DNA of 64,000 nt. Origin: Leptolyngbya sp. FACHB-321. Lineage in GTDB: Bacteria; Cyanobacteriota; Cyanobacteriia; Leptolyngbyales; Leptolyngbyaceae. The stretch's first letter is position 1; each line of letters starts with the position of its first letter. The notes beneath the pieces are model-generated. The model was not told the DNA's origin. It ran no database searches and saw nothing but the letters and a program-made list of their open reading frames with translations. A program made the translations under genes and the position numbers. Below are positions 1-64,000 of this stretch, in pieces. The stretch is taken from NCBI RefSeq assembly GCF_014695975.1, contig NZ_JACJPI010000070.1, forward strand, positions 1-64,000, in the 5' to 3' direction.

Positions 1-209
1 GCAAAAAAGTGCTTCTAGACTAAGCATGAGGGCAAACCAGGCATGAGATTTTGCATTTTCAGCCTATCGGGTTTGCCCCTTTCTTGTCCCAGTTCTTATC
101 CCGAACTCAGGTTAGCTAGCAAGCTTTTAGCGATCGCTCCGACGCTTAACTTGTTCTGCTACCTTAATTCGTTGTTCACGGGCAGTTCAACGACTCACTG
201 TTAGGCTGC

Positions 210-887
210 CTAGCGCACGGTTTGAAGCACTAGTTTCGATCGCTCAATCTGATCCTGGCTGAAACCTGCTTCATCCAAATAGTTGAGGAAAGCAGCATCG
301 CTATAACGTGGATCGACGCTGAGTGCTTGACGATATGCCTGTTGCGCCTGAGCGTTCTCACCATTGCCCCAATGCGCGATCGCCAGCGCTACAAAGGGGT
401 GTGGATTTGTGGGTTCTAAGCGAGCGGCTGTTTTGGCAGTGGCGATCGCGAAGTTGTATTGTCTAACTCGCTCAAAGGCAAGACTGAGGTTGTAGGACGG
501 AATTTCGTTTGTGGGTTGCAGTGTCGCTGCCCAGGCGTGAGCGGTGATTGCCGCTGTCAAGCGTCCCTCCACAAGGTAAACAATGCCTAGCGCATTCAGA
601 GTTTGCACATTGAAAGGGTTTAGCTGCAAGGCTTGCAAGAGCGTTTTGGCAGCAGCCGCATTCTGCTTTGCCTTATGTTGCGTCCAGCCCAGTAAAACCT
701 TGCCAGACAGATTTGTTGGTTCAAGGGCAACTGCTTGCTCAAAAGCAGCGATCGCCTCCGAGTAGCGCTCCTGCTCTCGATAGCTCAAGCCCTGTTGCCG
801 ATATTTGTCTGCCAATGTTGCTGATGCGGGAGTACCTAGTAGCAGACTAGCGCTCACCAATACCCCTGCAACTACTAATCCTTTCAT
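210..887 (-). CDS. TPR-repeat protein, exported
   Basis: The protein has 225 residues. Residues 1 to about 23 form a signal peptide (basic start, hydrophobic run, ASA cleavage site). The rest is about five tetratricopeptide repeats, with typical AxxxFxxAxxLxP spacing from about residue 27 to 196. TPRs are protein-interaction scaffolds, so a periplasmic or thylakoid-lumen assembly role is possible, but no substrate can be named. The start follows a purine-rich GAGG stretch. It lies downstream of mutM in the same direction, separated by about 90 bp that hold a heptamer repeat. It could be any of many cyanobacterial TPR proteins; only the fold is certain. Confidence 0.8.
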   Translation of the reverse strand: MKGLVVAGVLVSASLLLGTPASATLADKYRQQGLSYREQERYSEAIAAFEQAVALEPTNLSGKVLLGWTQHKAKQNAAAAKTLLQALQLNPFNVQTLNALGIVYLVEGRLTAAITAHAWAATLQPTNEIPSYNLSLAFERVRQYNFAIATAKTAARLEPTNPHPFVALAIAHWGNGENAQAQQAYRQALSVDPRYSDAAFLNYLDEAGFSQDQIERSKLVLQTVR

Positions 888-900
888 CCCTCGTTCCTCA

Positions 901-930
901 GCAGTTAGCAGTCAGCAGTCAGCAGTCAGC
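901..930. repeat. Heptanucleotide short tandem repeat (AGCAGTC)
   Basis: Four near-perfect head-to-tail copies of AGCAGTC lie between mutM and the TPR gene. This is the short tandemly repeated repetitive (STRR) type common in cyanobacterial intergenic DNA. Related heptamers occur inside mutM. Confidence 0.8.
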
Positions 931-979
931 CATAGGCTTCCACTCAAAACTCAAGCTTTTATACTTTATCCTTCATCTT

Positions 980-1984
980 TTATCCTTTCTTCAGACTTTG
1001 ACACGTTGGGCAAAAGTGCGCCGATCGCCCTGCCATTCTAAGACGCTCGATTTCGGTTGTACAATTGCGGCAAACATCGCCATCCCGCCCATACACCCAG
1101 GCAGAACCGCCATAGTTACCGTTGACTCCTGCCACACTACGAAACGTGCGAAACGTGGTGCCTTTTGCCTCAATGCTTGCTTCAAGGACTTGAATAATGT
1201 GCGATCGTAGTCGCTCAATTTGCGATGGCTGAAGATCAATGCAAAGCGTTTGGGGATGAACGCCGCTGAGAAAGAGCGCTTCATCCGCGTAGATATTACC
1301 AATGCCAGCAACGATCGACTGATCCAGCAGCGCATTTTTGATGGGACGGCGGCGCTGGAGTTTCTGAGTAAAATAGGGAACCGAAAACTCTTCTGAAAAC
1401 GGTTCGGGTCCTAGCTGTTGCAAGCCCGTGATGATCTGTTCTGGCTCGTTCTCTGGCGGCACCCACCACATTTGTCCAAATGTGCGCTGATCCACAAAGC
1501 GTAATTCTTTCCCACCCCCAAAAAATAATCGAACTCTAGTGTGTTTTTCCAGCGGTTCAGTTTGGTCTACCCAAAGGAGTTGCCCTGTCATGCGAAGGTG
1601 GACACCGAGCCAGGAGAGGTGAGGAGTGAAGGATGGGGAGTGGGGAGTGGGAAGTGGGGAGTGAGAAACGGCTGAATAGGTAGCTGAGGGAGAGGCGGCG
1701 ATCGGGCGATACGGTAGTGCAGAAATTTCAGATCGGCTGACGGTTGACGGCTGACGGCTGACCACTGACTGCTCTAATGACGGCTCTAATTCAGCTAACA
1801 AATACTTACCGCGTCGATGCCACTGCACGATCGCAGTTCCTTTCAATGCCGTTAAAAAATCTGGCACTGAAAAAGGGTGGGCGATGGTGCGATCGAGCAA
1901 CACATCCCCACCCTGAATTGTTTGGGCCAGGGTTACGTCGTTTAACCCCCGCCGAACTGTTTCTACTTCAGGCAATTCAGGCAC
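980..1984 (-). CDS. mutM: Formamidopyrimidine-DNA glycosylase (Fpg/MutM) with a repeat-derived insertion
   Basis: Base-excision repair enzyme that removes 8-oxoguanine and ring-opened purines and nicks the abasic site. The N-terminus MPELPEVET supplies the catalytic proline and glutamate. The C-terminal zinc finger has Cys305, Cys308, Cys325 and Cys328, and the helix-two-turn-helix residues NIYADEALF are present. At 334 residues it is longer than the usual 270-290. The extra length is a Ser/Pro/Thr-rich insertion at about residues 72-120, encoded by heptanucleotide repeats, placed between the conserved strands ending LLAELEP and starting LSWLGVHLRMTG. The repeats keep the frame, so the enzyme is probably intact. 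It lies 90 bp downstream of psaE, an arrangement seen in other cyanobacteria, and may be co-transcribed with it. Confidence 0.95.
   Translation of the reverse strand: MPELPEVETVRRGLNDVTLAQTIQGGDVLLDRTIAHPFSVPDFLTALKGTAIVQWHRRGKYLLAELEPSLEQSVVSRQPSTVSRSEISALPYRPIAASPSATYSAVSHSPLPTPHSPSFTPHLSWLGVHLRMTGQLLWVDQTEPLEKHTRVRLFFGGGKELRFVDQRTFGQMWWVPPENEPEQIITGLQQLGPEPFSEEFSVPYFTQKLQRRRPIKNALLDQSIVAGIGNIYADEALFLSGVHPQTLCIDLQPSQIERLRSHIIQVLEASIEAKGTTFRTFRSVAGVNGNYGGSAWVYGRDGDVCRNCTTEIERLRMAGRSAHFCPTCQSLKKG
1634..1763. repeat. Two heptamer repeat tracts inside mutM
   Basis: GGGGAGT-type heptamers run from about 1634 to 1667, and TGACGGC heptamers from about 1745 to 1763. Both sit within the extra segment of mutM and are translated as low-complexity Ser/Pro/His/Thr sequence. 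They resemble intergenic STRR elements that have entered a reading frame. Confidence 0.75.
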
Positions 1985-2074
1985 AGAACACGAAACCCTA
2001 AACTAAAGATGTGCAGCGCTGGACATTGAACTTTAGTCTAACGTCTACAGTCCCAAGTCCAGAGTTAGCGATCC

Positions 2075-2473
2075 CTAGCGAGCTTCTGTACCTTGGTTAG
2101 GATCGCCTTCAACAACGGTATTGCCGCCGGGCGTTTCTGCCTTGGTCGTAGGCTTGTTGACTGCTGAACCGTCTGGTGAAACGCCAGGTCTGCCGACCTC
2201 ACCATCGCTGCTTGTTTTACGGATAGAAGCGTCGATCGGGGTTTGTCCACCGGTCGTTTTTGCTTTACCTGTTTTCTTCGATGGCGGTGCTACTTCAACT
2301 ACTTCATTGGCAGCAAAGTTGTTGGTGTTCACGCCCGCGTAATTAACTTTATCAAACCGCACAATCACGGAGTATTTAATGCCGCTCTGATCGATCGATG
2401 CAACTGTTCCATAGTCCTGGAACCAGTAAGACTCTTTACGAAGAATTTTGACTTTAGAACCGCGCTGAACCAT
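2075..2473 (-). CDS. psaE: Photosystem I reaction-centre subunit IV (PsaE) with long C-terminal extension
   Basis: Stromal-side PSI subunit that helps dock ferredoxin and supports cyclic electron flow. Residues 1 to about 65 are the canonical SH3-like PsaE fold ([25 protein letters not shown]-type opening, then a conserved [15 protein letters not shown] segment). I chose the ATG at 2473 because PsaE begins MVQRG and an AGAGGGA ribosome site precedes it; the longer frame upstream is not conserved. The product has 132 residues, where PsaE usually has about 65-80. The extra 65 are hydrophilic, Gly/Pro/Thr/Lys-rich and probably disordered, ending [11 protein letters not shown] near-identical tail ends the small protein at 10919-11158. 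It is the first gene of a probable psaE-mutM unit. Confidence 0.95.
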
Positions 2474-2732
2474 GAGTGTTTTTCCCTCTTGATTGTTAAG
2501 CTTCAACTCATACAGCTTTATTGCCCTTAACTCTACTACGAACCGAAGGCACATTCAGCGTGAGCATCAGTGGTTGAAACAATCTGAAATATTTGGAGGG
2601 TGAGAAGGCAAGGGAGGGAGGTGGTAAAGGCTAAAGGCTTAAATAACTCGAAGCTCCCTTCAGCTTAGCTTCGACGTTTAGCGCAGCCGAAACGAGCTTA
2701 GGTCGAAAGCAACACTCAAAACGGCTCCTTCC

Positions 2733-3911
2733 TCACCCCTTCCCATAGCTTCGACCTCTCCACTGGGTCGGCGTTTGCAACGAAGATAGAAAGAGCCGCA
2801 GAACGGCAATTGGGTCAGCGAGGGGAGACAGCCAGAAGAGCCAGGCAGAGCTAGCGTGGGTGCGATCGCAGGAAGGCGAGATCGCAAACGTCAGACCCAC
2901 ACGGATGAGTACCAGCAATACATTCAAGCTAAACGCCGCTAGCACCACAGGCGTACTGCCACCGCTGATTATGTCACTTAGCAGTAGCAGCACGATCAGG
3001 ATCGGGAGTCCTTGTACTGCCAGCAGCAGCAACCAATCGCCCCAAACTTGACCAGGCGAAGCAGCATCTTTGAGGTCGAGCGATCGTCCCCATTCGCGCC
3101 AGGTTTCGGCGGCACCTTCATACATCCGCACTTTCAGCAGGTTTGCGCCATCCAAAAAAGCGACCTTAGCACCCTGAGCCGCGATCGCGCGTGCTAGCGT
3201 CACATCATCACAAAAGGAACGACGGGCAACCGTGTAGCCACCCACCTGAGCAAGCTGTGATCGACGGCAAAAAAAGCATTGCCCATTTGCCATCACGCGA
3301 TCAGGACGATTTCCTGTTTCGCCAGCCGGACCAAAGCGGTAGACCAGCGTCAGCAGTAGCGCCGGATGCAGCAGCAATTCACCTGGATACTTCAGGAGAA
3401 ACTGTGGTGCCAGCGAGATTAGGTCGTAGCCCTCACGTTGTGCGGTTTCAAGTAGGCTAGCGACCAATCCCGGCTGAGGCTGCGTGTCTGCATCAATGCC
3501 CAATACCCAATCACTCTTCTCGGCGCTCGACAAAAAGCCGTGCTGCAGCGCCCACGGACGACCCACCCAATCCTTGGGCAGTGGATCATCATTTAGGAGA
3601 CGAAAGCGTGGATCAGCTTCCTGGGCTGTCTTTACCAGCTCTGGAGTGCGGTCAGTGGAGTAACTGTCTACAACCAGAATTTCCCGCACCTCGTAGCTTT
3701 GACGACTTAGCCCATCAAGACAGGGCGTAAGACGCTCTGCCTCATTTAACGTTGGCACAACGACGCTTACTGCGCCTAACTGCTCTGGCGTTGGTGTCTT
3801 AGGCTGCAAAGGCGGATAGCGACTAGGACCGCGCAGCAAACGGGATAGCAAAAGGGCTGTGGCTGGTAGTTGCGCTAGCAGCAGCACTAGCAATAATGCG
3901 TCTCTGATCAC
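2733..3911 (-). CDS. cruG: Family 2 glycosyltransferase, carotenoid 2'-O-glycosyltransferase CruG
   Basis: GT2-fold membrane-associated enzyme, 392 residues. An N-terminal hydrophobic anchor is followed by the nucleotide-sugar domain (VSVVVPTLNEAERL opening, GIDADTQPQ as the DxD metal site) and two or three C-terminal membrane segments. In cyanobacteria this family, coded beside cruF, attaches the sugar to the 2'-hydroxyl of myxol to form myxoxanthophyll-type glycosides. The start ATG overlaps the cruF stop by 4 bp (ATGA), so the two are translationally coupled. The assignment to CruG rests on the cruF neighbour as well as on sequence; a different GT2 substrate is possible. Confidence 0.85.
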   Translation of the reverse strand: MIRDALLLVLLLAQLPATALLLSRLLRGPSRYPPLQPKTPTPEQLGAVSVVVPTLNEAERLTPCLDGLSRQSYEVREILVVDSYSTDRTPELVKTAQEADPRFRLLNDDPLPKDWVGRPWALQHGFLSSAEKSDWVLGIDADTQPQPGLVASLLETAQREGYDLISLAPQFLLKYPGELLLHPALLLTLVYRFGPAGETGNRPDRVMANGQCFFCRRSQLAQVGGYTVARRSFCDDVTLARAIAAQGAKVAFLDGANLLKVRMYEGAAETWREWGRSLDLKDAASPGQVWGDWLLLLAVQGLPILIVLLLLSDIISGGSTPVVLAAFSLNVLLVLIRVGLTFAISPSCDRTHASSAWLFWLSPLADPIAVLRLFLSSLQTPTQWRGRSYGKG

Positions 3912-4885
3912 GAGGATGATTTTGATACAACCGCGATCGGCACTGTTGATACATCACTCTGTGAAGCAGCTGCCTTGCTTGCCTCACTGCGAGCAGTCGC
4001 ATCGGATGGGATGATGAGGATTGTCGGCTCGGTCGCGGCAGCAGGCTTAGCTATCCACCAAAGCCCGATCGCAGGGAACACGCCCAACAGAGCACCGATC
4101 GCAGTGGGAATCCAAAACCGTATATCCAACTGGTTGAGCGTGATAACGGCTCCAAAGGCAAAATTCACCAGATAAATGACAAGCGGCACCGTTAATTGAG
4201 CGCGCGTAAGGGCGATTGTCGTCTTGCGCCAAAAGAACGCTCCAACAGACATAAACAGTGCCCCTGTGCCCAGCCAACCCGTCAAGTTGCGGTACGGCAT
4301 CCCAAAAAACTGACCCGGATCACGGAACTCCCAAAAGGGATACGCTGTCTGGCTCATAGCAGGATCAAGCACGAAGTCCCAGGCGGTGAGAAGCAGAGAG
4401 CCAAGGGCGATCGCACCCACTTGCTTCACCCAACCTTTGAAACCGATCGCCTCTAGCCCAACCCATGCCAGCAGATAGGTAGATAAACCGACGTAGAACC
4501 AGGAAAGGGGAATCGTAAATGGCACCAACCCAGCAATCTTGTAGCCTAATCCATTGAGATAGCCATAGTGTCCAAACGGAAAACCTGTGCTGGTGCCTAG
4601 CAACTCGCTGCTTAGCGATAGCCCCATCGACGGCAGCATAAATAGTAAACAGGCACGCCATCCCAACGTGCGAGATGCATACAGAGCGACTGTCACCGCT
4701 CCTAAAAGAATATAGACAACGCCACCCCCTGCCATGCTCCAGCCAAAGAGACCTTGACCAAAAGCAGGCAAAGTAGCAATAAACTCAGGGTTTGGCAAAA
4801 CCAACAACAGCCCTGCCAGCCCAAACACCAACGATAGAATATGACCCGTCAGGCAAAAACGCTCGATCGCAACCAGCTGTCTCAT
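3908..4885 (-). CDS. cruF: Carotenoid 1',2'-hydratase CruF
   Basis: Integral membrane enzyme of 325 residues (DUF422 family) with about seven or eight hydrophobic segments. It hydrates the psi end of gamma-carotene-type carotenoids to give the 1'-hydroxyl of myxol glycosides. Conserved charged residues within membrane segments include the LLTAWDFVLDPAMS region and FPFGHYGY. The last 40 residues are an Ala/Ser-rich cytosolic tail. It is the first gene of a two-gene operon with cruG. A palindrome TTTACA-N8-TGTAAA lies about 47 bp before its start and could be an operator. Confidence 0.88.
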   Translation of the reverse strand: MRQLVAIERFCLTGHILSLVFGLAGLLLVLPNPEFIATLPAFGQGLFGWSMAGGGVVYILLGAVTVALYASRTLGWRACLLFMLPSMGLSLSSELLGTSTGFPFGHYGYLNGLGYKIAGLVPFTIPLSWFYVGLSTYLLAWVGLEAIGFKGWVKQVGAIALGSLLLTAWDFVLDPAMSQTAYPFWEFRDPGQFFGMPYRNLTGWLGTGALFMSVGAFFWRKTTIALTRAQLTVPLVIYLVNFAFGAVITLNQLDIRFWIPTAIGALLGVFPAIGLWWIAKPAAATEPTILIIPSDATARSEASKAAASQSDVSTVPIAVVSKSSS

Positions 4886-4931
4886 GGAGACTCCTCAAAA
4901 CACAGGGTACTGAAAAACCGCTAGCTATAAG

Positions 4932-4951
4932 TTTACAAATGTTTATGTAAA
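4932..4951. promoter_or_regulatory. Palindrome TTTACA-N8-TGTAAA upstream of cruF
   Basis: Perfect 6-bp arms separated by 8 bp, centred about 56 bp before the cruF start. Read on the plus strand, its first half also matches one half of the HLR1 site of the high-light regulator RpaB (KTTACAWW), while the second half is degenerate. Either a dimeric repressor operator or a weak HLR1 site is possible; the function is inferred. Confidence 0.35.
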
Positions 4952-5020
4952 TAGTGCAGACTGCGATCACTTTTTCGATGAGATTAGTGAAAAAAAGCAA
5001 GAGTAGCAAGTAAGAAGATG

Positions 5021-5034
5021 ACCAGGTACCTGGT
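5021..5034. promoter_or_regulatory. Perfect 14-bp palindrome ACCAGGTACCTGGT
   Basis: A 14-bp perfect dyad between cruF and tRNA-Pro, about 140 bp from the cruF start. It has the size and symmetry of a dimeric regulator site; no regulator can be assigned. Confidence 0.3.
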
Positions 5035-5211
5035 AACTAGTAGCCTAATCAGTCTTAAAACCACGTCCCCCCATAATCCCCCAAATTTGGGTAGTGCGTT
5101 AGCTAGAGACATTGAGATCATCGATCGCCAATGCCGCTAATGATTCACGTTCGCGCTGAGCAGATATGATATCCTAAACTAGAGCAAAGCAGTAGAAGCT
5201 TTTTGCTTTCG

Positions 5212-5285
5212 CGGGATGTGGCGCAGCTTGGTAGCGCACTTCGTTCGGGACGAAGGGGCCGCTGGTTCGAATCCAGTCATCCCGA
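5212..5285 (+). tRNA. tRNA-Pro (CGG)
   Basis: A full cloverleaf can be drawn. The acceptor CGGGATG pairs with CATCCCG, the D arm is GCGC/GCGC, and the anticodon stem CTTCG/CGAAG encloses the loop TTCGGGA with anticodon CGG. The T arm contains GGTTCGAATCC, and the discriminator is A73. CCA is not encoded and must be added. A short T run follows. Confidence 0.97.
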
Positions 5286-5812
5286 TTTTCGTTAGGTGTA
5301 TAAATAAATCCTTGAACTACCTCCGTTTCTATGCTGTTGTGTAGAGCCTGAGAAAACAATAGAGGATTTTGTCTTAATAGTCTCTCCCTACAATCTGTTG
5401 TAAGCGTTGCGTTAAATAAAGCGTTGAACAAACTATCTGATTACCAATAGAGCGTAATCGAGAAAATTGACCTAATTGGAGACTCAATGCCGTTGAGTGG
5501 CTTGAGCTAGTTTGGCTTCACACAGCAACTTTTCTTGTCAAAACAGGCTTACTAATGGCTTACCAATTAAAGCCTGAGCTTATACCTTGAGCAGTGTTTT
5601 AGGCTACAAGTTTTGTTGCTCCAGGATTGCTCTGTCGGCAGACTGATTGACTCTGCCATTAGTAAGAGCAATTAATGATCGGCTTTTCCTAAAGTGAAAT
5701 CTCCCACCGCTGGTAGCGATTACCTGGCTGCAACGCTGAAAGGATTGCACCATAAAAGCGGTAAGACTCAGAAAAAGCATTTTACAAGCGATAGAAAGGA
5801 AGGATTAAAACG
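5286..5812. other. Intergenic region before the SDR gene
   Basis: No coding frame is convincing. CTTACTAATGGC at 5548-5559 is repeated inverted at 5655-5666, giving a 12-bp inverted repeat about 95 bp apart. A ribosome site AAGGAAGGA lies just before the SDR start. Confidence 0.5.
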
Positions 5813-6670
5813 ATGTCTCAAACACAAGAATTACAACCAGCGCAACAGCAGAATCCACCTGGCAGCGAAGCGGAAATGACACCAAAGCCTCAAGCGCAAG
5901 GCTCTTACTATCGGGGGAGCGGTAAGCTTGAAGGTAAGGTTGCGTTAATTACAGGCGGCGATAGCGGCATTGGTCGCTCTGTTGCCATTCTATATGCAAG
6001 AGAAGGGGCAGATGTGGCGATCGTTTACCTTAACGAGCAGCAAGATGCTGAAGAAACGAAACGTCTGGTAGAAGCCGAAGGCAAAAAGTGTCTGCTGCTG
6101 ATGGGTGATGTGGGTAGTGAGGAGTTTTGCCAGCAGGCAGTGCAACAAACCACAAGTGAGTTAGGGCAGCTTGATATCTTGGTCAATAATGCGGCTGAAC
6201 AACATCCTCAAGAGAGCATCGAAGATATTACGGCTGAACAGCTAGAACGCACGTTCCGTACTAATATTTTTGGTATGTTTTTTCTGACCAAAGCCGCACT
6301 GCCGCAGCTAAAAGAAGGTAGCGCCATCATTAACACAACCTCTGTTACAGCGTACAAAGGTAACCCTCAGTTGTTGGACTATTCATCAACAAAAGGGGCG
6401 ATCGTATCGTTTACTCGATCGCTATCGCAATCGTTGGTAAAGAAAGGCATTCGTGTTAACGGAGTGGCTCCTGGCCCCATCTGGACACCGCTGATTCCAT
6501 CAACCTTTCCAGAAGATAAAGTTGAAAGCTTTGGTGCCCAAGTGCCAATGCAACGAGCCGGACAGCCAGAAGAAGTTGCGCCTAGCTTTGTGTTTTTAGC
6601 AGCGAATGACTCCTCTTATATGTCAGGTCAAATCCTACATCCTAATGGAGGTGAAGTTGTCAATGCTTAG
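5813..6670 (+). CDS. Short-chain dehydrogenase/reductase, general-stress type (YhdF/YghA-like)
   Basis: A soluble NAD(P)-dependent oxidoreductase of 285 residues. A 35-residue hydrophilic N-terminal extension (Gln/Pro-rich) precedes the Rossmann motif TGGDSGIG at 47-54. The catalytic residues are Ser177, Tyr190 and Lys194 (YSSTK), and NNAA lies near 125-128. This extended subgroup is related to Bacillus YhdF (general stress) and E. coli YghA; the natural substrate is not known. The ATG is preceded by GGAAGGA, which supports the start. It is monocistronic, with a strong hairpin at 6910-6949 about 240 bp downstream. It fits the nearby set of stress-type genes. Confidence 0.9.
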   Translation: MSQTQELQPAQQQNPPGSEAEMTPKPQAQGSYYRGSGKLEGKVALITGGDSGIGRSVAILYAREGADVAIVYLNEQQDAEETKRLVEAEGKKCLLLMGDVGSEEFCQQAVQQTTSELGQLDILVNNAAEQHPQESIEDITAEQLERTFRTNIFGMFFLTKAALPQLKEGSAIINTTSVTAYKGNPQLLDYSSTKGAIVSFTRSLSQSLVKKGIRVNGVAPGPIWTPLIPSTFPEDKVESFGAQVPMQRAGQPEEVAPSFVFLAANDSSYMSGQILHPNGGEVVNA

Positions 6671-6993
6671 GCGTTGACACTATGAGAAAGCAAGTGGGTA
6701 CATCAGGCGATCGTTAATGCTGGATGTTTATCCATAAATACTTTTTTCACTTCGATCGCCATGATTACGCTGTGTTCTCAATTGCCCTCATGAGGCTGCT
6801 CGAAACTCCGTAGTTCATGGCGATCATGGCGTTTGATGGAAAGCTGCTTAAGCGAATAAGCCAATATCAAAGCCTATTTATCAATCCGCGTGCTACCAGT
6901 TCACAACGGTGCCCCCACTCCATTAGCAATGGCTAACGGAATGGGGGCAGGTTTGCTCTTTACAGAGTATTTCGATGCTTTAGCGCAAGGCTA
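6671..6993. other. Convergent intergenic region with a large hairpin
   Basis: It lies between the plus-strand SDR gene and the minus-strand DUF4142 gene. Apart from the hairpin at 6910-6949 nothing gene-like is seen. Confidence 0.5.
6910..6949. terminator. Long hairpin between convergent genes, possible bidirectional terminator
   Basis: A 17-nt arm starting TGCCCCCA pairs with an arm ending TGGGGGCA around a 6-nt loop, with two imperfect positions. It sits between convergent genes. There is no clear T run on either side, so it could instead be a small palindromic repeat. Confidence 0.45.
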
Positions 6994-7812
6994 CTATTGT
7001 GCTCTTGCAGGTACAGGACTAGCCTGCGGCAGTGAGGCACCTGAGCCGCCCTGGGTATTGTTATATTTGCGAGGCACTTGAGCAAACTTATAGTTAGTCA
7101 AAGTGCTTGCAGTTTCAAAGTGTTGCCGAATAGTAGGCAGTCCTTTGTTAACAAGTGTTAGCAGGTCTGGGTTTTGACCAAAGGCAGCTTCGCGTTGATA
7201 AATAGACGCATTTTCTAAGTGAGCATTAACGCCGCCTTCATCTAGATAGGCACGATCGAACTCTTGACCAGAAAGCTGGGATAACCGTGCTAAAGCAGCC
7301 TGATGACGAGGTGCAGGAGTGGTAGGAGGCGTAATGCCAATCTGTGGACCAATGCGCGCTAATTCGGTCTTCGCTTGTGTTTGTTCATTAATTTCAGCTT
7401 GAGCAAACTGCTTTACCTGAGGAGCAGAGGCTCGCTGTAGCGCCAGTTGACCCAATTGAATGTTACCAACCCCAGCTTGAGCTGCGTCCATCACAAAGGC
7501 TCGGTCAATAGCATTTGATTGAGCATTGCTGCGTGCAGGGGCAGTTTGGGCACCAGGGATAGTTTGCTGACCTGGCGCAGTTTGCTGGCCTGGTGCAGTT
7601 TGCTGACCCGGTGCAGTTTGCCGACCAGGGGCAGTTTGCTGACCCGGTGCAGTTTGTCTACCAGGCGACGTTTGTGCACCAGGGACAGTTTGCGTACCAG
7701 GGGCAGTTTGGGCATTGACAGCTTGATTTCCTTGAAAAATTGCGTTGACTCCTAAGGATGTCAACAACCCGATTGCAATAAAAGCGATCGTAAGGAGAAA
7801 TCGTTTAATCAT
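6994..7812 (-). CDS. DUF4142 exported protein with PGxQTA hexapeptide repeats
   Basis: A 272-residue exported protein. Residues 1-35 form a signal sequence, and residues about 36-95 are roughly ten tandem hexapeptides of type PGxQTA. Residues about 105-245 form the ferritin-like four-helix DUF4142 domain (RAFVMDAAQAG, then a NEQTQAKTEL helix). DUF4142 proteins are common in stress and envelope contexts, but no activity is established. The repeat section may be a spacer holding the domain away from the membrane or wall. It is monocistronic, and the start has an adjacent purine-rich site. Confidence 0.85.
   Translation of the reverse strand: MIKRFLLTIAFIAIGLLTSLGVNAIFQGNQAVNAQTAPGTQTVPGAQTSPGRQTAPGQQTAPGRQTAPGQQTAPGQQTAPGQQTIPGAQTAPARSNAQSNAIDRAFVMDAAQAGVGNIQLGQLALQRASAPQVKQFAQAEINEQTQAKTELARIGPQIGITPPTTPAPRHQAALARLSQLSGQEFDRAYLDEGGVNAHLENASIYQREAAFGQNPDLLTLVNKGLPTIRQHFETASTLTNYKFAQVPRKYNNTQGGSGASLPQASPVPARAQ
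7555..7715. repeat. 18-bp tandem repeat coding for PGxQTA
   Basis: About nine diverged 18-bp units encode the hexapeptide array of the DUF4142 protein. Copy number may vary between strains by slippage or recombination. Confidence 0.75.
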
Positions 7813-8217
7813 GATGAAAACGTTCCAATGCTACTGAGATTTGCTAACGTGCAATTTATAGTTAAGGCGGTCAGGAGCTAGCAGCACTACTCAGGCATCT
7901 TGAAAAACATTTTGCTCTCAACTCTCAATGCTGCTCTGCTGCTTATGTAACCGTTAGTCATGTTTTGGCTGAGCAGCGCTTGGCTCAGTGACCGCAATTA
8001 CTATAAAAAGGTCACTTCTTCAATAGTGGTTTGCTTAAATGGGAATCCCTCTCTCTGGAGACGTGTTCGCTTATTAAATTGCGATGTAAAGATGTTGCTT
8101 CAAGGGACACGATCACCATCTTTAAACCGCTGGAACAAAATATAAAAGCTCTGCAAGACAGCGGTAATGTTCACAAGCGCAATCCATAGAGCAATATTAT
8201 GGCGAGTGGAAGAAAAG
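7813..8217. other. Intergenic region, no gene seen
   Basis: The region upstream of the DUF4142 gene and downstream of crtW. A 61-codon plus-strand frame is present but has no ribosome site and no recognisable composition. Confidence 0.4.
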
Positions 8218-9030
8218 CTACCCGTATTGAGAAGAGAGCTTCTTCCTTAGCTGATAAATTTTGGGCAGTTGCCACCAAGGAGCTTGAGGGTATTCATGAT
8301 GTTCTTGGTGGTAGCCAAAGTGATAGCAGGTAAGAAACGACCAAAGGATAGAAAAATTGGTACTTTTAGCGCGGTGAGCATTGGTATACCCTCCCTCTGG
8401 CTCACGATGAGTTAAATACGTACCAAAATAAAACAGCTGCACCGAGCTTAAGATAGAAGGAAGAACCCAAAACAGCAGCATATTCAGTTCAGGAACATGG
8501 AGAAAAAAGTGAATTCCGTTAAATAGCAGTACTAATGCTGCCATCCTACGCCAGCTCCAGTAGTGCTTCATAAATTGCAGATACCAGATCAGGCTAAAGC
8601 TATTACCACGATGAAAATCGGGATCATGCTCTGTACTAGGGTGCTTATGGTGTAGCCAATGTTTTTTCAAAAGATCTTGGTAGGAAAATAGACCGTAACA
8701 CATTACTGCTAAAGCACCAATAGCGTGATTGATTCTAATATTGGTAGGAAAAACGGTCCCATGCATTGCATCATGAGCAGTAATGAACAAGCCAGTATAT
8801 AAAAAGGTTTGCCAGATAAAAGCAGCAGCAATCATCCAAAGGTTCATGGTAGAAACATTGATTGAAAGCAGCCATGAGAAGCTAACTAGCCACGTAGTTA
8901 AAATCACCCCTGAAATAACAAGCCCTTTCCATGGTTGAGGATTTAGCTCTCGAATGGGAGATTCTAACTGTTTAGCTCTAAACGATAGCGTTTGCTTTGC
9001 TTTTGTCTGAAAAGATGTTGACTGAACCAC
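8218..9030 (-). CDS. crtW: Beta-carotene 4-ketolase, CrtW type
   Basis: A membrane di-iron oxygenase of 270 residues in the fatty-acid hydroxylase/desaturase superfamily. It adds keto groups to beta-ionone rings, giving echinenone or canthaxanthin. Three histidine clusters supply the iron ligands: HDAMH at 86-90, HWLHHKH at 124-130 and HQEHHEYP near 237-244, plus TYLTHREP. Four hydrophobic segments lie between them. Length and motifs fit CrtW, not the unrelated CrtO ketolase. Translation starts at GTG, preceded by AAGGAA. Ketocarotenoids protect against light; echinenone and canthaxanthin also bind orange carotenoid protein, which is not encoded here. Confidence 0.88.
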   Translation of the reverse strand: MVQSTSFQTKAKQTLSFRAKQLESPIRELNPQPWKGLVISGVILTTWLVSFSWLLSINVSTMNLWMIAAAFIWQTFLYTGLFITAHDAMHGTVFPTNIRINHAIGALAVMCYGLFSYQDLLKKHWLHHKHPSTEHDPDFHRGNSFSLIWYLQFMKHYWSWRRMAALVLLFNGIHFFLHVPELNMLLFWVLPSILSSVQLFYFGTYLTHREPEGGYTNAHRAKSTNFSILWSFLTCYHFGYHQEHHEYPQAPWWQLPKIYQLRKKLSSQYG

Positions 9031-9510
9031 GCCTAATAATTCCTTAGTACCAGAGAATAAGCTTCTAACGATCGCAGAAAAAACAACCGATGGAACGCTT
9101 ATTGGTTTTCTATTTGAATCCTAGCGGCTTATTTGTTAACTTTTGTATATCTTTTGTCTAGTTGTATCACTATAGCTAAAGTTCTAAATCTGTTTTTCCG
9201 CTTAATTAACTAACAAAATGCCTAAAACCTCTGCTTTTCCGTAGGTTGACATTGAGCAGAGCAAAATTAATGGAAGCTATAGCAGTCCTAAATCATTTGT
9301 GAGCAAGACTAAATCATTTAGCGGTCAGCGATCTATTTTTTTGCTGGCTGCTAACCGCTGACTGCTGATCGCTCATATCAGTGTAATTCTCATTATCTAA
9401 ATAGGAGCGCTATGTGCCAGCGCTAGGTTTTACTAAGTTTGACCAAATTCCCTTCACAAGGTTTGCCGCTACAGCTTTTTTCTACAAACTTGGCTATCGT
9501 TCCATATGGC
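9031..9510. other. Intergenic region with dispersed-repeat fragments
   Basis: It lies between the UbiG-like gene and crtW and holds the crtW promoter region. Near 9279 an element beginning TATAGCAGTCCTAAATCA is related to one at 33600. A short stretch at 9340-9372 is rich in CTGACTGCT-type heptamers. Confidence 0.5.
9278..9303. repeat. Dispersed intergenic element, copy 1
   Basis: TATAGCAGTCCTAAATCA recurs with few changes at 33599-33625 (TATAGCAGCCTTAAATCA), both followed by a TGAG-containing stretch. Both copies are in spacers. The function is unknown. Confidence 0.55.
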
Positions 9511-10260
9511 TTATTGTTTAATTGCTTTGCCGATATAGCAGACAGAAACGTCATTATTTAGTTGGATTGGAAACAAGCCGTCTCTTTGATACTCTTTCAG
9601 ACCTTTGCTCAAGATCTTTTGAAACATCCTAAAATCAGCCTGATTGGTGACATCAAACCCTCTTATTTCAGTCTGACTAAAGCCATTTTTTGCCAACACT
9701 TCTGTCAGTTCCTGAGGTGGTATAAATTTATTCCAGTCATGAAATCCTTGAGGAAGCTGCTTAAGAATATTTTCTAGCAGCCAAATCATGATTACTTTCG
9801 ATTTTAGAGTTCGATTAATAGTGTCAAAGAAGAAAAAGCTGCCTGGCTTTAAAACCCGATGAATCTGTGCAATCACCTTGCTGACATTAGAAAGATGCTC
9901 TAAGACATCAAAGCAAAGTACACAATCAAACGTATTATCTGGATAGGGTAAGTGCTCTGCGTTTCCTGCGCGATAGTCGATCGCTAAGTGATTCTGGTTT
10001 GCATGAGCTTGGGCAGCCGCGATCGATTGCGCTGATTGATCAAGCCCTGACATAATCGCGCCTGCACGAGCCAGTGTTTCACACGCCAGTCCGCCACCAC
10101 AGCCAACATCCAGAACGTTCAAGTTTTTCCAGCTAGGAATATACGCTGCTGTAAATTCAAAACGAGTTTTATTAAAGTGGTTGGAAAGGTGCAAAACCTG
10201 ACCTTCTTCCCACCAGGTACTAGCATGTCGGTCGTAGTATTCTAAATCATTTCTGATCAT
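9511..10260 (-). CDS. SAM-dependent methyltransferase, UbiG-like
   Basis: A soluble class I methyltransferase of 249 residues. Motif I is VLDVGCGGGLACE (about 49-61), with the acidic residue of motif II near SGLDQS and FDCVLCFDVLEHL as motif III. The overall pattern matches the UbiG O-methyltransferases of quinone synthesis. Cyanobacteria make plastoquinone and phylloquinone rather than ubiquinone, so the real substrate is open. It may act on a quinone, a carotenoid or another small molecule. It lies upstream of crtW in the same direction but 480 bp away, so a shared transcript is doubtful. Confidence 0.75.
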   Translation of the reverse strand: MIRNDLEYYDRHASTWWEEGQVLHLSNHFNKTRFEFTAAYIPSWKNLNVLDVGCGGGLACETLARAGAIMSGLDQSAQSIAAAQAHANQNHLAIDYRAGNAEHLPYPDNTFDCVLCFDVLEHLSNVSKVIAQIHRVLKPGSFFFFDTINRTLKSKVIMIWLLENILKQLPQGFHDWNKFIPPQELTEVLAKNGFSQTEIRGFDVTNQADFRMFQKILSKGLKEYQRDGLFPIQLNNDVSVCYIGKAIKQ

Positions 10261-10918
10261 AATTCGCTGCCTGGCAATTTATTATTGCCATATAGCTTTA
10301 ATTACTTTTTACGAGGCTTACTTTTACAAAGCGATTTGCTTGTTTAACGGATTATCTTAAGCTCGTTATTAAGCGATCGCTTATTCCATCTCTGGCTCAT
10401 GCCATTGCATCTCTGTTTTATAGAGCAGAATAATTGTTTCTCAACCCTGCTATTTCTACTATCTCTTATAACTAGATGGACATTGTTGTTTCTCTACCTA
10501 TGGTTTCACGCTGTGATTGAAACCGTATACCAAGAGAAACAGCTAATTGTCTTTAAACAGTGTGATCTAGTTTAATAAGAAACAGCTGTCCTAACTCGAT
10601 CAACACTATTTTATGACGGCTTAAACTACAGCAAAAAAGATATAGTTTGCGGCTATGTTGAAGCTATGAAAACACTTTCTGGAGCCTTTAAAGTGAGGTG
10701 CGTCTACTTACATCAAGCCTTAATAGGCAGAAAACATAGAGCAACTTCAAAAAAGTCCTCTTTGTCAAGGCTTAATACCAATGCAAAAAGTGCTAGCTAC
10801 ACATTCTTTTATTAAGCACCCTCATGCCTCCTGATAAAAGGGAAGCGATAGGCAGAGAAGTTGTTGTTTGTAGCGTTTGAAGAGGAACTAGTATAACTGA
10901 CAGTTGAAAGGAATCACT
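10261..10918. other. Long intergenic region, no gene seen
   Basis: 658 bp between two minus-strand genes, rich in stops in all frames. It holds the promoter of the UbiG-like gene. No hairpin or repeat stood out. Confidence 0.4.
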
Positions 10919-11158
10919 TTAGCGAGAATCAGTACCCTGATTGGGACCGCCAACAACTTTAACGTCGCCTCCAGCAGCTTCGGGTTCGGCACCGGAGCGT
11001 GTTTCGGTATCAGCTTCTTGACCCGTCATACGATAACGTTCATCAAGTGGGGTATTACCCTCCTCTATAGTTGGGGTATGAGTTTGAGTACCAGGGTTAT
11101 CTTGAGGGTCATATTTCCCCTCTTCTGGTCGATCGTCTGGAGGACTATTTGTTGTCAT
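10919..11158 (-). CDS. Small acidic disordered protein sharing its C-terminus with PsaE
   Basis: 79 residues, rich in Asp, Glu, Pro, Thr and Gly with almost no hydrophobic residues, so probably unfolded. No known domain is recognised. The last ten residues (GGPNQGTDSR) match the last ten of the long PsaE tail ([10 protein letters not shown]) at seven positions, and the similarity extends weakly to about 20 residues. Such small hydrophilic proteins are often stress-induced, but that is inference. There is no strong ribosome site before the ATG. The shared tail is the best evidence that this frame is coding. Confidence 0.7.
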   Translation of the reverse strand: MTTNSPPDDRPEEGKYDPQDNPGTQTHTPTIEEGNTPLDERYRMTGQEADTETRSGAEPEAAGGDVKVVGGPNQGTDSR

Positions 11159-11607
11159 TATTCTGTACTCATAAATAGGTTGTTCTATAACACTAGTTTT
11201 TAGCTTTTTGCGAGCTTTATACCCTTGGAGGTAACTGTTTGTGCAACTAAATCAAGAAGCAGTTAAAGCAAAAGTAATTGCAGCAGGTATACCTAAACAC
11301 AATAGGCTTATCCTTGCCAGACTCGCCTATAGCACACGAACATGGAGCCAGATCTAGGGGCTTTAGTGCGCCATAAGTTTACCTGAGTAAGCTCTTTGGT
11401 TAGACTTAATTCGCCTGAACTGAAATTAAAGTTAAAAAGAGCAGTTAACTTTGGCTTTAGACCAACTTTGTATAAATCTGCTTAGAAATTTAAGCTGGCT
11501 TAAGCTAAATACAACAATCAGCGATACGTGTAGTGCTCCAAAGTCGAATTTATTTAAGCCTGCAATCTGTTGATCGCAGGCTTTCTCAGTCACAATTCAA
11601 TTAACAG
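11159..11607. other. Intergenic region after ndhI
   Basis: It holds the ndhI terminator hairpin (11556-11583) and the promoter region of the 79-residue protein. No further gene is seen. Confidence 0.5.
11556..11583 (-). terminator. Intrinsic terminator of the ndhK-ndhI unit
   Basis: An 8-bp stem AAGCCTGC/GCAGGCTT with a 12-nt loop, followed on the minus strand by an A/T-rich stretch (AAATAAATT). It lies 25 bp past the ndhI stop codon. Confidence 0.65.
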
Positions 11608-12222
11608 TTAGGCTGATGGCGATTGCTCCTGCTTTTCCTCAACCTTCTGCTCTGCTAGGATTTCGCTAGGAAACTTACCAGCGCGGCGTGCCGAGGCAGG
11701 CAGATCATGCGGATCCATCACCCCTTTTGGTAAGTAAACTAATTCTCGTAACGGTGTCACCATCGGGTCTTCAGTAACTTTGTAAGGCAGCCGACCGAGT
11801 GCCACGTTATCCATATTCAGTTCGTGGCGATCGTACACAGCCATTTCATACTCTTCTGTGAACGAGAGGCAGTTTGTGGGACAAAATTCAACGCAGTTGC
11901 CACAGAAAATGCAAACACCGAAGTCGATGCTGTAATGATTTAGCTGCTTCTTCTTTGTCTTTGCATTGTATTCCCAATCAACTACAGGCAAATTGATGGG
12001 GCAGACTCGCACACATACTTCACAAGCAATGCACTTATCATATTCGAAGTGAATTCGTCCTCGAAAACGTTCTGAGGGAATCAGCTTTTCGTAAGGATAT
12101 TGAACTGTAACAGGACGCCGATTGAGATGATCGAATGTGACTGAAAGCCCTTGCCCAATATACCGAGCCGCTTGAATCGTTTCTTTAGTGTAATTGCTAA
12201 CCTGTCTGAGAAAGTTGAACAC
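11608..12222 (-). CDS. ndhI: NDH-1 subunit I, two-[4Fe-4S] ferredoxin-like
   Basis: Peripheral-arm subunit of the cyanobacterial NDH-1 complex on the thylakoid membrane; it passes electrons from ferredoxin towards plastoquinone. Two CxxCxxCxxxCP clusters are intact ([12 protein letters not shown] and [12 protein letters not shown]). I place the start at the GTG at 12222, giving [14 protein letters not shown] as in other NdhI proteins, with AGGAG nine bases ahead. The longer GTG at 12246 would overlap ndhK and lacks this support. The product has 204 residues including a short Glu/Gln-rich tail. It lies directly after ndhK (4-bp gap), whereas ndhI normally sits in ndhA-I-G-E. It may therefore be a second copy; whether another ndhI exists elsewhere cannot be seen. 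Confidence 0.93.
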
Positions 12223-12226
12223 GTCT

Positions 12227-12970
12227 TTAAGCTCCTGAGCCGTCACCAGTTTTTTGAGGCTCCCACTGTTGAAGAAGTTCTGGCAAAGGTATGCCAGTCT
12301 CTGCTGCTAACTCGGCGGGTGGTTTCTCACGAGTTGGCGATCGCAAATAGAGACTGTCATGAGCTTGGGCTAACGGCTTCATGTGGTGTGGAATGGTGTA
12401 ATACCGATGGGTTTGCCGAGTCACGCCTCGTTCTTGTATCGACTCGTTAGCAATCTTTTTACGCAGCTTGATGATGGCGTTAAGGATGGCTTCGGGTCGT
12501 GGTGGGCAACCGGGAATATAGACATCGATCGGCAGAATTTTGTCAGCACCACGGATAGCGGTCGGAGAATCAGCACTGAACATACCACCTGAGATCATGC
12601 AGGCTCCCATCGCAATGACATACTTAGGCTCTGGCATTTGCTCATACAACCGCAGCGTTGGCGCTGACATCTTCATGTTGAGTGTGCCTGCCAGAATAAT
12701 TAGGTCTGCTTGACGAGGACTGGCACGGGGAATCAACCCAAAGCGATCGAAATCAAACCGGGAGCCAATCAACGCTGCAAACTCAATGAAGCAGCAGGCG
12801 GTACCGTATAAAAGCGGCCATAGGCTGGAAAGCCGTGCCCAAGTATAAACATCATCAAGCGTTGTCAGAATCACGTTTTCGGACAATTGCTGTGTGATCG
12901 GGGGATAGCTAGCAGGGCTAATGATGTCGTCGGCAGAAACAAAATCGGACGGACGATCGCTGAGAGTCAT
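12227..12970 (-). CDS. ndhK: NDH-1 subunit K, cluster N2-binding, divergent
   Basis: Peripheral-arm subunit that carries the terminal [4Fe-4S] cluster N2 and passes electrons to plastoquinone. The four ligands are present: CC in [11 protein letters not shown], Cys in MGACMISGG and Cys in PGCPPRPE. I prefer the ATG at 12970 (MTLSDRP, GGAA ahead) over the upstream TTG. It has 247 residues. The segment [18 protein letters not shown] differs from the usual cyanobacterial [18 protein letters not shown], and both termini are poorly conserved. It lies 4 bp upstream of ndhI instead of within ndhC-K-J. Together these suggest a paralogue (NdhK2-like), which I infer rather than see. Confidence 0.92.
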
Positions 12971-13559
12971 AACAATTTCCGCACAGCTTACGATGGTTCT
13001 CAAACGCTAACGATTTGCTCTTAACTTAGCCTTCTATCACGAGAAGGAGTAGTAATTAAAGCTAACTGTGCAGATGAATACCAAGAAGCGCTTTAGAAAG
13101 CGATACTGATTTGCTTAGTGAACCTAGCACTTCTTTAATTAGTGGATGCAGTACATAGTAATCCCCAACTCCTGCCATCTTCCTTAAGTAAGGAGCGGTT
13201 GGAGCGCTCGGTTAGTTCCAAAGATCCATAGCACTTATAGTTTCGCTCGCCGGAAAATATACACTATGGCAGATTAGAATCTTTTAGAATCAGGTCAAAA
13301 GACAGAGGCTTTAATCTTGAAAATATGGGTTCTACTCTATGTTTGCTTTGTTCTTTTTTGAAGAACGTCATTAACTGGCTATAAAGCTTACAGGCATAAA
13401 AATGTGTAAGTGAGGCTACAGTTTTAAGCTGTGAAAAGCTACCTCTTTTGGCTACGTAAAAACCTCCCCCTAGCCAGTAAATTTGGCAGGAAGTATAGAT
13501 CACTATGAGTATATGGGTAAAACCTGACTCTTGGACTTTTATACTTCGAGGACATTACA
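12971..13559. other. Divergent intergenic region between ndhK and a methyltransferase
   Basis: Promoter regions for both genes should lie here. A 79-codon minus-strand frame (13264-13503) has no ribosome site and no recognisable features, so it is not called. Confidence 0.45.
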
Positions 13560-14348
13560 TTGACTGGAATCTTACTACGTTCTGGGCAGGCAAGTGAGGC
13601 AGTGGCTCATGCTGGGCAAGCACGCGAGACAGTGGCTCAAAATGCTTTTACTCACAATGAGGTCTTTTCCTGCCCTGAAGAATCTCACTTTTATTCCCAT
13701 TGTTTAGAACGTTTGGTTTTTAACCACTGCAAAAGCTCTGACGTTGTGATCGAGTTTGGCTCTGGTGATGGTAGCCCCATCATTAATTCTCTATTGAGAA
13801 CGCAGTTTAACGGCATTATTCATGGCTATGAGTTAAACGCTTCAGCGCACAAAGTTGCTCACTCTCGGATCCAGCAGTGTGGACTTAACCACAAATATGT
13901 TGTTCATAATGAATCATTTTTTGATTCTAAAAAGCCAGAGGCAAACTACTTAGTTGCTAATCCTCCCTACTTGCCTGCGCCAGATAATGATATCTGTATG
14001 CCCTTGCTGCATGGGGGCGTTGATGGAGCCACTATTACGAACCATTTGTTAACGTTGGGTTATCCAAATGTGATGCAGTTGGTCTCTAGCTACTCTAACC
14101 CTGTAGGGACGATCGCCGCCGCTTCAGAAAATGGTTACGCTGTTGCCGATTTTATGATCACTTCCTTGCAATTCGGCTACTATAGCTCTGAACCAAAAGT
14201 GAAGAATTGCATTGCGGCTCTACGTCAAAAACGTCAAGCATTCTATTCCAACAAGATTTATCTTCTAGCAGGCGTTTTGTTTAGAAAACAAAGTCTTTCC
14301 AAGACAAATTTAGCACCTGAGCTAATGCAAGTAATAACGGCTTTGTAA
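13560..14348 (+). CDS. Methyltransferase with NPPY motif
   Basis: A class I SAM-dependent methyltransferase of 262 residues. Motif I is VVIEFGSGDGSPI at about 61-73, and the NPPY catalytic motif is LVANPPYLPAP near 133-143. NPPY marks transfer to an amide or ring nitrogen, as in PrmC/HemK (glutamine of release factors) or adenine and guanine methylases. No target-recognition domain is visible, so the substrate is unknown. Translation probably begins at TTG at 13560, seven bases after GAGGA. The first 30 codons contain a tandem duplication, giving GQASEAVAHA then GQARETVAQN. It is transcribed alone, divergently from ndhK. Confidence 0.8.
   Translation: MTGILLRSGQASEAVAHAGQARETVAQNAFTHNEVFSCPEESHFYSHCLERLVFNHCKSSDVVIEFGSGDGSPIINSLLRTQFNGIIHGYELNASAHKVAHSRIQQCGLNHKYVVHNESFFDSKKPEANYLVANPPYLPAPDNDICMPLLHGGVDGATITNHLLTLGYPNVMQLVSSYSNPVGTIAAASENGYAVADFMITSLQFGYYSSEPKVKNCIAALRQKRQAFYSNKIYLLAGVLFRKQSLSKTNLAPELMQVITAL
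13584..13644 (+). repeat. 30-bp tandem duplication in the methyltransferase N-terminus
   Basis: Two adjacent 30-bp units (GGGCAGGCAAGTGAGGCAGT... and GGGCAAGCACGCGAGACAGT...) encode similar decapeptides just after the start codon. Confidence 0.7.
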
Positions 14349-14611
14349 AAGAGAAAAAAGTTGGAAAGCTTAGAGTCCGAGTCAGGTAGCCATTAAAGAA
14401 ATCGTGCGTGGCTATAGCGATTCCTAAAGGAGTAGTTTAAGCAATTTAGGAAGTATCAAGAGTCAGTACTCAGCAGGTGGCAGCAGTGGATCAATTTCTG
14501 ATTCCTGCTGCCTGAATACTTGCCAATATATACCGCAGTTGAGCAAGCACCGTTATCTTACTGCCTAGCGCCTATAAGTGCCTAACAGATAAAACTTCCA
14601 TTTACAAACGT

Positions 14612-14662
14612 AAAACTAGCCTTGCCCAAGTATAAAACGTACTGAAGCAAGGCTAGTTTTTT
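14612..14662 (+). terminator. Strong intrinsic terminator, 14-bp stem with T run
   Basis: AAAACTAGCCTTGC pairs perfectly with GCAAGGCTAGTTTT; the 21-nt loop can form a further short stem, and the right arm continues into TTTTTT. It is far from the upstream gene, so it may end a long 3' untranslated region or an unannotated small RNA. Confidence 0.75.
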
Positions 14663-14881
14663 GGCTGTAGGTGGGACAGGAGCGATCATGCTCCATCAAT
14701 ACTCTTGGTCGCGGCAGTCGATCGCTGATTCAGTCAAAGCAGTATAAGGATGAACAGTACATTTCAAGCTGTGGTTATACGTAAAGTATTGACACTGGGC
14801 GCACGGAATTTCGTGCAGGCGTTTAATTACGTAGAGGAATTCTGATAGAAAGGTCAACGTCAAAACCTAGCCGCTAAGTAG

Positions 14882-14902
14882 TGCTCAATTTAGCCCTCCT
14901 AC
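14882..14902. repeat. Dispersed intergenic element TGCTYAATTTAGCCCTCC, copy 1
   Basis: It matches 22489-22509 at all but one of 21 positions. Both copies are in spacers, on the same strand. Confidence 0.6.
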
Positions 14903-14910
14903 ATACACCA

Positions 14911-14946
14911 AAATAAGCAGGTAGGGCATCTAGCCCTACCTGCTTA
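14911..14946 (-). terminator. Intrinsic terminator of the WGxxGxxG protein gene
   Basis: A perfect 14-bp stem TAAGCAGGTAGGGC/GCCCTACCTGCTTA with a 5-nt loop; on the minus strand TTTTGG follows. It lies 37 bp after the stop codon. Confidence 0.8.
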
Positions 14947-14982
14947 CTGTCACCTACTATTAATGTAATTAAAGGTCAGCGA

Positions 14983-15561
14983 TTAACGGATGCCAGTGCG
15001 GGTGCTGGGATCGGGTTCGCGGTAAGCGGTAGGCTCATGCTGCTTACCACGCAACCCAGCCAGACCGGCCAGCCCTAACAAACCTAACCAACCCCAATCA
15101 AAACCATCATTGTCGTCTTCGGCATTCTGCACACCTTGATTAGTGGTAGCGCCAGAGTTTGTACCATAGGGGCTAGCGCTTGTGCCAGTCGTGCTATTAG
15201 GTGCGGTTGTGGTGCCAGTACCACCAGGAGCAGTATCCATGCCGCTAGCGCCAGGCGCAGTTGTCGTACCTGTGCCGCCAGGTGCAGTTGTGGTGCCAGT
15301 CGTGCCACCAGGTGAGGTTATGGTGCCAGTGTCACTTGGTGCAGTTGTGGTGCCAGTCGTGCCACCAGGTGAGGTTGTGGTACCAGTGCCAGTAGGATCA
15401 GTCGTTGTTGTGCCGCTGCCACCAGGTGTAGTTGTGGTGCCAGCACTGCCAGGTGAAGTACCACCTGATTGGGCAGAAGCAGAGAATGCAAGGGGAAGCG
15501 TACCCAGGCTAAGGGTTACAGCACCGACCAAAGCGGCTTTAGTTAAGTCTGAAAGTTTCAT
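14983..15561 (-). CDS. Exported Thr/Gly/Pro-repeat protein with WGxxGxxG-type C-terminal anchor
   Basis: 192 residues. A signal peptide (1 to about 30, AFSASAQ) is followed by about 100 residues of imperfect GTTTAPGGT-type repeats. An acidic DDNDGFD stretch and a short C-terminal hydrophobic segment WGWLGLLGLAGLAGLRG follow, with a charged tail. The end resembles the WGxxGxxG family, whose C-terminal segment looks like a sorting or membrane-anchoring signal. The protein is probably surface- or lumen-exposed, with the repeats as a flexible stalk; no enzymatic domain is present. It is monocistronic with its own terminator. Confidence 0.8.
   Translation of the reverse strand: MKLSDLTKAALVGAVTLSLGTLPLAFSASAQSGGTSPGSAGTTTTPGGSGTTTTDPTGTGTTTSPGGTTGTTTAPSDTGTITSPGGTTGTTTAPGGTGTTTAPGASGMDTAPGGTGTTTAPNSTTGTSASPYGTNSGATTNQGVQNAEDDNDGFDWGWLGLLGLAGLAGLRGKQHEPTAYREPDPSTRTGIR
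15170..15470. repeat. Imperfect tandem repeats coding for GTTTAPGGT units
   Basis: About nine diverged 24-36 bp units within the preceding gene give the Thr/Gly/Pro stalk. Unit length varies, which suggests repeated slippage. Confidence 0.7.
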
Positions 15562-15817
15562 GATTTCGATTCCTTGTTATGCGTTTATTCGTGTGGACGG
15601 TCGACTCATACAAGCGATCGCATTATGAGCAAAAAGCTCTGGAACGCACGAGCGCTCAGCGAACTACCTTTAAGAGAATAGTGTTATGGAGTCGCGTCTA
15701 CCTCTAGCAAAATAGGCAGATTAAACAGGTTGAAGTGTAGACTTCTGAGCAAGGCAGACTGTAGTTAGAAACACCTATCATTTAATGTCTGACTACAAAA
15801 GCCATTGCAACGATTGC

Positions 15818-16027
15818 CTATTTAACTAGATGCAAAACGTTGCGGACGACGCTATAGCCAGCCCAGTCCCAGAGCAGGTAAGCAGTGAAGCCAATCATCG
15901 CCAACCGTCCATTCCATAGTTCTTGCTGTGCATTCCAGCCAAAGAACCAGGCGTTACGATCGACCCCATTATATTCAGGCGACTCTAGGGGTAGGGTGCT
16001 GGGTTTGGTTGTATTAGGAGCTACCAT
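15818..16027 (-). CDS. hli: High-light-inducible protein (HLIP), one-helix chlorophyll-binding
   Basis: 69 residues with one transmembrane helix. The LHC motif ELWNGRLAMIGF (Glu36, Asn39, Arg41) binds chlorophyll and carries the helix-dimer contact. HLIPs sit in the thylakoid membrane, quench excess energy and help photosystem II assembly; they are induced by high light and other stress. AGGAAAAAAG before the ATG supports the start. The DUF4383 gene lies about 100 bp upstream of its start, in the same direction. Confidence 0.95.
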   Translation of the reverse strand: MVAPNTTKPSTLPLESPEYNGVDRNAWFFGWNAQQELWNGRLAMIGFTAYLLWDWAGYSVVRNVLHLVK

Positions 16028-16130
16028 TCTTTTTTCCTCAGTAAGTGGGCTTTAGTAATGAAATTCAGTTGTGGAAGTGAAATTGTGTGATGCAAGCGTT
16101 AAAAACGCAGTCAAACGAGCTAGTGCCTAA

Positions 16131-16574
16131 CTATGCGGTAGGTGTTCCTGCACTTTTGTTCATTGCTGCTGGCTTAACGAACCCAAAGTAAGCTGCTGCT
16201 GCCGCAGTCAGAGCATTCAACCAGACGTTATTACCATAAATCGGCATCGTACCAAAGAGAGTATTTGCACCAGGGAAGAGACCCAAAAGCGCTTCTCCAA
16301 AATAAAGCACTGCAAAAATTTGGTTGAAAGTAATGGAGCCAACCAAGCTGGTAGAAGCAGCAATGCCCCAAAGACCAACCAAAATTCTGATAGCATTATG
16401 GAGGTAATTAGTGGGAAACAGCCCTAAGAGATAGCCGAAGCCCATTGTGGAGACCGCATCTTCAGGCACAGAAACAAAATTGGGTAGAAAGCCAATCACG
16501 CCCATGAGCAGAAACATAACGCCTAGGACGAGGGCAGTAGTACGGATTGGTCCTTCAGTAGAGGGGGTTTGCAT
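16131..16574 (-). CDS. DUF4383 membrane protein (paralogue 1)
   Basis: 147 residues with four hydrophobic segments, matching the DUF4383 family (GFGYLLGLFPTNYLHNAIRILVGLWG; short final helix AYFGFVKP). No function is established. A second family member at 31788-32252 shares the GLFPxNxLHN signature. Both lie among stress-type genes, which suggests a membrane role under stress, by context only. The HLIP gene follows after about 100 bp. Confidence 0.88.
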   Translation of the reverse strand: MQTPSTEGPIRTTALVLGVMFLLMGVIGFLPNFVSVPEDAVSTMGFGYLLGLFPTNYLHNAIRILVGLWGIAASTSLVGSITFNQIFAVLYFGEALLGLFPGANTLFGTMPIYGNNVWLNALTAAAAAYFGFVKPAAMNKSAGTPTA

Positions 16575-17581
16575 AGTGTCTTTAACTCCTGACAGTAGTT
16601 CTTTCTAAGTATTGGCAAACGTTTAACCAGCAGCCATCAAGCCTAGATTGAAGGCATAGAACGAATGGTGCAGATGGGTTAAAGCGTTAATGGATTTCAA
16701 TGGGTAAGCGATCGAGCGTTGTCTAAACATTCGCCTTGCTTCCATGCTCCTATTCAAGTGCAGGTTTAGTTTCTTAACGTCTTCCCTATAGTGAAGATCT
16801 GTTAAAAATAATTATGTCCTTGGTCGTAATTTGGTATAGAGCTTGTTGGTAAGCAAGGTTACAACGCTTGCAGTAGTCAGATTGGTAATAACAGAGTACG
16901 AGGGCTTCAGCACAAGCGCTTAACCGAATAATGGAACGTTTCAATCCAACGTCCTTATGCTTGTAGCAACTGTAATACACGCGATTGGTTACGGTTTAGG
17001 GCTGGAAACGCCTAGTTTGCTCCGTGACCGGATCAACCGTGACCAAGCTTGATGGCAACTGTGCTTCGTCTCACGGCTTATTTAGGCTTAATCACTCTTC
17101 AGAACTATTAAGCTATGAATATTAAGCTGTGAATACAGTGTATTTCTATCAACACAACTGAGCTTTTCTTCGTTAGTCTCTTTAATTTACAGAGCAATAA
17201 TTTAAGAGGCAACGATCGTCATTAAATTCCTTTCCTACTATTTTTACTAAGAGATGTGCTTTTCGCTACTTTTACTCTTGTATAAACGTTCTGTCGCAAA
17301 ACAGATGAAAGCGGCAGACACCTTTTTACACACTAAAAGATTGCTTCCTGTATAAATGTTACACAGAGATTTTTTATAGCTACTAATTCCTGATCTCTCA
17401 GGTAAGGAGTACTTTTGGTAGAGTAATGAATAGAGAAAGCTGTTTTTTCGTAGGTAAGTGAAAAAAATTCAGGGTAAAGCTGCTAAATTAAGCACGTTTT
17501 CTTTAACTGTCATTCAACTGCTAACTATTCGACTACATCAGGGAGACTTCCCTTCTTTATTAAGGGAGTGGAAGTAGAGAC
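16575..17581. other. Long divergent intergenic region
   Basis: 1007 bp between the DUF4383 gene and the hybrid kinase gene. A 64-codon minus-strand frame at 16786-16980 with six cysteines is the only candidate gene; it has no clear ribosome site and is left uncalled. Otherwise A/T-rich sequence with no repeat seen. Confidence 0.4.
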
Positions 17582-20500
17582 ATGAGTGATGAAGGTATTT
17601 CTCTAAGCGATGTTTTGTTGACAGAGGCGTTGTCCTCACGATCGCCCCACGAACTAAACTTACAGGCTGAAATTCAAATACTGCGATCGCTGGGGCAACA
17701 TCTTACACAGCCACCTCATATACTCCTGAATCACTTTGCTGAGATTGCAAAAGATCTGTGTCAAGCAGGAACAGCCGGAGTGAGCCTGCTAGAAGCAACC
17801 CTAGAGGGACAAGTCGTCCGCTGGGCTGCCCTTGCTGGAGCTTATAAGCAGTTTGAAAGATCTACCTTTCCCCTTGATGACAGCACTTGCGGTATTTGTC
17901 TAGAGCTAAGGAGCGCCCAACTATTTTCCCATCCAGAACGCTATTTCACTGCCAGACAAGCAATTACACCGTGGGCAGTTGAAGAGTTAGTAGTGCCACT
18001 TCTACTAGAAGAGAAACCAGTTGGCACGATCTGGATTGTGACCCACGATGGGCAGCGACAGTTCGATCATGAAGATGCGCAGGTCTTAACCAATCTGGCG
18101 GCGTTTCTTGCCGTGGCGTTGTCCAGCGCTCAGACCCGACAAATTGCTGAGGAGCGACAAAGAGCTTTACATGAAAGTGAATCGCGGGTGCAAACGCTAG
18201 TTAGAAATATGCCTGGAATGGTGTATCGCTATCACGGTGATACTGGCACCTTTAGCTATATTAGTTCTGCATCCCGTGAGCTTTTTGAATTAGAGCCAGA
18301 AGTGATCCTTCAAGATGCAAACGCTCTTTGGTCATTGTTTCACCCAGACGATGCACTGACTTTACGAACTTCTATTACTAGCGCCGTTCAAAATTCATTA
18401 CCCTGGCAGTGGGAAGGACGGGTGACAACGCCATCAGGTCAGTTGAAGTGGATTCAGGGTAGTTCTCGCCCAGAAAGCAGCAATGAGGGGCTAGTTTGGG
18501 ATGGCTTTGTGATTGATATTAGCGATCGCAAACGGGGTGAAGCCCATCGTCAACAGTCAGAAAACGCGCTGCGTGAGCAAAAAGCGCGTCTGCGTTTGAT
18601 CATTGAGAGTGCTAAAGACTATGCCATCTTTACTCTCGATCTCCAAGGAAACATAACCAGTTGGAACTCAGGCGCACAACGCATACTGGGCTACGAAGAA
18701 GCCGAGATTGTAGGACAAACTGGACGCATTATCTTTACGCCTGAAGATGCCGCGCTAGGAGAGCATGAAAGAGAACTGCATATTGCCCTGACTCAAGGAC
18801 GAAAAGAAAACGAGCGGTGGCATCTGCGACGCGATCGAAGTCGTTTTTGGGGTAGTGGGATTGTCATGCCCTTGAATGATGAAGACGGTGAAGTTCGAGG
18901 CTTCGTCAAAATTTTGCAGGACAAAACGACTCAGCGACAGGCGGCAGAAGACCTGCGCCAAAGTGAAGCTCGGCTCCAGCTTGCTCTTAGCGTTGGGCGC
19001 ATGGGCAGTTGGGATTGGAATCTGCAAACCAACGTTGTTAGATGGTCAGAAGGGCACTTTACCCTACTAGGCTTACAGCCAGGTGAGGTTGAACCTAGCT
19101 ACACCACCTGGCAGAACAGTATTCACCCAGAGGACTTAGCGGTAACCGAAGCAGCCTTGCACCAGACATTGGAGGCAAAGGTAGAGTATCACCACCAGTA
19201 CCGCTGTAGGTGGCGCGATGGCTCAGTGCACTGGCTAGAAGCGAGAGGGCAATATTCCTACGCTAGTGATGGGCAGCCGACTCGTATGATCGGCATCATT
19301 ATCGACATTTCCGATCGCAAGCAGGTAGAGCACGAACGAGAGCAATTACTTGTCAATGAGCAGGCAGCACGGGAGGCAGCCGAAACCGCTAATCGGATTA
19401 AGGATGAGTTTTTGGCAGTGTTATCGCATGAGCTACGATCGCCCCTCAATCCCATCTTGGGCTGGGTTGGCTTACTTCGTAATGGTAGGCTCGACGCAGT
19501 GCAGTCGTCTCAGGCATTAGAAACGATCGAGCGTAATGCCAGATTACAGGTGCAGCTCATTGAAGATTTGTTAGACATCTCTCGAATTCTGCGCGGCAAA
19601 CTCACCTTAAATCAGGTTCCCATCAATCTAATCACCACTATTGAAGCGGCTATGGAAACCGTGCGGCTGGCAGCAGAGGCTAAAGGCGTTGCCTTGAACT
19701 TTGTACTTGCGACTGAGAGCGAAAGGAACCATGAATCGCAACCTGCTAGAGCGCACACGTCTTTCTCTTCTCGCTCCTCTAACCGTCCGTCCATCAGGGT
19801 TTTAGGAGATTCTGTACGCCTTCAGCAAGTAATGTGGAATTTGCTGTCTAACGGCGTTAAGTTCACGCCTGAGAGCGGTCAAGTAGAAATCCGGTTGGAG
19901 CAAGTTGGCGGTCAGAAAGCAGAAGCGCTGAGCGGCGATCGCTCGTCTCAAGTATCACTCTCTTCTGCATACTCCCCCGCCTTTGCTCAAATCACTGTCA
20001 GCGATACGGGTAGAGGCATTCCAGCCGCTTTCCTGCCGTATGTGTTTGAGTCGTTTCGGCAAGCCGACAGCACGACAACCCGTTCGTTCGGTGGGTTAGG
20101 GTTAGGGTTAGCGATCGTCCGTCAATTGGTCGAACTGCACGGCGGCTCAGTGTATGCAGATAGCTCCGGTGAAGAGCAGGGAGCCGTGTTTACAGTTAGG
20201 CTACCACTGCTAAGAGAGAATGACAGGACGAAAGTTGAAGACAATCCTGTGTGCTTTATGCCTCATGCCTCATGCCTGACCGGTATGCAAGTGCTGGTAG
20301 TTGATGATGAGCCAGACGCAAGAGACTTTATCACCTTCATGCTGGAGCAAAATGGTGCCATTGTCACCTCGGTGCCCTCTGCAAGCGATGCACTGCAAGC
20401 GATCGCCCAAACAAAACCGGACGTGCTAATTAGCGATATCGGTATGCCTGAAATGGATGGTTATGACCTCATCAGGCAAATTCGGTCAATGGTGAAAGGC

Positions 20501-20662
20501 AAGCAAGTGCTGGCGATCGCGCTGACTGCCTACGCTGGAGAAGTCGATCGCCAGCAGGCGATTGCGGCAGGGTTTCAGGAACACGTGACCAAGCCAGTCG
20601 AACCAGAAACCTTGATTCAGATTATTCAACAACAGTTAAATCAACCACTTGATGGCGACTAA
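17582..20662 (+). CDS. Hybrid sensor histidine kinase (GAF-PAS-PAS-PAS-HisKA-HATPase-REC)
   Basis: A cytosolic hybrid kinase of 1026 residues. The order is an N-terminal GAF domain (about 30-180), three PAS domains (about 205-315, 335-455, 460-580; two are followed by VIDISDRK-type PAC ends), a HisKA domain with LSHELRSPLNP carrying the phosphorylated His, and a HATPase domain (N box NLLSNGVKF, DTGRGI, GGLGLGLAIV). A receiver domain follows from about 902 (VVDDEPD, acceptor Asp in LISDIGMPEMDG, Lys in HVTKP). A stretch of about 35 residues between HisKA and the ATP site is Ser/Arg-rich and repeat-like. There is no membrane segment, so the signal is internal (redox, light or small molecule). 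No partner regulator is fused or adjacent except the degenerate receiver encoded convergently downstream. Confidence 0.93.
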   Translation: MSDEGISLSDVLLTEALSSRSPHELNLQAEIQILRSLGQHLTQPPHILLNHFAEIAKDLCQAGTAGVSLLEATLEGQVVRWAALAGAYKQFERSTFPLDDSTCGICLELRSAQLFSHPERYFTARQAITPWAVEELVVPLLLEEKPVGTIWIVTHDGQRQFDHEDAQVLTNLAAFLAVALSSAQTRQIAEERQRALHESESRVQTLVRNMPGMVYRYHGDTGTFSYISSASRELFELEPEVILQDANALWSLFHPDDALTLRTSITSAVQNSLPWQWEGRVTTPSGQLKWIQGSSRPESSNEGLVWDGFVIDISDRKRGEAHRQQSENALREQKARLRLIIESAKDYAIFTLDLQGNITSWNSGAQRILGYEEAEIVGQTGRIIFTPEDAALGEHERELHIALTQGRKENERWHLRRDRSRFWGSGIVMPLNDEDGEVRGFVKILQDKTTQRQAAEDLRQSEARLQLALSVGRMGSWDWNLQTNVVRWSEGHFTLLGLQPGEVEPSYTTWQNSIHPEDLAVTEAALHQTLEAKVEYHHQYRCRWRDGSVHWLEARGQYSYASDGQPTRMIGIIIDISDRKQVEHEREQLLVNEQAAREAAETANRIKDEFLAVLSHELRSPLNPILGWVGLLRNGRLDAVQSSQALETIERNARLQVQLIEDLLDISRILRGKLTLNQVPINLITTIEAAMETVRLAAEAKGVALNFVLATESERNHESQPARAHTSFSSRSSNRPSIRVLGDSVRLQQVMWNLLSNGVKFTPESGQVEIRLEQVGGQKAEALSGDRSSQVSLSSAYSPAFAQITVSDTGRGIPAAFLPYVFESFRQADSTTTRSFGGLGLGLAIVRQLVELHGGSVYADSSGEEQGAVFTVRLPLLRENDRTKVEDNPVCFMPHASCLTGMQVLVVDDEPDARDFITFMLEQNGAIVTSVPSASDALQAIAQTKPDVLISDIGMPEMDGYDLIRQIRSMVKGKQVLAIALTAYAGEVDRQQAIAAGFQEHVTKPVEPETLIQIIQQQLNQPLDGD

Positions 20663-20708
20663 AAAACACCCTTATACCGCTTCTGCCAAGGAATGAGAAC
20701 TAAACGCC

Positions 20709-21107
20709 CTAAACAGGACATAGACGATACAGAAGTTCCATCAACTGGTCACCATGTTCAAGGTAGGTGATGTATTCATAGGCACCAAGCTGAACATCTT
20801 GACCTTCCAGATCTTCCCCATACTTTTCTGCCAGCACCACAATAAAGGCATTGATAGAATGTTCTGCACTCTGCTGACGAATTGCTCGACCGCCATCAAG
20901 CAACTGGTCGATCGACTGCCCTACCTGGTTAATCAAAATAAGCTCAATCTTTAGTGCCCCTTCTCTAACCCGCTCGATCGCATCTTTAACATCCAGCGAC
21001 ACAATGACACGGTAACCCCATCGCTGCACATTATGCACTAGGGCTGGTCGTACCTCGTCATCTGATTCAACAATCAGGATAACTGGAGGCTGTTGATCGG
21101 TACTCAT
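20709..21107 (-). CDS. Pseudo-receiver (degenerate response-regulator domain)
   Basis: 132 residues with the receiver fold pattern (VILIVESDDEVRPALV, hydrophobic strand LILIN, VVLAEKYGE). The phospho-acceptor Asp is replaced by Asn60 (LILINQ), the acidic pocket reads ESDD rather than VDDE, and the conserved Lys before Pro is Tyr (YITYLEH). It therefore probably cannot be phosphorylated in the normal way and may work by protein binding. No output domain is present. It is convergent with the hybrid kinase gene and ends 46 bp from it. Confidence 0.75.
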   Translation of the reverse strand: MSTDQQPPVILIVESDDEVRPALVHNVQRWGYRVIVSLDVKDAIERVREGALKIELILINQVGQSIDQLLDGGRAIRQQSAEHSINAFIVVLAEKYGEDLEGQDVQLGAYEYITYLEHGDQLMELLYRLCPV

Positions 21108-21499
21108 TTTGTGCTAGCTCATCCTAAAGAATCATCAGCCAAGGATCTATAGCAGTCGAAGAAAACTTCAGGACAGATATCCACCTTGAATCTCCTTTAA
21201 GCAAGGGTTTCCATTCATCATGTTGCTATAGAGCCTGCTCCCAAGACGACTTTGTACTGTAGCAATTTAACACCAGATGTATGCACTCATATTCATATGT
21301 GCTTTCCCAAAGAGAAAAGGTTTGAGCTTTATTCTGGTTTAACTTTTACGATTAATCGATCGCTAGAGTAGAAGCGGCTAAAGAGCGTTTCACAAAGCTT
21401 ACGCATCATCTACTTTAAACACTGAGCGTCATTTGCATATATATATATAATTGGGATATTGGGTAAGAAGGCTTTGAGCAGCAGACAGCAGTCTTATCC
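21108..21499. other. Intergenic region, no gene seen
   Basis: Holds the promoter region of the pseudo-receiver gene and a short alternating AT tract near 21438-21450. Confidence 0.4.
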
Positions 21500-22213
21500 T
21501 TATGCAGAAAGGCTTGGTATTTCCCCAAGTAAGCGATCGTATTCGTCTTTAACCATCCTGAAACACTCACAGGCAGAAGCTTCTAACCCTGGCAAATCAA
21601 GGATTTCGACAGTACCACGATGGTAACGAATAAGACCAGCCTCCTGAAATCTTTGGGCTGTTTGGGTAACACCTGCACGACGTACACCAATCATTTCTGC
21701 AATAAATTCCTGGGTTAGCCTGAGAGTAGGCTGTTCCATACGGTCTTGAACCTCTAGCAACCAGCGTGCAAAACGTTGCTCCATACTATGGAGAGTGTTA
21801 CAGGCCGTTGTCTGTGAAATCTGGGCAATGAATGCTTGAGTATAGAGCAGCATTACATCGCGCATTTCCTTATTGGTATCAAATTCATCCAGCAGCACCT
21901 TTGCATCTAGTCTTAGAGCGCTACCTGCAACCTGCACAATATAAGTAGTCTGGGTCGTCTCTCTACCACCCATAAAGGCATTGATGCCGAGTACTTCTCG
22001 CTTGCCGATAATACCCGTTTCAGCCGTATCCCCATTCAGCATACTCAGGGTGATCGAGAGCGCACAATCCAGAGGAAAGTAAAGGTCAATGATCGGCGCA
22101 CCCGGTTCGTGGATACGCTGCCCCCGTTCCAGACGCACCAGCTTCAAATGAGGATCAAGCTTCTCGTATAGCGTACGGGGCAAGGCATTAAGTAAGTGGT
22201 TTTGAGGTGCCAT
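21500..22213 (-). CDS. Crp/Fnr-family transcriptional regulator
   Basis: 237 residues. A cyclic-nucleotide-binding-like beta barrel (about 20-130) precedes a winged helix with LTQEFIAEMIGVRRAGVTQTAQRF as the DNA-recognition helix pair. The barrel lacks the RxS phosphate-binding motif of true cAMP receptors, so it may bind another ligand or none. No cysteine cluster for an Fnr iron-sulfur centre is seen. I use the ATG at 22213 (AAAGG seven bases ahead) rather than an upstream TTG. It belongs to the numerous cyanobacterial Crp-like regulators of unknown target. The gal operon lies 600 bp away, divergent, and could be a target. Confidence 0.85.
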   Translation of the reverse strand: MAPQNHLLNALPRTLYEKLDPHLKLVRLERGQRIHEPGAPIIDLYFPLDCALSITLSMLNGDTAETGIIGKREVLGINAFMGGRETTQTTYIVQVAGSALRLDAKVLLDEFDTNKEMRDVMLLYTQAFIAQISQTTACNTLHSMEQRFARWLLEVQDRMEQPTLRLTQEFIAEMIGVRRAGVTQTAQRFQEAGLIRYHRGTVEILDLPGLEASACECFRMVKDEYDRLLGEIPSLSA

Positions 22214-22812
22214 ATACAACCTTTCGATAAAGAGAGAAAATTACGGTAAGTTTTAGATAAGTAAGCTACAGCTTTGTGAAGCAATAAAGATGTAGTTTAC
22301 GCAAATAAAAACGGCTGCAATCCAAGAAATGACTATTAGTGCAGTCACTACATATAAATGGCTAAGTAGCTGGGCGCAACTATCTACAAAACGCATCTCG
22401 ATCGACTGAGCACTTGCGCCGAGGTCTCAATGCTCCTAGTTCCGTGTGGCAATGGGTTGAGCGCAGCCGAAACCCAGTCTCTCAGGAATGCTTAATTTAG
22501 CCCTCCTACTTAAGTATACAAAAGCTACCCTTGTACCTCTCTTATTTTCAGCGCAGCGACATAGTAGCGTGAGAACAGCAACCAGAACGACGCACTATGA
22601 CTTTTAAGGTTCAGAACTTAGATTGAGCAATCGCCTGAAGTGAAGCGCTCGCTTTCAGAAACAGATCACTGAATCGGCTGAACCAGCAACATCGGTTCAG
22701 ATCATGCAATAACAATTAAATTCTGAGTAATGAATCCTAAATAGCTGCGAAAATAGTATATGTGGGTGCCTAACAGGGCATCCTTAGCAGATGCAGTTTG
22801 GTTGAGTCCCTC
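22214..22812. other. Divergent intergenic region upstream of the gal operon
   Basis: Promoter space for the Crp-like gene and the GH2-gal operon. It contains a GAGCGCAGCCGAAAC element near 22460 (also near 2680) and a copy of the TGCTYAATTTAGCCC element at 22489. No gene is seen. Confidence 0.45.
22489..22509. repeat. Dispersed intergenic element TGCTYAATTTAGCCCTCC, copy 2
   Basis: 20 of 21 positions match the copy at 14882-14902. Confidence 0.6.
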
Positions 22813-24786
22813 ATGAAAACCTTCGGTAAATGTCTCGAAGAACAATATCCGTGCGATCTGGCGAGCACAACCAGATTGCAGACCGATTTAGCGTATCCCC
22901 GCCCCCAACTTCAACGCTCTCAGTGGACTTCCCTTAACGGTACATGGAAGTTCACTTACGATGATGAAGGGCAGTATACGCGCCCCAGTAACATTCCGCT
23001 TTGGGATCAGTCTATAGAAGTTCCCTTCGCTCCCGAATCTATCCGTAGTGGTATTCACAACACTGGGTTTCATACTAATTGCTGGTATGAGCGCGAATTT
23101 GATGTAATGCCTGGGGACGATCGCGTTTTGCTGCACTTTGGTGCCGTCGATTACCGGGCGCGGGTTTGGGTCAATGGGCAGTTTATGGCTGACCACGAAG
23201 GCGGGCATACTCCTTTTTCAATGGATATTACGGCGGTTTTGCACCCAGAAGGACGCCAAACGGTGACGGTCTGGGCAGAAGACGACCCGCATGACCTGGC
23301 AAAACCCAGAGGCAAGCAAGACTGGCAGCGAGAACCGCATAGCATTTGGTATCCCCGCACCAGTGGCATTTGGCAAACAGTGTGGCTAGAGCAAGTACCA
23401 CAGACCTACATCGATCGCCTCAAGTGGACACCCCACTTTGACCGTTGGGAGATTGGCTTTGAGGCATTTGTGGCGGGCAAAACTCAGAAAGAAATGCAGC
23501 TAAAGGTGCGGCTAACCGTGGGCAACCAACTGCTGGTTAACGATACCTATGAAGTGCTAAACGGTGAAATTCATCGCCGCATTGCCTTGTCTGACCCAGG
23601 CATTGACGACTACCGCAACGAGTTGCTGTGGAGTCCAGAAAAGCCAACCCTCATTGATGCTGACATTCAGCTTTGGTGTCAGGGGCAACTCGTGGACGTA
23701 GTGCAATCCTACACGGCAATGCGGACGGTTAGCATCCAGCGCGATCGCTTCATGCTGAACGGGCACCCGTACTATCTACGTCTAGTGCTAGATCAGGGCT
23801 ATTGGGAAGAAACGCTGATGACCGCTCCCTCAGATGAGGCACTGCGGCGTGATGTCGAGCTTGCCAAGCAGATGGGCTTTAATGGCGTGCGGAAGCACCA
23901 GAAGATTGAAGATCCTCGCTTTCTCTATTGGGCAGATGTGCTAGGGCTGATGGTTTGGGAAGAAATGCCCAGTGCCTATCGCTTTACGCCTAAAGCGGTC
24001 GAACGGCTCATGAAAGAATGGACAGAGACGATCGAGCGAGATGCCAGCCATCCTTGTATTGTCGTCTGGGTGCCGTTTAACGAATCCTGGGGTGTGCCCG
24101 ATCTAACGGCAACTCCGGCACACCAACACTGTGTACAGGCGCTCTACCATCTCACCAAAACGCTCGATCCCACTCGACCTGTCATTGGCAACGATGGTTG
24201 GGAAAGTACAGCTACCGATATCCTGGCAATTCACGACTACGACACCAAGCCGTTGCGCTTAGCTAAACGCTATGGTCCTGAAGTGAAGCTATCAGATTTG
24301 TTCGATCGCCAGCGTCCGGGTGGTCGCGTGCTCACGCTGGATGGCTACCCACATCAGGGGCAGCCGATTATGCTGACGGAGTTTGGTGGCATTGCCTTCA
24401 CAAAGCCCGAAGAGAATCCTCACACTTGGGGCTACACTCGCTCCCACAATGCTCCAGAGCTGCAACTGCAATACACTGCGCTGTTACAAACGGTGAACAA
24501 AGTGGAAATGTTTAGTGGCTTCTGTTACACCCAGTTGACCGACACATTCCAGGAGGCCAATGGACTGCTTTATATCGATCGCACCCCTAAGTTTCCGTTA
24601 GAGGCGATCGCATCTGCCACTTTGGGAAGGGGCATTAACAACGAGGACGATACTATCCTTCTAGAATCTGTCAAAGTGGCATGGTCACAAATGGAAGATG
24701 TATTCTCAGACGCTCTTAAAGCCAGACGGACGCAACCTCATCCTGTACAGTCGCCAACCCATTGCGGCGGGGATTATTGCCCCTAG
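22813..24786 (+). CDS. Glycoside hydrolase family 2 (beta-galactosidase/glucuronidase type)
   Basis: A cytosolic enzyme with no signal peptide, about 657 residues. The GH2 order is present: a sugar-binding jelly roll (LNGTWKFTYDD, WYEREFDV, HEGGHTPF), an immunoglobulin-like domain, and a TIM barrel with acid/base Glu in FNESWG and nucleophile Glu in LTEFGG. Hydrolysis of terminal beta-galactosides or related sugars fits the adjacent galT and galK. The ATG at 22813 and a TTG five codons earlier are both possible; neither has a strong ribosome site. The last 29 codons overlap galT in another frame. That end (Arg/Pro/His-rich, no GH2 conservation) looks like read-through after loss of the original stop. 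Confidence 0.88.
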   Translation: MKTFGKCLEEQYPCDLASTTRLQTDLAYPRPQLQRSQWTSLNGTWKFTYDDEGQYTRPSNIPLWDQSIEVPFAPESIRSGIHNTGFHTNCWYEREFDVMPGDDRVLLHFGAVDYRARVWVNGQFMADHEGGHTPFSMDITAVLHPEGRQTVTVWAEDDPHDLAKPRGKQDWQREPHSIWYPRTSGIWQTVWLEQVPQTYIDRLKWTPHFDRWEIGFEAFVAGKTQKEMQLKVRLTVGNQLLVNDTYEVLNGEIHRRIALSDPGIDDYRNELLWSPEKPTLIDADIQLWCQGQLVDVVQSYTAMRTVSIQRDRFMLNGHPYYLRLVLDQGYWEETLMTAPSDEALRRDVELAKQMGFNGVRKHQKIEDPRFLYWADVLGLMVWEEMPSAYRFTPKAVERLMKEWTETIERDASHPCIVVWVPFNESWGVPDLTATPAHQHCVQALYHLTKTLDPTRPVIGNDGWESTATDILAIHDYDTKPLRLAKRYGPEVKLSDLFDRQRPGGRVLTLDGYPHQGQPIMLTEFGGIAFTKPEENPHTWGYTRSHNAPELQLQYTALLQTVNKVEMFSGFCYTQLTDTFQEANGLLYIDRTPKFPLEAIASATLGRGINNEDDTILLESVKVAWSQMEDVFSDALKARRTQPHPVQSPTHCGGDYCP

Positions 24787-25798
24787 TCCAAGCAACGACC
24801 CCGTTCAAGCGAATCCTCACCTGCGCTGGCATCCCCTGCGCGGTGAGTGGGTTGCCTATGCTAGCCATCGACAGGGGCGGACGTTTATGCCGCCCCCTGA
24901 ATATAATCCGCTGGCTCCAACCAAAGACCCTCAGTTCCCGACCGAACTGCCACAGGGAAACTATGACATTGCGGTTTTCCCTAATCGCTTTCCCTCGTTA
25001 ACGCCCTTAGCGGCAGATGCACCCTCAACTATTGTGGAGACGCTGCCTGCAAACGGCGCTTGTGAAGTCGTTGTGTTTACCCAAGACCCAGAGGCATCAT
25101 TGAGTTCTTTGCCGCTAGATCATCTGGAACTCCTGTTTCAGGTGTGGAGCGATCGTACTCGTGCCATTAGCGAGCATCCCCAAATTCAGTACGTCCTGCC
25201 GTTTGAAAACAAAGGCGTTGAAGTCGGTGTAACGCTACATCATCCTCACGGACAAATCTACGCTTATCCCTTTGTGCCACCAGTTCCGGCGCGGTTGGGC
25301 GAGTGCCAACTTGACTATTACCAGCAGCATCAACAGGGCTTATTGCAAGGCTTAATTCAAAACGAAATTTCTGATCAGCAACGGGTGCTGTATCAAGATG
25401 AGTGGGCGATCGCTTTCGTCCCCGTGTGCGCCCGTTATCCATACGAAGTCTGGATTGCGCCGATTAAACCCGTTGCTACGTTTATGGATTTGACCGCAGA
25501 GCAGCGATCGAGCCTTGCCAAAGCCCTCAAAACCGTGACGCTTAAATATGACGGCTTGTGGAATCGTCCCTTCCCTTATTTGATGGCATGGTTTCAGGCT
25601 CCACTCGATGGACAACCTCATCCCGAATGGCATCTACACGCGGAGTTTTACCCACCCTACCGCACGTCAGACAGACTCAAGTACCTGGCAGGAACAGAAC
25701 TTGCTGCCGGAATGTTTGCGAACGATGCGTTGCCCGAGGCAAAAGCAAAAGAGTTACAAGCAGTAACTGTTGAGCTAGAACAGGTCGTGCCGGTTTGA
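24698..25798 (+). CDS. galT: Galactose-1-phosphate uridylyltransferase
   Basis: Leloir-pathway enzyme: UDP-glucose plus galactose-1-phosphate gives glucose-1-phosphate plus UDP-galactose. The HIT-like active site HHPHGQ (His as the uridylylated nucleophile) and the family opening KPDGRNLILYSRQPI are present, as are NPHLRWHPLRGEW and WHLHAEFYPP. At 366 residues the length is normal. The conserved N-terminus confirms the ATG at 24698 even though it overlaps the GH2 gene by 89 bp. A typical zinc-ligand CxxC is absent, as in many bacterial forms. It makes the UDP-galactose that Glf (39890) would use. Confidence 0.95.
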   Translation: MYSQTLLKPDGRNLILYSRQPIAAGIIAPSPSNDPVQANPHLRWHPLRGEWVAYASHRQGRTFMPPPEYNPLAPTKDPQFPTELPQGNYDIAVFPNRFPSLTPLAADAPSTIVETLPANGACEVVVFTQDPEASLSSLPLDHLELLFQVWSDRTRAISEHPQIQYVLPFENKGVEVGVTLHHPHGQIYAYPFVPPVPARLGECQLDYYQQHQQGLLQGLIQNEISDQQRVLYQDEWAIAFVPVCARYPYEVWIAPIKPVATFMDLTAEQRSSLAKALKTVTLKYDGLWNRPFPYLMAWFQAPLDGQPHPEWHLHAEFYPPYRTSDRLKYLAGTELAAGMFANDALPEAKAKELQAVTVELEQVVPV

Positions 25799-26112
25799 AG
25801 GGGACGATCGCAAAAATATGCTCTCATCAGTTGTGTACCTGAGCACAACTTCATGTAACGCTGGATACCCATTTTGCTTGAGCAGAGTCAGCGTTAAGAA
25901 TGAAGTGCAATGGCTAAAGGTGTTTTCTAATAAGGAAGTAACTCATACCAACTTCGGATGAAGCTACATAGAATAAAAACGGAGTGAAGCCGAATAGAAC
26001 CCAGCAGAGCAAAGACTATTGTTGGTTTCATGTGCTTAACCCAATTAATCAACAATTCTATGTCTCTTCAAAAAGAACTGGTATGTACTAGAACAAAAAT
26101 GGAGCAACCCTT
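25799..26112. other. Intergenic region, no gene seen
   Basis: 314 bp between galT and a small gene within the gal region. No terminator is evident, so a continuous transcript is possible. Confidence 0.4.
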
Positions 26113-26340
26113 ATGAGCAGTGGTCATGCCAGTCATAAAGGTGGTGGAATCAAACAAAGTCACGACAATGGACAACTTGATTCTGCTGCTACAACGCCAG
26201 TCGCTAATCCAGAAGATCTACTAGGCGAAGGGGAAGGCTATCCTTTCAACGCGCAGGGTACAGAGGTTAATCCTGCTGCTACAGAACGTCCTCAAGAATC
26301 CTCGGCAGAGCCTCAGCAGAGCGGGCAATCCAACACGTGA
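26113..26340 (+). CDS. Small hydrophilic disordered protein
   Basis: 75 residues, rich in Ser, Gly, Gln, Glu, Asn and Ala, with His/Lys near the start. No domain is recognised, and it is likely unfolded. GGAG lies about ten bases before the ATG. Its composition recalls the small disordered protein at 10919-11158 and other stress-associated hydrophilins, but the two share no clear alignment. It sits between galT and the DUF2243 gene, about 100 bp from the latter. Confidence 0.6.
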   Translation: MSSGHASHKGGGIKQSHDNGQLDSAATTPVANPEDLLGEGEGYPFNAQGTEVNPAATERPQESSAEPQQSGQSNT

Positions 26341-26446
26341 TTACTGGCGTAAACAGGTTGATTGGGTCTTCTTCATGCCGTCTGCTTTCACAATGTCAAT
26401 AACAACATAAGACGGTAGTGAAGCAAGCAAGCAGTGAAGTAAGGAA

Positions 26447-26980
26447 ATGATGGAAACAACTAACCCAGCAAGCGTCAGCAGCCAGGTTCAAGCACAGGAA
26501 AATCCTCTCAGCTACCGCCCCTTAATCCTAGCCGGACTTGTTCTGGGGCTAGGACAGGGCGGTTTTTTTGATGGCATTGTTTTTCATCAACTGCTGCAAT
26601 GGCACCATATGTTTTCCAGCATTGAAACCGATATGACGATCGCTGGCATGGAACTAAACACCTTTGGCGATGGTTTATTCCACCTCTTTGATTGGTTGCT
26701 TACGTTGGTTGGCATTTTTCTACTTTGGCGTGCTGGACAGCAAGCAAAGGATGCCTGGTCGGGTCGGGTGTTTCTGGGTGCGTTACTGCTAGGTGCAGGG
26801 CTCTTTAACCTGGTTGAGGGCATTCTCGATCACCACCTTCTAGGCATTCATCACCTGAAACCAGGTGCCCATGAACTTTTATGGGATCTTGGCTTTCTTG
26901 GCTCTGGCGTTCTACTGATAAGCATTGGAGTACTCTTAATCCAGGCAACGATGAAAGAATCTGGTACTTTAACGCCATGA
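26447..26980 (+). CDS. DUF2243 membrane protein
   Basis: 177 residues, four transmembrane segments. The family motifs GQGGFFDGIVFHQLLQWHHM and LVEGILDHHLLGIHH are present; the histidines and acidic residues inside or next to membrane helices suggest metal or haem binding, though no function is established. Its TGA stop overlaps the ATG of the following M24-like gene (ATGA), so the two are translationally coupled within the gal gene cluster. The link to galactose metabolism is unclear. Confidence 0.88.
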   Translation: MMETTNPASVSSQVQAQENPLSYRPLILAGLVLGLGQGGFFDGIVFHQLLQWHHMFSSIETDMTIAGMELNTFGDGLFHLFDWLLTLVGIFLLWRAGQQAKDAWSGRVFLGALLLGAGLFNLVEGILDHHLLGIHHLKPGAHELLWDLGFLGSGVLLISIGVLLIQATMKESGTLTP

Positions 26981-28089
26981 GCGCCAACACTATGAATGTA
27001 TCTGACGAAATTGCCCGCAAGCTAGAGTTAATGCGGGACGCACTGCACGAAACTGGAGCCGCTGGCATCCGTCTGCGTGGAACAGATTGGTTTGCTTGGG
27101 CAACGGCGGGTGGTTCTAATACAGTGCTACTGGCGGCAGAAACAGGAGTCGCTGAAGTGCTGGTGACGGACGAAGCTGCCTGGATTCTTACTGATGAGAT
27201 TGAAGCGCAACGGTTAAAAGATGAACAGGTTCCAGCTGATGCTGGCTATCAGTGTCACGTTAGCCCGTGGGCACAGAGTCGCGATCGCGAAGCCTTTGTG
27301 CGTGAGACTACCAGTAACGGCAAGGTTTTAAGCGATCGCCCCACTCAAGCAGAAGCAGCATTACCCCGATCGCTGCTGCACCATAGGCGCATCATGTTGC
27401 CCGGAGAACTGGAACGCTATCGGCAGGTTGGGCGGCTTGCTAGCGAAGCAATGACAGAGGTGCTAACGCAGGCTCAACCAACCTGGACAGAATATCAGCT
27501 TGCTGGAGCGGGTGCAGAAGCGCTATGGGCACGTGGTCTACACCCTGCCTTGACACTGGCAGCAGGCGATCGCCGCTTGCCGCTTTACCGCCATCCCTTA
27601 CCCAGTGGAGAGACGATCGGACGGCAGGCAATGCTGGTCTTTTGCGCTCGCGGTAGTGGGTTGATCGTGAGCTTGACTCGCTTCGTTTGTTTTGGTGGCT
27701 TCACGGCAGAAGACAAGCAGTTGCATCGTACCATTGCGGAAATTGAGGCAGTGGCGCTCAAGCATTCTCAAGTAGAAGCGCCCTTAAATGAGGTGTATAA
27801 CGCACTAGCGACAGCCTATGAACAGCAGGGCTATCCACACGCTATTCAAGAGCATCATCAGGGCGGTACGGCAGGCTATGGGGCACGCGAAATTGTCGCA
27901 ACGCCGGAAACCAGCGATCGTTTGGCTGCAAACATGATCATTGCCTGGAATCCCAGCATTCCGGGTGCAAAGATTGAAGATACATTTGTCTTAAATGCGG
28001 ATCACAGCCTGGAGAATTTAAGTTTTGACACTCACTTTCCTCATGTTGAAATTGAAGGTCGGCTGCGCCCTGTACCCCTTGAACGATGA
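26977..28089 (+). CDS. M24 (Xaa-Pro aminopeptidase-like) protein lacking most metal ligands
   Basis: 370 residues in the pita-bread fold of M24 peptidases: an N-terminal creatinase-like domain (about 1-140) and a C-terminal domain. Of the five usual metal ligands, both Asp appear lost (LVFCARG and IVSLTRF where D-A-G and D-x-TR are expected), and the first Glu is also lost (IIAWNPS for V-E-P). His in EHHQGG and Glu in KIEDTF remain. It is therefore probably not a metallopeptidase and may bind a small molecule. I chose the ATG at 26977, coupled to the previous stop; the longer frame upstream lies inside the DUF2243 gene. Its own stop overlaps galK by 4 bp. Confidence 0.82.
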   Translation: MSANTMNVSDEIARKLELMRDALHETGAAGIRLRGTDWFAWATAGGSNTVLLAAETGVAEVLVTDEAAWILTDEIEAQRLKDEQVPADAGYQCHVSPWAQSRDREAFVRETTSNGKVLSDRPTQAEAALPRSLLHHRRIMLPGELERYRQVGRLASEAMTEVLTQAQPTWTEYQLAGAGAEALWARGLHPALTLAAGDRRLPLYRHPLPSGETIGRQAMLVFCARGSGLIVSLTRFVCFGGFTAEDKQLHRTIAEIEAVALKHSQVEAPLNEVYNALATAYEQQGYPHAIQEHHQGGTAGYGAREIVATPETSDRLAANMIIAWNPSIPGAKIEDTFVLNADHSLENLSFDTHFPHVEIEGRLRPVPLER

Positions 28090-29147
28090 TGGACTTTCAA
28101 CAAATCTTTCAGACAAAACCTGATATTGAAGCAAGTGCGCCGGGTCGCGTGAATTTGTTAGGCGAACACACTGACTACAACGATGGTTTTGTGCTGCCAA
28201 CGGCAATTCCACAACAAACAAACGTTTCAATTGGATACAGCCCCGACGATCGCCATCATTTCTATTCTGCTGAATTAGAGGAACGGATTGATGTTGAGCC
28301 AACAGCAATGGCTCTCGAAGGCTTTGCCAGCTATGTCAACGGCTGCATTCAAGTATTGAAACAAGCAGGCTATGAAAGCCCTCCTGTTAATGTTTTTGTC
28401 ACCTCATCAGTGCCGATCGGCTCAGGCTTGTCTAGCAGCGCGGCATTAGAAGTGGCAACGCTGCGAGCTTTGCGATCGCTCCTCAAGCTTGACCTTGATG
28501 ATGTACAGATTGCTCAATTGGGGCAACAGGCAGAAATTCAATATGCAGGCGTAAGCTGTGGCATTCTTGATCAAATGGCATCCAGCCTTGCCGATACAGA
28601 GCATATGCTGTTTCTAGATACTCGCACACTCGATCGCCAAATTCTACCGTTTCCTGCTGGGGCAGAGATTGTAGTGATTGATAGTGGTGTAGCGCGATCG
28701 CTGGCGAGCAGTGGCTATAACCAACGTCGATCGGAGTGTGAAGCCGCCGCCCGTCAGTTGGGCGTGAAGGCATTACGAGACATTAGCGATCCTCAAGCAG
28801 TAGAAGCCTTACCTGAACCTATCCGTAAACGTGCCCGTCATGTAGTCACCGAAGACAACCGGGTTTTAAAGGCTTTAGACGGTGTTTCGGCTCCTGTATT
28901 TGGTGAATTAATGAATGCATCCCACGTTAGCCTGCGAGATGATTATGAAGTCTCTGTACCCGCGTTAGACACGCTAGTAGAGCTTTTGCAGGGCACTCCC
29001 GGTGTCTTTGGCGCACGTCTGACAGGAGCAGGCTTTGGAGGCGCATGTGTTGCATTAGTCACTCTGGGAGAGGCACACACAATCGCTCAAACGGTGCTCG
29101 ATCGCTATAACGCCGCTGGGTATAACGGTCAGATTTTGGTTGACTGA
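28086..29147 (+). CDS. galK: Galactokinase
   Basis: GHMP-family kinase that phosphorylates galactose to galactose-1-phosphate with ATP. All three family motifs are present: the galactokinase signature APGRVNLLGEHTDYNDG, the ATP loop PIGSGLSSSAALE, and the C-terminal TGAGFGGACVAL. Its 353 residues are normal. The start overlaps the M24 gene stop (ATGATGG, two adjacent ATGs). It is the last gene of the cluster and supplies the substrate of GalT. A separate GalE epimerase is not in the window. Confidence 0.96.
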   Translation: MMDFQQIFQTKPDIEASAPGRVNLLGEHTDYNDGFVLPTAIPQQTNVSIGYSPDDRHHFYSAELEERIDVEPTAMALEGFASYVNGCIQVLKQAGYESPPVNVFVTSSVPIGSGLSSSAALEVATLRALRSLLKLDLDDVQIAQLGQQAEIQYAGVSCGILDQMASSLADTEHMLFLDTRTLDRQILPFPAGAEIVVIDSGVARSLASSGYNQRRSECEAAARQLGVKALRDISDPQAVEALPEPIRKRARHVVTEDNRVLKALDGVSAPVFGELMNASHVSLRDDYEVSVPALDTLVELLQGTPGVFGARLTGAGFGGACVALVTLGEAHTIAQTVLDRYNAAGYNGQILVD

Positions 29148-29599
29148 AGACTGTTTACCTTAGTTTGTGTATGGAGCATCACAGGTAAACATTGCTGCAT
29201 TCATTCCCAAGCCAGAGGCAATTGAAAAAGCAAGTTTATATGCTGAAACCATAACAAGGTTTTAGATTTGCATTTTACGTTTGCAAAATTGGCATCGCTG
29301 AATTGAGGTATGAGGGGCAGATCATGTTGCGTAGTGTGCAACCCTGGAACGTCTGTAAGGATGCCTTAACCCTAGCCCTCTCCGAATGGAAAAGGGGGTA
29401 GAAAGTCTGTTGAAGTGTTTCTCCCCAGAGGAAAGACTTCTTAGAAAAAAGGATGCAGCTTAAAGGATAGACCTTGTAGGAAGCAAGCCATACAAATGGA
29501 TGCGGTTACCTTAATTGCGTCTTTGCCATACAGGTAATCAACCAGCTAACCAGTGATGTCCTAAAACCATTTTTTTAACAGCTATAAATGTGAGGGGTT
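29148..29599. other. Intergenic region with repeat-like fragments
   Basis: Contains CTAGCCCTCTC and GGAAGCAAGC fragments also found at 36600-36730, of the kind common in cyanobacterial spacers. No gene is seen. Confidence 0.4.
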
Positions 29600-29854
29600 A
29601 TGAAACTTCAAATTGAATGCAACAAAAGTCTGCCTCAGCAGCAATCTTGTTGGTTATGTAAGCAATCGTTTGAGGTTGCACCCGCCAGAGTTATTGCCTG
29701 CGATGACCAAGGCAACGGGTATGGAGAAGTTTGTTCTCAATGCTTAGGCAAAGGGTTCGACTGGCTTAGCGATCGCTTTGACCATCTAAACCGACCGAAG
29801 AAACCAGTCTTGCTGCGACGACATCAGAAATTAGCTGTACCTGTTAGTGCTTGA
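29600..29854 (+). CDS. Small zinc-ribbon protein
   Basis: 84 residues with paired cysteines CWLC (about 18-21) and CSQC (about 46-49), spaced as a zinc ribbon or treble clef. A basic tail follows. No enzymatic domain is seen; it may bind nucleic acid or protein. A GTGAGGGG sequence lies before the ATG. The next small gene follows at once, then the hemerythrin gene, so the three may form an operon. Confidence 0.7.
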   Translation: MKLQIECNKSLPQQQSCWLCKQSFEVAPARVIACDDQGNGYGEVCSQCLGKGFDWLSDRFDHLNRPKKPVLLRRHQKLAVPVSA

Positions 29855-29865
29855 AGCTGAAATTA

Positions 29866-30111
29866 ATGATCAGTAAACAACCTATGAGCATTGACTCAGA
29901 ACAACAGAGCAACGTCGCAATGATTCACCAATCAATTAACGAACTTCATCAACTGCTTTCTGACTTAGAAGTACAGAGCAAGTTAGGTCTTTTAATTGAG
30001 CCACTGAAATTAGAAACGATTGAAGTGGTCGCGCCAGAGGCTCAATTGCCCATTTTGGATGATGGCTACTTCCGGGTAGATGAGTTGAATGGATTTAGAG
30101 CGTGTGATTAG
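29866..30111 (+). CDS. Small hypothetical protein
   Basis: About 81 residues, mostly helical and acidic (INELHQLLSDLEVQSK), then a Val/Pro/Leu-rich end with a YFRVDEL segment. No family is recognised. A TTG at 29851 and ATGs at 29866 and 29884 are possible starts; none has a strong ribosome site. It lies 12 bp after the zinc-ribbon gene and 70 bp before the hemerythrin gene. Confidence 0.5.
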   Translation: MISKQPMSIDSEQQSNVAMIHQSINELHQLLSDLEVQSKLGLLIEPLKLETIEVVAPEAQLPILDDGYFRVDELNGFRACD

Positions 30112-30180
30112 TGAGTGCAAAGCATAGCATCACAGTAGTTTTCTTTTTTTCAATCGTAACTTTCAATAGGGGAATAAATC

Positions 30181-31221
30181 ATGGTTGCAACGTTAGATGA
30201 TACAAAGCGAATGACACTTGGCGAACGGCTAGCAGATTTGAAAGCCCTCCAAAATTTGATTATCGCCAATGATCAAAAGCTTATAGAGGCTTGTCCTGAT
30301 GCCGATATTCGCGATCGCCTTCAGAATATGCTTCAGGATGACCAAAAAAACCTGGGCATTATCGAAACAGTGATTGTCCAGTATGGCATTCCAGCAGAGC
30401 CAAGTGCCGCAACCAAAACCTTTACGCAGCAGTCTGAGCAGACGATGACAGGCGATGAGTTTACGTTCTATCAAAAACTGCTCCACCACGAATTGATGAA
30501 GCATGGTCAAACCATGAGTGGCATCATGATCCATAAGGCTGCTCAGGTGGTAGGGGCTGATATCGAAGTGGCAATTACTCCTTTAAACACCGTTAACTTC
30601 GAGAGCCGTGCTCACCAAGAACAGCTTAAAGGGATGCTGGAGCAAGCAGGCGTTCGAGAAATGACGGGTAAAGAAGCCAAACAGGGGCTGTGGGCACGAG
30701 TACAAGATGCAGTTGCGGCTTTATCGGGTATTGCTGGGAGCGTCATCACCCAAAACTCTGACAAGAAGGACATGAACATTCAGACGTTGATTCGGCTGGA
30801 TCACAATAAGGTAAATACCATTTTCACTGAAATTGGAGCCACAAAAGATCCCCAAAAGCTGCAAGAGTATTTTGGGCAGCTCTACAAAGATCTTTTGACC
30901 CATGCACAAGCTGAAGAAGAAGTAGTCTACCCTAATGTGCGATCGTTCTACGGCGATGGCGACACGCAGGAACTATACGATGAGCAGGCTGAGATGAAGC
31001 GTATGCTGGATGAAATCAAAGCGAGTGATCCTCATGCAGCCGACGAGTTCCGCTCAAAGATTAAAACGTTAATGGATGCTGTCGGTGATCATATCCGCCA
31101 AGAAGAAAGCACTCTGTTTGCTGCCATTGATAAAAATTGCAGTAGTGAACAAAAAGAACAAATGGCAACTGAATTTAAGGCTGCCAAAAGCAAAATTCAA
31201 CAGCAAATGGTAGCTATGTAA
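30181..31221 (+). CDS. Two-domain protein with C-terminal hemerythrin (HHE) domain
   Basis: 346 residues. The N-terminal half (about 10-165) is helical, with ferritin-like spacing of His and Glu (KLLHHELMKHGQ), and may be a four-helix bundle. The C-terminal half (about 200-330) is a hemerythrin-like HHE domain: LIRLDHNKVNTIF, LTHAQAEEEVVYP, DEQAEM and HIRQEESTLF give the His/Glu/Asp ligands of a di-iron site. Such domains bind oxygen, nitric oxide or iron and are linked to oxidative stress. AGGGGAATAAATC precedes the ATG. It lies among catalase, SDR and other stress-type genes. Confidence 0.85.
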   Translation: MVATLDDTKRMTLGERLADLKALQNLIIANDQKLIEACPDADIRDRLQNMLQDDQKNLGIIETVIVQYGIPAEPSAATKTFTQQSEQTMTGDEFTFYQKLLHHELMKHGQTMSGIMIHKAAQVVGADIEVAITPLNTVNFESRAHQEQLKGMLEQAGVREMTGKEAKQGLWARVQDAVAALSGIAGSVITQNSDKKDMNIQTLIRLDHNKVNTIFTEIGATKDPQKLQEYFGQLYKDLLTHAQAEEEVVYPNVRSFYGDGDTQELYDEQAEMKRMLDEIKASDPHAADEFRSKIKTLMDAVGDHIRQEESTLFAAIDKNCSSEQKEQMATEFKAAKSKIQQQMVAM

Positions 31222-31787
31222 TTGCTTTCAGCACATTACGTCCAGCAGATTGCTTGAATTAAAGAGCTTGTGGGGTGTAGCATTGCTGCGCCCCTTTCTG
31301 TTGCGCCATGTATTGTATGTACATTGTGAAGTTAGTTTAAGCTCTCCCCTGAGAAATGCAGTGCCCCTGATCTTTTTATAGAGGGTGGATTAAAGCGCAA
31401 CGAATACGTTAGTAGAAGGACTTGCTTAAGCACAAGTTGAGACTTCTAATATCGCGCTTCATTCGCCCCATAGAACTCAGTAAGAAAAATGTATGATTCA
31501 GCATTTTGCAACAACGCTGCTAGCAGCTTAATACCGGCCTGAAGTAATGCATTAGCTGCATTATCTGCCGTTGGTTTAAGTAGCTAACAGCGATTAATTA
31601 GCACTGACATTTCTTGCAGGATCACTTTTTTTACTGCTTTGATTGCAGATATTGCTATGGCATTTGCCTTCCAGTTTTTACTTGGCAACCTTTCGATCGC
31701 AGTTGGTATCTCTGTTGGCATCAATCTAACAGGTACGAATGACCAAAGTGGAGTATTCAAAGAACACAAATTTTTAGGAGCTTAATC
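31222..31787. other. Intergenic region with a possible small ORF
   Basis: Apart from the 42-codon frame at 31657-31785 there is nothing gene-like. A G/C-rich imperfect hairpin near 31271-31298 could end the hemerythrin transcript. Confidence 0.45.
31657..31785 (+). CDS. Possible small membrane peptide or remnant
   Basis: A 42-codon frame starting MAFAFQFLLGNLSIAVGISV and ending 2 bp before the DUF4383 start. It is one hydrophobic, glycine-spaced helix plus a short polar tail, similar in style to small IGVGIG-type membrane peptides of cyanobacteria. The same frame stays open upstream to 31591 without an ATG. It may be a real short gene, or the end of a decayed one. Confidence 0.3.
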   Translation: MAFAFQFLLGNLSIAVGISVGINLTGTNDQSGVFKEHKFLGA

Positions 31788-32252
31788 ATGAAAGCAGGAC
31801 AATACTTTGCTTTGACTATTGGCATCATTTTCGTGTTGATCGGTGTGGCAGGATTTATTCCAGACTTGGTTAAACCTCCGATCGCTGACCCAGATGCAGT
31901 GAACCTCAGCTATATAGAGGGGTACGGTTACTTGATGGGGCTATTCCCGATCAATGTGTTGCACAACATTGTTCACCTTACAGTGGGGCTGCTAGGTATT
32001 TTTGCTTCTCTCTCGTTGGGTAGTGCCCGCCTTTTTAGTGGAGTATTAGCGCTTTTCTACGGGCTGCTCACCATCTTAGGACTGTTTCCACCAACTCAGT
32101 CTATGTTAGGTTTAGTCCCTCTCTTTGGTAATGATCTCTGGCTACATGCAGGTACCGCTGTGATCGCAACCTACTTTGGCTTTCTCGCTAAACCCGACTT
32201 GCTGGAACTTCGTGAGCAGGGTCATGACGAGCAAGCTAATCCTTCAAGCTAA
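31788..32252 (+). CDS. DUF4383 membrane protein (paralogue 2)
   Basis: 154 residues, four membrane segments; shares GYGYLMGLFPINVLHNIVHLTVGLLG and AYFGF-like endings with the protein at 16131-16574. Function unknown. TTAGGAGCTTAATC before the ATG is a good ribosome site. The C-terminal 20 residues are charged. It is followed by the PhyH-type gene after about 155 bp. Confidence 0.88.
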   Translation: MKAGQYFALTIGIIFVLIGVAGFIPDLVKPPIADPDAVNLSYIEGYGYLMGLFPINVLHNIVHLTVGLLGIFASLSLGSARLFSGVLALFYGLLTILGLFPPTQSMLGLVPLFGNDLWLHAGTAVIATYFGFLAKPDLLELREQGHDEQANPSS

Positions 32253-32407
32253 GGTAAAAACTCAAGAGCAGCTTAAGATAAGGCTTCAATTCTATTGACT
32301 TAAAGAAATTGAGTTTTTTGAAGAATTGCTGGTTAGATCGTCATTCTGCTTTTGCGATTGGGGACAATAAGGAATGTATAGAGGGTTACGTTTTCTCTAC
32401 CAAAGAG

Positions 32408-33253
32408 ATGAATTTAACCCTCGCATTCCCAATTGGAGCGGATAGTAAGTTGGTACAAAGTGTAGAGACTGTATTTACCGAGAGTGAGCTAGATCGGTTT
32501 GCAGAAGAGCTGAATCGAGATGGTATTTGTGTCATTCGTGGCTTATTCGATCGTGACCTGATTGATCGCTGGAAAGTCGCTTTCGATGCCTTATTTCAAG
32601 AGCGGCAACAGCGACCTGGTGGTTTGGCTCCCCGTGGTCAGGCGCGCTGTTATGCAACGTTGCCCTGGGTAGCACCGTTTGCGGACCCGGCTGTATATGC
32701 CAATCCAATCATCCGGGGAGTACTCAATCGCGTCTTTTTTCAAGAGTACAAGCTGGTGCAGCTAGCGGCTGACATCCCCTTGCAAGGTTCACAGTATCAG
32801 GAGATTCATCGCGATTTCCGTCCACTGTTTTCTGATCAAATTGTGACCCCACTGTATGCGCTGGCAGTGAATTTTTCGCTAGTTGAAGTAACAGAGGCAA
32901 ATGGTCCGTTTGAGATGGCGCGTGGTACTCATGTGATGTCGCGTGAGGAAGGCTTAGTTAAGATCCATGCCGGTGAAATTCCGATGGAGCAATTTTATAT
33001 GCAGCCAGGTGATGTCATGATTCGATCGCCCCTGGCACTGCATCGGGGTACGCCTAACTTAACGCCACAGCCCCGACCTATGATTGTGATGGGTTATGTT
33101 ATGCACTGGCTTCATACTCAAAAAGTAGATCTCACACTGCCACGGGCTTATTACGAAAGCCTATCGCCAGAAATACAAGAGCTACTTCGATGCAGAGTTG
33201 TAGATCAGTTAGCAGACAGTGAAGTCGAAACTTATATCAACTTCGCGTATTAA
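32408..33253 (+). CDS. Phytanoyl-CoA dioxygenase (PhyH) family protein
   Basis: A non-haem iron, 2-oxoglutarate-dependent oxygenase fold, about 281 residues. The iron triad is visible as HRD in YQEIHRDFRP and the distal His in LALHRGTPN, with Arg a few residues later for 2-oxoglutarate. The substrate of bacterial PhyH members is very varied (ectoine, lipids, secondary metabolites) and cannot be fixed here. I use the ATG at 32408 (MNLTLAF); a TTG at 32309 would add 33 unlikely residues. It is monocistronic, with a hairpin 27 bp after the stop. Confidence 0.8.
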   Translation: MNLTLAFPIGADSKLVQSVETVFTESELDRFAEELNRDGICVIRGLFDRDLIDRWKVAFDALFQERQQRPGGLAPRGQARCYATLPWVAPFADPAVYANPIIRGVLNRVFFQEYKLVQLAADIPLQGSQYQEIHRDFRPLFSDQIVTPLYALAVNFSLVEVTEANGPFEMARGTHVMSREEGLVKIHAGEIPMEQFYMQPGDVMIRSPLALHRGTPNLTPQPRPMIVMGYVMHWLHTQKVDLTLPRAYYESLSPEIQELLRCRVVDQLADSEVETYINFAY

Positions 33254-33279
33254 GCAGATTCATGCAGCCACTAAGCATC

Positions 33280-33310
33280 TGAAAGGTGCTCTACAGTAGA
33301 ACACCTTTCA
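33280..33310 (+). terminator. Hairpin after the PhyH gene
   Basis: TGAAAGGTG/CACCTTTCA stem with an inner TCT/AGA pair and a short loop, 27 bp after the stop codon. The T run is weak (ATTTGTTT). Confidence 0.5.
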
Positions 33311-33598
33311 CAGATTTGTTTGGTAACGATAGACATGCTGGCGACCCTACTGTCACGATCGCTACACTATGACAGAGAGCACCAGCACACTTTATATCAG
33401 CCTCTATCTAGCGGTGAGAGAAGACAGGCTGAAGGACTGAAGTTGTTATCTCAGGCATTAATCATACTTAGCGTTGTGTAGCCCCAGACCATTTTTTTGA
33501 AAGCCTGAGTGAAGCTTAGGTTGAGTTTAATAAGACTCAAACAAGTTAAGGCTGGTGTTGAATTTAACGCTATTCAACCTAACTTGTAATTAATATTC

Positions 33599-33625
33599 TA
33601 TAGCAGCCTTAAATCAGTTATGAGA
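33599..33625. repeat. Dispersed intergenic element, copy 2
   Basis: TATAGCAGCCTTAAATCA followed by a TGAG-containing stretch, related to 9278-9303. Confidence 0.55.
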
Positions 33626-33759
33626 TTGAGACGCTTCGTGAGAAACGCTCCTACTGGAATCCATTCTTACAACCCAGATAGGAACGCTATTGTCTCTTTG
33701 AAAAGAGCTAATCTACTCAGAAAAACTCGTTAATTAACTGTGTAGAAAGCATAAACATT

Positions 33760-33948
33760 ATGTTTGAAATTGGCGAGTACGTACTAGATTAAAAAGCAGG
33801 AAAGATTGGCAAAGTAATTGGCTACGGGCGTCGAATGCTAAACGATAGCTATACAACGACCCTAAAAGTATTGGTGGATCATGCGCTTGCTTCTAACAAG
33901 CGAGGGTTCATCCAAGAAAATTTGCATTCAGCCCGGGTGAAGTGGTGA
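33760..33948 (+). pseudogene. Broken small gene, one in-frame TAA
   Basis: From ATG at 33760 to TGA at 33946 there are 62 sense positions in one frame, interrupted only by TAA at 33790-33792 (codon 11). The reading begins MFEIGEYVLD and resumes KAGKIGKVIGYGRRML, then a TTTLKVLV strand and a charged end. The pattern of strands and glycines looks like a small beta-barrel (KOW/SH3-like) protein. Unless the stop is read through, only ten residues are made. It is absent from normal gene lists because of the stop. Confidence 0.5.
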
Positions 33949-34031
33949 GGCTTTTATACTTTTACTCTTTAAAGTGAGTAGGAAAGGCTGGTTCAGGTAG
34001 TCTTTTCTTAAATGTGCCGTTATAAGTCATT

Positions 34032-35012
34032 ATGAACACCTATACCAATCCGGTTTATCAAGATTATTTCGCTGACCCCTTTGTTTGGAAGCATCAGGGT
34101 GTCTACTATGCGATCGGCACTGGTCCCGCAGAAGCAGCAGGGCAGGTGGAGGAGAAGTCTCAGCAGCGGGTCTTTCCACTGCTTCAGTCTGATGATTTGG
34201 TGAACTGGCACTCTGCTGGGAAAGCGTTGCTGCGACCCGATCCTACTTTGGGCAATAACTTCTGGGCACCCGAAGTTGCCTACTGTGATGGCACTTTTTA
34301 CCTCTACTACTCCATTGGGCATGAGGATAAACACCATCAATTGCGAGTTGCCACCAGTACTGATCCGTTGGGACCATATGAGGATACAGGTGAGCCGTTA
34401 TTAGACCCCAAAACCTGCCCATTTGCGATCGATCCCAGTCCCTTTCAAGATGATGATGGGCAATGGTATCTCTTTTACGCTCAAGACTTTCTAGATACTG
34501 ACAATGGTGTTCGGGCGGGAACAGCTCTGATGGTCGATCGCCTCAACACGATGACGAAGCTAGAGGGCAAAGCAAACGTGGTTCTCCGCGCTCGTCACGA
34601 TTGGCAGCGGTTTTTGGCAGATCGCCCTATGTATGATGATATCTACGATTGGCATACGTTAGAAGGTCCTTGTGTTCGTAAACATGGCGATCGCTATTAT
34701 TGCTTTTACAGCGGTGGACGGTGGGAAACTGAAAGCTATGGCGTTGATTATGGTGTTGCCGATCAGGTGATGGGTCCCTATACCGATGCTGGTAATGAAG
34801 CGGGTGCGCGGGTGCTGCGCTCAGTGCCAGATTATGTGTTGGGTCCCGGTCATAACTCGATCGTGGCTAGTCCCGATGATCAAACCGAGTATTTGGTCTA
34901 CCACGCTTGGGATACAGGAATGCAAGCCCGCCGTATGTGTATTGATTCGCTTCTTTGGACACCTGATGGTCCTCGTTCTAAGGGACCAACCTGGACGCCA
35001 CAAACTATCTAA
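34032..35012 (+). CDS. Glycoside hydrolase family 43 protein
   Basis: A five-bladed beta-propeller enzyme of 326 residues without a signal peptide, so probably cytosolic. The catalytic triad fits GH43: Asp15 (base, FADPFVW), Asp134 (pKa modulator, AIDPSPF) and Glu211 (acid, LEGPCV). Family members release arabinose, xylose or galactose from oligosaccharides; the exact sugar cannot be told. It lies between the gal operon and the Glf operon and may help recycle the same glycan. The ribosome site is weak. A long stem-loop follows the gene. Confidence 0.9.
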   Translation: MNTYTNPVYQDYFADPFVWKHQGVYYAIGTGPAEAAGQVEEKSQQRVFPLLQSDDLVNWHSAGKALLRPDPTLGNNFWAPEVAYCDGTFYLYYSIGHEDKHHQLRVATSTDPLGPYEDTGEPLLDPKTCPFAIDPSPFQDDDGQWYLFYAQDFLDTDNGVRAGTALMVDRLNTMTKLEGKANVVLRARHDWQRFLADRPMYDDIYDWHTLEGPCVRKHGDRYYCFYSGGRWETESYGVDYGVADQVMGPYTDAGNEAGARVLRSVPDYVLGPGHNSIVASPDDQTEYLVYHAWDTGMQARRMCIDSLLWTPDGPRSKGPTWTPQTI

Positions 35013-35595
35013 GTGGCTGAATTAGCTGCTGCTATAAATTGCTTAGTATCTATTTTGACACTGGCATAAAAAAGGAAAGAGAAGAAGTGTAGCGATCGCA
35101 GTAAAGATTTGCTTGACAGGAAGCAACTTTCTCTATGCAAAGGATTAGCGCTTCTTCTCTTTGTTTGTTTCCGTCTATACTAACTTTTGGTTAATAGATT
35201 AATCGCTTGAGAGACTGTTAGCAAAGGATTTAAGCTGTTTCACAGTTTTATAGCTTCAAATCTAGACTGGAGCCAAAACCTACGCCCAGAGCCATTTTTG
35301 AGGTTTGGATATCAATTCAGCTGCTTTATCTCAAAATTATTTTCATTCGTCTCTCTGTTGCTGGATAAACCTGAGAATATTTAAGTGTTTTGCCTTATAA
35401 AAGGCAATTAATTTCTCTTCTTCTCATGCAACCGTAGACTGATTAATTCAAACTTTAAGGACGTTAAAACGGTTATTAGTTAGAGCCATTTCGTTGCCAT
35501 TTTCTTTTTGCCAATGCTCTCTGAGATAGTAATTCTAAAGAGCAGGTTTTGGCTTTTCAAAAAGTTGAATGAAAATTTGATTCAGGAGAATTAGA
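35013..35595. other. Intergenic region before the manganese catalase gene
   Basis: Contains a stem-loop (35076-35162) after GH43 and the promoter region of the catalase gene. No gene is seen. Confidence 0.45.
35076..35162 (+). terminator. Long stem-loop after the GH43 gene
   Basis: AAAGAGAAGAAG pairs perfectly with CTTCTTCTCTTT across a 63-nt loop; TTTGTTTCC follows. It could be a terminator or a structured transcript end. Confidence 0.4.
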
Positions 35596-36495
35596 ATGTT
35601 TTATCACGATAAGCGTTTGCAATACTACACAGCGCCTGAGCGACCTGATCCGCTTTACGCTAAAAAAGTTCAAGAACTGATTGGCGGCACCTTTGGCGAG
35701 ATGACGGTAATGATGCAGTACCTCTTTCAGGGCTGGAATTGCCGGGGTCCCGCAAAGTATCGAGATATGCTGCTTGATATTGGGACTGAGGAAATTGGGC
35801 ATATCGAGATGCTGGCGACCATGATTGCTCACTTGCTTGATGGTGCTCCCCTCAAAACCCAGGAGGAAGGTGCTAAAGATTCAGTTATCGGTGCTGTGAT
35901 GGGTGGTTCAAATCCTCGGGATACGATCACCAATATCATCGCTAGTAGCATGAATCCACAGCATTCAATTGTGTCAGGTTTAGGGGCTACAGCATCTGAC
36001 AGTGTTGGCTTCCCTTGGAACGGGCGATTCATTGTAGCAAGCGGTAATCTCTTAGCTGACTTCCGCTCTAACCTCCATGCAGAGTCACAGGGTCGCTTGC
36101 AAGCAGTGCGTCTGTATGAAATGACAGATGATCCTGGAGTACGAGACACGCTTAGTTTCATGATTGCCCGCGACACCATGCACCAAAACCAATGGCTGGC
36201 TGCGATCGAAGATCTGGAATCTTCTGGGCTTGAAACAACGCCTGTTCCGAGTTCATTCCCTCAAGACTTAGAGAAGTCGCAGCATGCTTATCAGTTCTGG
36301 AACCACTCTAAGGGTGAAGAAAGCGCCGAAGGTCGCTGGGCAAAAGGACCTTCAATGGATGGCAAAGGAGAATTTGAATACGTTGCAAACCCCGAACCCT
36401 TAGGTGAAGCGCCTGTCCCTCCATTAGGTGAGCCAAGGCTGTACACCACAAATGAGGCATCCAAACCGCCTATGTCAATCAAGAAAGATAGTTAG
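35596..36495 (+). CDS. Manganese catalase
   Basis: Di-manganese catalase that splits hydrogen peroxide without haem; 299 residues, cytosolic ferritin-like four-helix bundle. Ligands by comparison with the family are Glu35 (FGEMT), Glu66 and His69 (GTEEIGHIEM), Glu near 155 (HAESQGR) and His near 195 (DTMHQNQW). The C-terminal 60 residues form the usual extended tail around the hexamer. CAGGAGAATTAGA precedes the ATG. It is monocistronic. It fits the neighbouring stress genes. Confidence 0.95.
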   Translation: MFYHDKRLQYYTAPERPDPLYAKKVQELIGGTFGEMTVMMQYLFQGWNCRGPAKYRDMLLDIGTEEIGHIEMLATMIAHLLDGAPLKTQEEGAKDSVIGAVMGGSNPRDTITNIIASSMNPQHSIVSGLGATASDSVGFPWNGRFIVASGNLLADFRSNLHAESQGRLQAVRLYEMTDDPGVRDTLSFMIARDTMHQNQWLAAIEDLESSGLETTPVPSSFPQDLEKSQHAYQFWNHSKGEESAEGRWAKGPSMDGKGEFEYVANPEPLGEAPVPPLGEPRLYTTNEASKPPMSIKKDS

Positions 36496-36978
36496 ATGCT
36501 AGTGCTTTAGAGAGGTTGCTTTTGTTTCAAGAGACAGTATGTGTAACGTCCTGCAATGTGCAACCTTTCTTAAGTATCTGCTTAGGCTACCTATCCTTCG
36601 GGAAGCAAGCTATAAGCCTAGCCCTCTCTTAGTGGACAAGTGAACTGGAATGGTCTCAAAGCCCTTCTCCTTGCGGAGGAGGGTTTACCGCTAGCAAGCT
36701 ACTTGCAGGAAGCAAGCACCAGAGAGGAGAAGGGTAGGTTAGTCACACCTCGCATAACCTACTGTTGAGTAGGGTTAGCAACTAACAGGGAATCTTTTTT
36801 AGCTACAGCTATCCCATAGATTCTCCTTTCTTTTCTAATTGCAAGTAGTAAATCACCAGCAGCTTTTGTATCAAGAGATACTGGTTTCTTTAACACAAGC
36901 TCTGTCTTACATAAAGATTGCGATCGTCCAGTGACAGAGGTTTGTGAGAACAGCGAGATTTATATTTTAAGTTTATAA
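36496..36978. other. Intergenic region with nested inverted repeats
   Basis: GCCCTTCTCCT near 36660 pairs both with GGAGGAGGG close by and with GAGGAGAAGGG near 36732. CTAGCCCTCTC and GGAAGCAAGC fragments match 29360-29490. No gene is seen. Confidence 0.45.
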
Positions 36979-37263
36979 GCACCAAAGAGTAGTAAAACCC
37001 CTGCCGAACCCAAAGAAGCAATTTCGGCTACTTTTTTTAGGCAAGTAGAGCAACTCTTTACCTCGGCTCATATCCAAGCAGCAGGGCAGTTTAATCAGCA
37101 AGCGATAAAACTACAGGTGCATTCTGGAATGGAACTGGGAAATGAACATCTTTCTACTGCGGCTGCCATCCAAACGTTGCTGGATTAAGAAATGGTTTAT
37201 GCAGTAGAACCAGCAAAAGTGCCTGCGGCAGAGCTATTAATAGCTGTGCTTTGTTATCGATAA
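36979..37263 (+). pseudogene. Broken gene or remnant with in-frame TAA
   Basis: Between TAA at 36976 and TAA at 37261 one frame reads as a plausible helical protein: KTPAEPKEAISATFFRQVEQ, then an Ala/Gln/His/Leu-rich helical stretch ending AAAIQTLLD. A TAA at 37186-37188 interrupts it before EMVYAVEPAKVPAAELL and the final VLCYR. There is no ATG, GTG or TTG near the front, so the 5' end is missing or altered too. It directly precedes the YflT-like gene. It is most likely a decayed gene. Confidence 0.42.
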
Positions 37264-37285
37264 GTGAAAAGTAAACAGGAGAAAA

Positions 37286-37828
37286 ATGGTGAATACTCAG
37301 CAGAAACGTGCACTTGGAATCCTTTCGGGTCACGAAAATACAGAAGGATCGCTCAAGGCATTGCATAGCTCTGGCTTTCCAATGGACAAAATCTCTGTCG
37401 TTGGTCGAGACTTAAACCCAGAAGCTGAAACACCAGGTAATGTTGAGATCAGCAATCAAGTTGGCGATACCAAAGTTGATGCGACCCAAAGCGCTGTTAG
37501 CAATACTGCAACGATAAGTGCAACTGGCTTTACGATGTTAGGGCTAACAAGTTTGGCATTACCTGGTCTTGGAGTTGTGCTTGCTGCGGGAAGCTTTGCA
37601 GCAGCATTAGCAGCAACGGTTGCCAGTACTGGGGTTGCAGCAGTAGCCGCAAATAACCTGGTTAAAGCATTATCTCAAATGGGTATTCCTGATGCTCAAG
37701 CTAGCTTATATAGCGATCAACTCCATCAAGGAAACTACCTTGTCATGATTGAAGGCTCAGAGGAAGAAATTCATCAGGCTGAGTCCATTCTCCGCGATTA
37801 CAAAGTCGCAGATTGGAACGTTTACTAG
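37286..37828 (+). CDS. General stress protein, YflT/GSP17M-like with glycine-rich hydrophobic centre
   Basis: 180 residues. An N-terminal ferredoxin-like half (RALGILSGHENTEGSLKALHSSGFPMDKISVVGRD) and a C-terminal half (NYLVMIEGSEEEIHQAESIL) flank a 60-residue Ala/Gly-rich hydrophobic stretch. That stretch could form a membrane hairpin. The N-terminal half resembles the general stress protein 17M/YflT domain. Function is not known; relatives are stress-induced in other bacteria. CAGGAGAAAA precedes the ATG. Confidence 0.78.
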   Translation: MVNTQQKRALGILSGHENTEGSLKALHSSGFPMDKISVVGRDLNPEAETPGNVEISNQVGDTKVDATQSAVSNTATISATGFTMLGLTSLALPGLGVVLAAGSFAAALAATVASTGVAAVAANNLVKALSQMGIPDAQASLYSDQLHQGNYLVMIEGSEEEIHQAESILRDYKVADWNVY

Positions 37829-38495
37829 ATCATTATGTTCACTATCGATTTCTTTCTTGACCAAAAGCTACCCTTTTGCTGCTAGGGCTATACCACCATT
37901 TGAAAAACGTATTTTTGAATGCAGTTCAGATGTTGAAATGACAGGTGCTAGTAAAGCAAGCTAACTTCTGCAGCCAGCTCGACTGCAATAACTGGGGTTG
38001 CTGAAATGTGAGGAGACGATCGCTAAAAGGTTTGAAGCTTTTTTCAAAACTAGCGGAACGAACCCACTACGCAGCAACACCCAGTTCTTTAAAACCCTTA
38101 CAAATAGAGCTTTTGAGCCTTTACCTCTAAAGAGATATAGTGAAAGCCGTATATATCGTTGTATCGTTGAGTACACCTATTTTTTACAATTTCAGCAAAA
38201 TAGCCTTACTTAGGAATGAGCTAAGTTCTTCTCGCAGGAGGGACTTAAACTGAGCTAAAACTGTTATTTTTTAAGCAGTCAATACTTCAGCGAAAAACAA
38301 TCTAGCAATTTAGCGCTTCTGCAACATAAATGAAATCTTTGGTTTCAGTTTATTGAGCATGGAACTTAGATTGCGGGATCTACAGGTTAACTTTTAAACC
38401 TGGCTCCTGGTTGAAAACTGCATAACTTTTTTGAAAGGTTTAGTTTCTGTGTGAGTCTCATCCGCTCACTAAGTTCGTGATTTATGAGGTAATCA
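37829..38495. other. Intergenic region upstream of the Glf operon
   Basis: 667 bp; promoter space for the glycosyltransferase operon. A 71-codon frame at 37998-38213 is not convincing. No repeat stood out. Confidence 0.4.
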
Positions 38496-39824
38496 ATGTC
38501 CACATATCCCGCTTCGGATCAGCGCTTTGAAGAAAAGGACGCATCAGAAAAGCAGTCTTCAGATATTCCTTTTCAACTTGAACAAAACCTTATTTATCTG
38601 AAGTGGTCTGAAAAGACGGATTTAGAATCTTTAGAATCTAATACCAGCGTATCTGATCTAGTTTGTTTCTCTCATCTACGATGGGACTTTGTGTATCAAC
38701 GCCCCCAACATTTACTTAGCCGTTGTGCACAAGCTCGCAGAGTATTTGTTGTGGAGGAGCCGCTCGATAGCCCAGATGATTCTTACTATTTAGACATCAG
38801 CAGGCGTGAGTGTGGTGTTTGGGTTGTAGTGCCACACTTGCCTCAAGGTTTGAGTGAAGACCAGGCGATCGCACTGCAACGGCTGTTAGTTGATGCCTTG
38901 ATTGCAGAGGCTCAAATCCAAACCCCAATTCTCTGGTATTACAACCCGATGGCAGTGCCATTCACTCATCACTTAGATGCTTCAGCCATTGTTTATGACT
39001 GCATGGATGAGTTATCTGCCTTTCAAGGAGCGCATCCAGAGTTGCAAACCCGCGAAGCGCATCTCTTTGAGCTAGCTAATTTAGTTTTTACAGGCGGGCT
39101 TAGCCTCTACGAAGCTAAACAGCATCAGCATTCCAGCGTTCATGCGTTTCCCAGCAGTATTGATGCAGCCCACTTTGCTCAGGCAAGGGTAATTGGTGAA
39201 GAGCCATCAGACCAAGCAGCGATCCCCCATCCCCGTTTAGGGTTTTATGGTGTGGTTGATGAGCGGATGGATCTTGCTCTGCTAGAGGGTATAGCTCAAA
39301 CACGACCCGATTGGCACTTGGTCATCATTGGTCCCGTTGTCAAAATTGACCCGGCGCTCTTACCCAAGTATCCCAATATTCATTATTTAGGCGGCAAATC
39401 TTATCAAGAATTACCTAGCTATTTGGCAGGGTGGGATGTAGCGCTGTTGCCCTTTGCCCGTAATGAATCAACCCGTTTTATTAGCCCAACTAAAACGCCA
39501 GAATACCTTGCAGCCGGTAAACCCGTTGTCTCTACGTCTATTCGGGATGTAGTACGACCTTATGGTGATGAGGAACTGGTTTATATAGCTGATACGGTAC
39601 CAGAGTTTGTGACAGCGATCGAAAAAGCGTTAGCTCAAAGCCAAACCAATAATGATTGGTTGAACCGAGTGGATGCTTTCTTATCACAAATCTCTTGGGA
39701 TTTGACCTGGCAAGCGATGAACGAGTTGATTGAAGCTGTGATCGCCGCCCCAAAGCAGGGAAAAAGCAGCATACAACAAGAAGAAACGTCTACGGCTACT
39801 GAACTTGTTTCATCACGCAAGTAG
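38496..39824 (+). CDS. Glycosyltransferase, GT-B fold (TuaH-like)
   Basis: 442 residues, GT-B fold. The opening after a 45-residue acidic leader is CFSHLRWDFVYQRPQHLLSR, typical of TuaH-like family 1 transferases. The C-terminal domain has ALLPFARNESTRFISPTKTPEYLAAGKPVVST, where the Glu binds the nucleotide-sugar ribose. No membrane segment is seen. GAGGT precedes the ATG. It is the first gene of a four-gene operon with UDP-galactopyranose mutase 65 bp downstream, so transfer of galactofuranose or another sugar to a glycan is plausible, but not shown. Confidence 0.85.
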   Translation: MSTYPASDQRFEEKDASEKQSSDIPFQLEQNLIYLKWSEKTDLESLESNTSVSDLVCFSHLRWDFVYQRPQHLLSRCAQARRVFVVEEPLDSPDDSYYLDISRRECGVWVVVPHLPQGLSEDQAIALQRLLVDALIAEAQIQTPILWYYNPMAVPFTHHLDASAIVYDCMDELSAFQGAHPELQTREAHLFELANLVFTGGLSLYEAKQHQHSSVHAFPSSIDAAHFAQARVIGEEPSDQAAIPHPRLGFYGVVDERMDLALLEGIAQTRPDWHLVIIGPVVKIDPALLPKYPNIHYLGGKSYQELPSYLAGWDVALLPFARNESTRFISPTKTPEYLAAGKPVVSTSIRDVVRPYGDEELVYIADTVPEFVTAIEKALAQSQTNNDWLNRVDAFLSQISWDLTWQAMNELIEAVIAAPKQGKSSIQQEETSTATELVSSRK

Positions 39825-39889
39825 CCCATTGCGATCACTAACGTTAACCGATCGCCGATTTAAATTATTTACTACAAGGATATAGACCC

Positions 39890-41173
39890 ATGTTCGACTA
39901 TCTCATCGTCGGTGCAGGCTTTGCTGGCAGCATTTTAGCAGAGCGTCTAGCAAGCCAGAGCGACAAAAAAATCTTGATTGTCGATACTCGCAATCATATT
40001 GGTGGCAATGCCTATGACCATTACAACGAAGACGGCATTTTGGTGCATAAGTATGGTCCCCATATTTTCCACACCAATTCGCGTGATGTGTTTGAATATC
40101 TCTCTCGCTTTACCGAATGGCGACAGTATGAACATCGGGTGCTTGCCAGCGTAGATGGTCAACTGGTGCCAATGCCAATCAATTTGGATACGATTAATAA
40201 GCTCTATGGCTTGAATCTAACCGCTTTTGAGCTGACAGAATTTTTTGCCTCTGTTGCTGAACCAAAAGAGCAGATTCGCACCTCTGAAGATGTAGTAGTT
40301 AACAAAGTGGGACGCGAACTCTATGAAAAGTTCTTCCGCAACTACACAATCAAACAATGGGGTATTGATCCATCTGATCTAGACAAATCGGTGACCGCTC
40401 GTGTGCCTACTCGCACTAACCGGGACGATCGCTATTTCACCGATACCTATCAAGCGATGCCGCTACACGGTTATACGCGAATGTTTGAGAAACTGTTAGC
40501 GCATCCCAATATTAAAATCATGCTCAACACGGATTACCGTGAGATTCAAGGCGTCATTCCTTACAAGGAGATGATTTATACGGGACCTGTTGACGGGTAT
40601 TTTGATTATCGGTATGGCAAACTACCCTATCGATCGCTTGAGTTCAAACACGAAACGTTGAACGAACAAGTGCATCAGCCCCAAGCAGTGATCAACTATC
40701 CCAATGAGCATCTCTATACTCGTGTCACAGAGTTCAAATATTTGACTGGGCAAGAGCATCAAAAGACCAGCCTTGTGTACGAATATCCTAGAGCAGAGGG
40801 CGACCCTTACTATCCCGTGCCTCGTCCTGAAAATGCTGAACTGTACAAGCAGTACAAAGCTTTGGCTGATGCCACACCCAACGTTCACTTTGTCGGACGG
40901 CTTGCCACTTACAAGTACTACAACATGGATCAAGTAGTGGCTCAGGCACTGTCTCTTTATGCTCAGTTAGCTGAACGCCCAAGCTGGCATCCCGAAGAAG
41001 AGAGCGTACCTGCTAAGAAAGCGATCGCGCCTGATACTGCCAGCAATCGTTCGTTCCAGCCCTCTCCAAGCAAGCTACCGCTGACAAACTTTCCTACCTC
41101 TAGCTCAGGCAAGTCAGAAAAGTTGAATGGTAATGGCAAGGCGCTTTCACCCACTCAAAATGGTTCAGCCTGA
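39890..41173 (+). CDS. glf: UDP-galactopyranose mutase
   Basis: A flavoenzyme that interconverts UDP-galactopyranose and UDP-galactofuranose. The FAD loop GAGFAGS (8-14), the GGNAYDHYNEDG segment, YGPHIFHT with the conserved His, and the C-terminal YKYYNMDQVVAQAL motif all fit. The core ends near residue 380. About 45 extra residues form a Ser/Pro/Lys/Asn-rich tail without homology. AAGGATATAGACCC precedes the ATG. The product is the donor for galactofuranose, a sugar of surface polysaccharides and glycolipids; GalT and GalK nearby can supply its substrate. Confidence 0.95.
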   Translation: MFDYLIVGAGFAGSILAERLASQSDKKILIVDTRNHIGGNAYDHYNEDGILVHKYGPHIFHTNSRDVFEYLSRFTEWRQYEHRVLASVDGQLVPMPINLDTINKLYGLNLTAFELTEFFASVAEPKEQIRTSEDVVVNKVGRELYEKFFRNYTIKQWGIDPSDLDKSVTARVPTRTNRDDRYFTDTYQAMPLHGYTRMFEKLLAHPNIKIMLNTDYREIQGVIPYKEMIYTGPVDGYFDYRYGKLPYRSLEFKHETLNEQVHQPQAVINYPNEHLYTRVTEFKYLTGQEHQKTSLVYEYPRAEGDPYYPVPRPENAELYKQYKALADATPNVHFVGRLATYKYYNMDQVVAQALSLYAQLAERPSWHPEEESVPAKKAIAPDTASNRSFQPSPSKLPLTNFPTSSSGKSEKLNGNGKALSPTQNGSA

Positions 41174-41212
41174 CCGCGATTGATCAGTTTTTAACAAGGA
41201 TATGAGGACGCT

Positions 41213-43456
41213 ATGAGTTCAAAACAAGTGCCGCCGCTGGAACTGTGGGGCGGCATTGAATGTACTGTGAATCGCGTTGGTGAGCAGTACTTTGACCAAC
41301 TCGATCGCAACGGACATAATACTCGGATTGAAGACCTCGATCAATTTTCAGCTCTGGGTATAACAACGATCCGCTATCCCATTTTGTGGGAGCGTATTGC
41401 CCCCAATGGGCTAGCGCAGGCAGATTGGAGTTGGGCAGATGAACGCCTGAGTTATCTAGATACGCTCGGACTTCGCCCGATCGTCGGTTTAGTGCATCAC
41501 GGCAGCGGTCCTCGTCACACGAGTTTGATTGATCCTGCTTTCCCAGAAAAGCTCGCTGAATATGCAGGTGCAGTCGCTCAACGTTATCCCTGGGTTAGCC
41601 ACTATACCCCGGTTAACGAACCTTTGACGACGGCACGGTTTAGCGGGCTGTATGGTCACTGGTATCCGCATGGTCAAGATGATGCCACGTTCGTGCGTAC
41701 GCTGCTTAATCAGTGCCGTGCGACAGTGCTATCAATGCAAGCCATTCGGCAAATTAATCCTCAGGCTCAACTGGTGCAGACAGAGGATTTGGGTAAAACC
41801 TTTAGTACACCGTTGCTGGCATACCAGGCAGAATTTGAGAACGATCGCCATTGGCTTTCACTCGATTTACTGTGTGGTCATGTCAATCCCTCGCACCCTT
41901 TATGGAGCTATCTGCGTCAGTCAGGGGCTGAGGAAGCCGAGTTGCTATGGTTCCAAGCCAATCCCTGCCCACCAGACATTGTTGGTATTAATCGCTATGT
42001 TTGTGGCGATCGATTTATTGATGAGCGGATTGATCGCTATCCTGAGCGCACACGTGGTGGCAATGGGAAACACCAGTATGCTGATGTGGAAGCAGTCTGG
42101 GTCTGTGCCGATGGCATCTATGACCATGCCATACTGCTAAAGGAAGCATGGGAACGTTACCAGCGCCCTCTTGCTATCACGGAAGCACATCTAGGTTGCA
42201 CCCGTGAAGAACAGTTGCGCTGGCTCAAAGAGATTTGGCAGGTCGCTCAAGGCTTGCAAGCTGAGGGTGTAGCGATGCGAGCCGTAACGGTTTGGTCGCT
42301 GCTGGGGACGTATGACTGGAATAGTTTGGTGACTCGCGCCGACGATTTCTATGAGCCGGGTGTGTTTGATGTGCGGTCTCCCGTGCCGCGTTCCACTGCC
42401 ATTGCCACGATGCTGAAATCTCTTGCTCAAGGGCAGGAATACACCCATCCATTGCTTGATCTGCCCGGGTGGTGGCAGCGATCGCAACGGCTCCTTTACC
42501 CACCTGTAAGTTATGCCAAGAGCCTGGGGGGCTGGGCTGATACTGCTCCGGTAGAGACGCTTGCTACCCCCATGATGCGGCGCACAAAAGGTGCAAAGAC
42601 CACGATCGCATCCACTCCGCCCCTAGTGATTACAGGTGCAACGGGCACTTTGGGTCAAGCCTTTGCTCGCATCTGCGAGATCCGTGGGATTCCCTACTAC
42701 CTCCTGTCGCGTCAGGAGATGGATATCACGAAGCCAGCTACCGTTACAAGTGTGTTGGATGAGTTGCAGCCCTGGGCAGTCGTCAATGCCTCTGGCTATG
42801 TACGGGTAGATGATGCCGAGCGAGAACCTTATCTTTGCCGCCGCATCAATGCTGACGGAGCCGCCATTCTGGCGGATGCCTGTGCCCAACGCAGTCTTGG
42901 CTTAATCAACTTTTCGTCTGATTTAGTCTTTGATGGCGCTCATAAGCAACCATATTTAGAAAGTGATGGAGTCTCACCGCTGAATGTGTATGGTCATAGC
43001 AAAGCAGCGGCAGAACGGTGGGTGTTGCATCACCATCCCTGTGCGTTAGTCATTCGCACAAGCGCCTTTTTTGGTCCTTGGGATGAGCATAATTTTCTCA
43101 CGATCGCCCTTCGCACCCTAAGGGCAGGCAATGTGTTTATGGCAGCAGAAGATGCAATCGTGTCACCAACGTATGTGCCCGATCTGGTTAATGCCAGCCT
43201 CGATTTATTGATTGATGGTGAGTGCGGTCTATGGCATCTGGCAAATCCTGGGGCAATTGCCTGGTCAGAGTTAGCCCGGTGGACGGCACAGCTTGCCGGA
43301 CTCGATGTCTCCTCAGTTCAATCTTGCTCTACCAAAACCCTTGCTCTTGCTGCACCTCGCCCAGCTTACAGCGTGCTGGGAAGCGAACGCGGCATCTTAT
43401 TGCCTGATCTCAGTCAGGCGATCGAGCGTTACCTGGAAGAGTGCCACCAACTCTAG
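41213..43456 (+). CDS. GH1-like glycosidase fused to an RmlD-like sugar-nucleotide reductase
   Basis: A 747-residue fusion. Residues 1 to about 420 form a GH1 (clan A) TIM barrel with acid/base Glu136 in TPVNEP and a likely nucleophile Glu324 in AITEAHLG, which replaces the usual ITENG. Residues about 470-745 form an RmlD-type extended SDR with TGATGTLGQ at 474-482 and catalytic Tyr593 and Lys597 (YGHSK). RmlD reduces dTDP-4-keto-rhamnose; the true substrate here is unknown. The linker (about 430-468) is polar. GAGGACGCT precedes the ATG. It follows glf by 39 bp and precedes the MBL gene by 15 bp, so the operon joins sugar removal or transfer with nucleotide-sugar reduction in one polypeptide. 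Confidence 0.88.
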   Translation: MSSKQVPPLELWGGIECTVNRVGEQYFDQLDRNGHNTRIEDLDQFSALGITTIRYPILWERIAPNGLAQADWSWADERLSYLDTLGLRPIVGLVHHGSGPRHTSLIDPAFPEKLAEYAGAVAQRYPWVSHYTPVNEPLTTARFSGLYGHWYPHGQDDATFVRTLLNQCRATVLSMQAIRQINPQAQLVQTEDLGKTFSTPLLAYQAEFENDRHWLSLDLLCGHVNPSHPLWSYLRQSGAEEAELLWFQANPCPPDIVGINRYVCGDRFIDERIDRYPERTRGGNGKHQYADVEAVWVCADGIYDHAILLKEAWERYQRPLAITEAHLGCTREEQLRWLKEIWQVAQGLQAEGVAMRAVTVWSLLGTYDWNSLVTRADDFYEPGVFDVRSPVPRSTAIATMLKSLAQGQEYTHPLLDLPGWWQRSQRLLYPPVSYAKSLGGWADTAPVETLATPMMRRTKGAKTTIASTPPLVITGATGTLGQAFARICEIRGIPYYLLSRQEMDITKPATVTSVLDELQPWAVVNASGYVRVDDAEREPYLCRRINADGAAILADACAQRSLGLINFSSDLVFDGAHKQPYLESDGVSPLNVYGHSKAAAERWVLHHHPCALVIRTSAFFGPWDEHNFLTIALRTLRAGNVFMAAEDAIVSPTYVPDLVNASLDLLIDGECGLWHLANPGAIAWSELARWTAQLAGLDVSSVQSCSTKTLALAAPRPAYSVLGSERGILLPDLSQAIERYLEECHQL

Positions 43457-43471
43457 CAACGGTGAAACGTT

Positions 43472-44323
43472 ATGCATATCCATCATCTCAATTGTGGCTG
43501 TATGTGTCCCCTTGGCGGAGCATTGTGGGATGGTTTTAGCCGTGGTTTAACAGCACAGCTTGTCTGCCACTGCCTGCTCATTGAAACCGAGCAAGGGCTT
43601 GTTCTGGTCGATACGGGCTTTGGGCAGCAAGATGTTCAAGCGCCTTATGCACGGCTCAGCCCATTTTTTGTTCACGTCAACAATGTTCAGTTCAATTACA
43701 AAAACACCGCGATTGAGCAGGTTAAAAGCCTCGGCTTTGCTGCCAGCGATGTTCGCCATATTGTGTTGACGCATCTTGATTTTGACCATGCAGGTGGTCT
43801 AGAAGATTTCCCTAATGCAACAGTGCATGTGATGCAGGCTGAACGTGATGCTGCCCGCGAGCGACACGGGTTTATCAACCGTCGGCGCTATCGTCCCAAG
43901 CTGTGGGATGAAGTCAAACAGTGGCGTTACTATGCTGCCGGAGGCGAACCTTGGTTTGGCTTTGAGGCAGTCCGTGACCTGGATGGGTTACCGCCAGAAA
44001 TTCTGCTGATTCCCCTGACTGGTCACACCCGTGGTCATGCAGGCGTAGCGATCAACACTCCCGATGGATGGCTGCTCAACGCGGGTGATGCCTACTTTTA
44101 TCGACATGAAATGGATGCTACTAACCGCCACTGCACGCCAGGATTACTTGCCTATCAGCGAGTTATGGAAGTAGACCGTCAAGCACGGCTCCATAATCAA
44201 GACCGGCTGTATGAACTGGCGTGCGATCGCGCTAGCAATGTACGCCTCTTTTGTAGCCACGATGCGATCGAGTTCAAAACATTTTCTGAACAAGCGGCTC
44301 CAGCCTCTCAAGTCCAAGCTTAA
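43472..44323 (+). CDS. MBL-fold metallo-hydrolase
   Basis: 283 residues with the metallo-beta-lactamase signature HLDFDHAGG (zinc ligands), a downstream GHTRGHAG His and a final Asp/His pair (NAGDAYFY, CSHDAIEF). The family includes lactonases and other hydrolases. The N-terminus has three Cys in HLNCGCMCPLGG. No signal peptide is seen. It is the last gene of the Glf operon, 15 bp after the fusion gene. A role in glycan or lactone hydrolysis is possible but open. Confidence 0.88.
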   Translation: MHIHHLNCGCMCPLGGALWDGFSRGLTAQLVCHCLLIETEQGLVLVDTGFGQQDVQAPYARLSPFFVHVNNVQFNYKNTAIEQVKSLGFAASDVRHIVLTHLDFDHAGGLEDFPNATVHVMQAERDAARERHGFINRRRYRPKLWDEVKQWRYYAAGGEPWFGFEAVRDLDGLPPEILLIPLTGHTRGHAGVAINTPDGWLLNAGDAYFYRHEMDATNRHCTPGLLAYQRVMEVDRQARLHNQDRLYELACDRASNVRLFCSHDAIEFKTFSEQAAPASQVQA

Positions 44324-44648
44324 AAGCCTTGCAATGTGTGAAAAGCCAGTGATTTATGACTTTTGCTTAGGCTTTTAATTCCTGATTAAACGTCTGGTGA
44401 AGTAGGAGCCTTTTTAGGCGATCAGCAGTTGACAGAAAAGGGTTCTGTCCAGCTACGGTACTGCTTCGATAGTCTTGCTTAATAACCCTGAAACCAATCT
44501 TCTAGATTAAGCTCCATTTTCAATATCACCTTGGACGGGTGCAGCAAAAGAGCTTTTGAGCGCTGTGTTATAGAGCGCGATCGCGTTAATGACAACATCA
44601 CAAAATTTCCAAAATTTCGTTTAACAAGTTATCCATTGGTAAGAGATT
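44324..44648. other. Intergenic region, no gene seen
   Basis: End of the Glf operon and promoter region of the isoaspartyl peptidase gene. A HIP1 site lies near 44578. No clear terminator. Confidence 0.4.
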
Positions 44649-45572
44649 ATGACTATCGCAATTGTTGTACATGGCGGAGCAAAAACTGTCTCCCCAGATA
44701 AGGAGCAACCCAATAAAGAGGGGTGCTTAGCTGCTGTTCAAGCCGGCTGGCAAATTCTGGAACAGGGAGGCGATGCTAGAGCTGCAGTTGAAGCTGCCAT
44801 TCGTGTGCTTGAATCTGACCAAACCTTTAATGCAGGGTTCGGCTCGACTCTTAACAGTGAAGGTGAGGTTGAGGTTGATGCCGCAATGATGGAAAGCAAA
44901 ACATTGCGATGGGGAGCCGTGGCAGCGGTGCAGGGACTGCGTCATCCAATCTCTGCTGCTCGCAAGGTGATGGAAGAGAAACCACGGCTACTAGTCGCAC
45001 GTAGTGGAGAACGCTTTGCCCGTGAACATGGACTGGAGTTGTGCCCTAAAGAAGACCTCGTCAGCCAGGAACAACGACAAGAGTGGGAAGAAGAGGTAGA
45101 GGTGATCGATCGTCCCAATACAGTTGGCTGCGTGGCATTGGATGTCAATGGCATTCTGGTTGCTGGCACCTCAACAGGAGGCACAACGGGTCAACCTCAA
45201 GGTCGAGTGGGTGATACAGCATTAGTTGGCAGTGGCTTGTATGCCGATCACCGGGGGGCTTGCTCCACCACAGGCGACGGCGAATCGATTATCCCAGTAG
45301 TGCTGGCAAAGACAGCGGTTGACTTTTTATCGGGTGACGCTGCCAGTATGGACGGTGTTCTTGCGGTTCATCCTGAACAAGCTGCTGAGAAGGCAATTGA
45401 AGTACTAAAGCAGCGAGTTTCTGGAGAGGCGGGCTGTATTTTGCTCGATCAAAATGGGCGCATCGGCTGGGCATACAACTCTCAAGACATGGCAGTTGCT
45501 TACATGCATGACGAGTTGCAACAGCCTGCGGTCTTTATCTCTAAGGAGGATGAAGCACCTGTAAATATGTAG
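44649..45572 (+). CDS. iaaA: Isoaspartyl peptidase / plant-type L-asparaginase
   Basis: An N-terminal-nucleophile hydrolase that removes beta-aspartyl residues and hydrolyses asparagine. The precursor cleaves itself before Thr158 in RPNTVGCVALD; GTSTGGTTGQPQGRVGDT binds the substrate, and GDGE in STTGDGESI is typical. In cyanobacteria this enzyme also splits beta-Asp-Arg dipeptides released from cyanophycin. The 307-residue length is normal. GGTAAGAG precedes the ATG. The next gene encodes an ATP-grasp ligase, but the two are separated by an inverted repeat. Confidence 0.93.
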   Translation: MTIAIVVHGGAKTVSPDKEQPNKEGCLAAVQAGWQILEQGGDARAAVEAAIRVLESDQTFNAGFGSTLNSEGEVEVDAAMMESKTLRWGAVAAVQGLRHPISAARKVMEEKPRLLVARSGERFAREHGLELCPKEDLVSQEQRQEWEEEVEVIDRPNTVGCVALDVNGILVAGTSTGGTTGQPQGRVGDTALVGSGLYADHRGACSTTGDGESIIPVVLAKTAVDFLSGDAASMDGVLAVHPEQAAEKAIEVLKQRVSGEAGCILLDQNGRIGWAYNSQDMAVAYMHDELQQPAVFISKEDEAPVNM

Positions 45573-45963
45573 GTACGGCTTCAATCCATTTATTTTTGGT
45601 GGGGGCACTGCTTTGTCTAAGGAGATTTCCGAGAAGGAATGTACTGCTTGTAGGGGGCAGGTTTTGCCAGAATCTTTGCTACCAGTCGAGCACTTTGGTA
45701 TCAAATCTGCCCCTACGGGTATTTTGTTTGCTAGAAATCTCCTAAGCATAGCCATGCTAGAGGCTCTCGCCCCTATAGATTAAGAGGTTTAGACCGACTC
45801 CCTTTTCATAAGCTACCAAGCAAGATCCTCCTAATTAGCTTCCACTTAATTTCCACTTGATTAAGGGGACTAGAGGGGGATTAACTAGGGGAATTTGTTA
45901 GCTAGCATTGTTTGGATTGGTATTACGGGTCATTTAAGGCTCGCTCCTTAACTAGAATTTCTC
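45573..45963. other. Intergenic region holding the left inverted repeat
   Basis: Nearly a third of it is the repeat at 45618-45747. The remainder, near 45840-45900, has G/A-rich spacer sequence. No gene. Confidence 0.5.
45618..45747 (+). repeat. Flanking inverted repeat, left copy
   Basis: About 130 bp that match 47361-47491 in inverted orientation at roughly 85% by hand alignment. It begins TAAGGAGATT and ends near GAAATCTCCTAAG, so its own ends are partly complementary. A GTAGGGGGCAGGTTTTG/CTGCCCCTAC motif lies inside. This looks like a non-autonomous MITE-like element. Confidence 0.7.
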
Positions 45964-47232
45964 ATGATTCCGCAACGCAACTTTCAATTCTTTCAGGGCA
46001 ATTCGCTTTCAGATTTATTCGCGCAGGATATTGGCGATCAACGCTGTGCGCTGCTTTTGAATTATCCTGCAACTGCTAGTTGGGCAGCCTACCCCAATAC
46101 CCAACAATACTTTCTGCAAGACGGCAGCGGCGAAGCAACAAAAGTGTCTTTCGATAAGATCTGCCAGAAAGAACCCTGGAAAAACCTGGCGGTGTTGGGT
46201 AATACGTTGGCAGGAGTAGTCATTACTCAGCCGCCAAACCTTTTGCTACAATACTGGCGCGAACACTTTGGTCACGATACCCATTTAGAAAGAATGGATT
46301 GTGCCACCTATCTGGATGACTTGAACAAGAGTGATCGCGTTGAGCAAGTTGTTACTCTTTTTCCCTTCGATCACTTACTGCCCGAAAAGCATGCAGTACA
46401 TCCAGATGTGCATTACCGCTTACTGAGTAAAGCAACGCTTGCCGAATTGGGGGTGTCTTGTCCTAACTACAAAACGTATCAACTGGATCAGGTTAAACTC
46501 GATCAGATTCAGCTTCCCCAACAGTTTCCTTACTTAATCAAAACATCGCACGGTCTCTCTGGCGAAGGCACCTATATTATTCGCAATCAAAGCGATCTCA
46601 ACTACTGTCAGGAAGAACTGAATAAATATCTTAAGATCAACCTGCTGAAAACCATAATTGTTTCAGAGTTTGTCAAAGATGAAATCCACAATTACTGTGT
46701 CCAGTTTTATGTCAACAAACAAGGAGATATTACTCTCATTGGCGTGACTCAGCAGCTTGTTAGCTCTGCTGGCAGCTATCTAGGTGGGTTAATTGATTAC
46801 ACGGACGATTTAAGCCCGTTCTCGGAAATGATTGCAGCGGTTGGTCAATACGCGCATCAACAAGGCTATTTCGGTGTCATTGGTTTCGATGTGCTGGAAG
46901 ATAAAAACAGGCAATTTTACGCGATCGATGCCAATTTTCGTATTAATGGTTCAACGCCCCTTTGCCTACAGCGCCACCAACTATTGAAGCAAAATAAGGC
47001 GATCGCAAAATACTCCAGCGATTACCGCATGAATGGAACCCTTGATTCTATTCTTGCTGCCCTCAAAACACACCTGGAGCGCAAAGACTTGTTGATCCTC
47101 TCGGCGTTAGAAAAAGTGAAATACGGCAAAATCTATACCGAAATCTATGGCATTGTTGCTGGAGAAACGCTGCAAGAAATGCAGCAGATTGAACAGACCT
47201 TGCACACCAAAGGTTTGCAGCTAACAAGTTAA
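45964..47232 (+). CDS. ATP-grasp domain protein
   Basis: 422 residues. The ATP-grasp fold is recognised from FPYLIKTSHGLSGEGTYIIR (glycine-rich loop near 190-210), VSEFVKDEI (hinge) and GFDVLEDKNRQFYAIDANFRINGST, with the acidic and Asn/Arg residues that bind Mg-ATP. ATP-grasp enzymes join a carboxylate to an amine or thiol through an acyl phosphate. The N-terminal 150 residues are not a known biotin-carboxylase or cyanophycin domain. The substrate is unknown. No partner precursor peptide is seen. It is transcribed alone, between inverted repeats. The ribosome site is weak. Confidence 0.82.
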   Translation: MIPQRNFQFFQGNSLSDLFAQDIGDQRCALLLNYPATASWAAYPNTQQYFLQDGSGEATKVSFDKICQKEPWKNLAVLGNTLAGVVITQPPNLLLQYWREHFGHDTHLERMDCATYLDDLNKSDRVEQVVTLFPFDHLLPEKHAVHPDVHYRLLSKATLAELGVSCPNYKTYQLDQVKLDQIQLPQQFPYLIKTSHGLSGEGTYIIRNQSDLNYCQEELNKYLKINLLKTIIVSEFVKDEIHNYCVQFYVNKQGDITLIGVTQQLVSSAGSYLGGLIDYTDDLSPFSEMIAAVGQYAHQQGYFGVIGFDVLEDKNRQFYAIDANFRINGSTPLCLQRHQLLKQNKAIAKYSSDYRMNGTLDSILAALKTHLERKDLLILSALEKVKYGKIYTEIYGIVAGETLQEMQQIEQTLHTKGLQLTS

Positions 47233-47624
47233 ATCAGCTTGTCTTAGGATTAAATAAGTTCGGTCTTTGGTAGGGGTGGGTTTTGCTGTCAAATTATTGC
47301 AGGATGCAGTTTGGTCTGCTAAACCCGCCCGTACAGTTTGCGGATTGATTAAATCCACGATCCTTAGGAAATTTCTAGCAAACAAAATACCCGTGGGGGT
47401 AGGTTTGATGCCAGCGTGATCAGCTATTAGCAAAGATTCCGACAAAACCCGCCCCCTACAAGCGGTACATTCTTTCTCAGCAATCTCCTTAAGGTCTACT
47501 AAATTTTTCTAGAAGTTGAAGCACATGGACTAGAAAGAACTCTGTGATCGTCTAACGGGTTCCCAAAGTGTTCACATCCCTTCACCCATGCGCTCAACGA
47601 ATGCACCTTAGAGTACCCTGCCCC
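47233..47624. other. Intergenic region holding the right inverted repeat
   Basis: Contains the right repeat (47361-47491) and, before it (about 47268-47345), a shorter stretch with GTAGGGGTGGGTTTTGC and AAACCCGCCCGTAC ends, apparently a related element. No gene. Confidence 0.5.
47361..47491 (-). repeat. Flanking inverted repeat, right copy
   Basis: Inverted copy of 45618-45747. Together they bracket the ATP-grasp gene. Confidence 0.7.
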
Positions 47625-48434
47625 TTACCAACCACCAGGGATGCCACCGCCACCTTGTTGAGCAAGGTACTGTTGGTAACCGCTATTGTAGCCATTGGCA
47701 TAAGCTCGTTGTTCTGCCGCCGTTACCAGACCCCGAAGGTTAATGCCTCTGTTAGCATCCTGGGAAGCGTTTAACCGAGCATCTGCATAACCGTCGTTAT
47801 AGCCGTCTTGTCGTAGTTGAGCCAGCAAACCTGGAGAAACTGTTGGCGATGGGGAGGGGGAAGGAGATGGCTGTCGTTGATAGCCAGAGTTGTAGGCAGT
47901 GGTGTAAATCTGTCTCTCAGTAGGATTGGTTAACCCTAGAGCAGTAATCCCACTACCAGGATTGGCAGCAAAACCAGACTCAGCATCGTTTCTGCCATCT
48001 TGATAGCCCTGTCGCTGTAGTTCGGCTCTTCGTTGAGGTAAAACAGTGCTGGTAGGGGAAGGGGAAACAGTGGTAGTAGGTGAGGGTGACGATTGCTGTC
48101 CTTTGCCATCAGCATAGCCACGGTTATAAGCGTCTGTATAAATTTTCTGTTCAGTGGGATCGGTAAGGTTCTGATTTGCAACACCGACGTTGGGGCTAGC
48201 TGGAAAACCGCCTGCTCCGTCTTCGTAGCCATCGTTGTAGCCCTGAGTCGCAATCTGGTTTTGGCGATCGGAGTTGTAACGCTGCACCGGGGGCGATGAC
48301 CGAGCCGAGGGTGACGTGTTTAGAGGTGCAACTTGTTGTTTAGAGGTTTGGGTTGACGGGGCTGAGCGTGAGGGCAAGAGTGTGCCGCAACCAGTAACCA
48401 GAAGCAGTGCCAGCGTCAAGATGGATGCTTTCAT
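47625..48434 (-). CDS. Lipoprotein with repeated GYxDGxxD modules
   Basis: About 269 residues. A lipoprotein signal (LALLLVTGC) gives lipid attachment at the Cys near residue 16. A Ser/Thr/Pro-rich stretch and three or four modules of about 50 residues follow, each with a QGYNDGYEDG-like motif and an IYTxAYNxGY end; Ser/Pro linkers separate them. It ends in a Gly-rich tail. Function is unknown; repeats of Gly, Tyr and Asp suggest binding of calcium, glycan or wall. I start at ATG 48434 because it begins the signal; the longer frame adds 43 residues with no export signal. It is transcribed alone. Confidence 0.75.
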   Translation of the reverse strand: MKASILTLALLLVTGCGTLLPSRSAPSTQTSKQQVAPLNTSPSARSSPPVQRYNSDRQNQIATQGYNDGYEDGAGGFPASPNVGVANQNLTDPTEQKIYTDAYNRGYADGKGQQSSPSPTTTVSPSPTSTVLPQRRAELQRQGYQDGRNDAESGFAANPGSGITALGLTNPTERQIYTTAYNSGYQRQPSPSPSPSPTVSPGLLAQLRQDGYNDGYADARLNASQDANRGINLRGLVTAAEQRAYANGYNSGYQQYLAQQGGGGIPGGW

Positions 48435-48667
48435 CCCCGATTGCCCCTGCAAGAGAAAAAACAAGCGATGTAGCAACGTTTCTCCATGGAAAGAAGGGTC
48501 TAGATTATCCTTCGATCGCAGGTTACGGTCTTCAAGCAAGGGATGACGACCCATGAGCAGCACATTACAATAAATTCCTAATGCTTTAATATGCCATCAA
48601 GCCAGCCCCTTTTGAACGTAGCCAGGGGAACTCTACAAAAATCTGGCAGACGGCATAGACTAAGACG

Positions 48668-50731
48668 TTAGCCGATGCGCGCCATGAGCACGACGGACGA
48701 TCGCGCCTCAACAGCATACTTTTTCCGCCGGACTTGTGGAGCGGTTGTTGGTTCTGTAATGTCTTTGGGTGACGGCAGCGCTGTGTCAATAATTCTGTAC
48801 CACCGTTCGCCTTTACCTAATGGCGGCAACTCAAACGTAAGCGTGTCCCAATAGGCGTTCAGCATGACATGAAAGTGCTCCGCCGCTTCTGGGTGGCGCA
48901 AGGTGAAGGCAAGACAGTGGGAATGTTCGCTCCAGTTCGGTTGACCAAGCTCAGTGCTATGCCAGACAACGTGTGGTTTTTGGCTAGCGTAGGAAACTTC
49001 TAACAGCCGCTCGTGCCGAAAACTTTCGAGCGATTGCGTGAAACGAATCAGCGTTTGCACAAAGCGCAATAGCCCTGCTTCTCGTTTAACGCTGCTCCAG
49101 TCAAACCAGCTCAGTTCATTATCTTGGCAGTAAGCATTGTTGTTACCCTGCTGCGATCGCCGTACCTCGTCGCCCATCCAGAGCATCGGCGTACCCTGCG
49201 AAAAGAAGAGAATGGTAAGGCAGTTTTTGATTTGCTTCAGGCGCAGTGCGTCGATCGCTGGATCATCTGTTGGACCTTCAACACCACAGTTCCAGCTATG
49301 GTTATCATTCGAGCCATCACGACTGTCTTCCTTATTGGCAGCGTTGTGCTTTTCGTTGTACGACACCAGGTCATTTAGTGTAAAGCCATCATGACAGGTG
49401 ACAAAGTTAATGCTGCGGCTCGGTTCACGATCGGGATGGGGATAGATATCGGGGCTGCCCAGCAGTCGGTCTGCCAACGTGGAGACCATATTGCTGTCAC
49501 CTTTGATAAAGCGCCGCACATCATCGCGAAAGGGTCCATTCCATTCGGCAAAGCGATCGCCAATAAACGACCCCACTTGATACAGTCCTGCGGCATCCCA
49601 CGCTTCGGCAATAATTTTGGTGCCTGCCAGAATGGGATGCGATTCGATTGTCCACAGAATCGGCGGATCTTCGAGGGGTTGACCTGATCGACTGCGCGAC
49701 AGCACGGATGCCAGATCAAAGCGAAAGCCATCAATGTGCATTTCTGCTACCCAGTATAGAAGGCTTTCCAAGATCATCCGTCCAACGATATCGTGGTTTG
49801 CCTTCAGCGTATTGCCGCAGCCGCTGTAGTTGCTGTAGTATTCCTGGTCTGGTTCCAGAATGTAGTACGCCGAGTTTTCCAAGCCTTTAAAGGAGAGTGT
49901 GGGTCCATCCTCATTACCTTCTGCGGTGTGGTTAAACACTACGTCAAGAATGACCTCAATCCCTTCTCGGTGCAGTGCTTTCACCATGTCTCGGAACTCG
50001 TCTACAGGTCCCATTGGGTCGCGTCGAGAGCTATAGCCCGTGTGTGGGGCAAAGAAGGCGATCGTGCTGTAGCCCCAATAGTTCGTCAAGCCAGGTTGCA
50101 CATCTTGTTCGTCAAACTGATGCACAGGCAGCAATTCCACTGCCGTTACCCCTAGTTGCTTCAGATAGGGAATTTTCTCAATCAGCCCAGCATACGTGCC
50201 GCGCTTTTCTGGTGCCACGCCTGAGTTAGGGTTGCGCGTAAACCCGCCCACGTGCATTTCGTAAATCACACTGTCTTCGTGAGGAATACTCAGTGGCGCG
50301 TCGCCTTCCCAATCGTAGGCACTGGGATCAACCACTACGCCTCGTAATGCCTGGGCGCAGTTGTCGCCAGGATGCATCGCGGCTTCACGGCTGTAATGCT
50401 CCCAACCAACGACAGCTTTAGCGTACGGGTCTAACAAGACTTTGTTGAAATCAAACCGATGTCCCAGTTCTGGAGCAAACGGACCGTCGGCACGGTAGGC
50501 GTAAATTTGCCCAGCACCAATCCCTGAAACAAAAACGTGCCAATAGTAAAAGGTTTTATTTTGCTTGCGATCGAGTGTAATTACGCGGGCAGGCAGGGGA
50601 TCGCCAGCGCGATCGAACAACAGCAATTCCAACGCCTTGGCACTTTTAGAAAAAATCGAAAAATTCACGCCATTTGGATAGACAGTCGCACCAATGGGAA
50701 AACTACGACCGGGCAAAACTTCAGACTGCAT
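48668..50731 (-). CDS. glgX: Glycogen debranching enzyme, GlgX/isoamylase type
   Basis: GH13 enzyme that hydrolyses alpha-1,6 branches of glycogen; 687 residues. An N-terminal CBM48-like domain (about 1-130, GRSFPIGATVYPNGVNFSIFS) precedes the catalytic barrel. The four GH13 regions are DVVFNHT, GFRFDLAS (nucleophile Asp), IIAEAWD (acid/base Glu) and VTCHDG. I start at ATG 50731; the upstream frame is not conserved. The gene is monocistronic and downstream of the HtrA gene in the same direction. Confidence 0.95.
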   Translation of the reverse strand: MQSEVLPGRSFPIGATVYPNGVNFSIFSKSAKALELLLFDRAGDPLPARVITLDRKQNKTFYYWHVFVSGIGAGQIYAYRADGPFAPELGHRFDFNKVLLDPYAKAVVGWEHYSREAAMHPGDNCAQALRGVVVDPSAYDWEGDAPLSIPHEDSVIYEMHVGGFTRNPNSGVAPEKRGTYAGLIEKIPYLKQLGVTAVELLPVHQFDEQDVQPGLTNYWGYSTIAFFAPHTGYSSRRDPMGPVDEFRDMVKALHREGIEVILDVVFNHTAEGNEDGPTLSFKGLENSAYYILEPDQEYYSNYSGCGNTLKANHDIVGRMILESLLYWVAEMHIDGFRFDLASVLSRSRSGQPLEDPPILWTIESHPILAGTKIIAEAWDAAGLYQVGSFIGDRFAEWNGPFRDDVRRFIKGDSNMVSTLADRLLGSPDIYPHPDREPSRSINFVTCHDGFTLNDLVSYNEKHNAANKEDSRDGSNDNHSWNCGVEGPTDDPAIDALRLKQIKNCLTILFFSQGTPMLWMGDEVRRSQQGNNNAYCQDNELSWFDWSSVKREAGLLRFVQTLIRFTQSLESFRHERLLEVSYASQKPHVVWHSTELGQPNWSEHSHCLAFTLRHPEAAEHFHVMLNAYWDTLTFELPPLGKGERWYRIIDTALPSPKDITEPTTAPQVRRKKYAVEARSSVVLMARIG

Positions 50732-50868
50732 AACGTTGAGACGGTAGAAGAGGCTTAAGACGAAACAAACAGTCAGGTGAGCCTTTAGAAACCAGGAGCA
50801 GGGGCACACCAAGCACTCTACCCCTCTCCCTTCATGCCTCACCATCCAATTGGGCTAAATGCTAACCA

Positions 50869-52077
50869 CTAACTACGTTGACTAGGCTCTCTGACAGGGA
50901 GCGGTTCTGGTTTTACCGCCACTGTTTGCGTTTGTCCATTACGGTTAACGGTGATTTGAAGTGTACCGCCGATCGTGGCTGCTTCTACCTGTTGCTGCAC
51001 TTGCTGCGCCGTTTGAATGGGTGTGCCGTTGATACTGGCAACAACATCACCAGGGCGTATACCTCCACGCGCTGCGGGAGAATTGGAGGCTACACCAATA
51101 ATCAACACACCCTGATCCTGATTAATCTTGAAGCCTGCATTGCTCTGATTAATCTCGTTACGAATTTCAGGGGTCAGCTCTGCCATCTTGACACCCAGGT
51201 AAGGATGCTCTGCCTTACCTGTAGTCACAATTTGCTGGGCAACCCGCGAAGCAGTCGCAATGGGAATCGCAAACCCCAATCCAGCCGCGCCCTGGATAAT
51301 GGCAGAGTTAATGCCAATCACTTCGCCTTCGCCATTAATCAGCGGTCCACCTGAATTACCTGGATTGATAGCGGCATCGGTCTGAATGAAGTCTACTCGC
51401 TCGGCTGATACACCCACATCAGCCGCCGATCGCCCCGTCGCGCTAATGATGCCTTGTGTGACAGTGAAACTTAGACCAAGCGGATTGCCAATAGCGATCG
51501 CAGCTTGTCCCGGCAGCAAATTATCGGAATTGCCCATTTTAACGGTCGGTAGATTTTGGGCATCAATTTTGATCACTGCCACATCAGTAGTCGGATCAGC
51601 ACCAACCACAGTGCCCTTAAACCGTCGTCCATCCTTAAGCACGACTGTCACACTATCAGCACCCTGTACGACATGGGCGTTAGTCAAGACGCGCCCATCA
51701 GCCGTTGTGATAAAGCCAGAACCAGTACCTCGCTGCACCCGTTGCGCGGGTGGCACCTGAGCGCCAAAAAACCGCTCAAAGCCAGTATCACCAAACGATT
51801 GCCCCACCGTGCGAGTCGAATCAATGCGTACAACAGCCGGTCCAACCCTCTGCACGATTTGCGCCACATAATCCAGGCTTGTTAGCTTGGGCGGTGGCAA
51901 GGGGGAAACAGCGATGGGGCTTTGCAATGGCGCAGCCGATTCTTGTGGAAGCGATCCGCCAATTTCGCCAATCTCACTACGAAGAACATTACAGCCGGCG
52001 CTACTGCCAAGCAGCAACAGCAACAGATAAAAGGATGGCTGTTGAAAGCGATGAAAGTATGGTGGCAGTATTTTCAT
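50869..52077 (-). CDS. HtrA/Deg-family serine protease with PDZ domain
   Basis: An exported trypsin-like serine protease (402 residues from ATG 52077). The signal ends in a lipobox-like LLGSSAGC, suggesting lipid anchoring in the periplasm or thylakoid lumen. The triad is His (LTNAHVV), Asp (TTDVAVI) and Ser (GNSGGPL). One PDZ domain lies near residues 295-390 (GVLIIGVASNSPAARGGIRPGDVV). In cyanobacteria HhoA, HhoB and HtrA belong to this group; which one this is cannot be decided. It helps clear damaged proteins under light or heat stress. Confidence 0.93.
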   Translation of the reverse strand: MKILPPYFHRFQQPSFYLLLLLLGSSAGCNVLRSEIGEIGGSLPQESAAPLQSPIAVSPLPPPKLTSLDYVAQIVQRVGPAVVRIDSTRTVGQSFGDTGFERFFGAQVPPAQRVQRGTGSGFITTADGRVLTNAHVVQGADSVTVVLKDGRRFKGTVVGADPTTDVAVIKIDAQNLPTVKMGNSDNLLPGQAAIAIGNPLGLSFTVTQGIISATGRSAADVGVSAERVDFIQTDAAINPGNSGGPLINGEGEVIGINSAIIQGAAGLGFAIPIATASRVAQQIVTTGKAEHPYLGVKMAELTPEIRNEINQSNAGFKINQDQGVLIIGVASNSPAARGGIRPGDVVASINGTPIQTAQQVQQQVEAATIGGTLQITVNRNGQTQTVAVKPEPLPVREPSQRS

Positions 52078-52254
52078 GAAACCAATCTTATATAGCAACG
52101 ATCTTACCCTTTAAGGTCGTCTGTGCGCGTGGATCATACTGCATCGCCCATACTGATGTTTCACGCGATCGCCCTTGAAGCAAACCTACGATGATCGTTG
52201 TCATACGCCTCACCGCGATCATCGTGTAGGGGCATGGAGAAGAATGTATATGTA

Positions 52255-52326
<72 letters not shown>

Positions 52327-52371
52327 AAGGATTCTCAATCTATCATAGGCTGTGTAGGGCTACAACAAATC

Positions 52372-53103
52372 TTACTCATCTTGAGGACACTCGTTCCAGA
52401 GGCTAGTAGTCTGACGCAGGCTCAAGAAATTGCCGTTGCCTAAGATAAGGTGATCGAGCAAAGGAATACCTAGAAAATCGGCACCCGAAAGCAATTGGCG
52501 TGTGAGGATAATATCTTCGTTGCTGGGTTCCACGTTACCAGAGGGATGATTATGCGCCACGATGACTCGTGTTGCGCCCTGTTTGAGCACAGCGCGAAAA
52601 ATGTCGCGCGGGTGGGCAAGGGTTTCTGTGGCAGTGCCGATCGTGATGACCTGCGTTCCCAGCAAGCGATGTTTGACATCCAGCATTAAGATGGCAAAGC
52701 GTTCTTGGGGCTGCCACATGAGATCTTGGCTTAGGGCAGCAGCGGCAATGGAAGGATCATCGACGATCGTGTATTCGGCGGGACGTGATTGAAACACACG
52801 CTTGCCCAACTCGATCGCCGCCAGGATGGTTGCTGCCTTAGCTTCACCAACGCCTGAGATGACAGTTAATTCTGGAATGCTGACCTCTCGTAAAGCCGAG
52901 AGTGGGTCGTGCTGATGCTTGCCAACTAATTGCAGGATGTATTGTCCTAAGCCAACTGCAGAGAGTTTGCCGGGTCCCTGCCCCGTAGCAAGAAGAATAG
53001 CCAACAGTTCAGCCGTAGCTAGATGTTTTGCTCCGTACGCAACCAGACGTTCGCGTGGACGCTCGCTCGCAGGCATATCTGCGACCTTCAAACTATAAGT
53101 CAT
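52372..53103 (-). CDS. radC: RadC/MPN-domain protein
   Basis: About 243 residues. A helix-hairpin-helix segment ([19 protein letters not shown]) precedes an MPN/JAMM domain with [14 protein letters not shown], the zinc-binding motif of JAB1-type proteases. The DNA-repair role in the historic name is not well supported. The start is at ATG 53103, with a second ATG five codons upstream. It lies in the same direction as tRNA-Val and upstream of it. Confidence 0.92.
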
Positions 53104-53194
53104 GCACCCAGAATTCATTGCAAAGAGACGATTGTTTAGTTATGCCCACCCAACAGTCTGCATCTGACAAGGGCAGCAGGAAAGAATAGTCATG

Positions 53195-53228
53195 AAAAAA
53201 TCGCCTCAGAGGTTAAGGTCTGAGGCGA
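53195..53228 (-). terminator. Intrinsic terminator of psaD
   Basis: A perfect 10-bp stem TCGCCTCAGA/TCTGAGGCGA with an 8-nt loop, followed on the minus strand by TTTTTT. It lies 51 bp after the psaD stop. Confidence 0.88.
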
Positions 53229-53279
53229 TCGCGGAATAATTTAGTTAATTAAACTGGTTAAGAAACTAAGTGCAACACA

Positions 53280-53705
53280 CTAAGCTTCGTAGGTTGGTGT
53301 GCCGCTAAACTTCAGCTTGGCAGGTTCAGGATTGCTACCAATGTTGCGTGCATTGCTGTTAACCTGTGGGCGACCAGCGTTAACCTTCTCTGGGAAAACA
53401 CCATCTTTGGGATGCAAATACTCAAGGTCACCATTAGGGTAAACCCGATAAATTTTGTAGTCTGAGATCTTAAACTTTGCACGCAGTTGCTGACCGCCAA
53501 GAGCCATGCACTGCTCTTTGCGAGCCATATAAAGCAGGTTTTCACCTTGCTTCATCACGGCTGCGCCGCCCGTTGGCATTTCAAAGACTTGCTCTTTAGG
53601 GCTTGTCCAGGTAATCGCGTATTTTTCTTCAACAAGGGCTTTTGTTAACAGTCCGCCTGTGCTACCGCCAAAGATAGGGGCTTGTCCAGAAAGAGTTTCT
53701 GCCAT
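53280..53705 (-). CDS. psaD: Photosystem I subunit II (PsaD)
   Basis: Stromal PSI subunit that forms the main ferredoxin docking site and stabilises PsaC. 141 residues, normal length. Conserved stretches include [51 protein letters not shown] and [21 protein letters not shown]. The neighbouring kinase gene is upstream in the same direction (143-bp gap). It has its own terminator; a palindrome at 53776-53788 lies about 70 bp before its start. Confidence 0.97.
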
Positions 53706-53775
53706 TTGGATGTCTCTCTCGATATTTTACAAAATCGTATCACTGAGTTTGTCACGCTCTGAAACGTCTGGCGGT

Positions 53776-53788
53776 AACTGTAACAGTT
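53776..53788. promoter_or_regulatory. Palindrome AACTGTAACAGTT upstream of psaD
   Basis: Six-bp arms around one base, about 70 bp before the psaD ATG. On the minus strand the centre reads GTTACAGTTAC, vaguely like RpaB HLR1 half sites but with wrong spacing. The regulatory role is a guess. Confidence 0.3.
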
Positions 53789-53848
53789 GTTAGCATTTGG
53801 AGAGGAGTTGAGGTCTCACTGAAGCAAGGAATCGTCAGCCTCATTCTG

Positions 53849-55882
53849 TCAGTTGCTTCTCACACGGGAGATTTTGCTTCTCCCCGTTTTAGTTTGGGTG
53901 CGCTTTTCGCCTGGTTCGCTACGGGCGATCGGAAGGGTGAAATGAAACTGGCTGCCCCGGTCTTTGCCTGCGGATTCCGCCCAGATACGTCCACCAAGCC
54001 CCGTTATGATTTGCCGACAGATGGCAAGCCCCAAGCCAGTGCCGCCTGTCGTGCGGCGTAAAGCACCTTCTTCTTGATAGAAGCGATCGAACACAGTTTC
54101 GAGGCGGTTGGGTTCGATGCCACGTCCGGTATCAGCGACCGTCACTTCGAGCATTTGCCTGCCATTGGCATGGGCTTGAATCATGATGCGCCCCTGCGGC
54201 CCTGTGAATTTACAGGCGTTGTCTAGCAGTTTGGAGAAAACTTCGACCAGCCATTCGCCATCAGTTTTCAAAAGCGGAAGGTCAGGTGGCACTTGCGCAG
54301 TAATTTCAGGCAGATCGCTTTGGCGTTGACGAGTGCGGATGCTGCTGAGGGCAAGGTCTACACATTCTTGTAGCGGTAGGGCTTCGAGATGCCACTGCAC
54401 GCGCCCGCTTTCAAGCTGCGACAAGGTAAGAAAGTCTTGCACTAGCTTTCGCATCCGTTCTGTATCAGTTAGAGCAGACTGAAGCATCACCTGACGCAGC
54501 TCTGGAGGCATATCAGGTTCGGTAGAGAGGCTCTCCAGGCAAATCTGAATAGTGGATAGGGGGGTACGAAGTTCGTGCCCAGTAATGGCGATAAGGTTGC
54601 TACGGGTTAGGTCGAGTGCTTCAAGCTGTTGGTTCAGGTCTTCCAGGTTCGCATACGCTTCTGCCTGAATGAGGGCAACGCCAATTTGAGCCGCGATCGC
54701 GTCTACTAACCCCAGTTCTGCGTCTGTCCATTCATGGAGTGTGCCACCACAGGTATGCAGTTCAACCATGCCCAGCAGTCGATTTTGATGCATTACAGGC
54801 ACCATCAACCAGGATTCAATTGTCCAGCGCTGCACGACTGATTCAGACTGAGAGCCTGTAGCGATCGATCGAGTTGGCAGTACAACACGCTCATCTTCTA
54901 ACACCCAGGGATTTGCCTGAGCATCGGCAACGTACACTCGCTCCTTTCGCTGTACGACTTCTTGAAACAAAGGATTATCTTGCAAAGCCCAGCGTTGACC
55001 CAAAAGTGAACCAGACGCTGCACCTAAGTACTCGTGCTGGATCACAACATGAGTATCAGTCTCTTTGCAGCGGTAGATGAGGCAGCGACAGATTCGCAAA
55101 GCCTGCCCTAGTTCTCGCACAGCGACGGTGAAAATTTCTTCGGGATCGAGCGATCGTCGGATGGCAGTAGTGATGGAATTAACCAGACGCTCTTTACGTT
55201 CTTTGGCAGCGATCGAGCGATAAGCCTTCAGCAGCTTGTACTGTCCGGCTTGCAGGTACGTGACCAGACGCTCAGCAAACGGTTCCGGATCGGCATCGTT
55301 AGAACCAGTCTGTTGTTCAATCTGGAGCTGTGCCTTCGCCTGGGCAAGCTTTGCCCCTAGTTCTGGGCGATAGGGCAATATCCGATCAAGTAATAAATTT
55401 GCGGCGATACAAACGGTCTGGCGATCGAACGTCCAGATGCCTTCAAACCGTCTCGCTTGATCAGTGGCAACCGGCATCGTTGCATCAGCAGTGGCAACAG
55501 GAACCTGCTTTTCGCGACAAATCAGACAGGCAGCATAGCGAGGACCAACGACAACCAGATGCCATTCTTGCGCCAGGGCATCCGTAGGGACAAAGGCGAT
55601 CGTTTCGTACTGGTCGGAACGGCTGGTAAAATCAGTTTCGGGTGCTGCCAGCACATAGACCTGCTCTGCCCGCTCTGAAATGCGTAAGTAGCGGTGCGCC
55701 TCTTGGCGGTAAAAGCGTTCGCGCTGGAAGCTAGCAATCACCAGTGAACAATCAACACCCGCCAGCACCTGATCTTCCATTGCATGAGAAAGGGCGGTCA
55801 GGGATGACTTGAAGTAAAGCTGGGGTCTGAGGTCAGGTAGGGCTTGCAGCAGATCTTCCAGGACGGAAGTAGGGTTGCTCAT
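53849..55882 (-). CDS. Sensor histidine kinase, DICT-GAF-HisKA-HATPase
   Basis: About 677 residues, cytosolic. Residues about 5-200 form a DICT sensory domain (LYFKSSLTALSHAMEDQVL, FQRERFYRQEAHRYLRI). A GAF domain (about 255-405) with ICRCLIYRC precedes HisKA (TGHELRTPLSTIQ, phospho-His) and the ATP domain (LLDNACKF, DTGRGI, TGGTGLGLAI). DICT domains occur in proteins linked to light or redox signalling. I chose ATG 55882 (MSNPTSVLEDLL), 20 codons inside the longest frame. Its position upstream of psaD, in the same direction, suggests a conserved link to photosynthesis. No cognate regulator is adjacent. Confidence 0.92.
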   Translation of the reverse strand: MSNPTSVLEDLLQALPDLRPQLYFKSSLTALSHAMEDQVLAGVDCSLVIASFQRERFYRQEAHRYLRISERAEQVYVLAAPETDFTSRSDQYETIAFVPTDALAQEWHLVVVGPRYAACLICREKQVPVATADATMPVATDQARRFEGIWTFDRQTVCIAANLLLDRILPYRPELGAKLAQAKAQLQIEQQTGSNDADPEPFAERLVTYLQAGQYKLLKAYRSIAAKERKERLVNSITTAIRRSLDPEEIFTVAVRELGQALRICRCLIYRCKETDTHVVIQHEYLGAASGSLLGQRWALQDNPLFQEVVQRKERVYVADAQANPWVLEDERVVLPTRSIATGSQSESVVQRWTIESWLMVPVMHQNRLLGMVELHTCGGTLHEWTDAELGLVDAIAAQIGVALIQAEAYANLEDLNQQLEALDLTRSNLIAITGHELRTPLSTIQICLESLSTEPDMPPELRQVMLQSALTDTERMRKLVQDFLTLSQLESGRVQWHLEALPLQECVDLALSSIRTRQRQSDLPEITAQVPPDLPLLKTDGEWLVEVFSKLLDNACKFTGPQGRIMIQAHANGRQMLEVTVADTGRGIEPNRLETVFDRFYQEEGALRRTTGGTGLGLAICRQIITGLGGRIWAESAGKDRGSQFHFTLPIARSEPGEKRTQTKTGRSKISRVRSN

Positions 55883-56199
55883 CGAGGTTAACTCTACTCG
55901 TTGATGCGGAGAACAGTCCCCAGCAATTGGAGGTCTTAACACTGATAGTACATTGCTTCAGGCTGACCAGGGTTGTTTCAACGCACCGATTGATCAGGTT
56001 TTAGCTAGATGCCTTTAGCTTATCAAGTAACTACGCTCACTATATCGTCTCATTACCTGCCAGCGATCGCCCAATTTTGACCAGGTGGTTCCGTCTGTTT
56101 ATATCAGTTATTTCACAACCCTGTACTGGCTTTAATCGCCATAGGTCAAACCAGAAGCCTAAAACGCTATTCTAGCTAGGACGGAGAAAGGCTAAAACA

Positions 56200-57561
56200 G
56201 TGCGTCATCCTATTGATATTTTGATCTTGTCGAATGGACCGGGAGAGTTAGCAACCTGGGTCAAGCCGATAGTGCAGGCATTACGCCAGCAATTAGGTGA
56301 CGATCGCGGCCAGGTCCGGCTTTCGGTTGTCCTCTCGCCCTGCGCGAATGCCAGTGGGCAAGAAGCCGCGATCGCCCGTCGCTATCCCGAAGTCGATCGG
56401 GTGCAGGAGGCAGAGCATTTCTTTCCTTTTCTGCTGTGGGGCAAAACGGCTGAAGCTTGGGACTGGCGCTCGCACGGTGTTGTCCTCTTTCTTGGCGGCG
56501 ACCAGTTTTTTCCCGTTGTCATTAGCAGACGGCTGGGCTACCGTAGCGTTATTTATGCTGAGTGGGAAGCCCGCTGGTATCGCTGGATCGATCGTTTCGG
56601 TGTCATGCGCGAAGACATTCGCAGCCGCGTACCGCAGAAGTACGCCCATAAATTCACTGTGGTCGGTGATTTGATGGCAGAAGCGGGGCGATCAGAGGAC
56701 GGGGAGAACAGAGCAGGAGAAGGTAGGGAGGCAGAGGAAGTGGGGGCGAAGAGCGAAGAGACTGCCTCACCCCACTGCCAAGCGGAAGCAAACTACATCC
56801 CTCATCCCTCCGCCTTGATAGGTCTTCTTCCTGGCTCCAAACCGACAAAGCTTGCGCTGGGAGTACCGCTTTGTCTGGCGGTTGCAGAACAGGTTGCTGC
56901 CGTTCGACCAGGTACGCGGTTTGTGATTCCCGTTGCGCCCAGCCTGACGCTAACCACTCTCGCAATGTATGCTAACTCTAAGGAGAATGCTGCGATCAAT
57001 GAACTGGGCTGGGCTGCGGCTGAGTTAGTGTTGCCGACACTTCCTGACGAGCGTCCGTTTCTCAAAACTGCTGCTGGGCTGCGGGTCGAGCTATGGACAG
57101 AAGCTCCCGCTTATAAGTTGCTTTCGCAATGTAGCCTGTGCCTGACAACGGTCGGCGCAAACACCGCTGAATTAGGCGCGTTGGCAGTGCCAATGCTGGT
57201 GCTGATACCACTTCAGCAGATTGATCGCATTCGCACCTGGGACGGGATACCGGGTCTACTAGCAAACTTACCGGGCATAGGGGGACGAGTTGCTGCCATG
57301 ATGACGCGTCTGGCGTTAAGACGGTTAGGGCGGTTGGCATGGCCTAACATTTGGGCAAACGCCGAAATTGTGCCAGAACTGGCTGGCGACTTACAAACAG
57401 ACGCAATTACCGCGATCGTCCTGGACTTGCTTGATCACCCAGAAAAGCTGAAGGAGATGCAAACTAACCTCCGTCATGTTCGTGGTCAAGGAGGCGCAGC
57501 CGCAAAGTTGGCACGAGTCGTAGTAGAAACGTTAGCAAACGATGAGGCAATTGAAGCTTGA
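56200..57561 (+). CDS. LpxB-like (lipid-A-disaccharide synthase-related) protein with low-complexity insertion
   Basis: 453 residues, GT-B-like. The cyanobacterial family resembles LpxB: ILILSNGPGELATWVKP at the start, LGGDQFFPVVISRRLGYRSVIYAEWEARW, and a C-terminal domain with GLLPGSK and CLTTVGANTAELGALAVPMLVLIP. It is a different group from the LpxB of lipid A synthesis, and its substrate is not established. An Arg/Glu/Gly/Ser-rich insertion of about 40 residues (about 166-205, DNA about 56695-56815) is unlike the rest. Translation starts at GTG after GGAGAAAG. It is divergent from the DICT kinase. Confidence 0.82.
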   Translation: MRHPIDILILSNGPGELATWVKPIVQALRQQLGDDRGQVRLSVVLSPCANASGQEAAIARRYPEVDRVQEAEHFFPFLLWGKTAEAWDWRSHGVVLFLGGDQFFPVVISRRLGYRSVIYAEWEARWYRWIDRFGVMREDIRSRVPQKYAHKFTVVGDLMAEAGRSEDGENRAGEGREAEEVGAKSEETASPHCQAEANYIPHPSALIGLLPGSKPTKLALGVPLCLAVAEQVAAVRPGTRFVIPVAPSLTLTTLAMYANSKENAAINELGWAAAELVLPTLPDERPFLKTAAGLRVELWTEAPAYKLLSQCSLCLTTVGANTAELGALAVPMLVLIPLQQIDRIRTWDGIPGLLANLPGIGGRVAAMMTRLALRRLGRLAWPNIWANAEIVPELAGDLQTDAITAIVLDLLDHPEKLKEMQTNLRHVRGQGGAAAKLARVVVETLANDEAIEA

Positions 57562-57643
57562 CGCTTTTGGCTGGTGCTGTTTGAAGAAATCAAGCTTTAC
57601 TTGAAACTTGAAAAACGTCTAAGCTTCGACTGCTCAAACCCCA

Positions 57644-58108
57644 CTACTGCCGTACATACAACGTATAGTCTCGTCGTACGCCTGGTGTCCCAGAGCCAAT
57701 CCAAACTTTGTACGTGCCCGCCTGCCAGTCAGTATCCGCAAGGCTGGCATCCTTCCCAGCTTTGGAATCATCACTGCAACGCACGCTCCCCTGCGGACCC
57801 TGAACGACCAGCGTAGTGTCGCTGCCGCCACTATTGACACGCAACCTCAAACTGGAGACGTTTTGTTGCAGAGTCAGAATGTGGTCTGGGGTTGGGTCGC
57901 CAAAGCCACGGCATCTGTTGTTGTTGCGATCGCGATTGCTAATAATTGCAGGCAGCGAAGTCGTTCCTCCCGTAGTACCCGTTAATGACCCTGACTGCTT
58001 CTCAGCGCTCAAGGTGAGACTGCCAAAATTGGCTTGTCCAAAGGCTGGTAATGCACTCAAAACTGCCAGTGAGACTAGCCAAACACTCCATTGCAAGCGA
58101 CGTGCCAT
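57644..58108 (-). CDS. Exported small protein resembling bacterial pre-peptidase C-terminal domain
   Basis: 154 residues. A signal peptide (about 1-24, ALPAFGQA) is followed by one beta-rich domain: ISNRDRNNNRCRGFGDPTPDHILTLQQNVSSLRLRVNSGGSDTTLVVQGP and a final GTYKVWIGSGT strand. The order resembles the pre-peptidase C-terminal (PPC) fold, which binds surfaces or substrates. Two Cys may form a disulfide. I start at ATG 58108, which follows GGGGAAGAGGAT; the longer frame upstream lacks these features. Function is unknown. Confidence 0.72.
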   Translation of the reverse strand: MARRLQWSVWLVSLAVLSALPAFGQANFGSLTLSAEKQSGSLTGTTGGTTSLPAIISNRDRNNNRCRGFGDPTPDHILTLQQNVSSLRLRVNSGGSDTTLVVQGPQGSVRCSDDSKAGKDASLADTDWQAGTYKVWIGSGTPGVRRDYTLYVRQ

Positions 58109-58884
58109 ATCCTCTTCCCCTTTTCGTAATGGATGTTGTGTGTGACCTGATGCAGCACTTTCAATCTGCGATCGCTCATGCGACCCTATTACCATCATCG
58201 CTCGCGTATCGTGACGACGACGAATTGCTTTCACATCAGCATTCATGACAGCCGCCTCAACGCTGAGGTAAATGGTCGGCTCAATTAGATAGGGGGTTTA
58301 ATCTAGACCAAAACTCACATTAGCTCAGACACGGCTGCTTGTTTCAATTGACTCTGCTTGGAGAGCGAAGTTCCCTCAGTTTTACATGGCGAGACTGGTA
58401 GCTAGTGCGGAATGAAAGTTTGCAGGAAGGAATGAGAGCAGGCGTTTTGGTAAAGGTATAGCAGTATAAATGCGATCGGCTTCATCCCGTCTTGTTGCAT
58501 TTTTTAGAGTAGGCTCACTGGCGCTTCATCACTGCTTCAAAAGAAACGGAAAAGCCACAACATTACTTTAAGGTTTCCTCACTTTTATGGCTGTGTTGCG
58601 CTTGAAGGATGCCATAGAATGTAATTAACAAGCGTAAGCTGCTCTACTCTCAAAACGTCACGTTACCAGGTAATTAGTTGAAGGGTTGCTCCATTAAGGT
58701 CAACACCCCTATCTCTACCAGAGCGTGTTCAGCATCTATCATTGGTTCCGGCATACGCCACAAGCAATTACTTTGTGGCATAGGATTGAATTAAGAGAAA
58801 GGTCAATGATGGTAATGCCTGCGTTTTTTACGAGTGCGCCGTTGCTGGCTGCATTGATGCCAGTGCTTTCAGGGCTTCAGCAGT
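58109..58884. other. Divergent intergenic region with a possible 29-residue ORF
   Basis: Promoter space for both neighbours. A fragment beginning TATAGCAGTA lies near 58457. The only extra coding candidate is at 58806-58895. Confidence 0.45.
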
Positions 58885-58895
58885 ATGAGAGATGA
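58806..58895 (+). CDS. Possible small hydrophobic ORF overlapping the next gene
   Basis: 29 residues, one hydrophobic segment (MMVMPAFFTSAPLLAALMP), with GAGAAAGG four bases before the first ATG. It overlaps the start of the following gene by 11 bp, so it could be a coupling leader. No known photosystem small subunit matches. Confidence 0.3.
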   Translation: MMVMPAFFTSAPLLAALMPVLSGLQQYER

Positions 58896-59379
58896 AATCT
58901 TAGACCGACAGCCAGAACTCGTGGAGTATGTTGGCAGTCGTGATATTCTGACTCAACTGAACAGTGGTCAATTGTTAATGGTCAATAGCCGCAGACGTAA
59001 CGGTTTGATCATTTACAAGCGGTTTCATGCTGAGTTTGCCGGACCGGGAGCAGCGATTGGCAGTTTCTTCGATATTGATTGCCAGCGTGCGGTTGCAGTC
59101 GGTGATCTCTCCCTTGTCTATCCAGAGACGCAGGAAGAACGTCAAAATGCTTATAAGATTCGACGGCAGTGGATTCGCTTAACTCAGCAATTGACTGATA
59201 ACCCGGTGCCGTTGCAACGGGCGCAAATGATTTTGAACCAATTTGAGAACTACTTTGGTGCTGAGATGGTGGCGGAGTTGCCTGATGAGGCATTTGCCTT
59301 GCTAGTTGGTGTGCTGCCACAAACCATCAGGATGATGCGACGAAGCACTGACAATCTTGAGCTTAGAGTCAAGCTTTAA
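58885..59379 (+). CDS. Hypothetical protein
   Basis: 164 residues, soluble and mostly helical in the second half (RQWIRLTQQLTDNPVPLQRAQMILNQFENYFG). The first half may be beta-rich (LLMVNSRRRNGLIIYKRFHAEFAGPG). No characterised family is recognised; its composition and the SD-preceded short ORF before it suggest a real gene. It is divergent from the PPC-like gene and convergent with ycf45. The role is unknown. Confidence 0.7.
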   Translation: MRDEILDRQPELVEYVGSRDILTQLNSGQLLMVNSRRRNGLIIYKRFHAEFAGPGAAIGSFFDIDCQRAVAVGDLSLVYPETQEERQNAYKIRRQWIRLTQQLTDNPVPLQRAQMILNQFENYFGAEMVAELPDEAFALLVGVLPQTIRMMRRSTDNLELRVKL

Positions 59380-59484
59380 CAAACATTGCTGCTTTTGATC
59401 TAAATATCAACTACAGTGAGCCGCTACCCAAGTAATAGAGCGAGCAGTCGAAGGTATCGTTTTTTTTCGCTAACGCAAAATTAA

Positions 59485-59525
59485 TTTTTCGGGCTAGTTA
59501 ACTTGCAATTACAGTTAGCTAGCCC
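59485..59525 (-). terminator. Intrinsic terminator of ycf45
   Basis: GGGCTAGTTAACT/AGTTAGCTAGCCC stem with one wobble, followed on the minus strand by GAAAAATTAATTTT. It lies 40 bp after the ycf45 stop, between convergent genes, and may serve both strands. Confidence 0.65.
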
Positions 59526-59564
59526 TTATTGCCCTTCTGTCTCAAGTAAAGCGATCGCTCGTGC

Positions 59565-61571
59565 TTAGGCTGGATAAATTCGCAGACGGCGATTGGGTTC
59601 ATCACCAAAACTGCGAGACTTCAGGTGGTAGTGTTCAACTAACTCATGCTGCATTTTGCGAACAATCGCAGAGCGGGGTAAAAGCTCCACAGGCTGCCCT
59701 TTAGGAATAACGATTTGTTCAACAGCGAGTCTTGCTTCTTCCAGTGCTTCGATTTCGTCGTCACTGCCACTGCTGGAGAATAGACTAAGGTCTGCAATCT
59801 CAGGCGTACCAGAGTCATCAATATCCAGCATTCGTCGCAAACCGTGAGCAATTTGAGGAATGGTGCTGGCTTTGATAGTGTGGATTGGCACCTGACGCGC
59901 CTTAGCAATATGACGCAGCTTGGAATGATTTTTGACATGCGATCGTAAGGCTAAAACAGCATCTGCATGGTCAATATCTTTGGTCAATACCACAGGTAGA
60001 CTCAGCGTACGAATCACCTGGTCAAGCTGATGGCGACTGACTGCGTACGGGTATACATGCAGCATATCCTCACCATTCGGACCCACGCGCTGCCCCAGCC
60101 CTGTCTCACCAAAAGTTGCAGCAGCTTCGGTATCTAGCACCTCATGCAGAAAGGTAGCGTTGCTGCCAAAGTGATCTTGCAGCGATTCATCCAACATCTG
60201 TTCAAATTGCTGCTCATCTGGCGACAATTCTGACAGTGCCCTAGACGGCGGGCGCATCTGCCCAGACGATCGCCAGCCACGGCTTTGCACTCCACCTAGC
60301 CGCCCAGAGCTACTCATGAAAGCAGAGCGATCGCTAACATCACTTTGGCTACCCAGTGGATTAAGGGTAGTGCGAGCGGGTGTCAGACCACTACGGGTTG
60401 ATCGCCGTCCCGGAGCATCTGACTCTGCACTCGACAGCTCATGGGTAATAATCACTTTCCCAGTTTCGCTTAGTGCACGCACCTGTGGATTGGGCTGGCG
60501 ACCCCGCAGCAGGCTATCCACAGTTTCAGCTACCTGTTCATGCACAACCCAGCGCTGCCGCTCCAGCATTTCCACCGCGATGTCAAAGGTCGGTGGAGCT
60601 TTGCGCTCCAACACACTTTTTTGGCTACCACGGCGGCGGGCTTCTTCATCACCTAGCGTCACTGACTGGATGCCACCAACCAGATCTGAAAGCGTCGGGT
60701 TTTTGATCAAGTTCTCCAACCGATTACCGTGGGCAGTACCAACCAGTTGCACGCCACGTTCGGCAATTGTACGGGCTGCTAGTGCTTCCAACTCAGTACC
60801 GATTTCATCAATCACAATCACTTCCGGCATATGGTTTTCCACTGCCTCAATCATGACCTGATGTTGTAGTTCGGGACGCGCAACCTGCATCCGACGCGCT
60901 CGACCGATCGCAGGGTGGGGCACATCACCATCGCCAGCAATTTCGTTTGAGGTGTCAATAATGACAACGCGCTTCTCTAAATCATCTGCCAGTACACGGG
61001 CAATTTCTCTCAGCGCAGTAGTTTTACCCACACCTGGACGACCCAGCATGAGAATCGATCGCCCACTTTCAACCAGATCACGAATCATGCCGATCGTGCC
61101 AAAGATGGCACGCCCTACCCGGCAAGTCAAACCAATGACTTCACCTCGACGGTTGCGAATAGCGCTAATGCGATGCAATGTTCGTTCGATGCCTGCCCGA
61201 TTATCGCCACCAAAGTCACCCACTTTAGTAATGCACTCATTCAGGTCTGCCTGCGAAACCAACGTTTCAGATAAATATTCTGCTAGACCGGGAAAGCGTG
61301 CTTCTGGACGGCGACCAATATCTAAAACGACTTCAACTAGCGTCTCTTTCTGAGGATGCTGCTCCAGGGAAAGGCGAATCGCGTCAGGCAAGATTTCTAG
61401 CAGCTTCGTTAAGTCATCTGTAATTTGCATACCAACACGGTTAGAAGCATCGGCAGAAGCGGATGTATCGGCAACGTTGTGCTGGTCCAACGAAGGTAGC
61501 GACGGTTGTAGCTTACTACCAGAACCGTCAGAAGACCCGTCAGAAGAATGAATGCCGTTAGGGTTTACCAT
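59565..61571 (-). CDS. ycf45: Ycf45-type AAA ATPase with R3H domain
   Basis: About 668 residues. A polar leader (1-50) precedes a conserved ATPase domain with the Walker A site GRPGVGKTT (about 177-185), Walker [11 protein letters not shown] and a sensor segment VGTAHGN. A Ser/Arg/Gly-rich linker follows (about 370-440). The C-terminal part has the second Ycf45 segment ([15 protein letters not shown]) and a final R3H-like stretch that may bind single-stranded nucleic acid. The protein family is conserved in cyanobacteria and some plastids; its role is not established. I prefer ATG 61571. ldpA lies 70 bp upstream in the same direction. Confidence 0.9.
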
Positions 61572-61641
61572 TTGCTTACTAAAGGGAAAGAACAAGCGCA
61601 GCGGACAGAAGAGGTGGATAGTGGCTAACTCAGACGCGCTG

Positions 61642-62973
61642 TCAAAGGTTTAAGCGCATAAGCTGGCTGTCGTTAAAAGTTTTTAGTTGAGAGACAAGTG
61701 AGTGTGCCAATGTCACTGCCTGCCAGAGCAAAGCAGGCGCTTCCTCTAAATGCATCGGCAGTGTTCGTCCTTGATGCTTTATCAAAACGTTGCGGGACTC
61801 AGGAGAGTCTAACAACGGGGTGCCAACCATCGCAGCGCATTCTGAGTCATCCGCCTCTAGCCCGATCGCATCAAGCTGATTGAGGATCGGCGTGAGTAAC
61901 GTACGAGCATAGCTACCATATGCAACTCCGGAGATATAGGAAGACCGCTGCTTGCTGGAGTGAGTCTCTAGCGGCTCCCTAGCAGCACCTACTGCTATTG
62001 CTGAAAGCCTGGGCGACGGTTGCAGCAATCCCAGCGCTTTAAGTTTCGGTACTGTATGGTGGTTAGTGCCTCCCGCTAACTGGATAGAACCCGGCAAGTT
62101 AGCCGCCAGAACTTTTTGACCCAGCTTGACTGCTGCCCTAGTAGTACCTATACCAATATCACCACTCATAGGACGACCATCCAACTGCCAAACCAACGGG
62201 CAGGGGAGCGGCGAAATCAAGTTGTACAGTGCTCGTAAATAGTCAATTAAACCGTCACCATCAGGACAACTAATGGCAATCAGCTTTAGATCACCCACCC
62301 AAGGCACGATCACCTCCCACAGCCGTCGAAACGCATCCAGCCGTCCGATTTGTGTATGAATCTCGATCGCATCTACACCTGCTTGCAGCACAAGAGGCAC
62401 GATCACCGCTGGCGTAGAGCCATATGAATGCGTTGATATATGCTGTATGGGGCAAACTGGCAAACAGCGCCCACACCCATAGCACCGATCGCTCACCACG
62501 CCAGCGATCGGTTCAAGCACAGCAACACTTCCCTCAAAAGCATTGCCTTGTGCAGGACTTTCGCCTAGTGGGCTAGCACCTGTTGGTGCAGTATGGAACA
62601 CGATTGCTTGCGCTGGGCAGATCGACTCACAGGGTCGTTTGCAGTCTGGTGGACAGGTAGCAGCATCAAAGTCAGCCTTGCGAAAATGAGGATCTTCGCC
62701 GTCATTCAGGCTCACCATAAGCCAAGGCAAACCACGCATGGGGAAGCGCTCATCACCCTTAGTAGCGGCGAGGTCAGCAGCAAGCTTTAAGGCCGTCTTT
62801 GCAGTCAAAATTACAGCCGGGTCAGCGGCGACATCAATACAATCCGCTCCGGCTAGCGTATACGCCAGTACCAGGCTTCGGATGGCTGGAAGGTGTTGAA
62901 AACTGGCTCCGCAAATGAGTTTAAACCAGTGCCCTTCTCTTAAAGATTGCAGAGGGTAGTACAGATCAGTCAC
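61642..62973 (-). CDS. ldpA: Iron-sulfur protein LdpA (light-dependent period)
   Basis: 443 residues. Two four-Cys clusters, Cys107/111/115/119 ([13 protein letters not shown]) and Cys164/167/170/174 ([11 protein letters not shown]), bind two [4Fe-4S] centres. In Synechococcus elongatus LdpA passes redox state to the circadian clock. The C-terminal half is a coenzyme F420-dehydrogenase-like or TIM-barrel-like region without clear catalytic residues. It is flanked by ndhN (72 bp upstream) and ycf45 (70 bp downstream), a likely operon. Confidence 0.92.
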
Positions 62974-63045
62974 CCCTACATCCTAGTACCCTGTACTAAA
63001 AAATACGAGGTATCTACAGAACTCTTTTCATCAACCGAGGTGATT

Positions 63046-63522
63046 CTACGCCGAAAGTAACGCCTTTGTCAGTGGTGCCCAACGGAATGCGCGATCACCG
63101 CCCAGTTCTACTACCACTTTCAAACGCGGTTCAACCTTAGGCAAGGCTACCAAGTATTCCAGCTCTTGGTTGGTCAAAATAGAACCCTCAATAATCCACA
63201 GCACTAAGCCTTTAGCAGTTGCTGGCAGTTGCTCAATTTGATAACTGACGAGCGGTGGAACGTAGTGCGTTTCGCCAACCGCTGGACCTGTACTAGTAGT
63301 TTTCTTGCCCAAGTGCGGCGGACGCACACCATGTACGCTTGTTAGATAAGCAGCCAGATCGCCTAAGCCACGAGCTGTAATGCTAAGCGACACATAACCT
63401 GTCGCCCGAATACGTCGTCGATATCGTCCCTCGAAGCCGCCTTCTAAAGGAACATACACACCTAAAGCGCCCTCTGTCTCTAAATCACGAATAAGCTGCT
63501 TGCCAGTTGTCAGTAGCGCCAT
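63046..63522 (-). CDS. ndhN: NDH-1 subunit N
   Basis: Oxygenic-photosynthesis-specific subunit of NDH-1, 158 residues, soluble on the stromal arm. MALLTTGKQLIRDLETEGALGVYVPLEGGFEGRYRRR and GLVLWIIEGSILTNQELEYL are typical. It has no counterpart in respiratory complex I of other bacteria. It is the first gene of the ndhN-ldpA-ycf45 run. Confidence 0.95.
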   Translation of the reverse strand: MALLTTGKQLIRDLETEGALGVYVPLEGGFEGRYRRRIRATGYVSLSITARGLGDLAAYLTSVHGVRPPHLGKKTTSTGPAVGETHYVPPLVSYQIEQLPATAKGLVLWIIEGSILTNQELEYLVALPKVEPRLKVVVELGGDRAFRWAPLTKALLSA

Positions 63523-64000
63523 CGATCTTCACTCCACCTAACTGATACGTGCTGAGACGTTGCCCTAACGGTATTTGATCGCCCAAGACCGTCCCTATCA
63601 AGAACTGTACCGGAACAGGAACTACTTTGAGCAAGCAAGATACTCACAATCTACAGCCTTAACTATAAAACTGAATGCCACTCTCGACTGCATACCAGTA
63701 AGAATGTTGAAAAATGGCAGCACAGTTATATAGTTGTAAGGCTATTGGGTGTTACTGAGAGATTCAGTTGATCGCGCTAGAGCGATCGCTGCCTCAGCAA
63801 AGAAGTTTCCAAGAGCACTAGACAATCAGGGAAGAATTGCCTTATAGTTAATAACTGCTGCCGAGTTATGCAAAAGCATTCCAGGCTAGAGTCTGAAACT
63901 GCAATAAGCAGCACTTTAGCACTAACTGGAAAATGACTTCCGCCTTATAGGGATACTGAGTAGCTTGCTACGCAAGTCCTGGCGGAACTAGCTAATAAAT
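63523..64000. other. Upstream region of ndhN, end of window
   Basis: Promoter space for ndhN and 400 bp without a coding frame; a HIP1-like AGAGCGATCGCT at 63781. Nothing else is seen. Confidence 0.4.

Follow-up and report, generated by a model that had tools for sequence, protein, structure and literature searches.

A conserved GT-Glf-GH1-RmlD gene unit and its salvage genes point to a probable galactofuranose cycle in Leptolyngbya and other bacteria

We analysed a 64,000-nucleotide stretch of the genome of Leptolyngbya sp. FACHB-321 (hereafter the window), which probably encodes a galactofuranose (Galf) cycle, a reading to which we give a probability of roughly 0.6. The cycle would consist of a biosynthetic core, formed by a glycosyltransferase (GT), the UDP-galactopyranose mutase Glf and a two-domain GH1-RmlD protein, and of its own salvage arm. 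The reading builds on features observed directly, namely protein families, their co-occurrence and co-location, gene fusions and overlaps, and catalytic residues; from them we infer all reactions save that of Glf. Glf is expected to make UDP-Galf, from which the GT, often found in one polypeptide with Glf, would transfer Galf to an acceptor. A cytosolic-looking GH2 enzyme would remove Galf again, and GalK and GalT (plus GalE where present) would convert the galactose so released back to UDP-Gal, the substrate of Glf. The GH1-RmlD protein, which combines a retaining-glycosidase fold having an altered sugar pocket with an NAD(P)-type ketone reductase, would perform a further carbohydrate step.

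The GT (38496..39824; PF13692, 45.4 bits, cut-off 27), Glf (39890..41173), the 747-aa GH1-RmlD protein (41213..43456) and a lactonase-like MBL-fold hydrolase (43472..44323; PF00753, 64.3 bits) are all encoded on the plus strand, and the ORF coordinates bear out the spacing of 65, 39 and 15 bp given in the initial annotation. A promoter/terminator scan of positions 37800-45000 stayed at chance level (9 versus 8.9 expected; 6 versus 6.3 expected), so the term operon draws on spacing and conservation only. Gene neighbours were surveyed in 75 loci related to the window block. These loci differ in length, so the counts are lower bounds, and they were collected with six short peptide patterns, which makes the survey incomplete. 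Glf occurs in 47 of them and the GT in 46, followed by GalK (13), GH2 (12), GalE, GH43 and a PhyH-type protein (10 each) and GalT (8), while seven other window neighbours are found in 0 to 3 of the same loci. The conserved unit is the first three genes only. Thus, of the four-gene block initially expected to be conserved, the GT, Glf and GH1-RmlD genes recur and the MBL gene does not: it is present in 1/75 loci, at 56% identity and not beside the fusion, and two further locus sets (15 and 9 loci) contain no MBL match. We therefore reject it as a fourth core gene and regard it as a neighbour outside the unit.

Three other neighbours on the plus strand are a PhyH-type Fe/2-oxoglutarate dioxygenase (32309..33253; PF05721), whose best PDB match is kanamycin B dioxygenase (5e-15), a GH43 protein (34032..35012; PF04616, 166.8 bits) and an M24 peptidase-like protein (26881..28089; PF00557, 50.3 bits). 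The last is present in 8/75 loci and has no match among PDB sequences at E 0.01. GH2, GH43, GalK and GalT are typically found in catabolic gene sets, and the genes could in principle form a catabolic system: imported oligosaccharides of galactan or arabinogalactan would be broken down by GH2, GH43 and GH1-RmlD, and GalK and GalT would use the galactose. We consider this very improbable, since Glf and the GT, which accompany the fusion more consistently than any other gene, are biosynthetic and no sugar transporter is found among the 20 larger ORFs scanned between 17.6 and 52.1 kb.

Glf aligns over its full length with TIGR00031 (residues 1-359 on profile positions 1-375 of 378), passes the equivalog cut-off (398.5 bits, cut-off 303.75) and is the sole Glf of the genome. 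The GT belongs to group 1 (GT4-like). It has no relative among PDB sequences, and it scores far below the TuaH equivalog cut-off (76.9 against 550 bits). GT and Glf are encoded in a single ORF at 12 of 98 loci, and we propose the GT as a candidate galactofuranosyltransferase. In the mycobacterial-type Glf-GlfT2 galactan system, Glf likewise supplies UDP-Galf to a dedicated transferase. The window differs from that system in its group-1 GT, in the attached salvage arm and in GlfT2_N (PF17994), for which there is no match in the window genome nor in any of the 31 named fusion genomes.

In the GH1-RmlD protein, PF00232 matches residues 37-370 with 39.4 bits, which passes the gathering score (cut-off 22.6), and PF04321 matches residues 471-725 of the same chain with 206.5 bits. 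The protein was modelled with a pLDDT of 91.4 and a pTM of 0.91. In this predicted model, the GH1 half resembles the Thermotoga maritima beta-glucosidase 2j78 (Z 36.1, rmsd 2.9 over 379 residues, 18% identity) and the RmlD half has a Rossmann reductase fold resembling 1vl0 (Z 38.1). E136 and E324, which we take to be the GH1 acid/base and nucleophile, are invariant in 48 sequences and align with NEP and ITE in GH1 structures. In the RmlD half, S568 and Y593 are invariant and K597 is conserved in at least 90% of 48 sequences, so that the Ser-Tyr-Lys set is present. The sugar pocket of canonical beta-glucosidases includes HW and EW stretches. Although the fusion shares the fold and both catalytic glutamates with GH1 beta-glucosidases such as 2j78, H95-H96 replaces HW, His96 taking the place of the Trp that follows the conserved His, and D368-W369 replaces EW, the Glu of NLEW being Asp368. 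The score against the BGL equivalog is 56.1 bits, below the cut-off of 478.5. GH1-RmlD is a patchy two-domain family with 49-81% identity in nine phyla, of which we found no description in the open-licence PMC literature. In databases, this two-domain protein carries only the label 'family 1 glycosylhydrolase'.

The initial annotation had also considered a deoxyhexose pathway. The reductase fold of the RmlD half and its Ser/Tyr/Lys residues would fit a role in dTDP-rhamnose synthesis. We nevertheless find such a role very improbable, and it is not supported because a canonical RmlD is encoded separately in this genome (372.7 bits, cut-off 224.05), and rmlC is located at two other places. The RmlD half of the window protein reaches 211.9 bits and fails the same equivalog, which is passed by only two of the seven fusions tested (L021 and L030). 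Moreover, the scan of ORFs around the block detected no other rml gene.

As initially noted, GH2 (22798..24786), galT (24698..25798; PF01087, PF02744) and galK (28086..29147; PF10509, PF00288, PF08544), all on the plus strand, are encoded upstream of the block; Pfam confirms the three families, and the genes lie at a distance of about 9 to 16 kb, non-adjacent to it. The best PDB matches of GH2, which was assigned by its Pfam GH2 domains, are 7XYR (5e-101), 7SF2 (8e-78), 9J6N (3e-71) and 9J6M (1e-70), the next being 3e-25. 7XYR is a GH2_19 and 9J6M a GH2_18 enzyme (PMC12243196); 9J6N and 9J6M are structures of the Streptomyces sp. JHA19 beta-D-galactofuranosidase. The window protein shares with them the NE motif and the Thr of a YTQ stretch, both present in all 18 aligned rows, and also has TEFGG. 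This Thr would correspond to the one reported to replace the -1 Trp (PMC12243196). By sequence, GH2 thus appears closest to group III (GH2_18/GH2_19), the only furanose-active group of GH2, and we propose that it is a cytosolic beta-D-galactofuranosidase. GH2_18 enzymes such as that of Streptomyces sp. JHA19 are mostly secreted, GH2_19 enzymes mostly are not, and in the subfamily proposed for the window GH2 about 10% are (PMC12243196); unlike the Streptomyces enzyme, the window protein appears to be cytosolic, and its gene is coupled to galT. Group III also includes arabinofuranosidases, some GH2_19 members being alpha-L-arabinofuranosidases (PMC12243196), so GH2 could act on arabinofuranose; galactose is favoured because the gene is coupled to galT.

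galT and the GH2 gene overlap by 89 bp in different frames, galT starting before the GH2 gene ends, and the same 89-bp overlap is found in 6 of 19 loci examined. Same-strand GH2 pairs overlap with galT in 11/12 cases and with galK in 1/1, in total 12/13 from three phyla, and these overlaps occur in cyanobacteria, Lysobacter, Ramlibacter and Polyangium. In one fusion-free genus, GT-Glf and galT-M24-galK are found together, beside a divergent GH2. The genes around the block form a salvage set of GH2, GalT, GalK and GalE. The initial ideas of a dedicated galactofuranose pathway and of galactose recycling through galK, galT and GH2 both gain support from these data, as other phyla also have the salvage genes together with GT-Glf-fusion and the GH2 is of the furanosidase type, with a gene that overlaps galT or galK.

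Among 42 genomes of the host order, the fusion is present in 7, Glf in 15 and GalK in 16; all 7 fusion genomes have Glf and GalK, and so do all 10 genomes with GH2. In a sample of 386 genomes of the phylum, in which at most two candidates per genome were scored, 111 have Glf, and these include all 12 genomes with a fusion (10 full length, one decayed and one cut by a contig end); most Glf genomes (99/111) lack the fusion. Glf was detected in 21/21 named fusion genomes tested versus 4/14 control genomes. None of these tests takes phylogeny into account, and the loci include near-duplicates (the fusions of L005 and L111 are identical). Some fusions are found elsewhere: in Massilia they are apart from Glf, the Glf copy there being only about 41% identical, in Deinococcus deserti no GT or Glf is annotated within 10 kb, and the Azospirillum thermophilum locus has a GT and no glf. 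In Gloeothece verrucosa PCC 7822, the annotated cluster is carried by a plasmid. In the host order, every Glf genome (15/15) has either the fusion or GlfT2_N, both being present only in genome G185. In the phylum sample, GlfT2_N occurs in 10/386 genomes, four of which also have the fusion (G185, G074, G197 and G385), and 93/111 Glf genomes have neither. The pattern of the host order thus fails in the phylum sample, and we therefore make no claim that one replaces the other. In a tree of 70 rows, inferred by a quick method and with long branches, the fusions group mostly by phylum and the cyanobacterial rows form one clade (support 99). This disfavours recent spread between phyla and makes an old, patchily kept family likelier.

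We infer the product and its cellular place from gene content. Because we see no signal peptides by eye and found no exporter or polymerase nearby, we lean tentatively, at somewhat below even odds, towards a soluble intracellular Galf oligosaccharide, which seems likelier than a surface polymer. In the latter case, which we find doubtful, the genes would serve a surface polysaccharide or LPS core, with Galf being attached by the GT to a glycan, either lipid-linked or part of LPS, that GH1-RmlD trims or modifies. Galf is classically a surface sugar according to a review (PMC7278926), the Massilia fusions lie among genes that, read by eye, are MsbA-like, heptosyltransferase-like and O-antigen-ligase-like, and the GT-Glf-GH2 cluster of one genus includes a GlfT2-like galactan synthase in place of the fusion. 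Against this, genes for a flippase, a polymerase, an ABC exporter and an initiating or lipid-carrier transferase are all missing from the 20 larger ORFs scanned, no signal peptides are seen by eye in the enzymes, few members of the proposed GH2 subfamily are secreted and GlfT2_N is missing from the named fusion genomes.

For a soluble product, the galactofuranosyl-1,4-anhydrogalactitol oligosaccharides of Nostoc commune (Wieneke et al., 2007, as cited in PMC3826126) are a candidate by analogy. They are cyanobacterial and beta-(1->6)-galactofuranosylated, as expected of products of Glf and a Galf-transferase, and their reduced end would need a reductase. The open-licence PMC literature yielded no biosynthesis genes for them, and nothing useful on galactofuranosyl-mannitol in lichens. 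In a more specific version, which is rather unlikely, the locus would synthesize and turn over oligosaccharides of this Nostoc type, and its carriers, which span nine phyla, would produce related protectant sugars. The GH1-RmlD protein would make the anhydrogalactitol end: its GH1-fold half would cleave a galactofuranosyl unit, the glycosyl-enzyme would break down by elimination, giving a 1,4-anhydro-ketose whose keto group the RmlD-fold half would then reduce. Glf and the GT would extend the anhydrogalactitol primer, and GH2, GalK and GalT would recycle it. A chemical model for such a reaction exists in alpha-1,4-glucan lyase and 1,5-anhydrofructose reductase, where a glycosidase fold ends in elimination and the anhydro-ketose is then reduced; the resemblance is in the chemistry only, as these are two separate proteins of other folds that act on glucan.

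The contribution of galactofuranosidases to Galf metabolism is, according to the review, still unclear (PMC7278926). A Galf recycling loop is now directly testable, since unrelated bacteria carry, close to Glf, a GH2 gene of the furanosidase type that overlaps with galT or galK. If true, our reading would link genes to the cyanobacterial Galf oligosaccharides, a class of compounds already known, and would assign a function to the widespread two-domain protein GH1-RmlD, and if the fusion makes anhydrogalactitol, it would do so by new enzyme chemistry.

An ORF check bore out the four co-oriented genes proposed in the initial annotation, together with the gaps of 65, 39 and 15 bp between them. 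Family searches identify the four, all on the forward strand, as a group-1 glycosyltransferase (GT, 38496-39824), the UDP-galactopyranose mutase Glf at equivalog level (39890-41173), a 747-aa GH1-RmlD fusion (41213-43456) and an MBL-fold lactonase-like hydrolase (43472-44323). A genome search found Glf to be a single-copy gene. Upstream, family searches place GH2 (start 22798), GalT (24698), an M24 peptidase-like protein (26881), GalK (28086), a PhyH dioxygenase (32309) and GH43 (34032). Also within the cluster (30181-32252 and 35596-37828) lie a hemerythrin-domain protein, a DUF4383 protein, a Mn-catalase and one protein without a family match, which look stress-related and seldom recur beside the fusion. 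At 44649-47232, an isoaspartyl-peptidase-type Asparaginase_2 is followed by an ATP-grasp protein that resembles LdmS, an Asp-Met ligase (101 bits, well short of the model cut-off of 475), possibly a pair that makes and breaks a dipeptide. Both occur near the fusion in two loci from other genomes (L008, L107), the ATP-grasp protein only in L102 and the peptidase only in L002.

Of the 42 genomes of the order Leptolyngbyales, 7 carry the fusion, 15 carry Glf, 16 GalK and 10 GH2. Every one of the seven fusion genomes has Glf and GalK, five of them GH2 as well, and each of the ten GH2 genomes has both Glf and GalK. Fisher tests, which ignore kinship, give p-values of 2.4e-4 for fusion-Glf, 2.0e-6 for GH2-Glf, 5.4e-6 for GH2-GalK and 5.0e-5 for GalK-Glf. 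In the phylum-wide sample, Glf is found in 12/12 fusion-bearing genomes, including one with a decayed copy and one with a copy at a contig end, versus 111/386 overall (hypergeometric p 2e-7); it is also found in 21/21 named fusion genomes. The Massilia Glf is a distant copy (about 41%) located away from the fusion, and a GT (45-49%) lies within about 10 kb in five of the six Massilia/Herbaspirillum loci examined (L133, L134, L135, L144 and L145, not L132). D. deserti and A. thermophilum have the fusion with no annotated glf nearby. GT and Glf are joined in a single ORF at 11 cyanobacterial loci and at one locus of a Gaiellaceae MAG, 12 in all. The annotated glf of Gloeothece verrucosa PCC 7822 has 808 codons, a length that suggests a GT-Glf fusion; after it comes a 'family 1 glycosylhydrolase', and galK, galT and GH2 are encoded on the opposite strand.

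We counted neighbours by tblastn in 75 loci, 60 from a pattern-based scan of named genomes and 15 from other cyanobacterial genomes. The core families were RmlD (75), GH1 (72), Glf (47) and GT (46), accompanied by GalK (13), GH2 (12), GalE (10), GH43 (10), PhyH (10), GalT (8) and M24 (8). The remaining window neighbours served as an internal control in the same loci: hemerythrin-domain protein, isoaspartyl peptidase and ATP-grasp were found in 3 each, DUF4383 in 2 and MBL in 1, and the Mn-catalase and the protein at 37286 in none. Under a crude model of random placement (a single-copy gene, 22 kb out of a 5-Mb genome), the 13 GalK matches have p of about 2e-17, which is over-optimistic because the loci share descent. 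Orientation varies: GH2-GalT-GalK is found upstream in Lysobacter (divergent) and in Polyangium (same strand), and downstream in Ramlibacter. PhyH and GH43 adjoin each other in the window (32309-35012) and in eight loci (L005, L099, L101, L106, L107, L108, L109, L111). The nearest PDB relative of the PhyH protein is kanamycin B dioxygenase (5e-15), whose substrate contains a sugar, and PhyH may modify the cluster's product. A second GH1-like family (20.3 bits, below the Pfam cut-off of 22.6) lies beside the fusion or RmlD in L009 (12447-13643), L043, L055 and L059, and directly 3' of GT-Glf in L142 (10200-11321).

The best PDB matches of the window GH2 are 7XYR (5e-101), 7SF2 (8e-78) and the beta-D-galactofuranosidase 9J6N/9J6M (3e-71/1e-70). 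No other entry scores better than 3e-25. An NE motif is present in the window GH2 and all 17 aligned neighbours, but absent from 7XYR. Group III of GH2 also takes in arabinofuranosidases, which counts against a galactofuranose (Galf) substrate. In 19 loci, with gene starts chosen by rule, GH2 and galT share a strand 12 times, and 11 of these pairs overlap: by 89 bp in six, exactly the length of the out-of-frame overlap in the window (22798-25798), by 98 bp in two and by 1 bp in three, all proteobacteria. In L006 a 394-bp gap separates them, and the Polyangium GH2 gene shares 8 bp with galK. In the rest, galT is on the opposite strand in four, one locus is decayed and one is without GH2. The overlaps suggest translational coupling; therefore, GH2 most likely supplies galactose to GalK and GalT.

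Full-length fusion ORFs (69 from the 75 loci) are 49-81% identical to the window protein and carry eight phylum labels among the tree rows, Deinococcota being a ninth. Across 98 loci, 73 ORFs contain both halves; RmlD stands alone (at least 48%) in six and GH1 in three (L051, L058, L059), some of these at contig ends or frameshifted. Four residues are invariant in 48 aligned sequences: E136 and E324 (GH1 half), S568 and Y593 (RmlD half). At the positions where aligned GH1 structures carry HW and EW, the fusion has H95-H96 and D368-W369, and its sugar pocket is therefore unlike that of beta-glucosidases. In a confident structure model (pLDDT 91.4, pTM 0.91), the predicted RmlD half matches the RmlD structure 1vl0 (Z 38.1, rmsd 1.6, 276 residues) and the predicted GH1 half the T. 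maritima beta-glucosidase 2j78 (Z 36.1, rmsd 2.9, 379 residues). The RmlD half scores 211.9, below the equivalog cut-off of 224.05, which two of seven fusions exceed. The genome also encodes a separate RmlD at another site, scoring 372.7; thus, the fusion is dispensable as an RmlD. One decayed fusion (L108, G385:C1 ~1197500-1199400), which contains stop codons and a stretch that is in part repeated, has kept GT, Glf, GH43, PhyH and GH2 as neighbours. Two genomes have two copies (L003/L140 and L008/L139), the second on another contig with its own GT and Glf, and L004 has two within one locus.

In a different genus of the same family, GH2 and Glf lie together in all five genomes analysed, with GT adjacent in four, galT-M24-galK in four and galE in two, and the fusion is absent from all five. 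Since these genes stay together without the fusion, the Galf salvage set is modular. All five also have a GlfT2_N/GlfT2-like protein. Fusion and GlfT2 as strict alternatives were rejected, as the either/or pattern seen in the order fails across the phylum sample. Family searches of L147 (590-4516) found a GlfT2-like protein beside a HAD hydrolase and a mannitol dehydrogenase, near the Galf-type GH2; L146, L148, L149 and L150 have similar ORFs.

No signal peptide was seen by eye in the cluster enzymes, and the 20 scanned ORFs around the block include no exporter, polymerase or initiating transferase. The Massilia fusion has, as read by eye, an LPS-like gene setting, which counts against a pathway of Galf synthesis and galactose salvage, as do the carriers D. 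deserti and A. thermophilum, where no glf is annotated close to the fusion. Nostoc commune is reported to contain beta-D-galactofuranosyl-(1->6)-oligosaccharides with a terminal 1,4-anhydrogalactitol (Wieneke et al. 2007, as cited in PMC3826126), the sole reported cyanobacterial Galf oligosaccharides that our literature search found. To form such a reduced anhydro end, a cell would require both a reduction and an unusual step that cleaves or activates a glycosyl unit; a GH1 fold joined to an RmlD-type reductase would be a plausible match. Glucan lyase with anhydrofructose reductase is a precedent. Anhydrogalactitol formation might be the role of the fusion, which we consider unlikely. With a probability of about 0.6, the cluster serves Galf synthesis and salvage, Glf and GT building the product and GH2, GalK and GalT recovering galactose, and the product may, at slightly less than even odds, be a soluble oligosaccharide.
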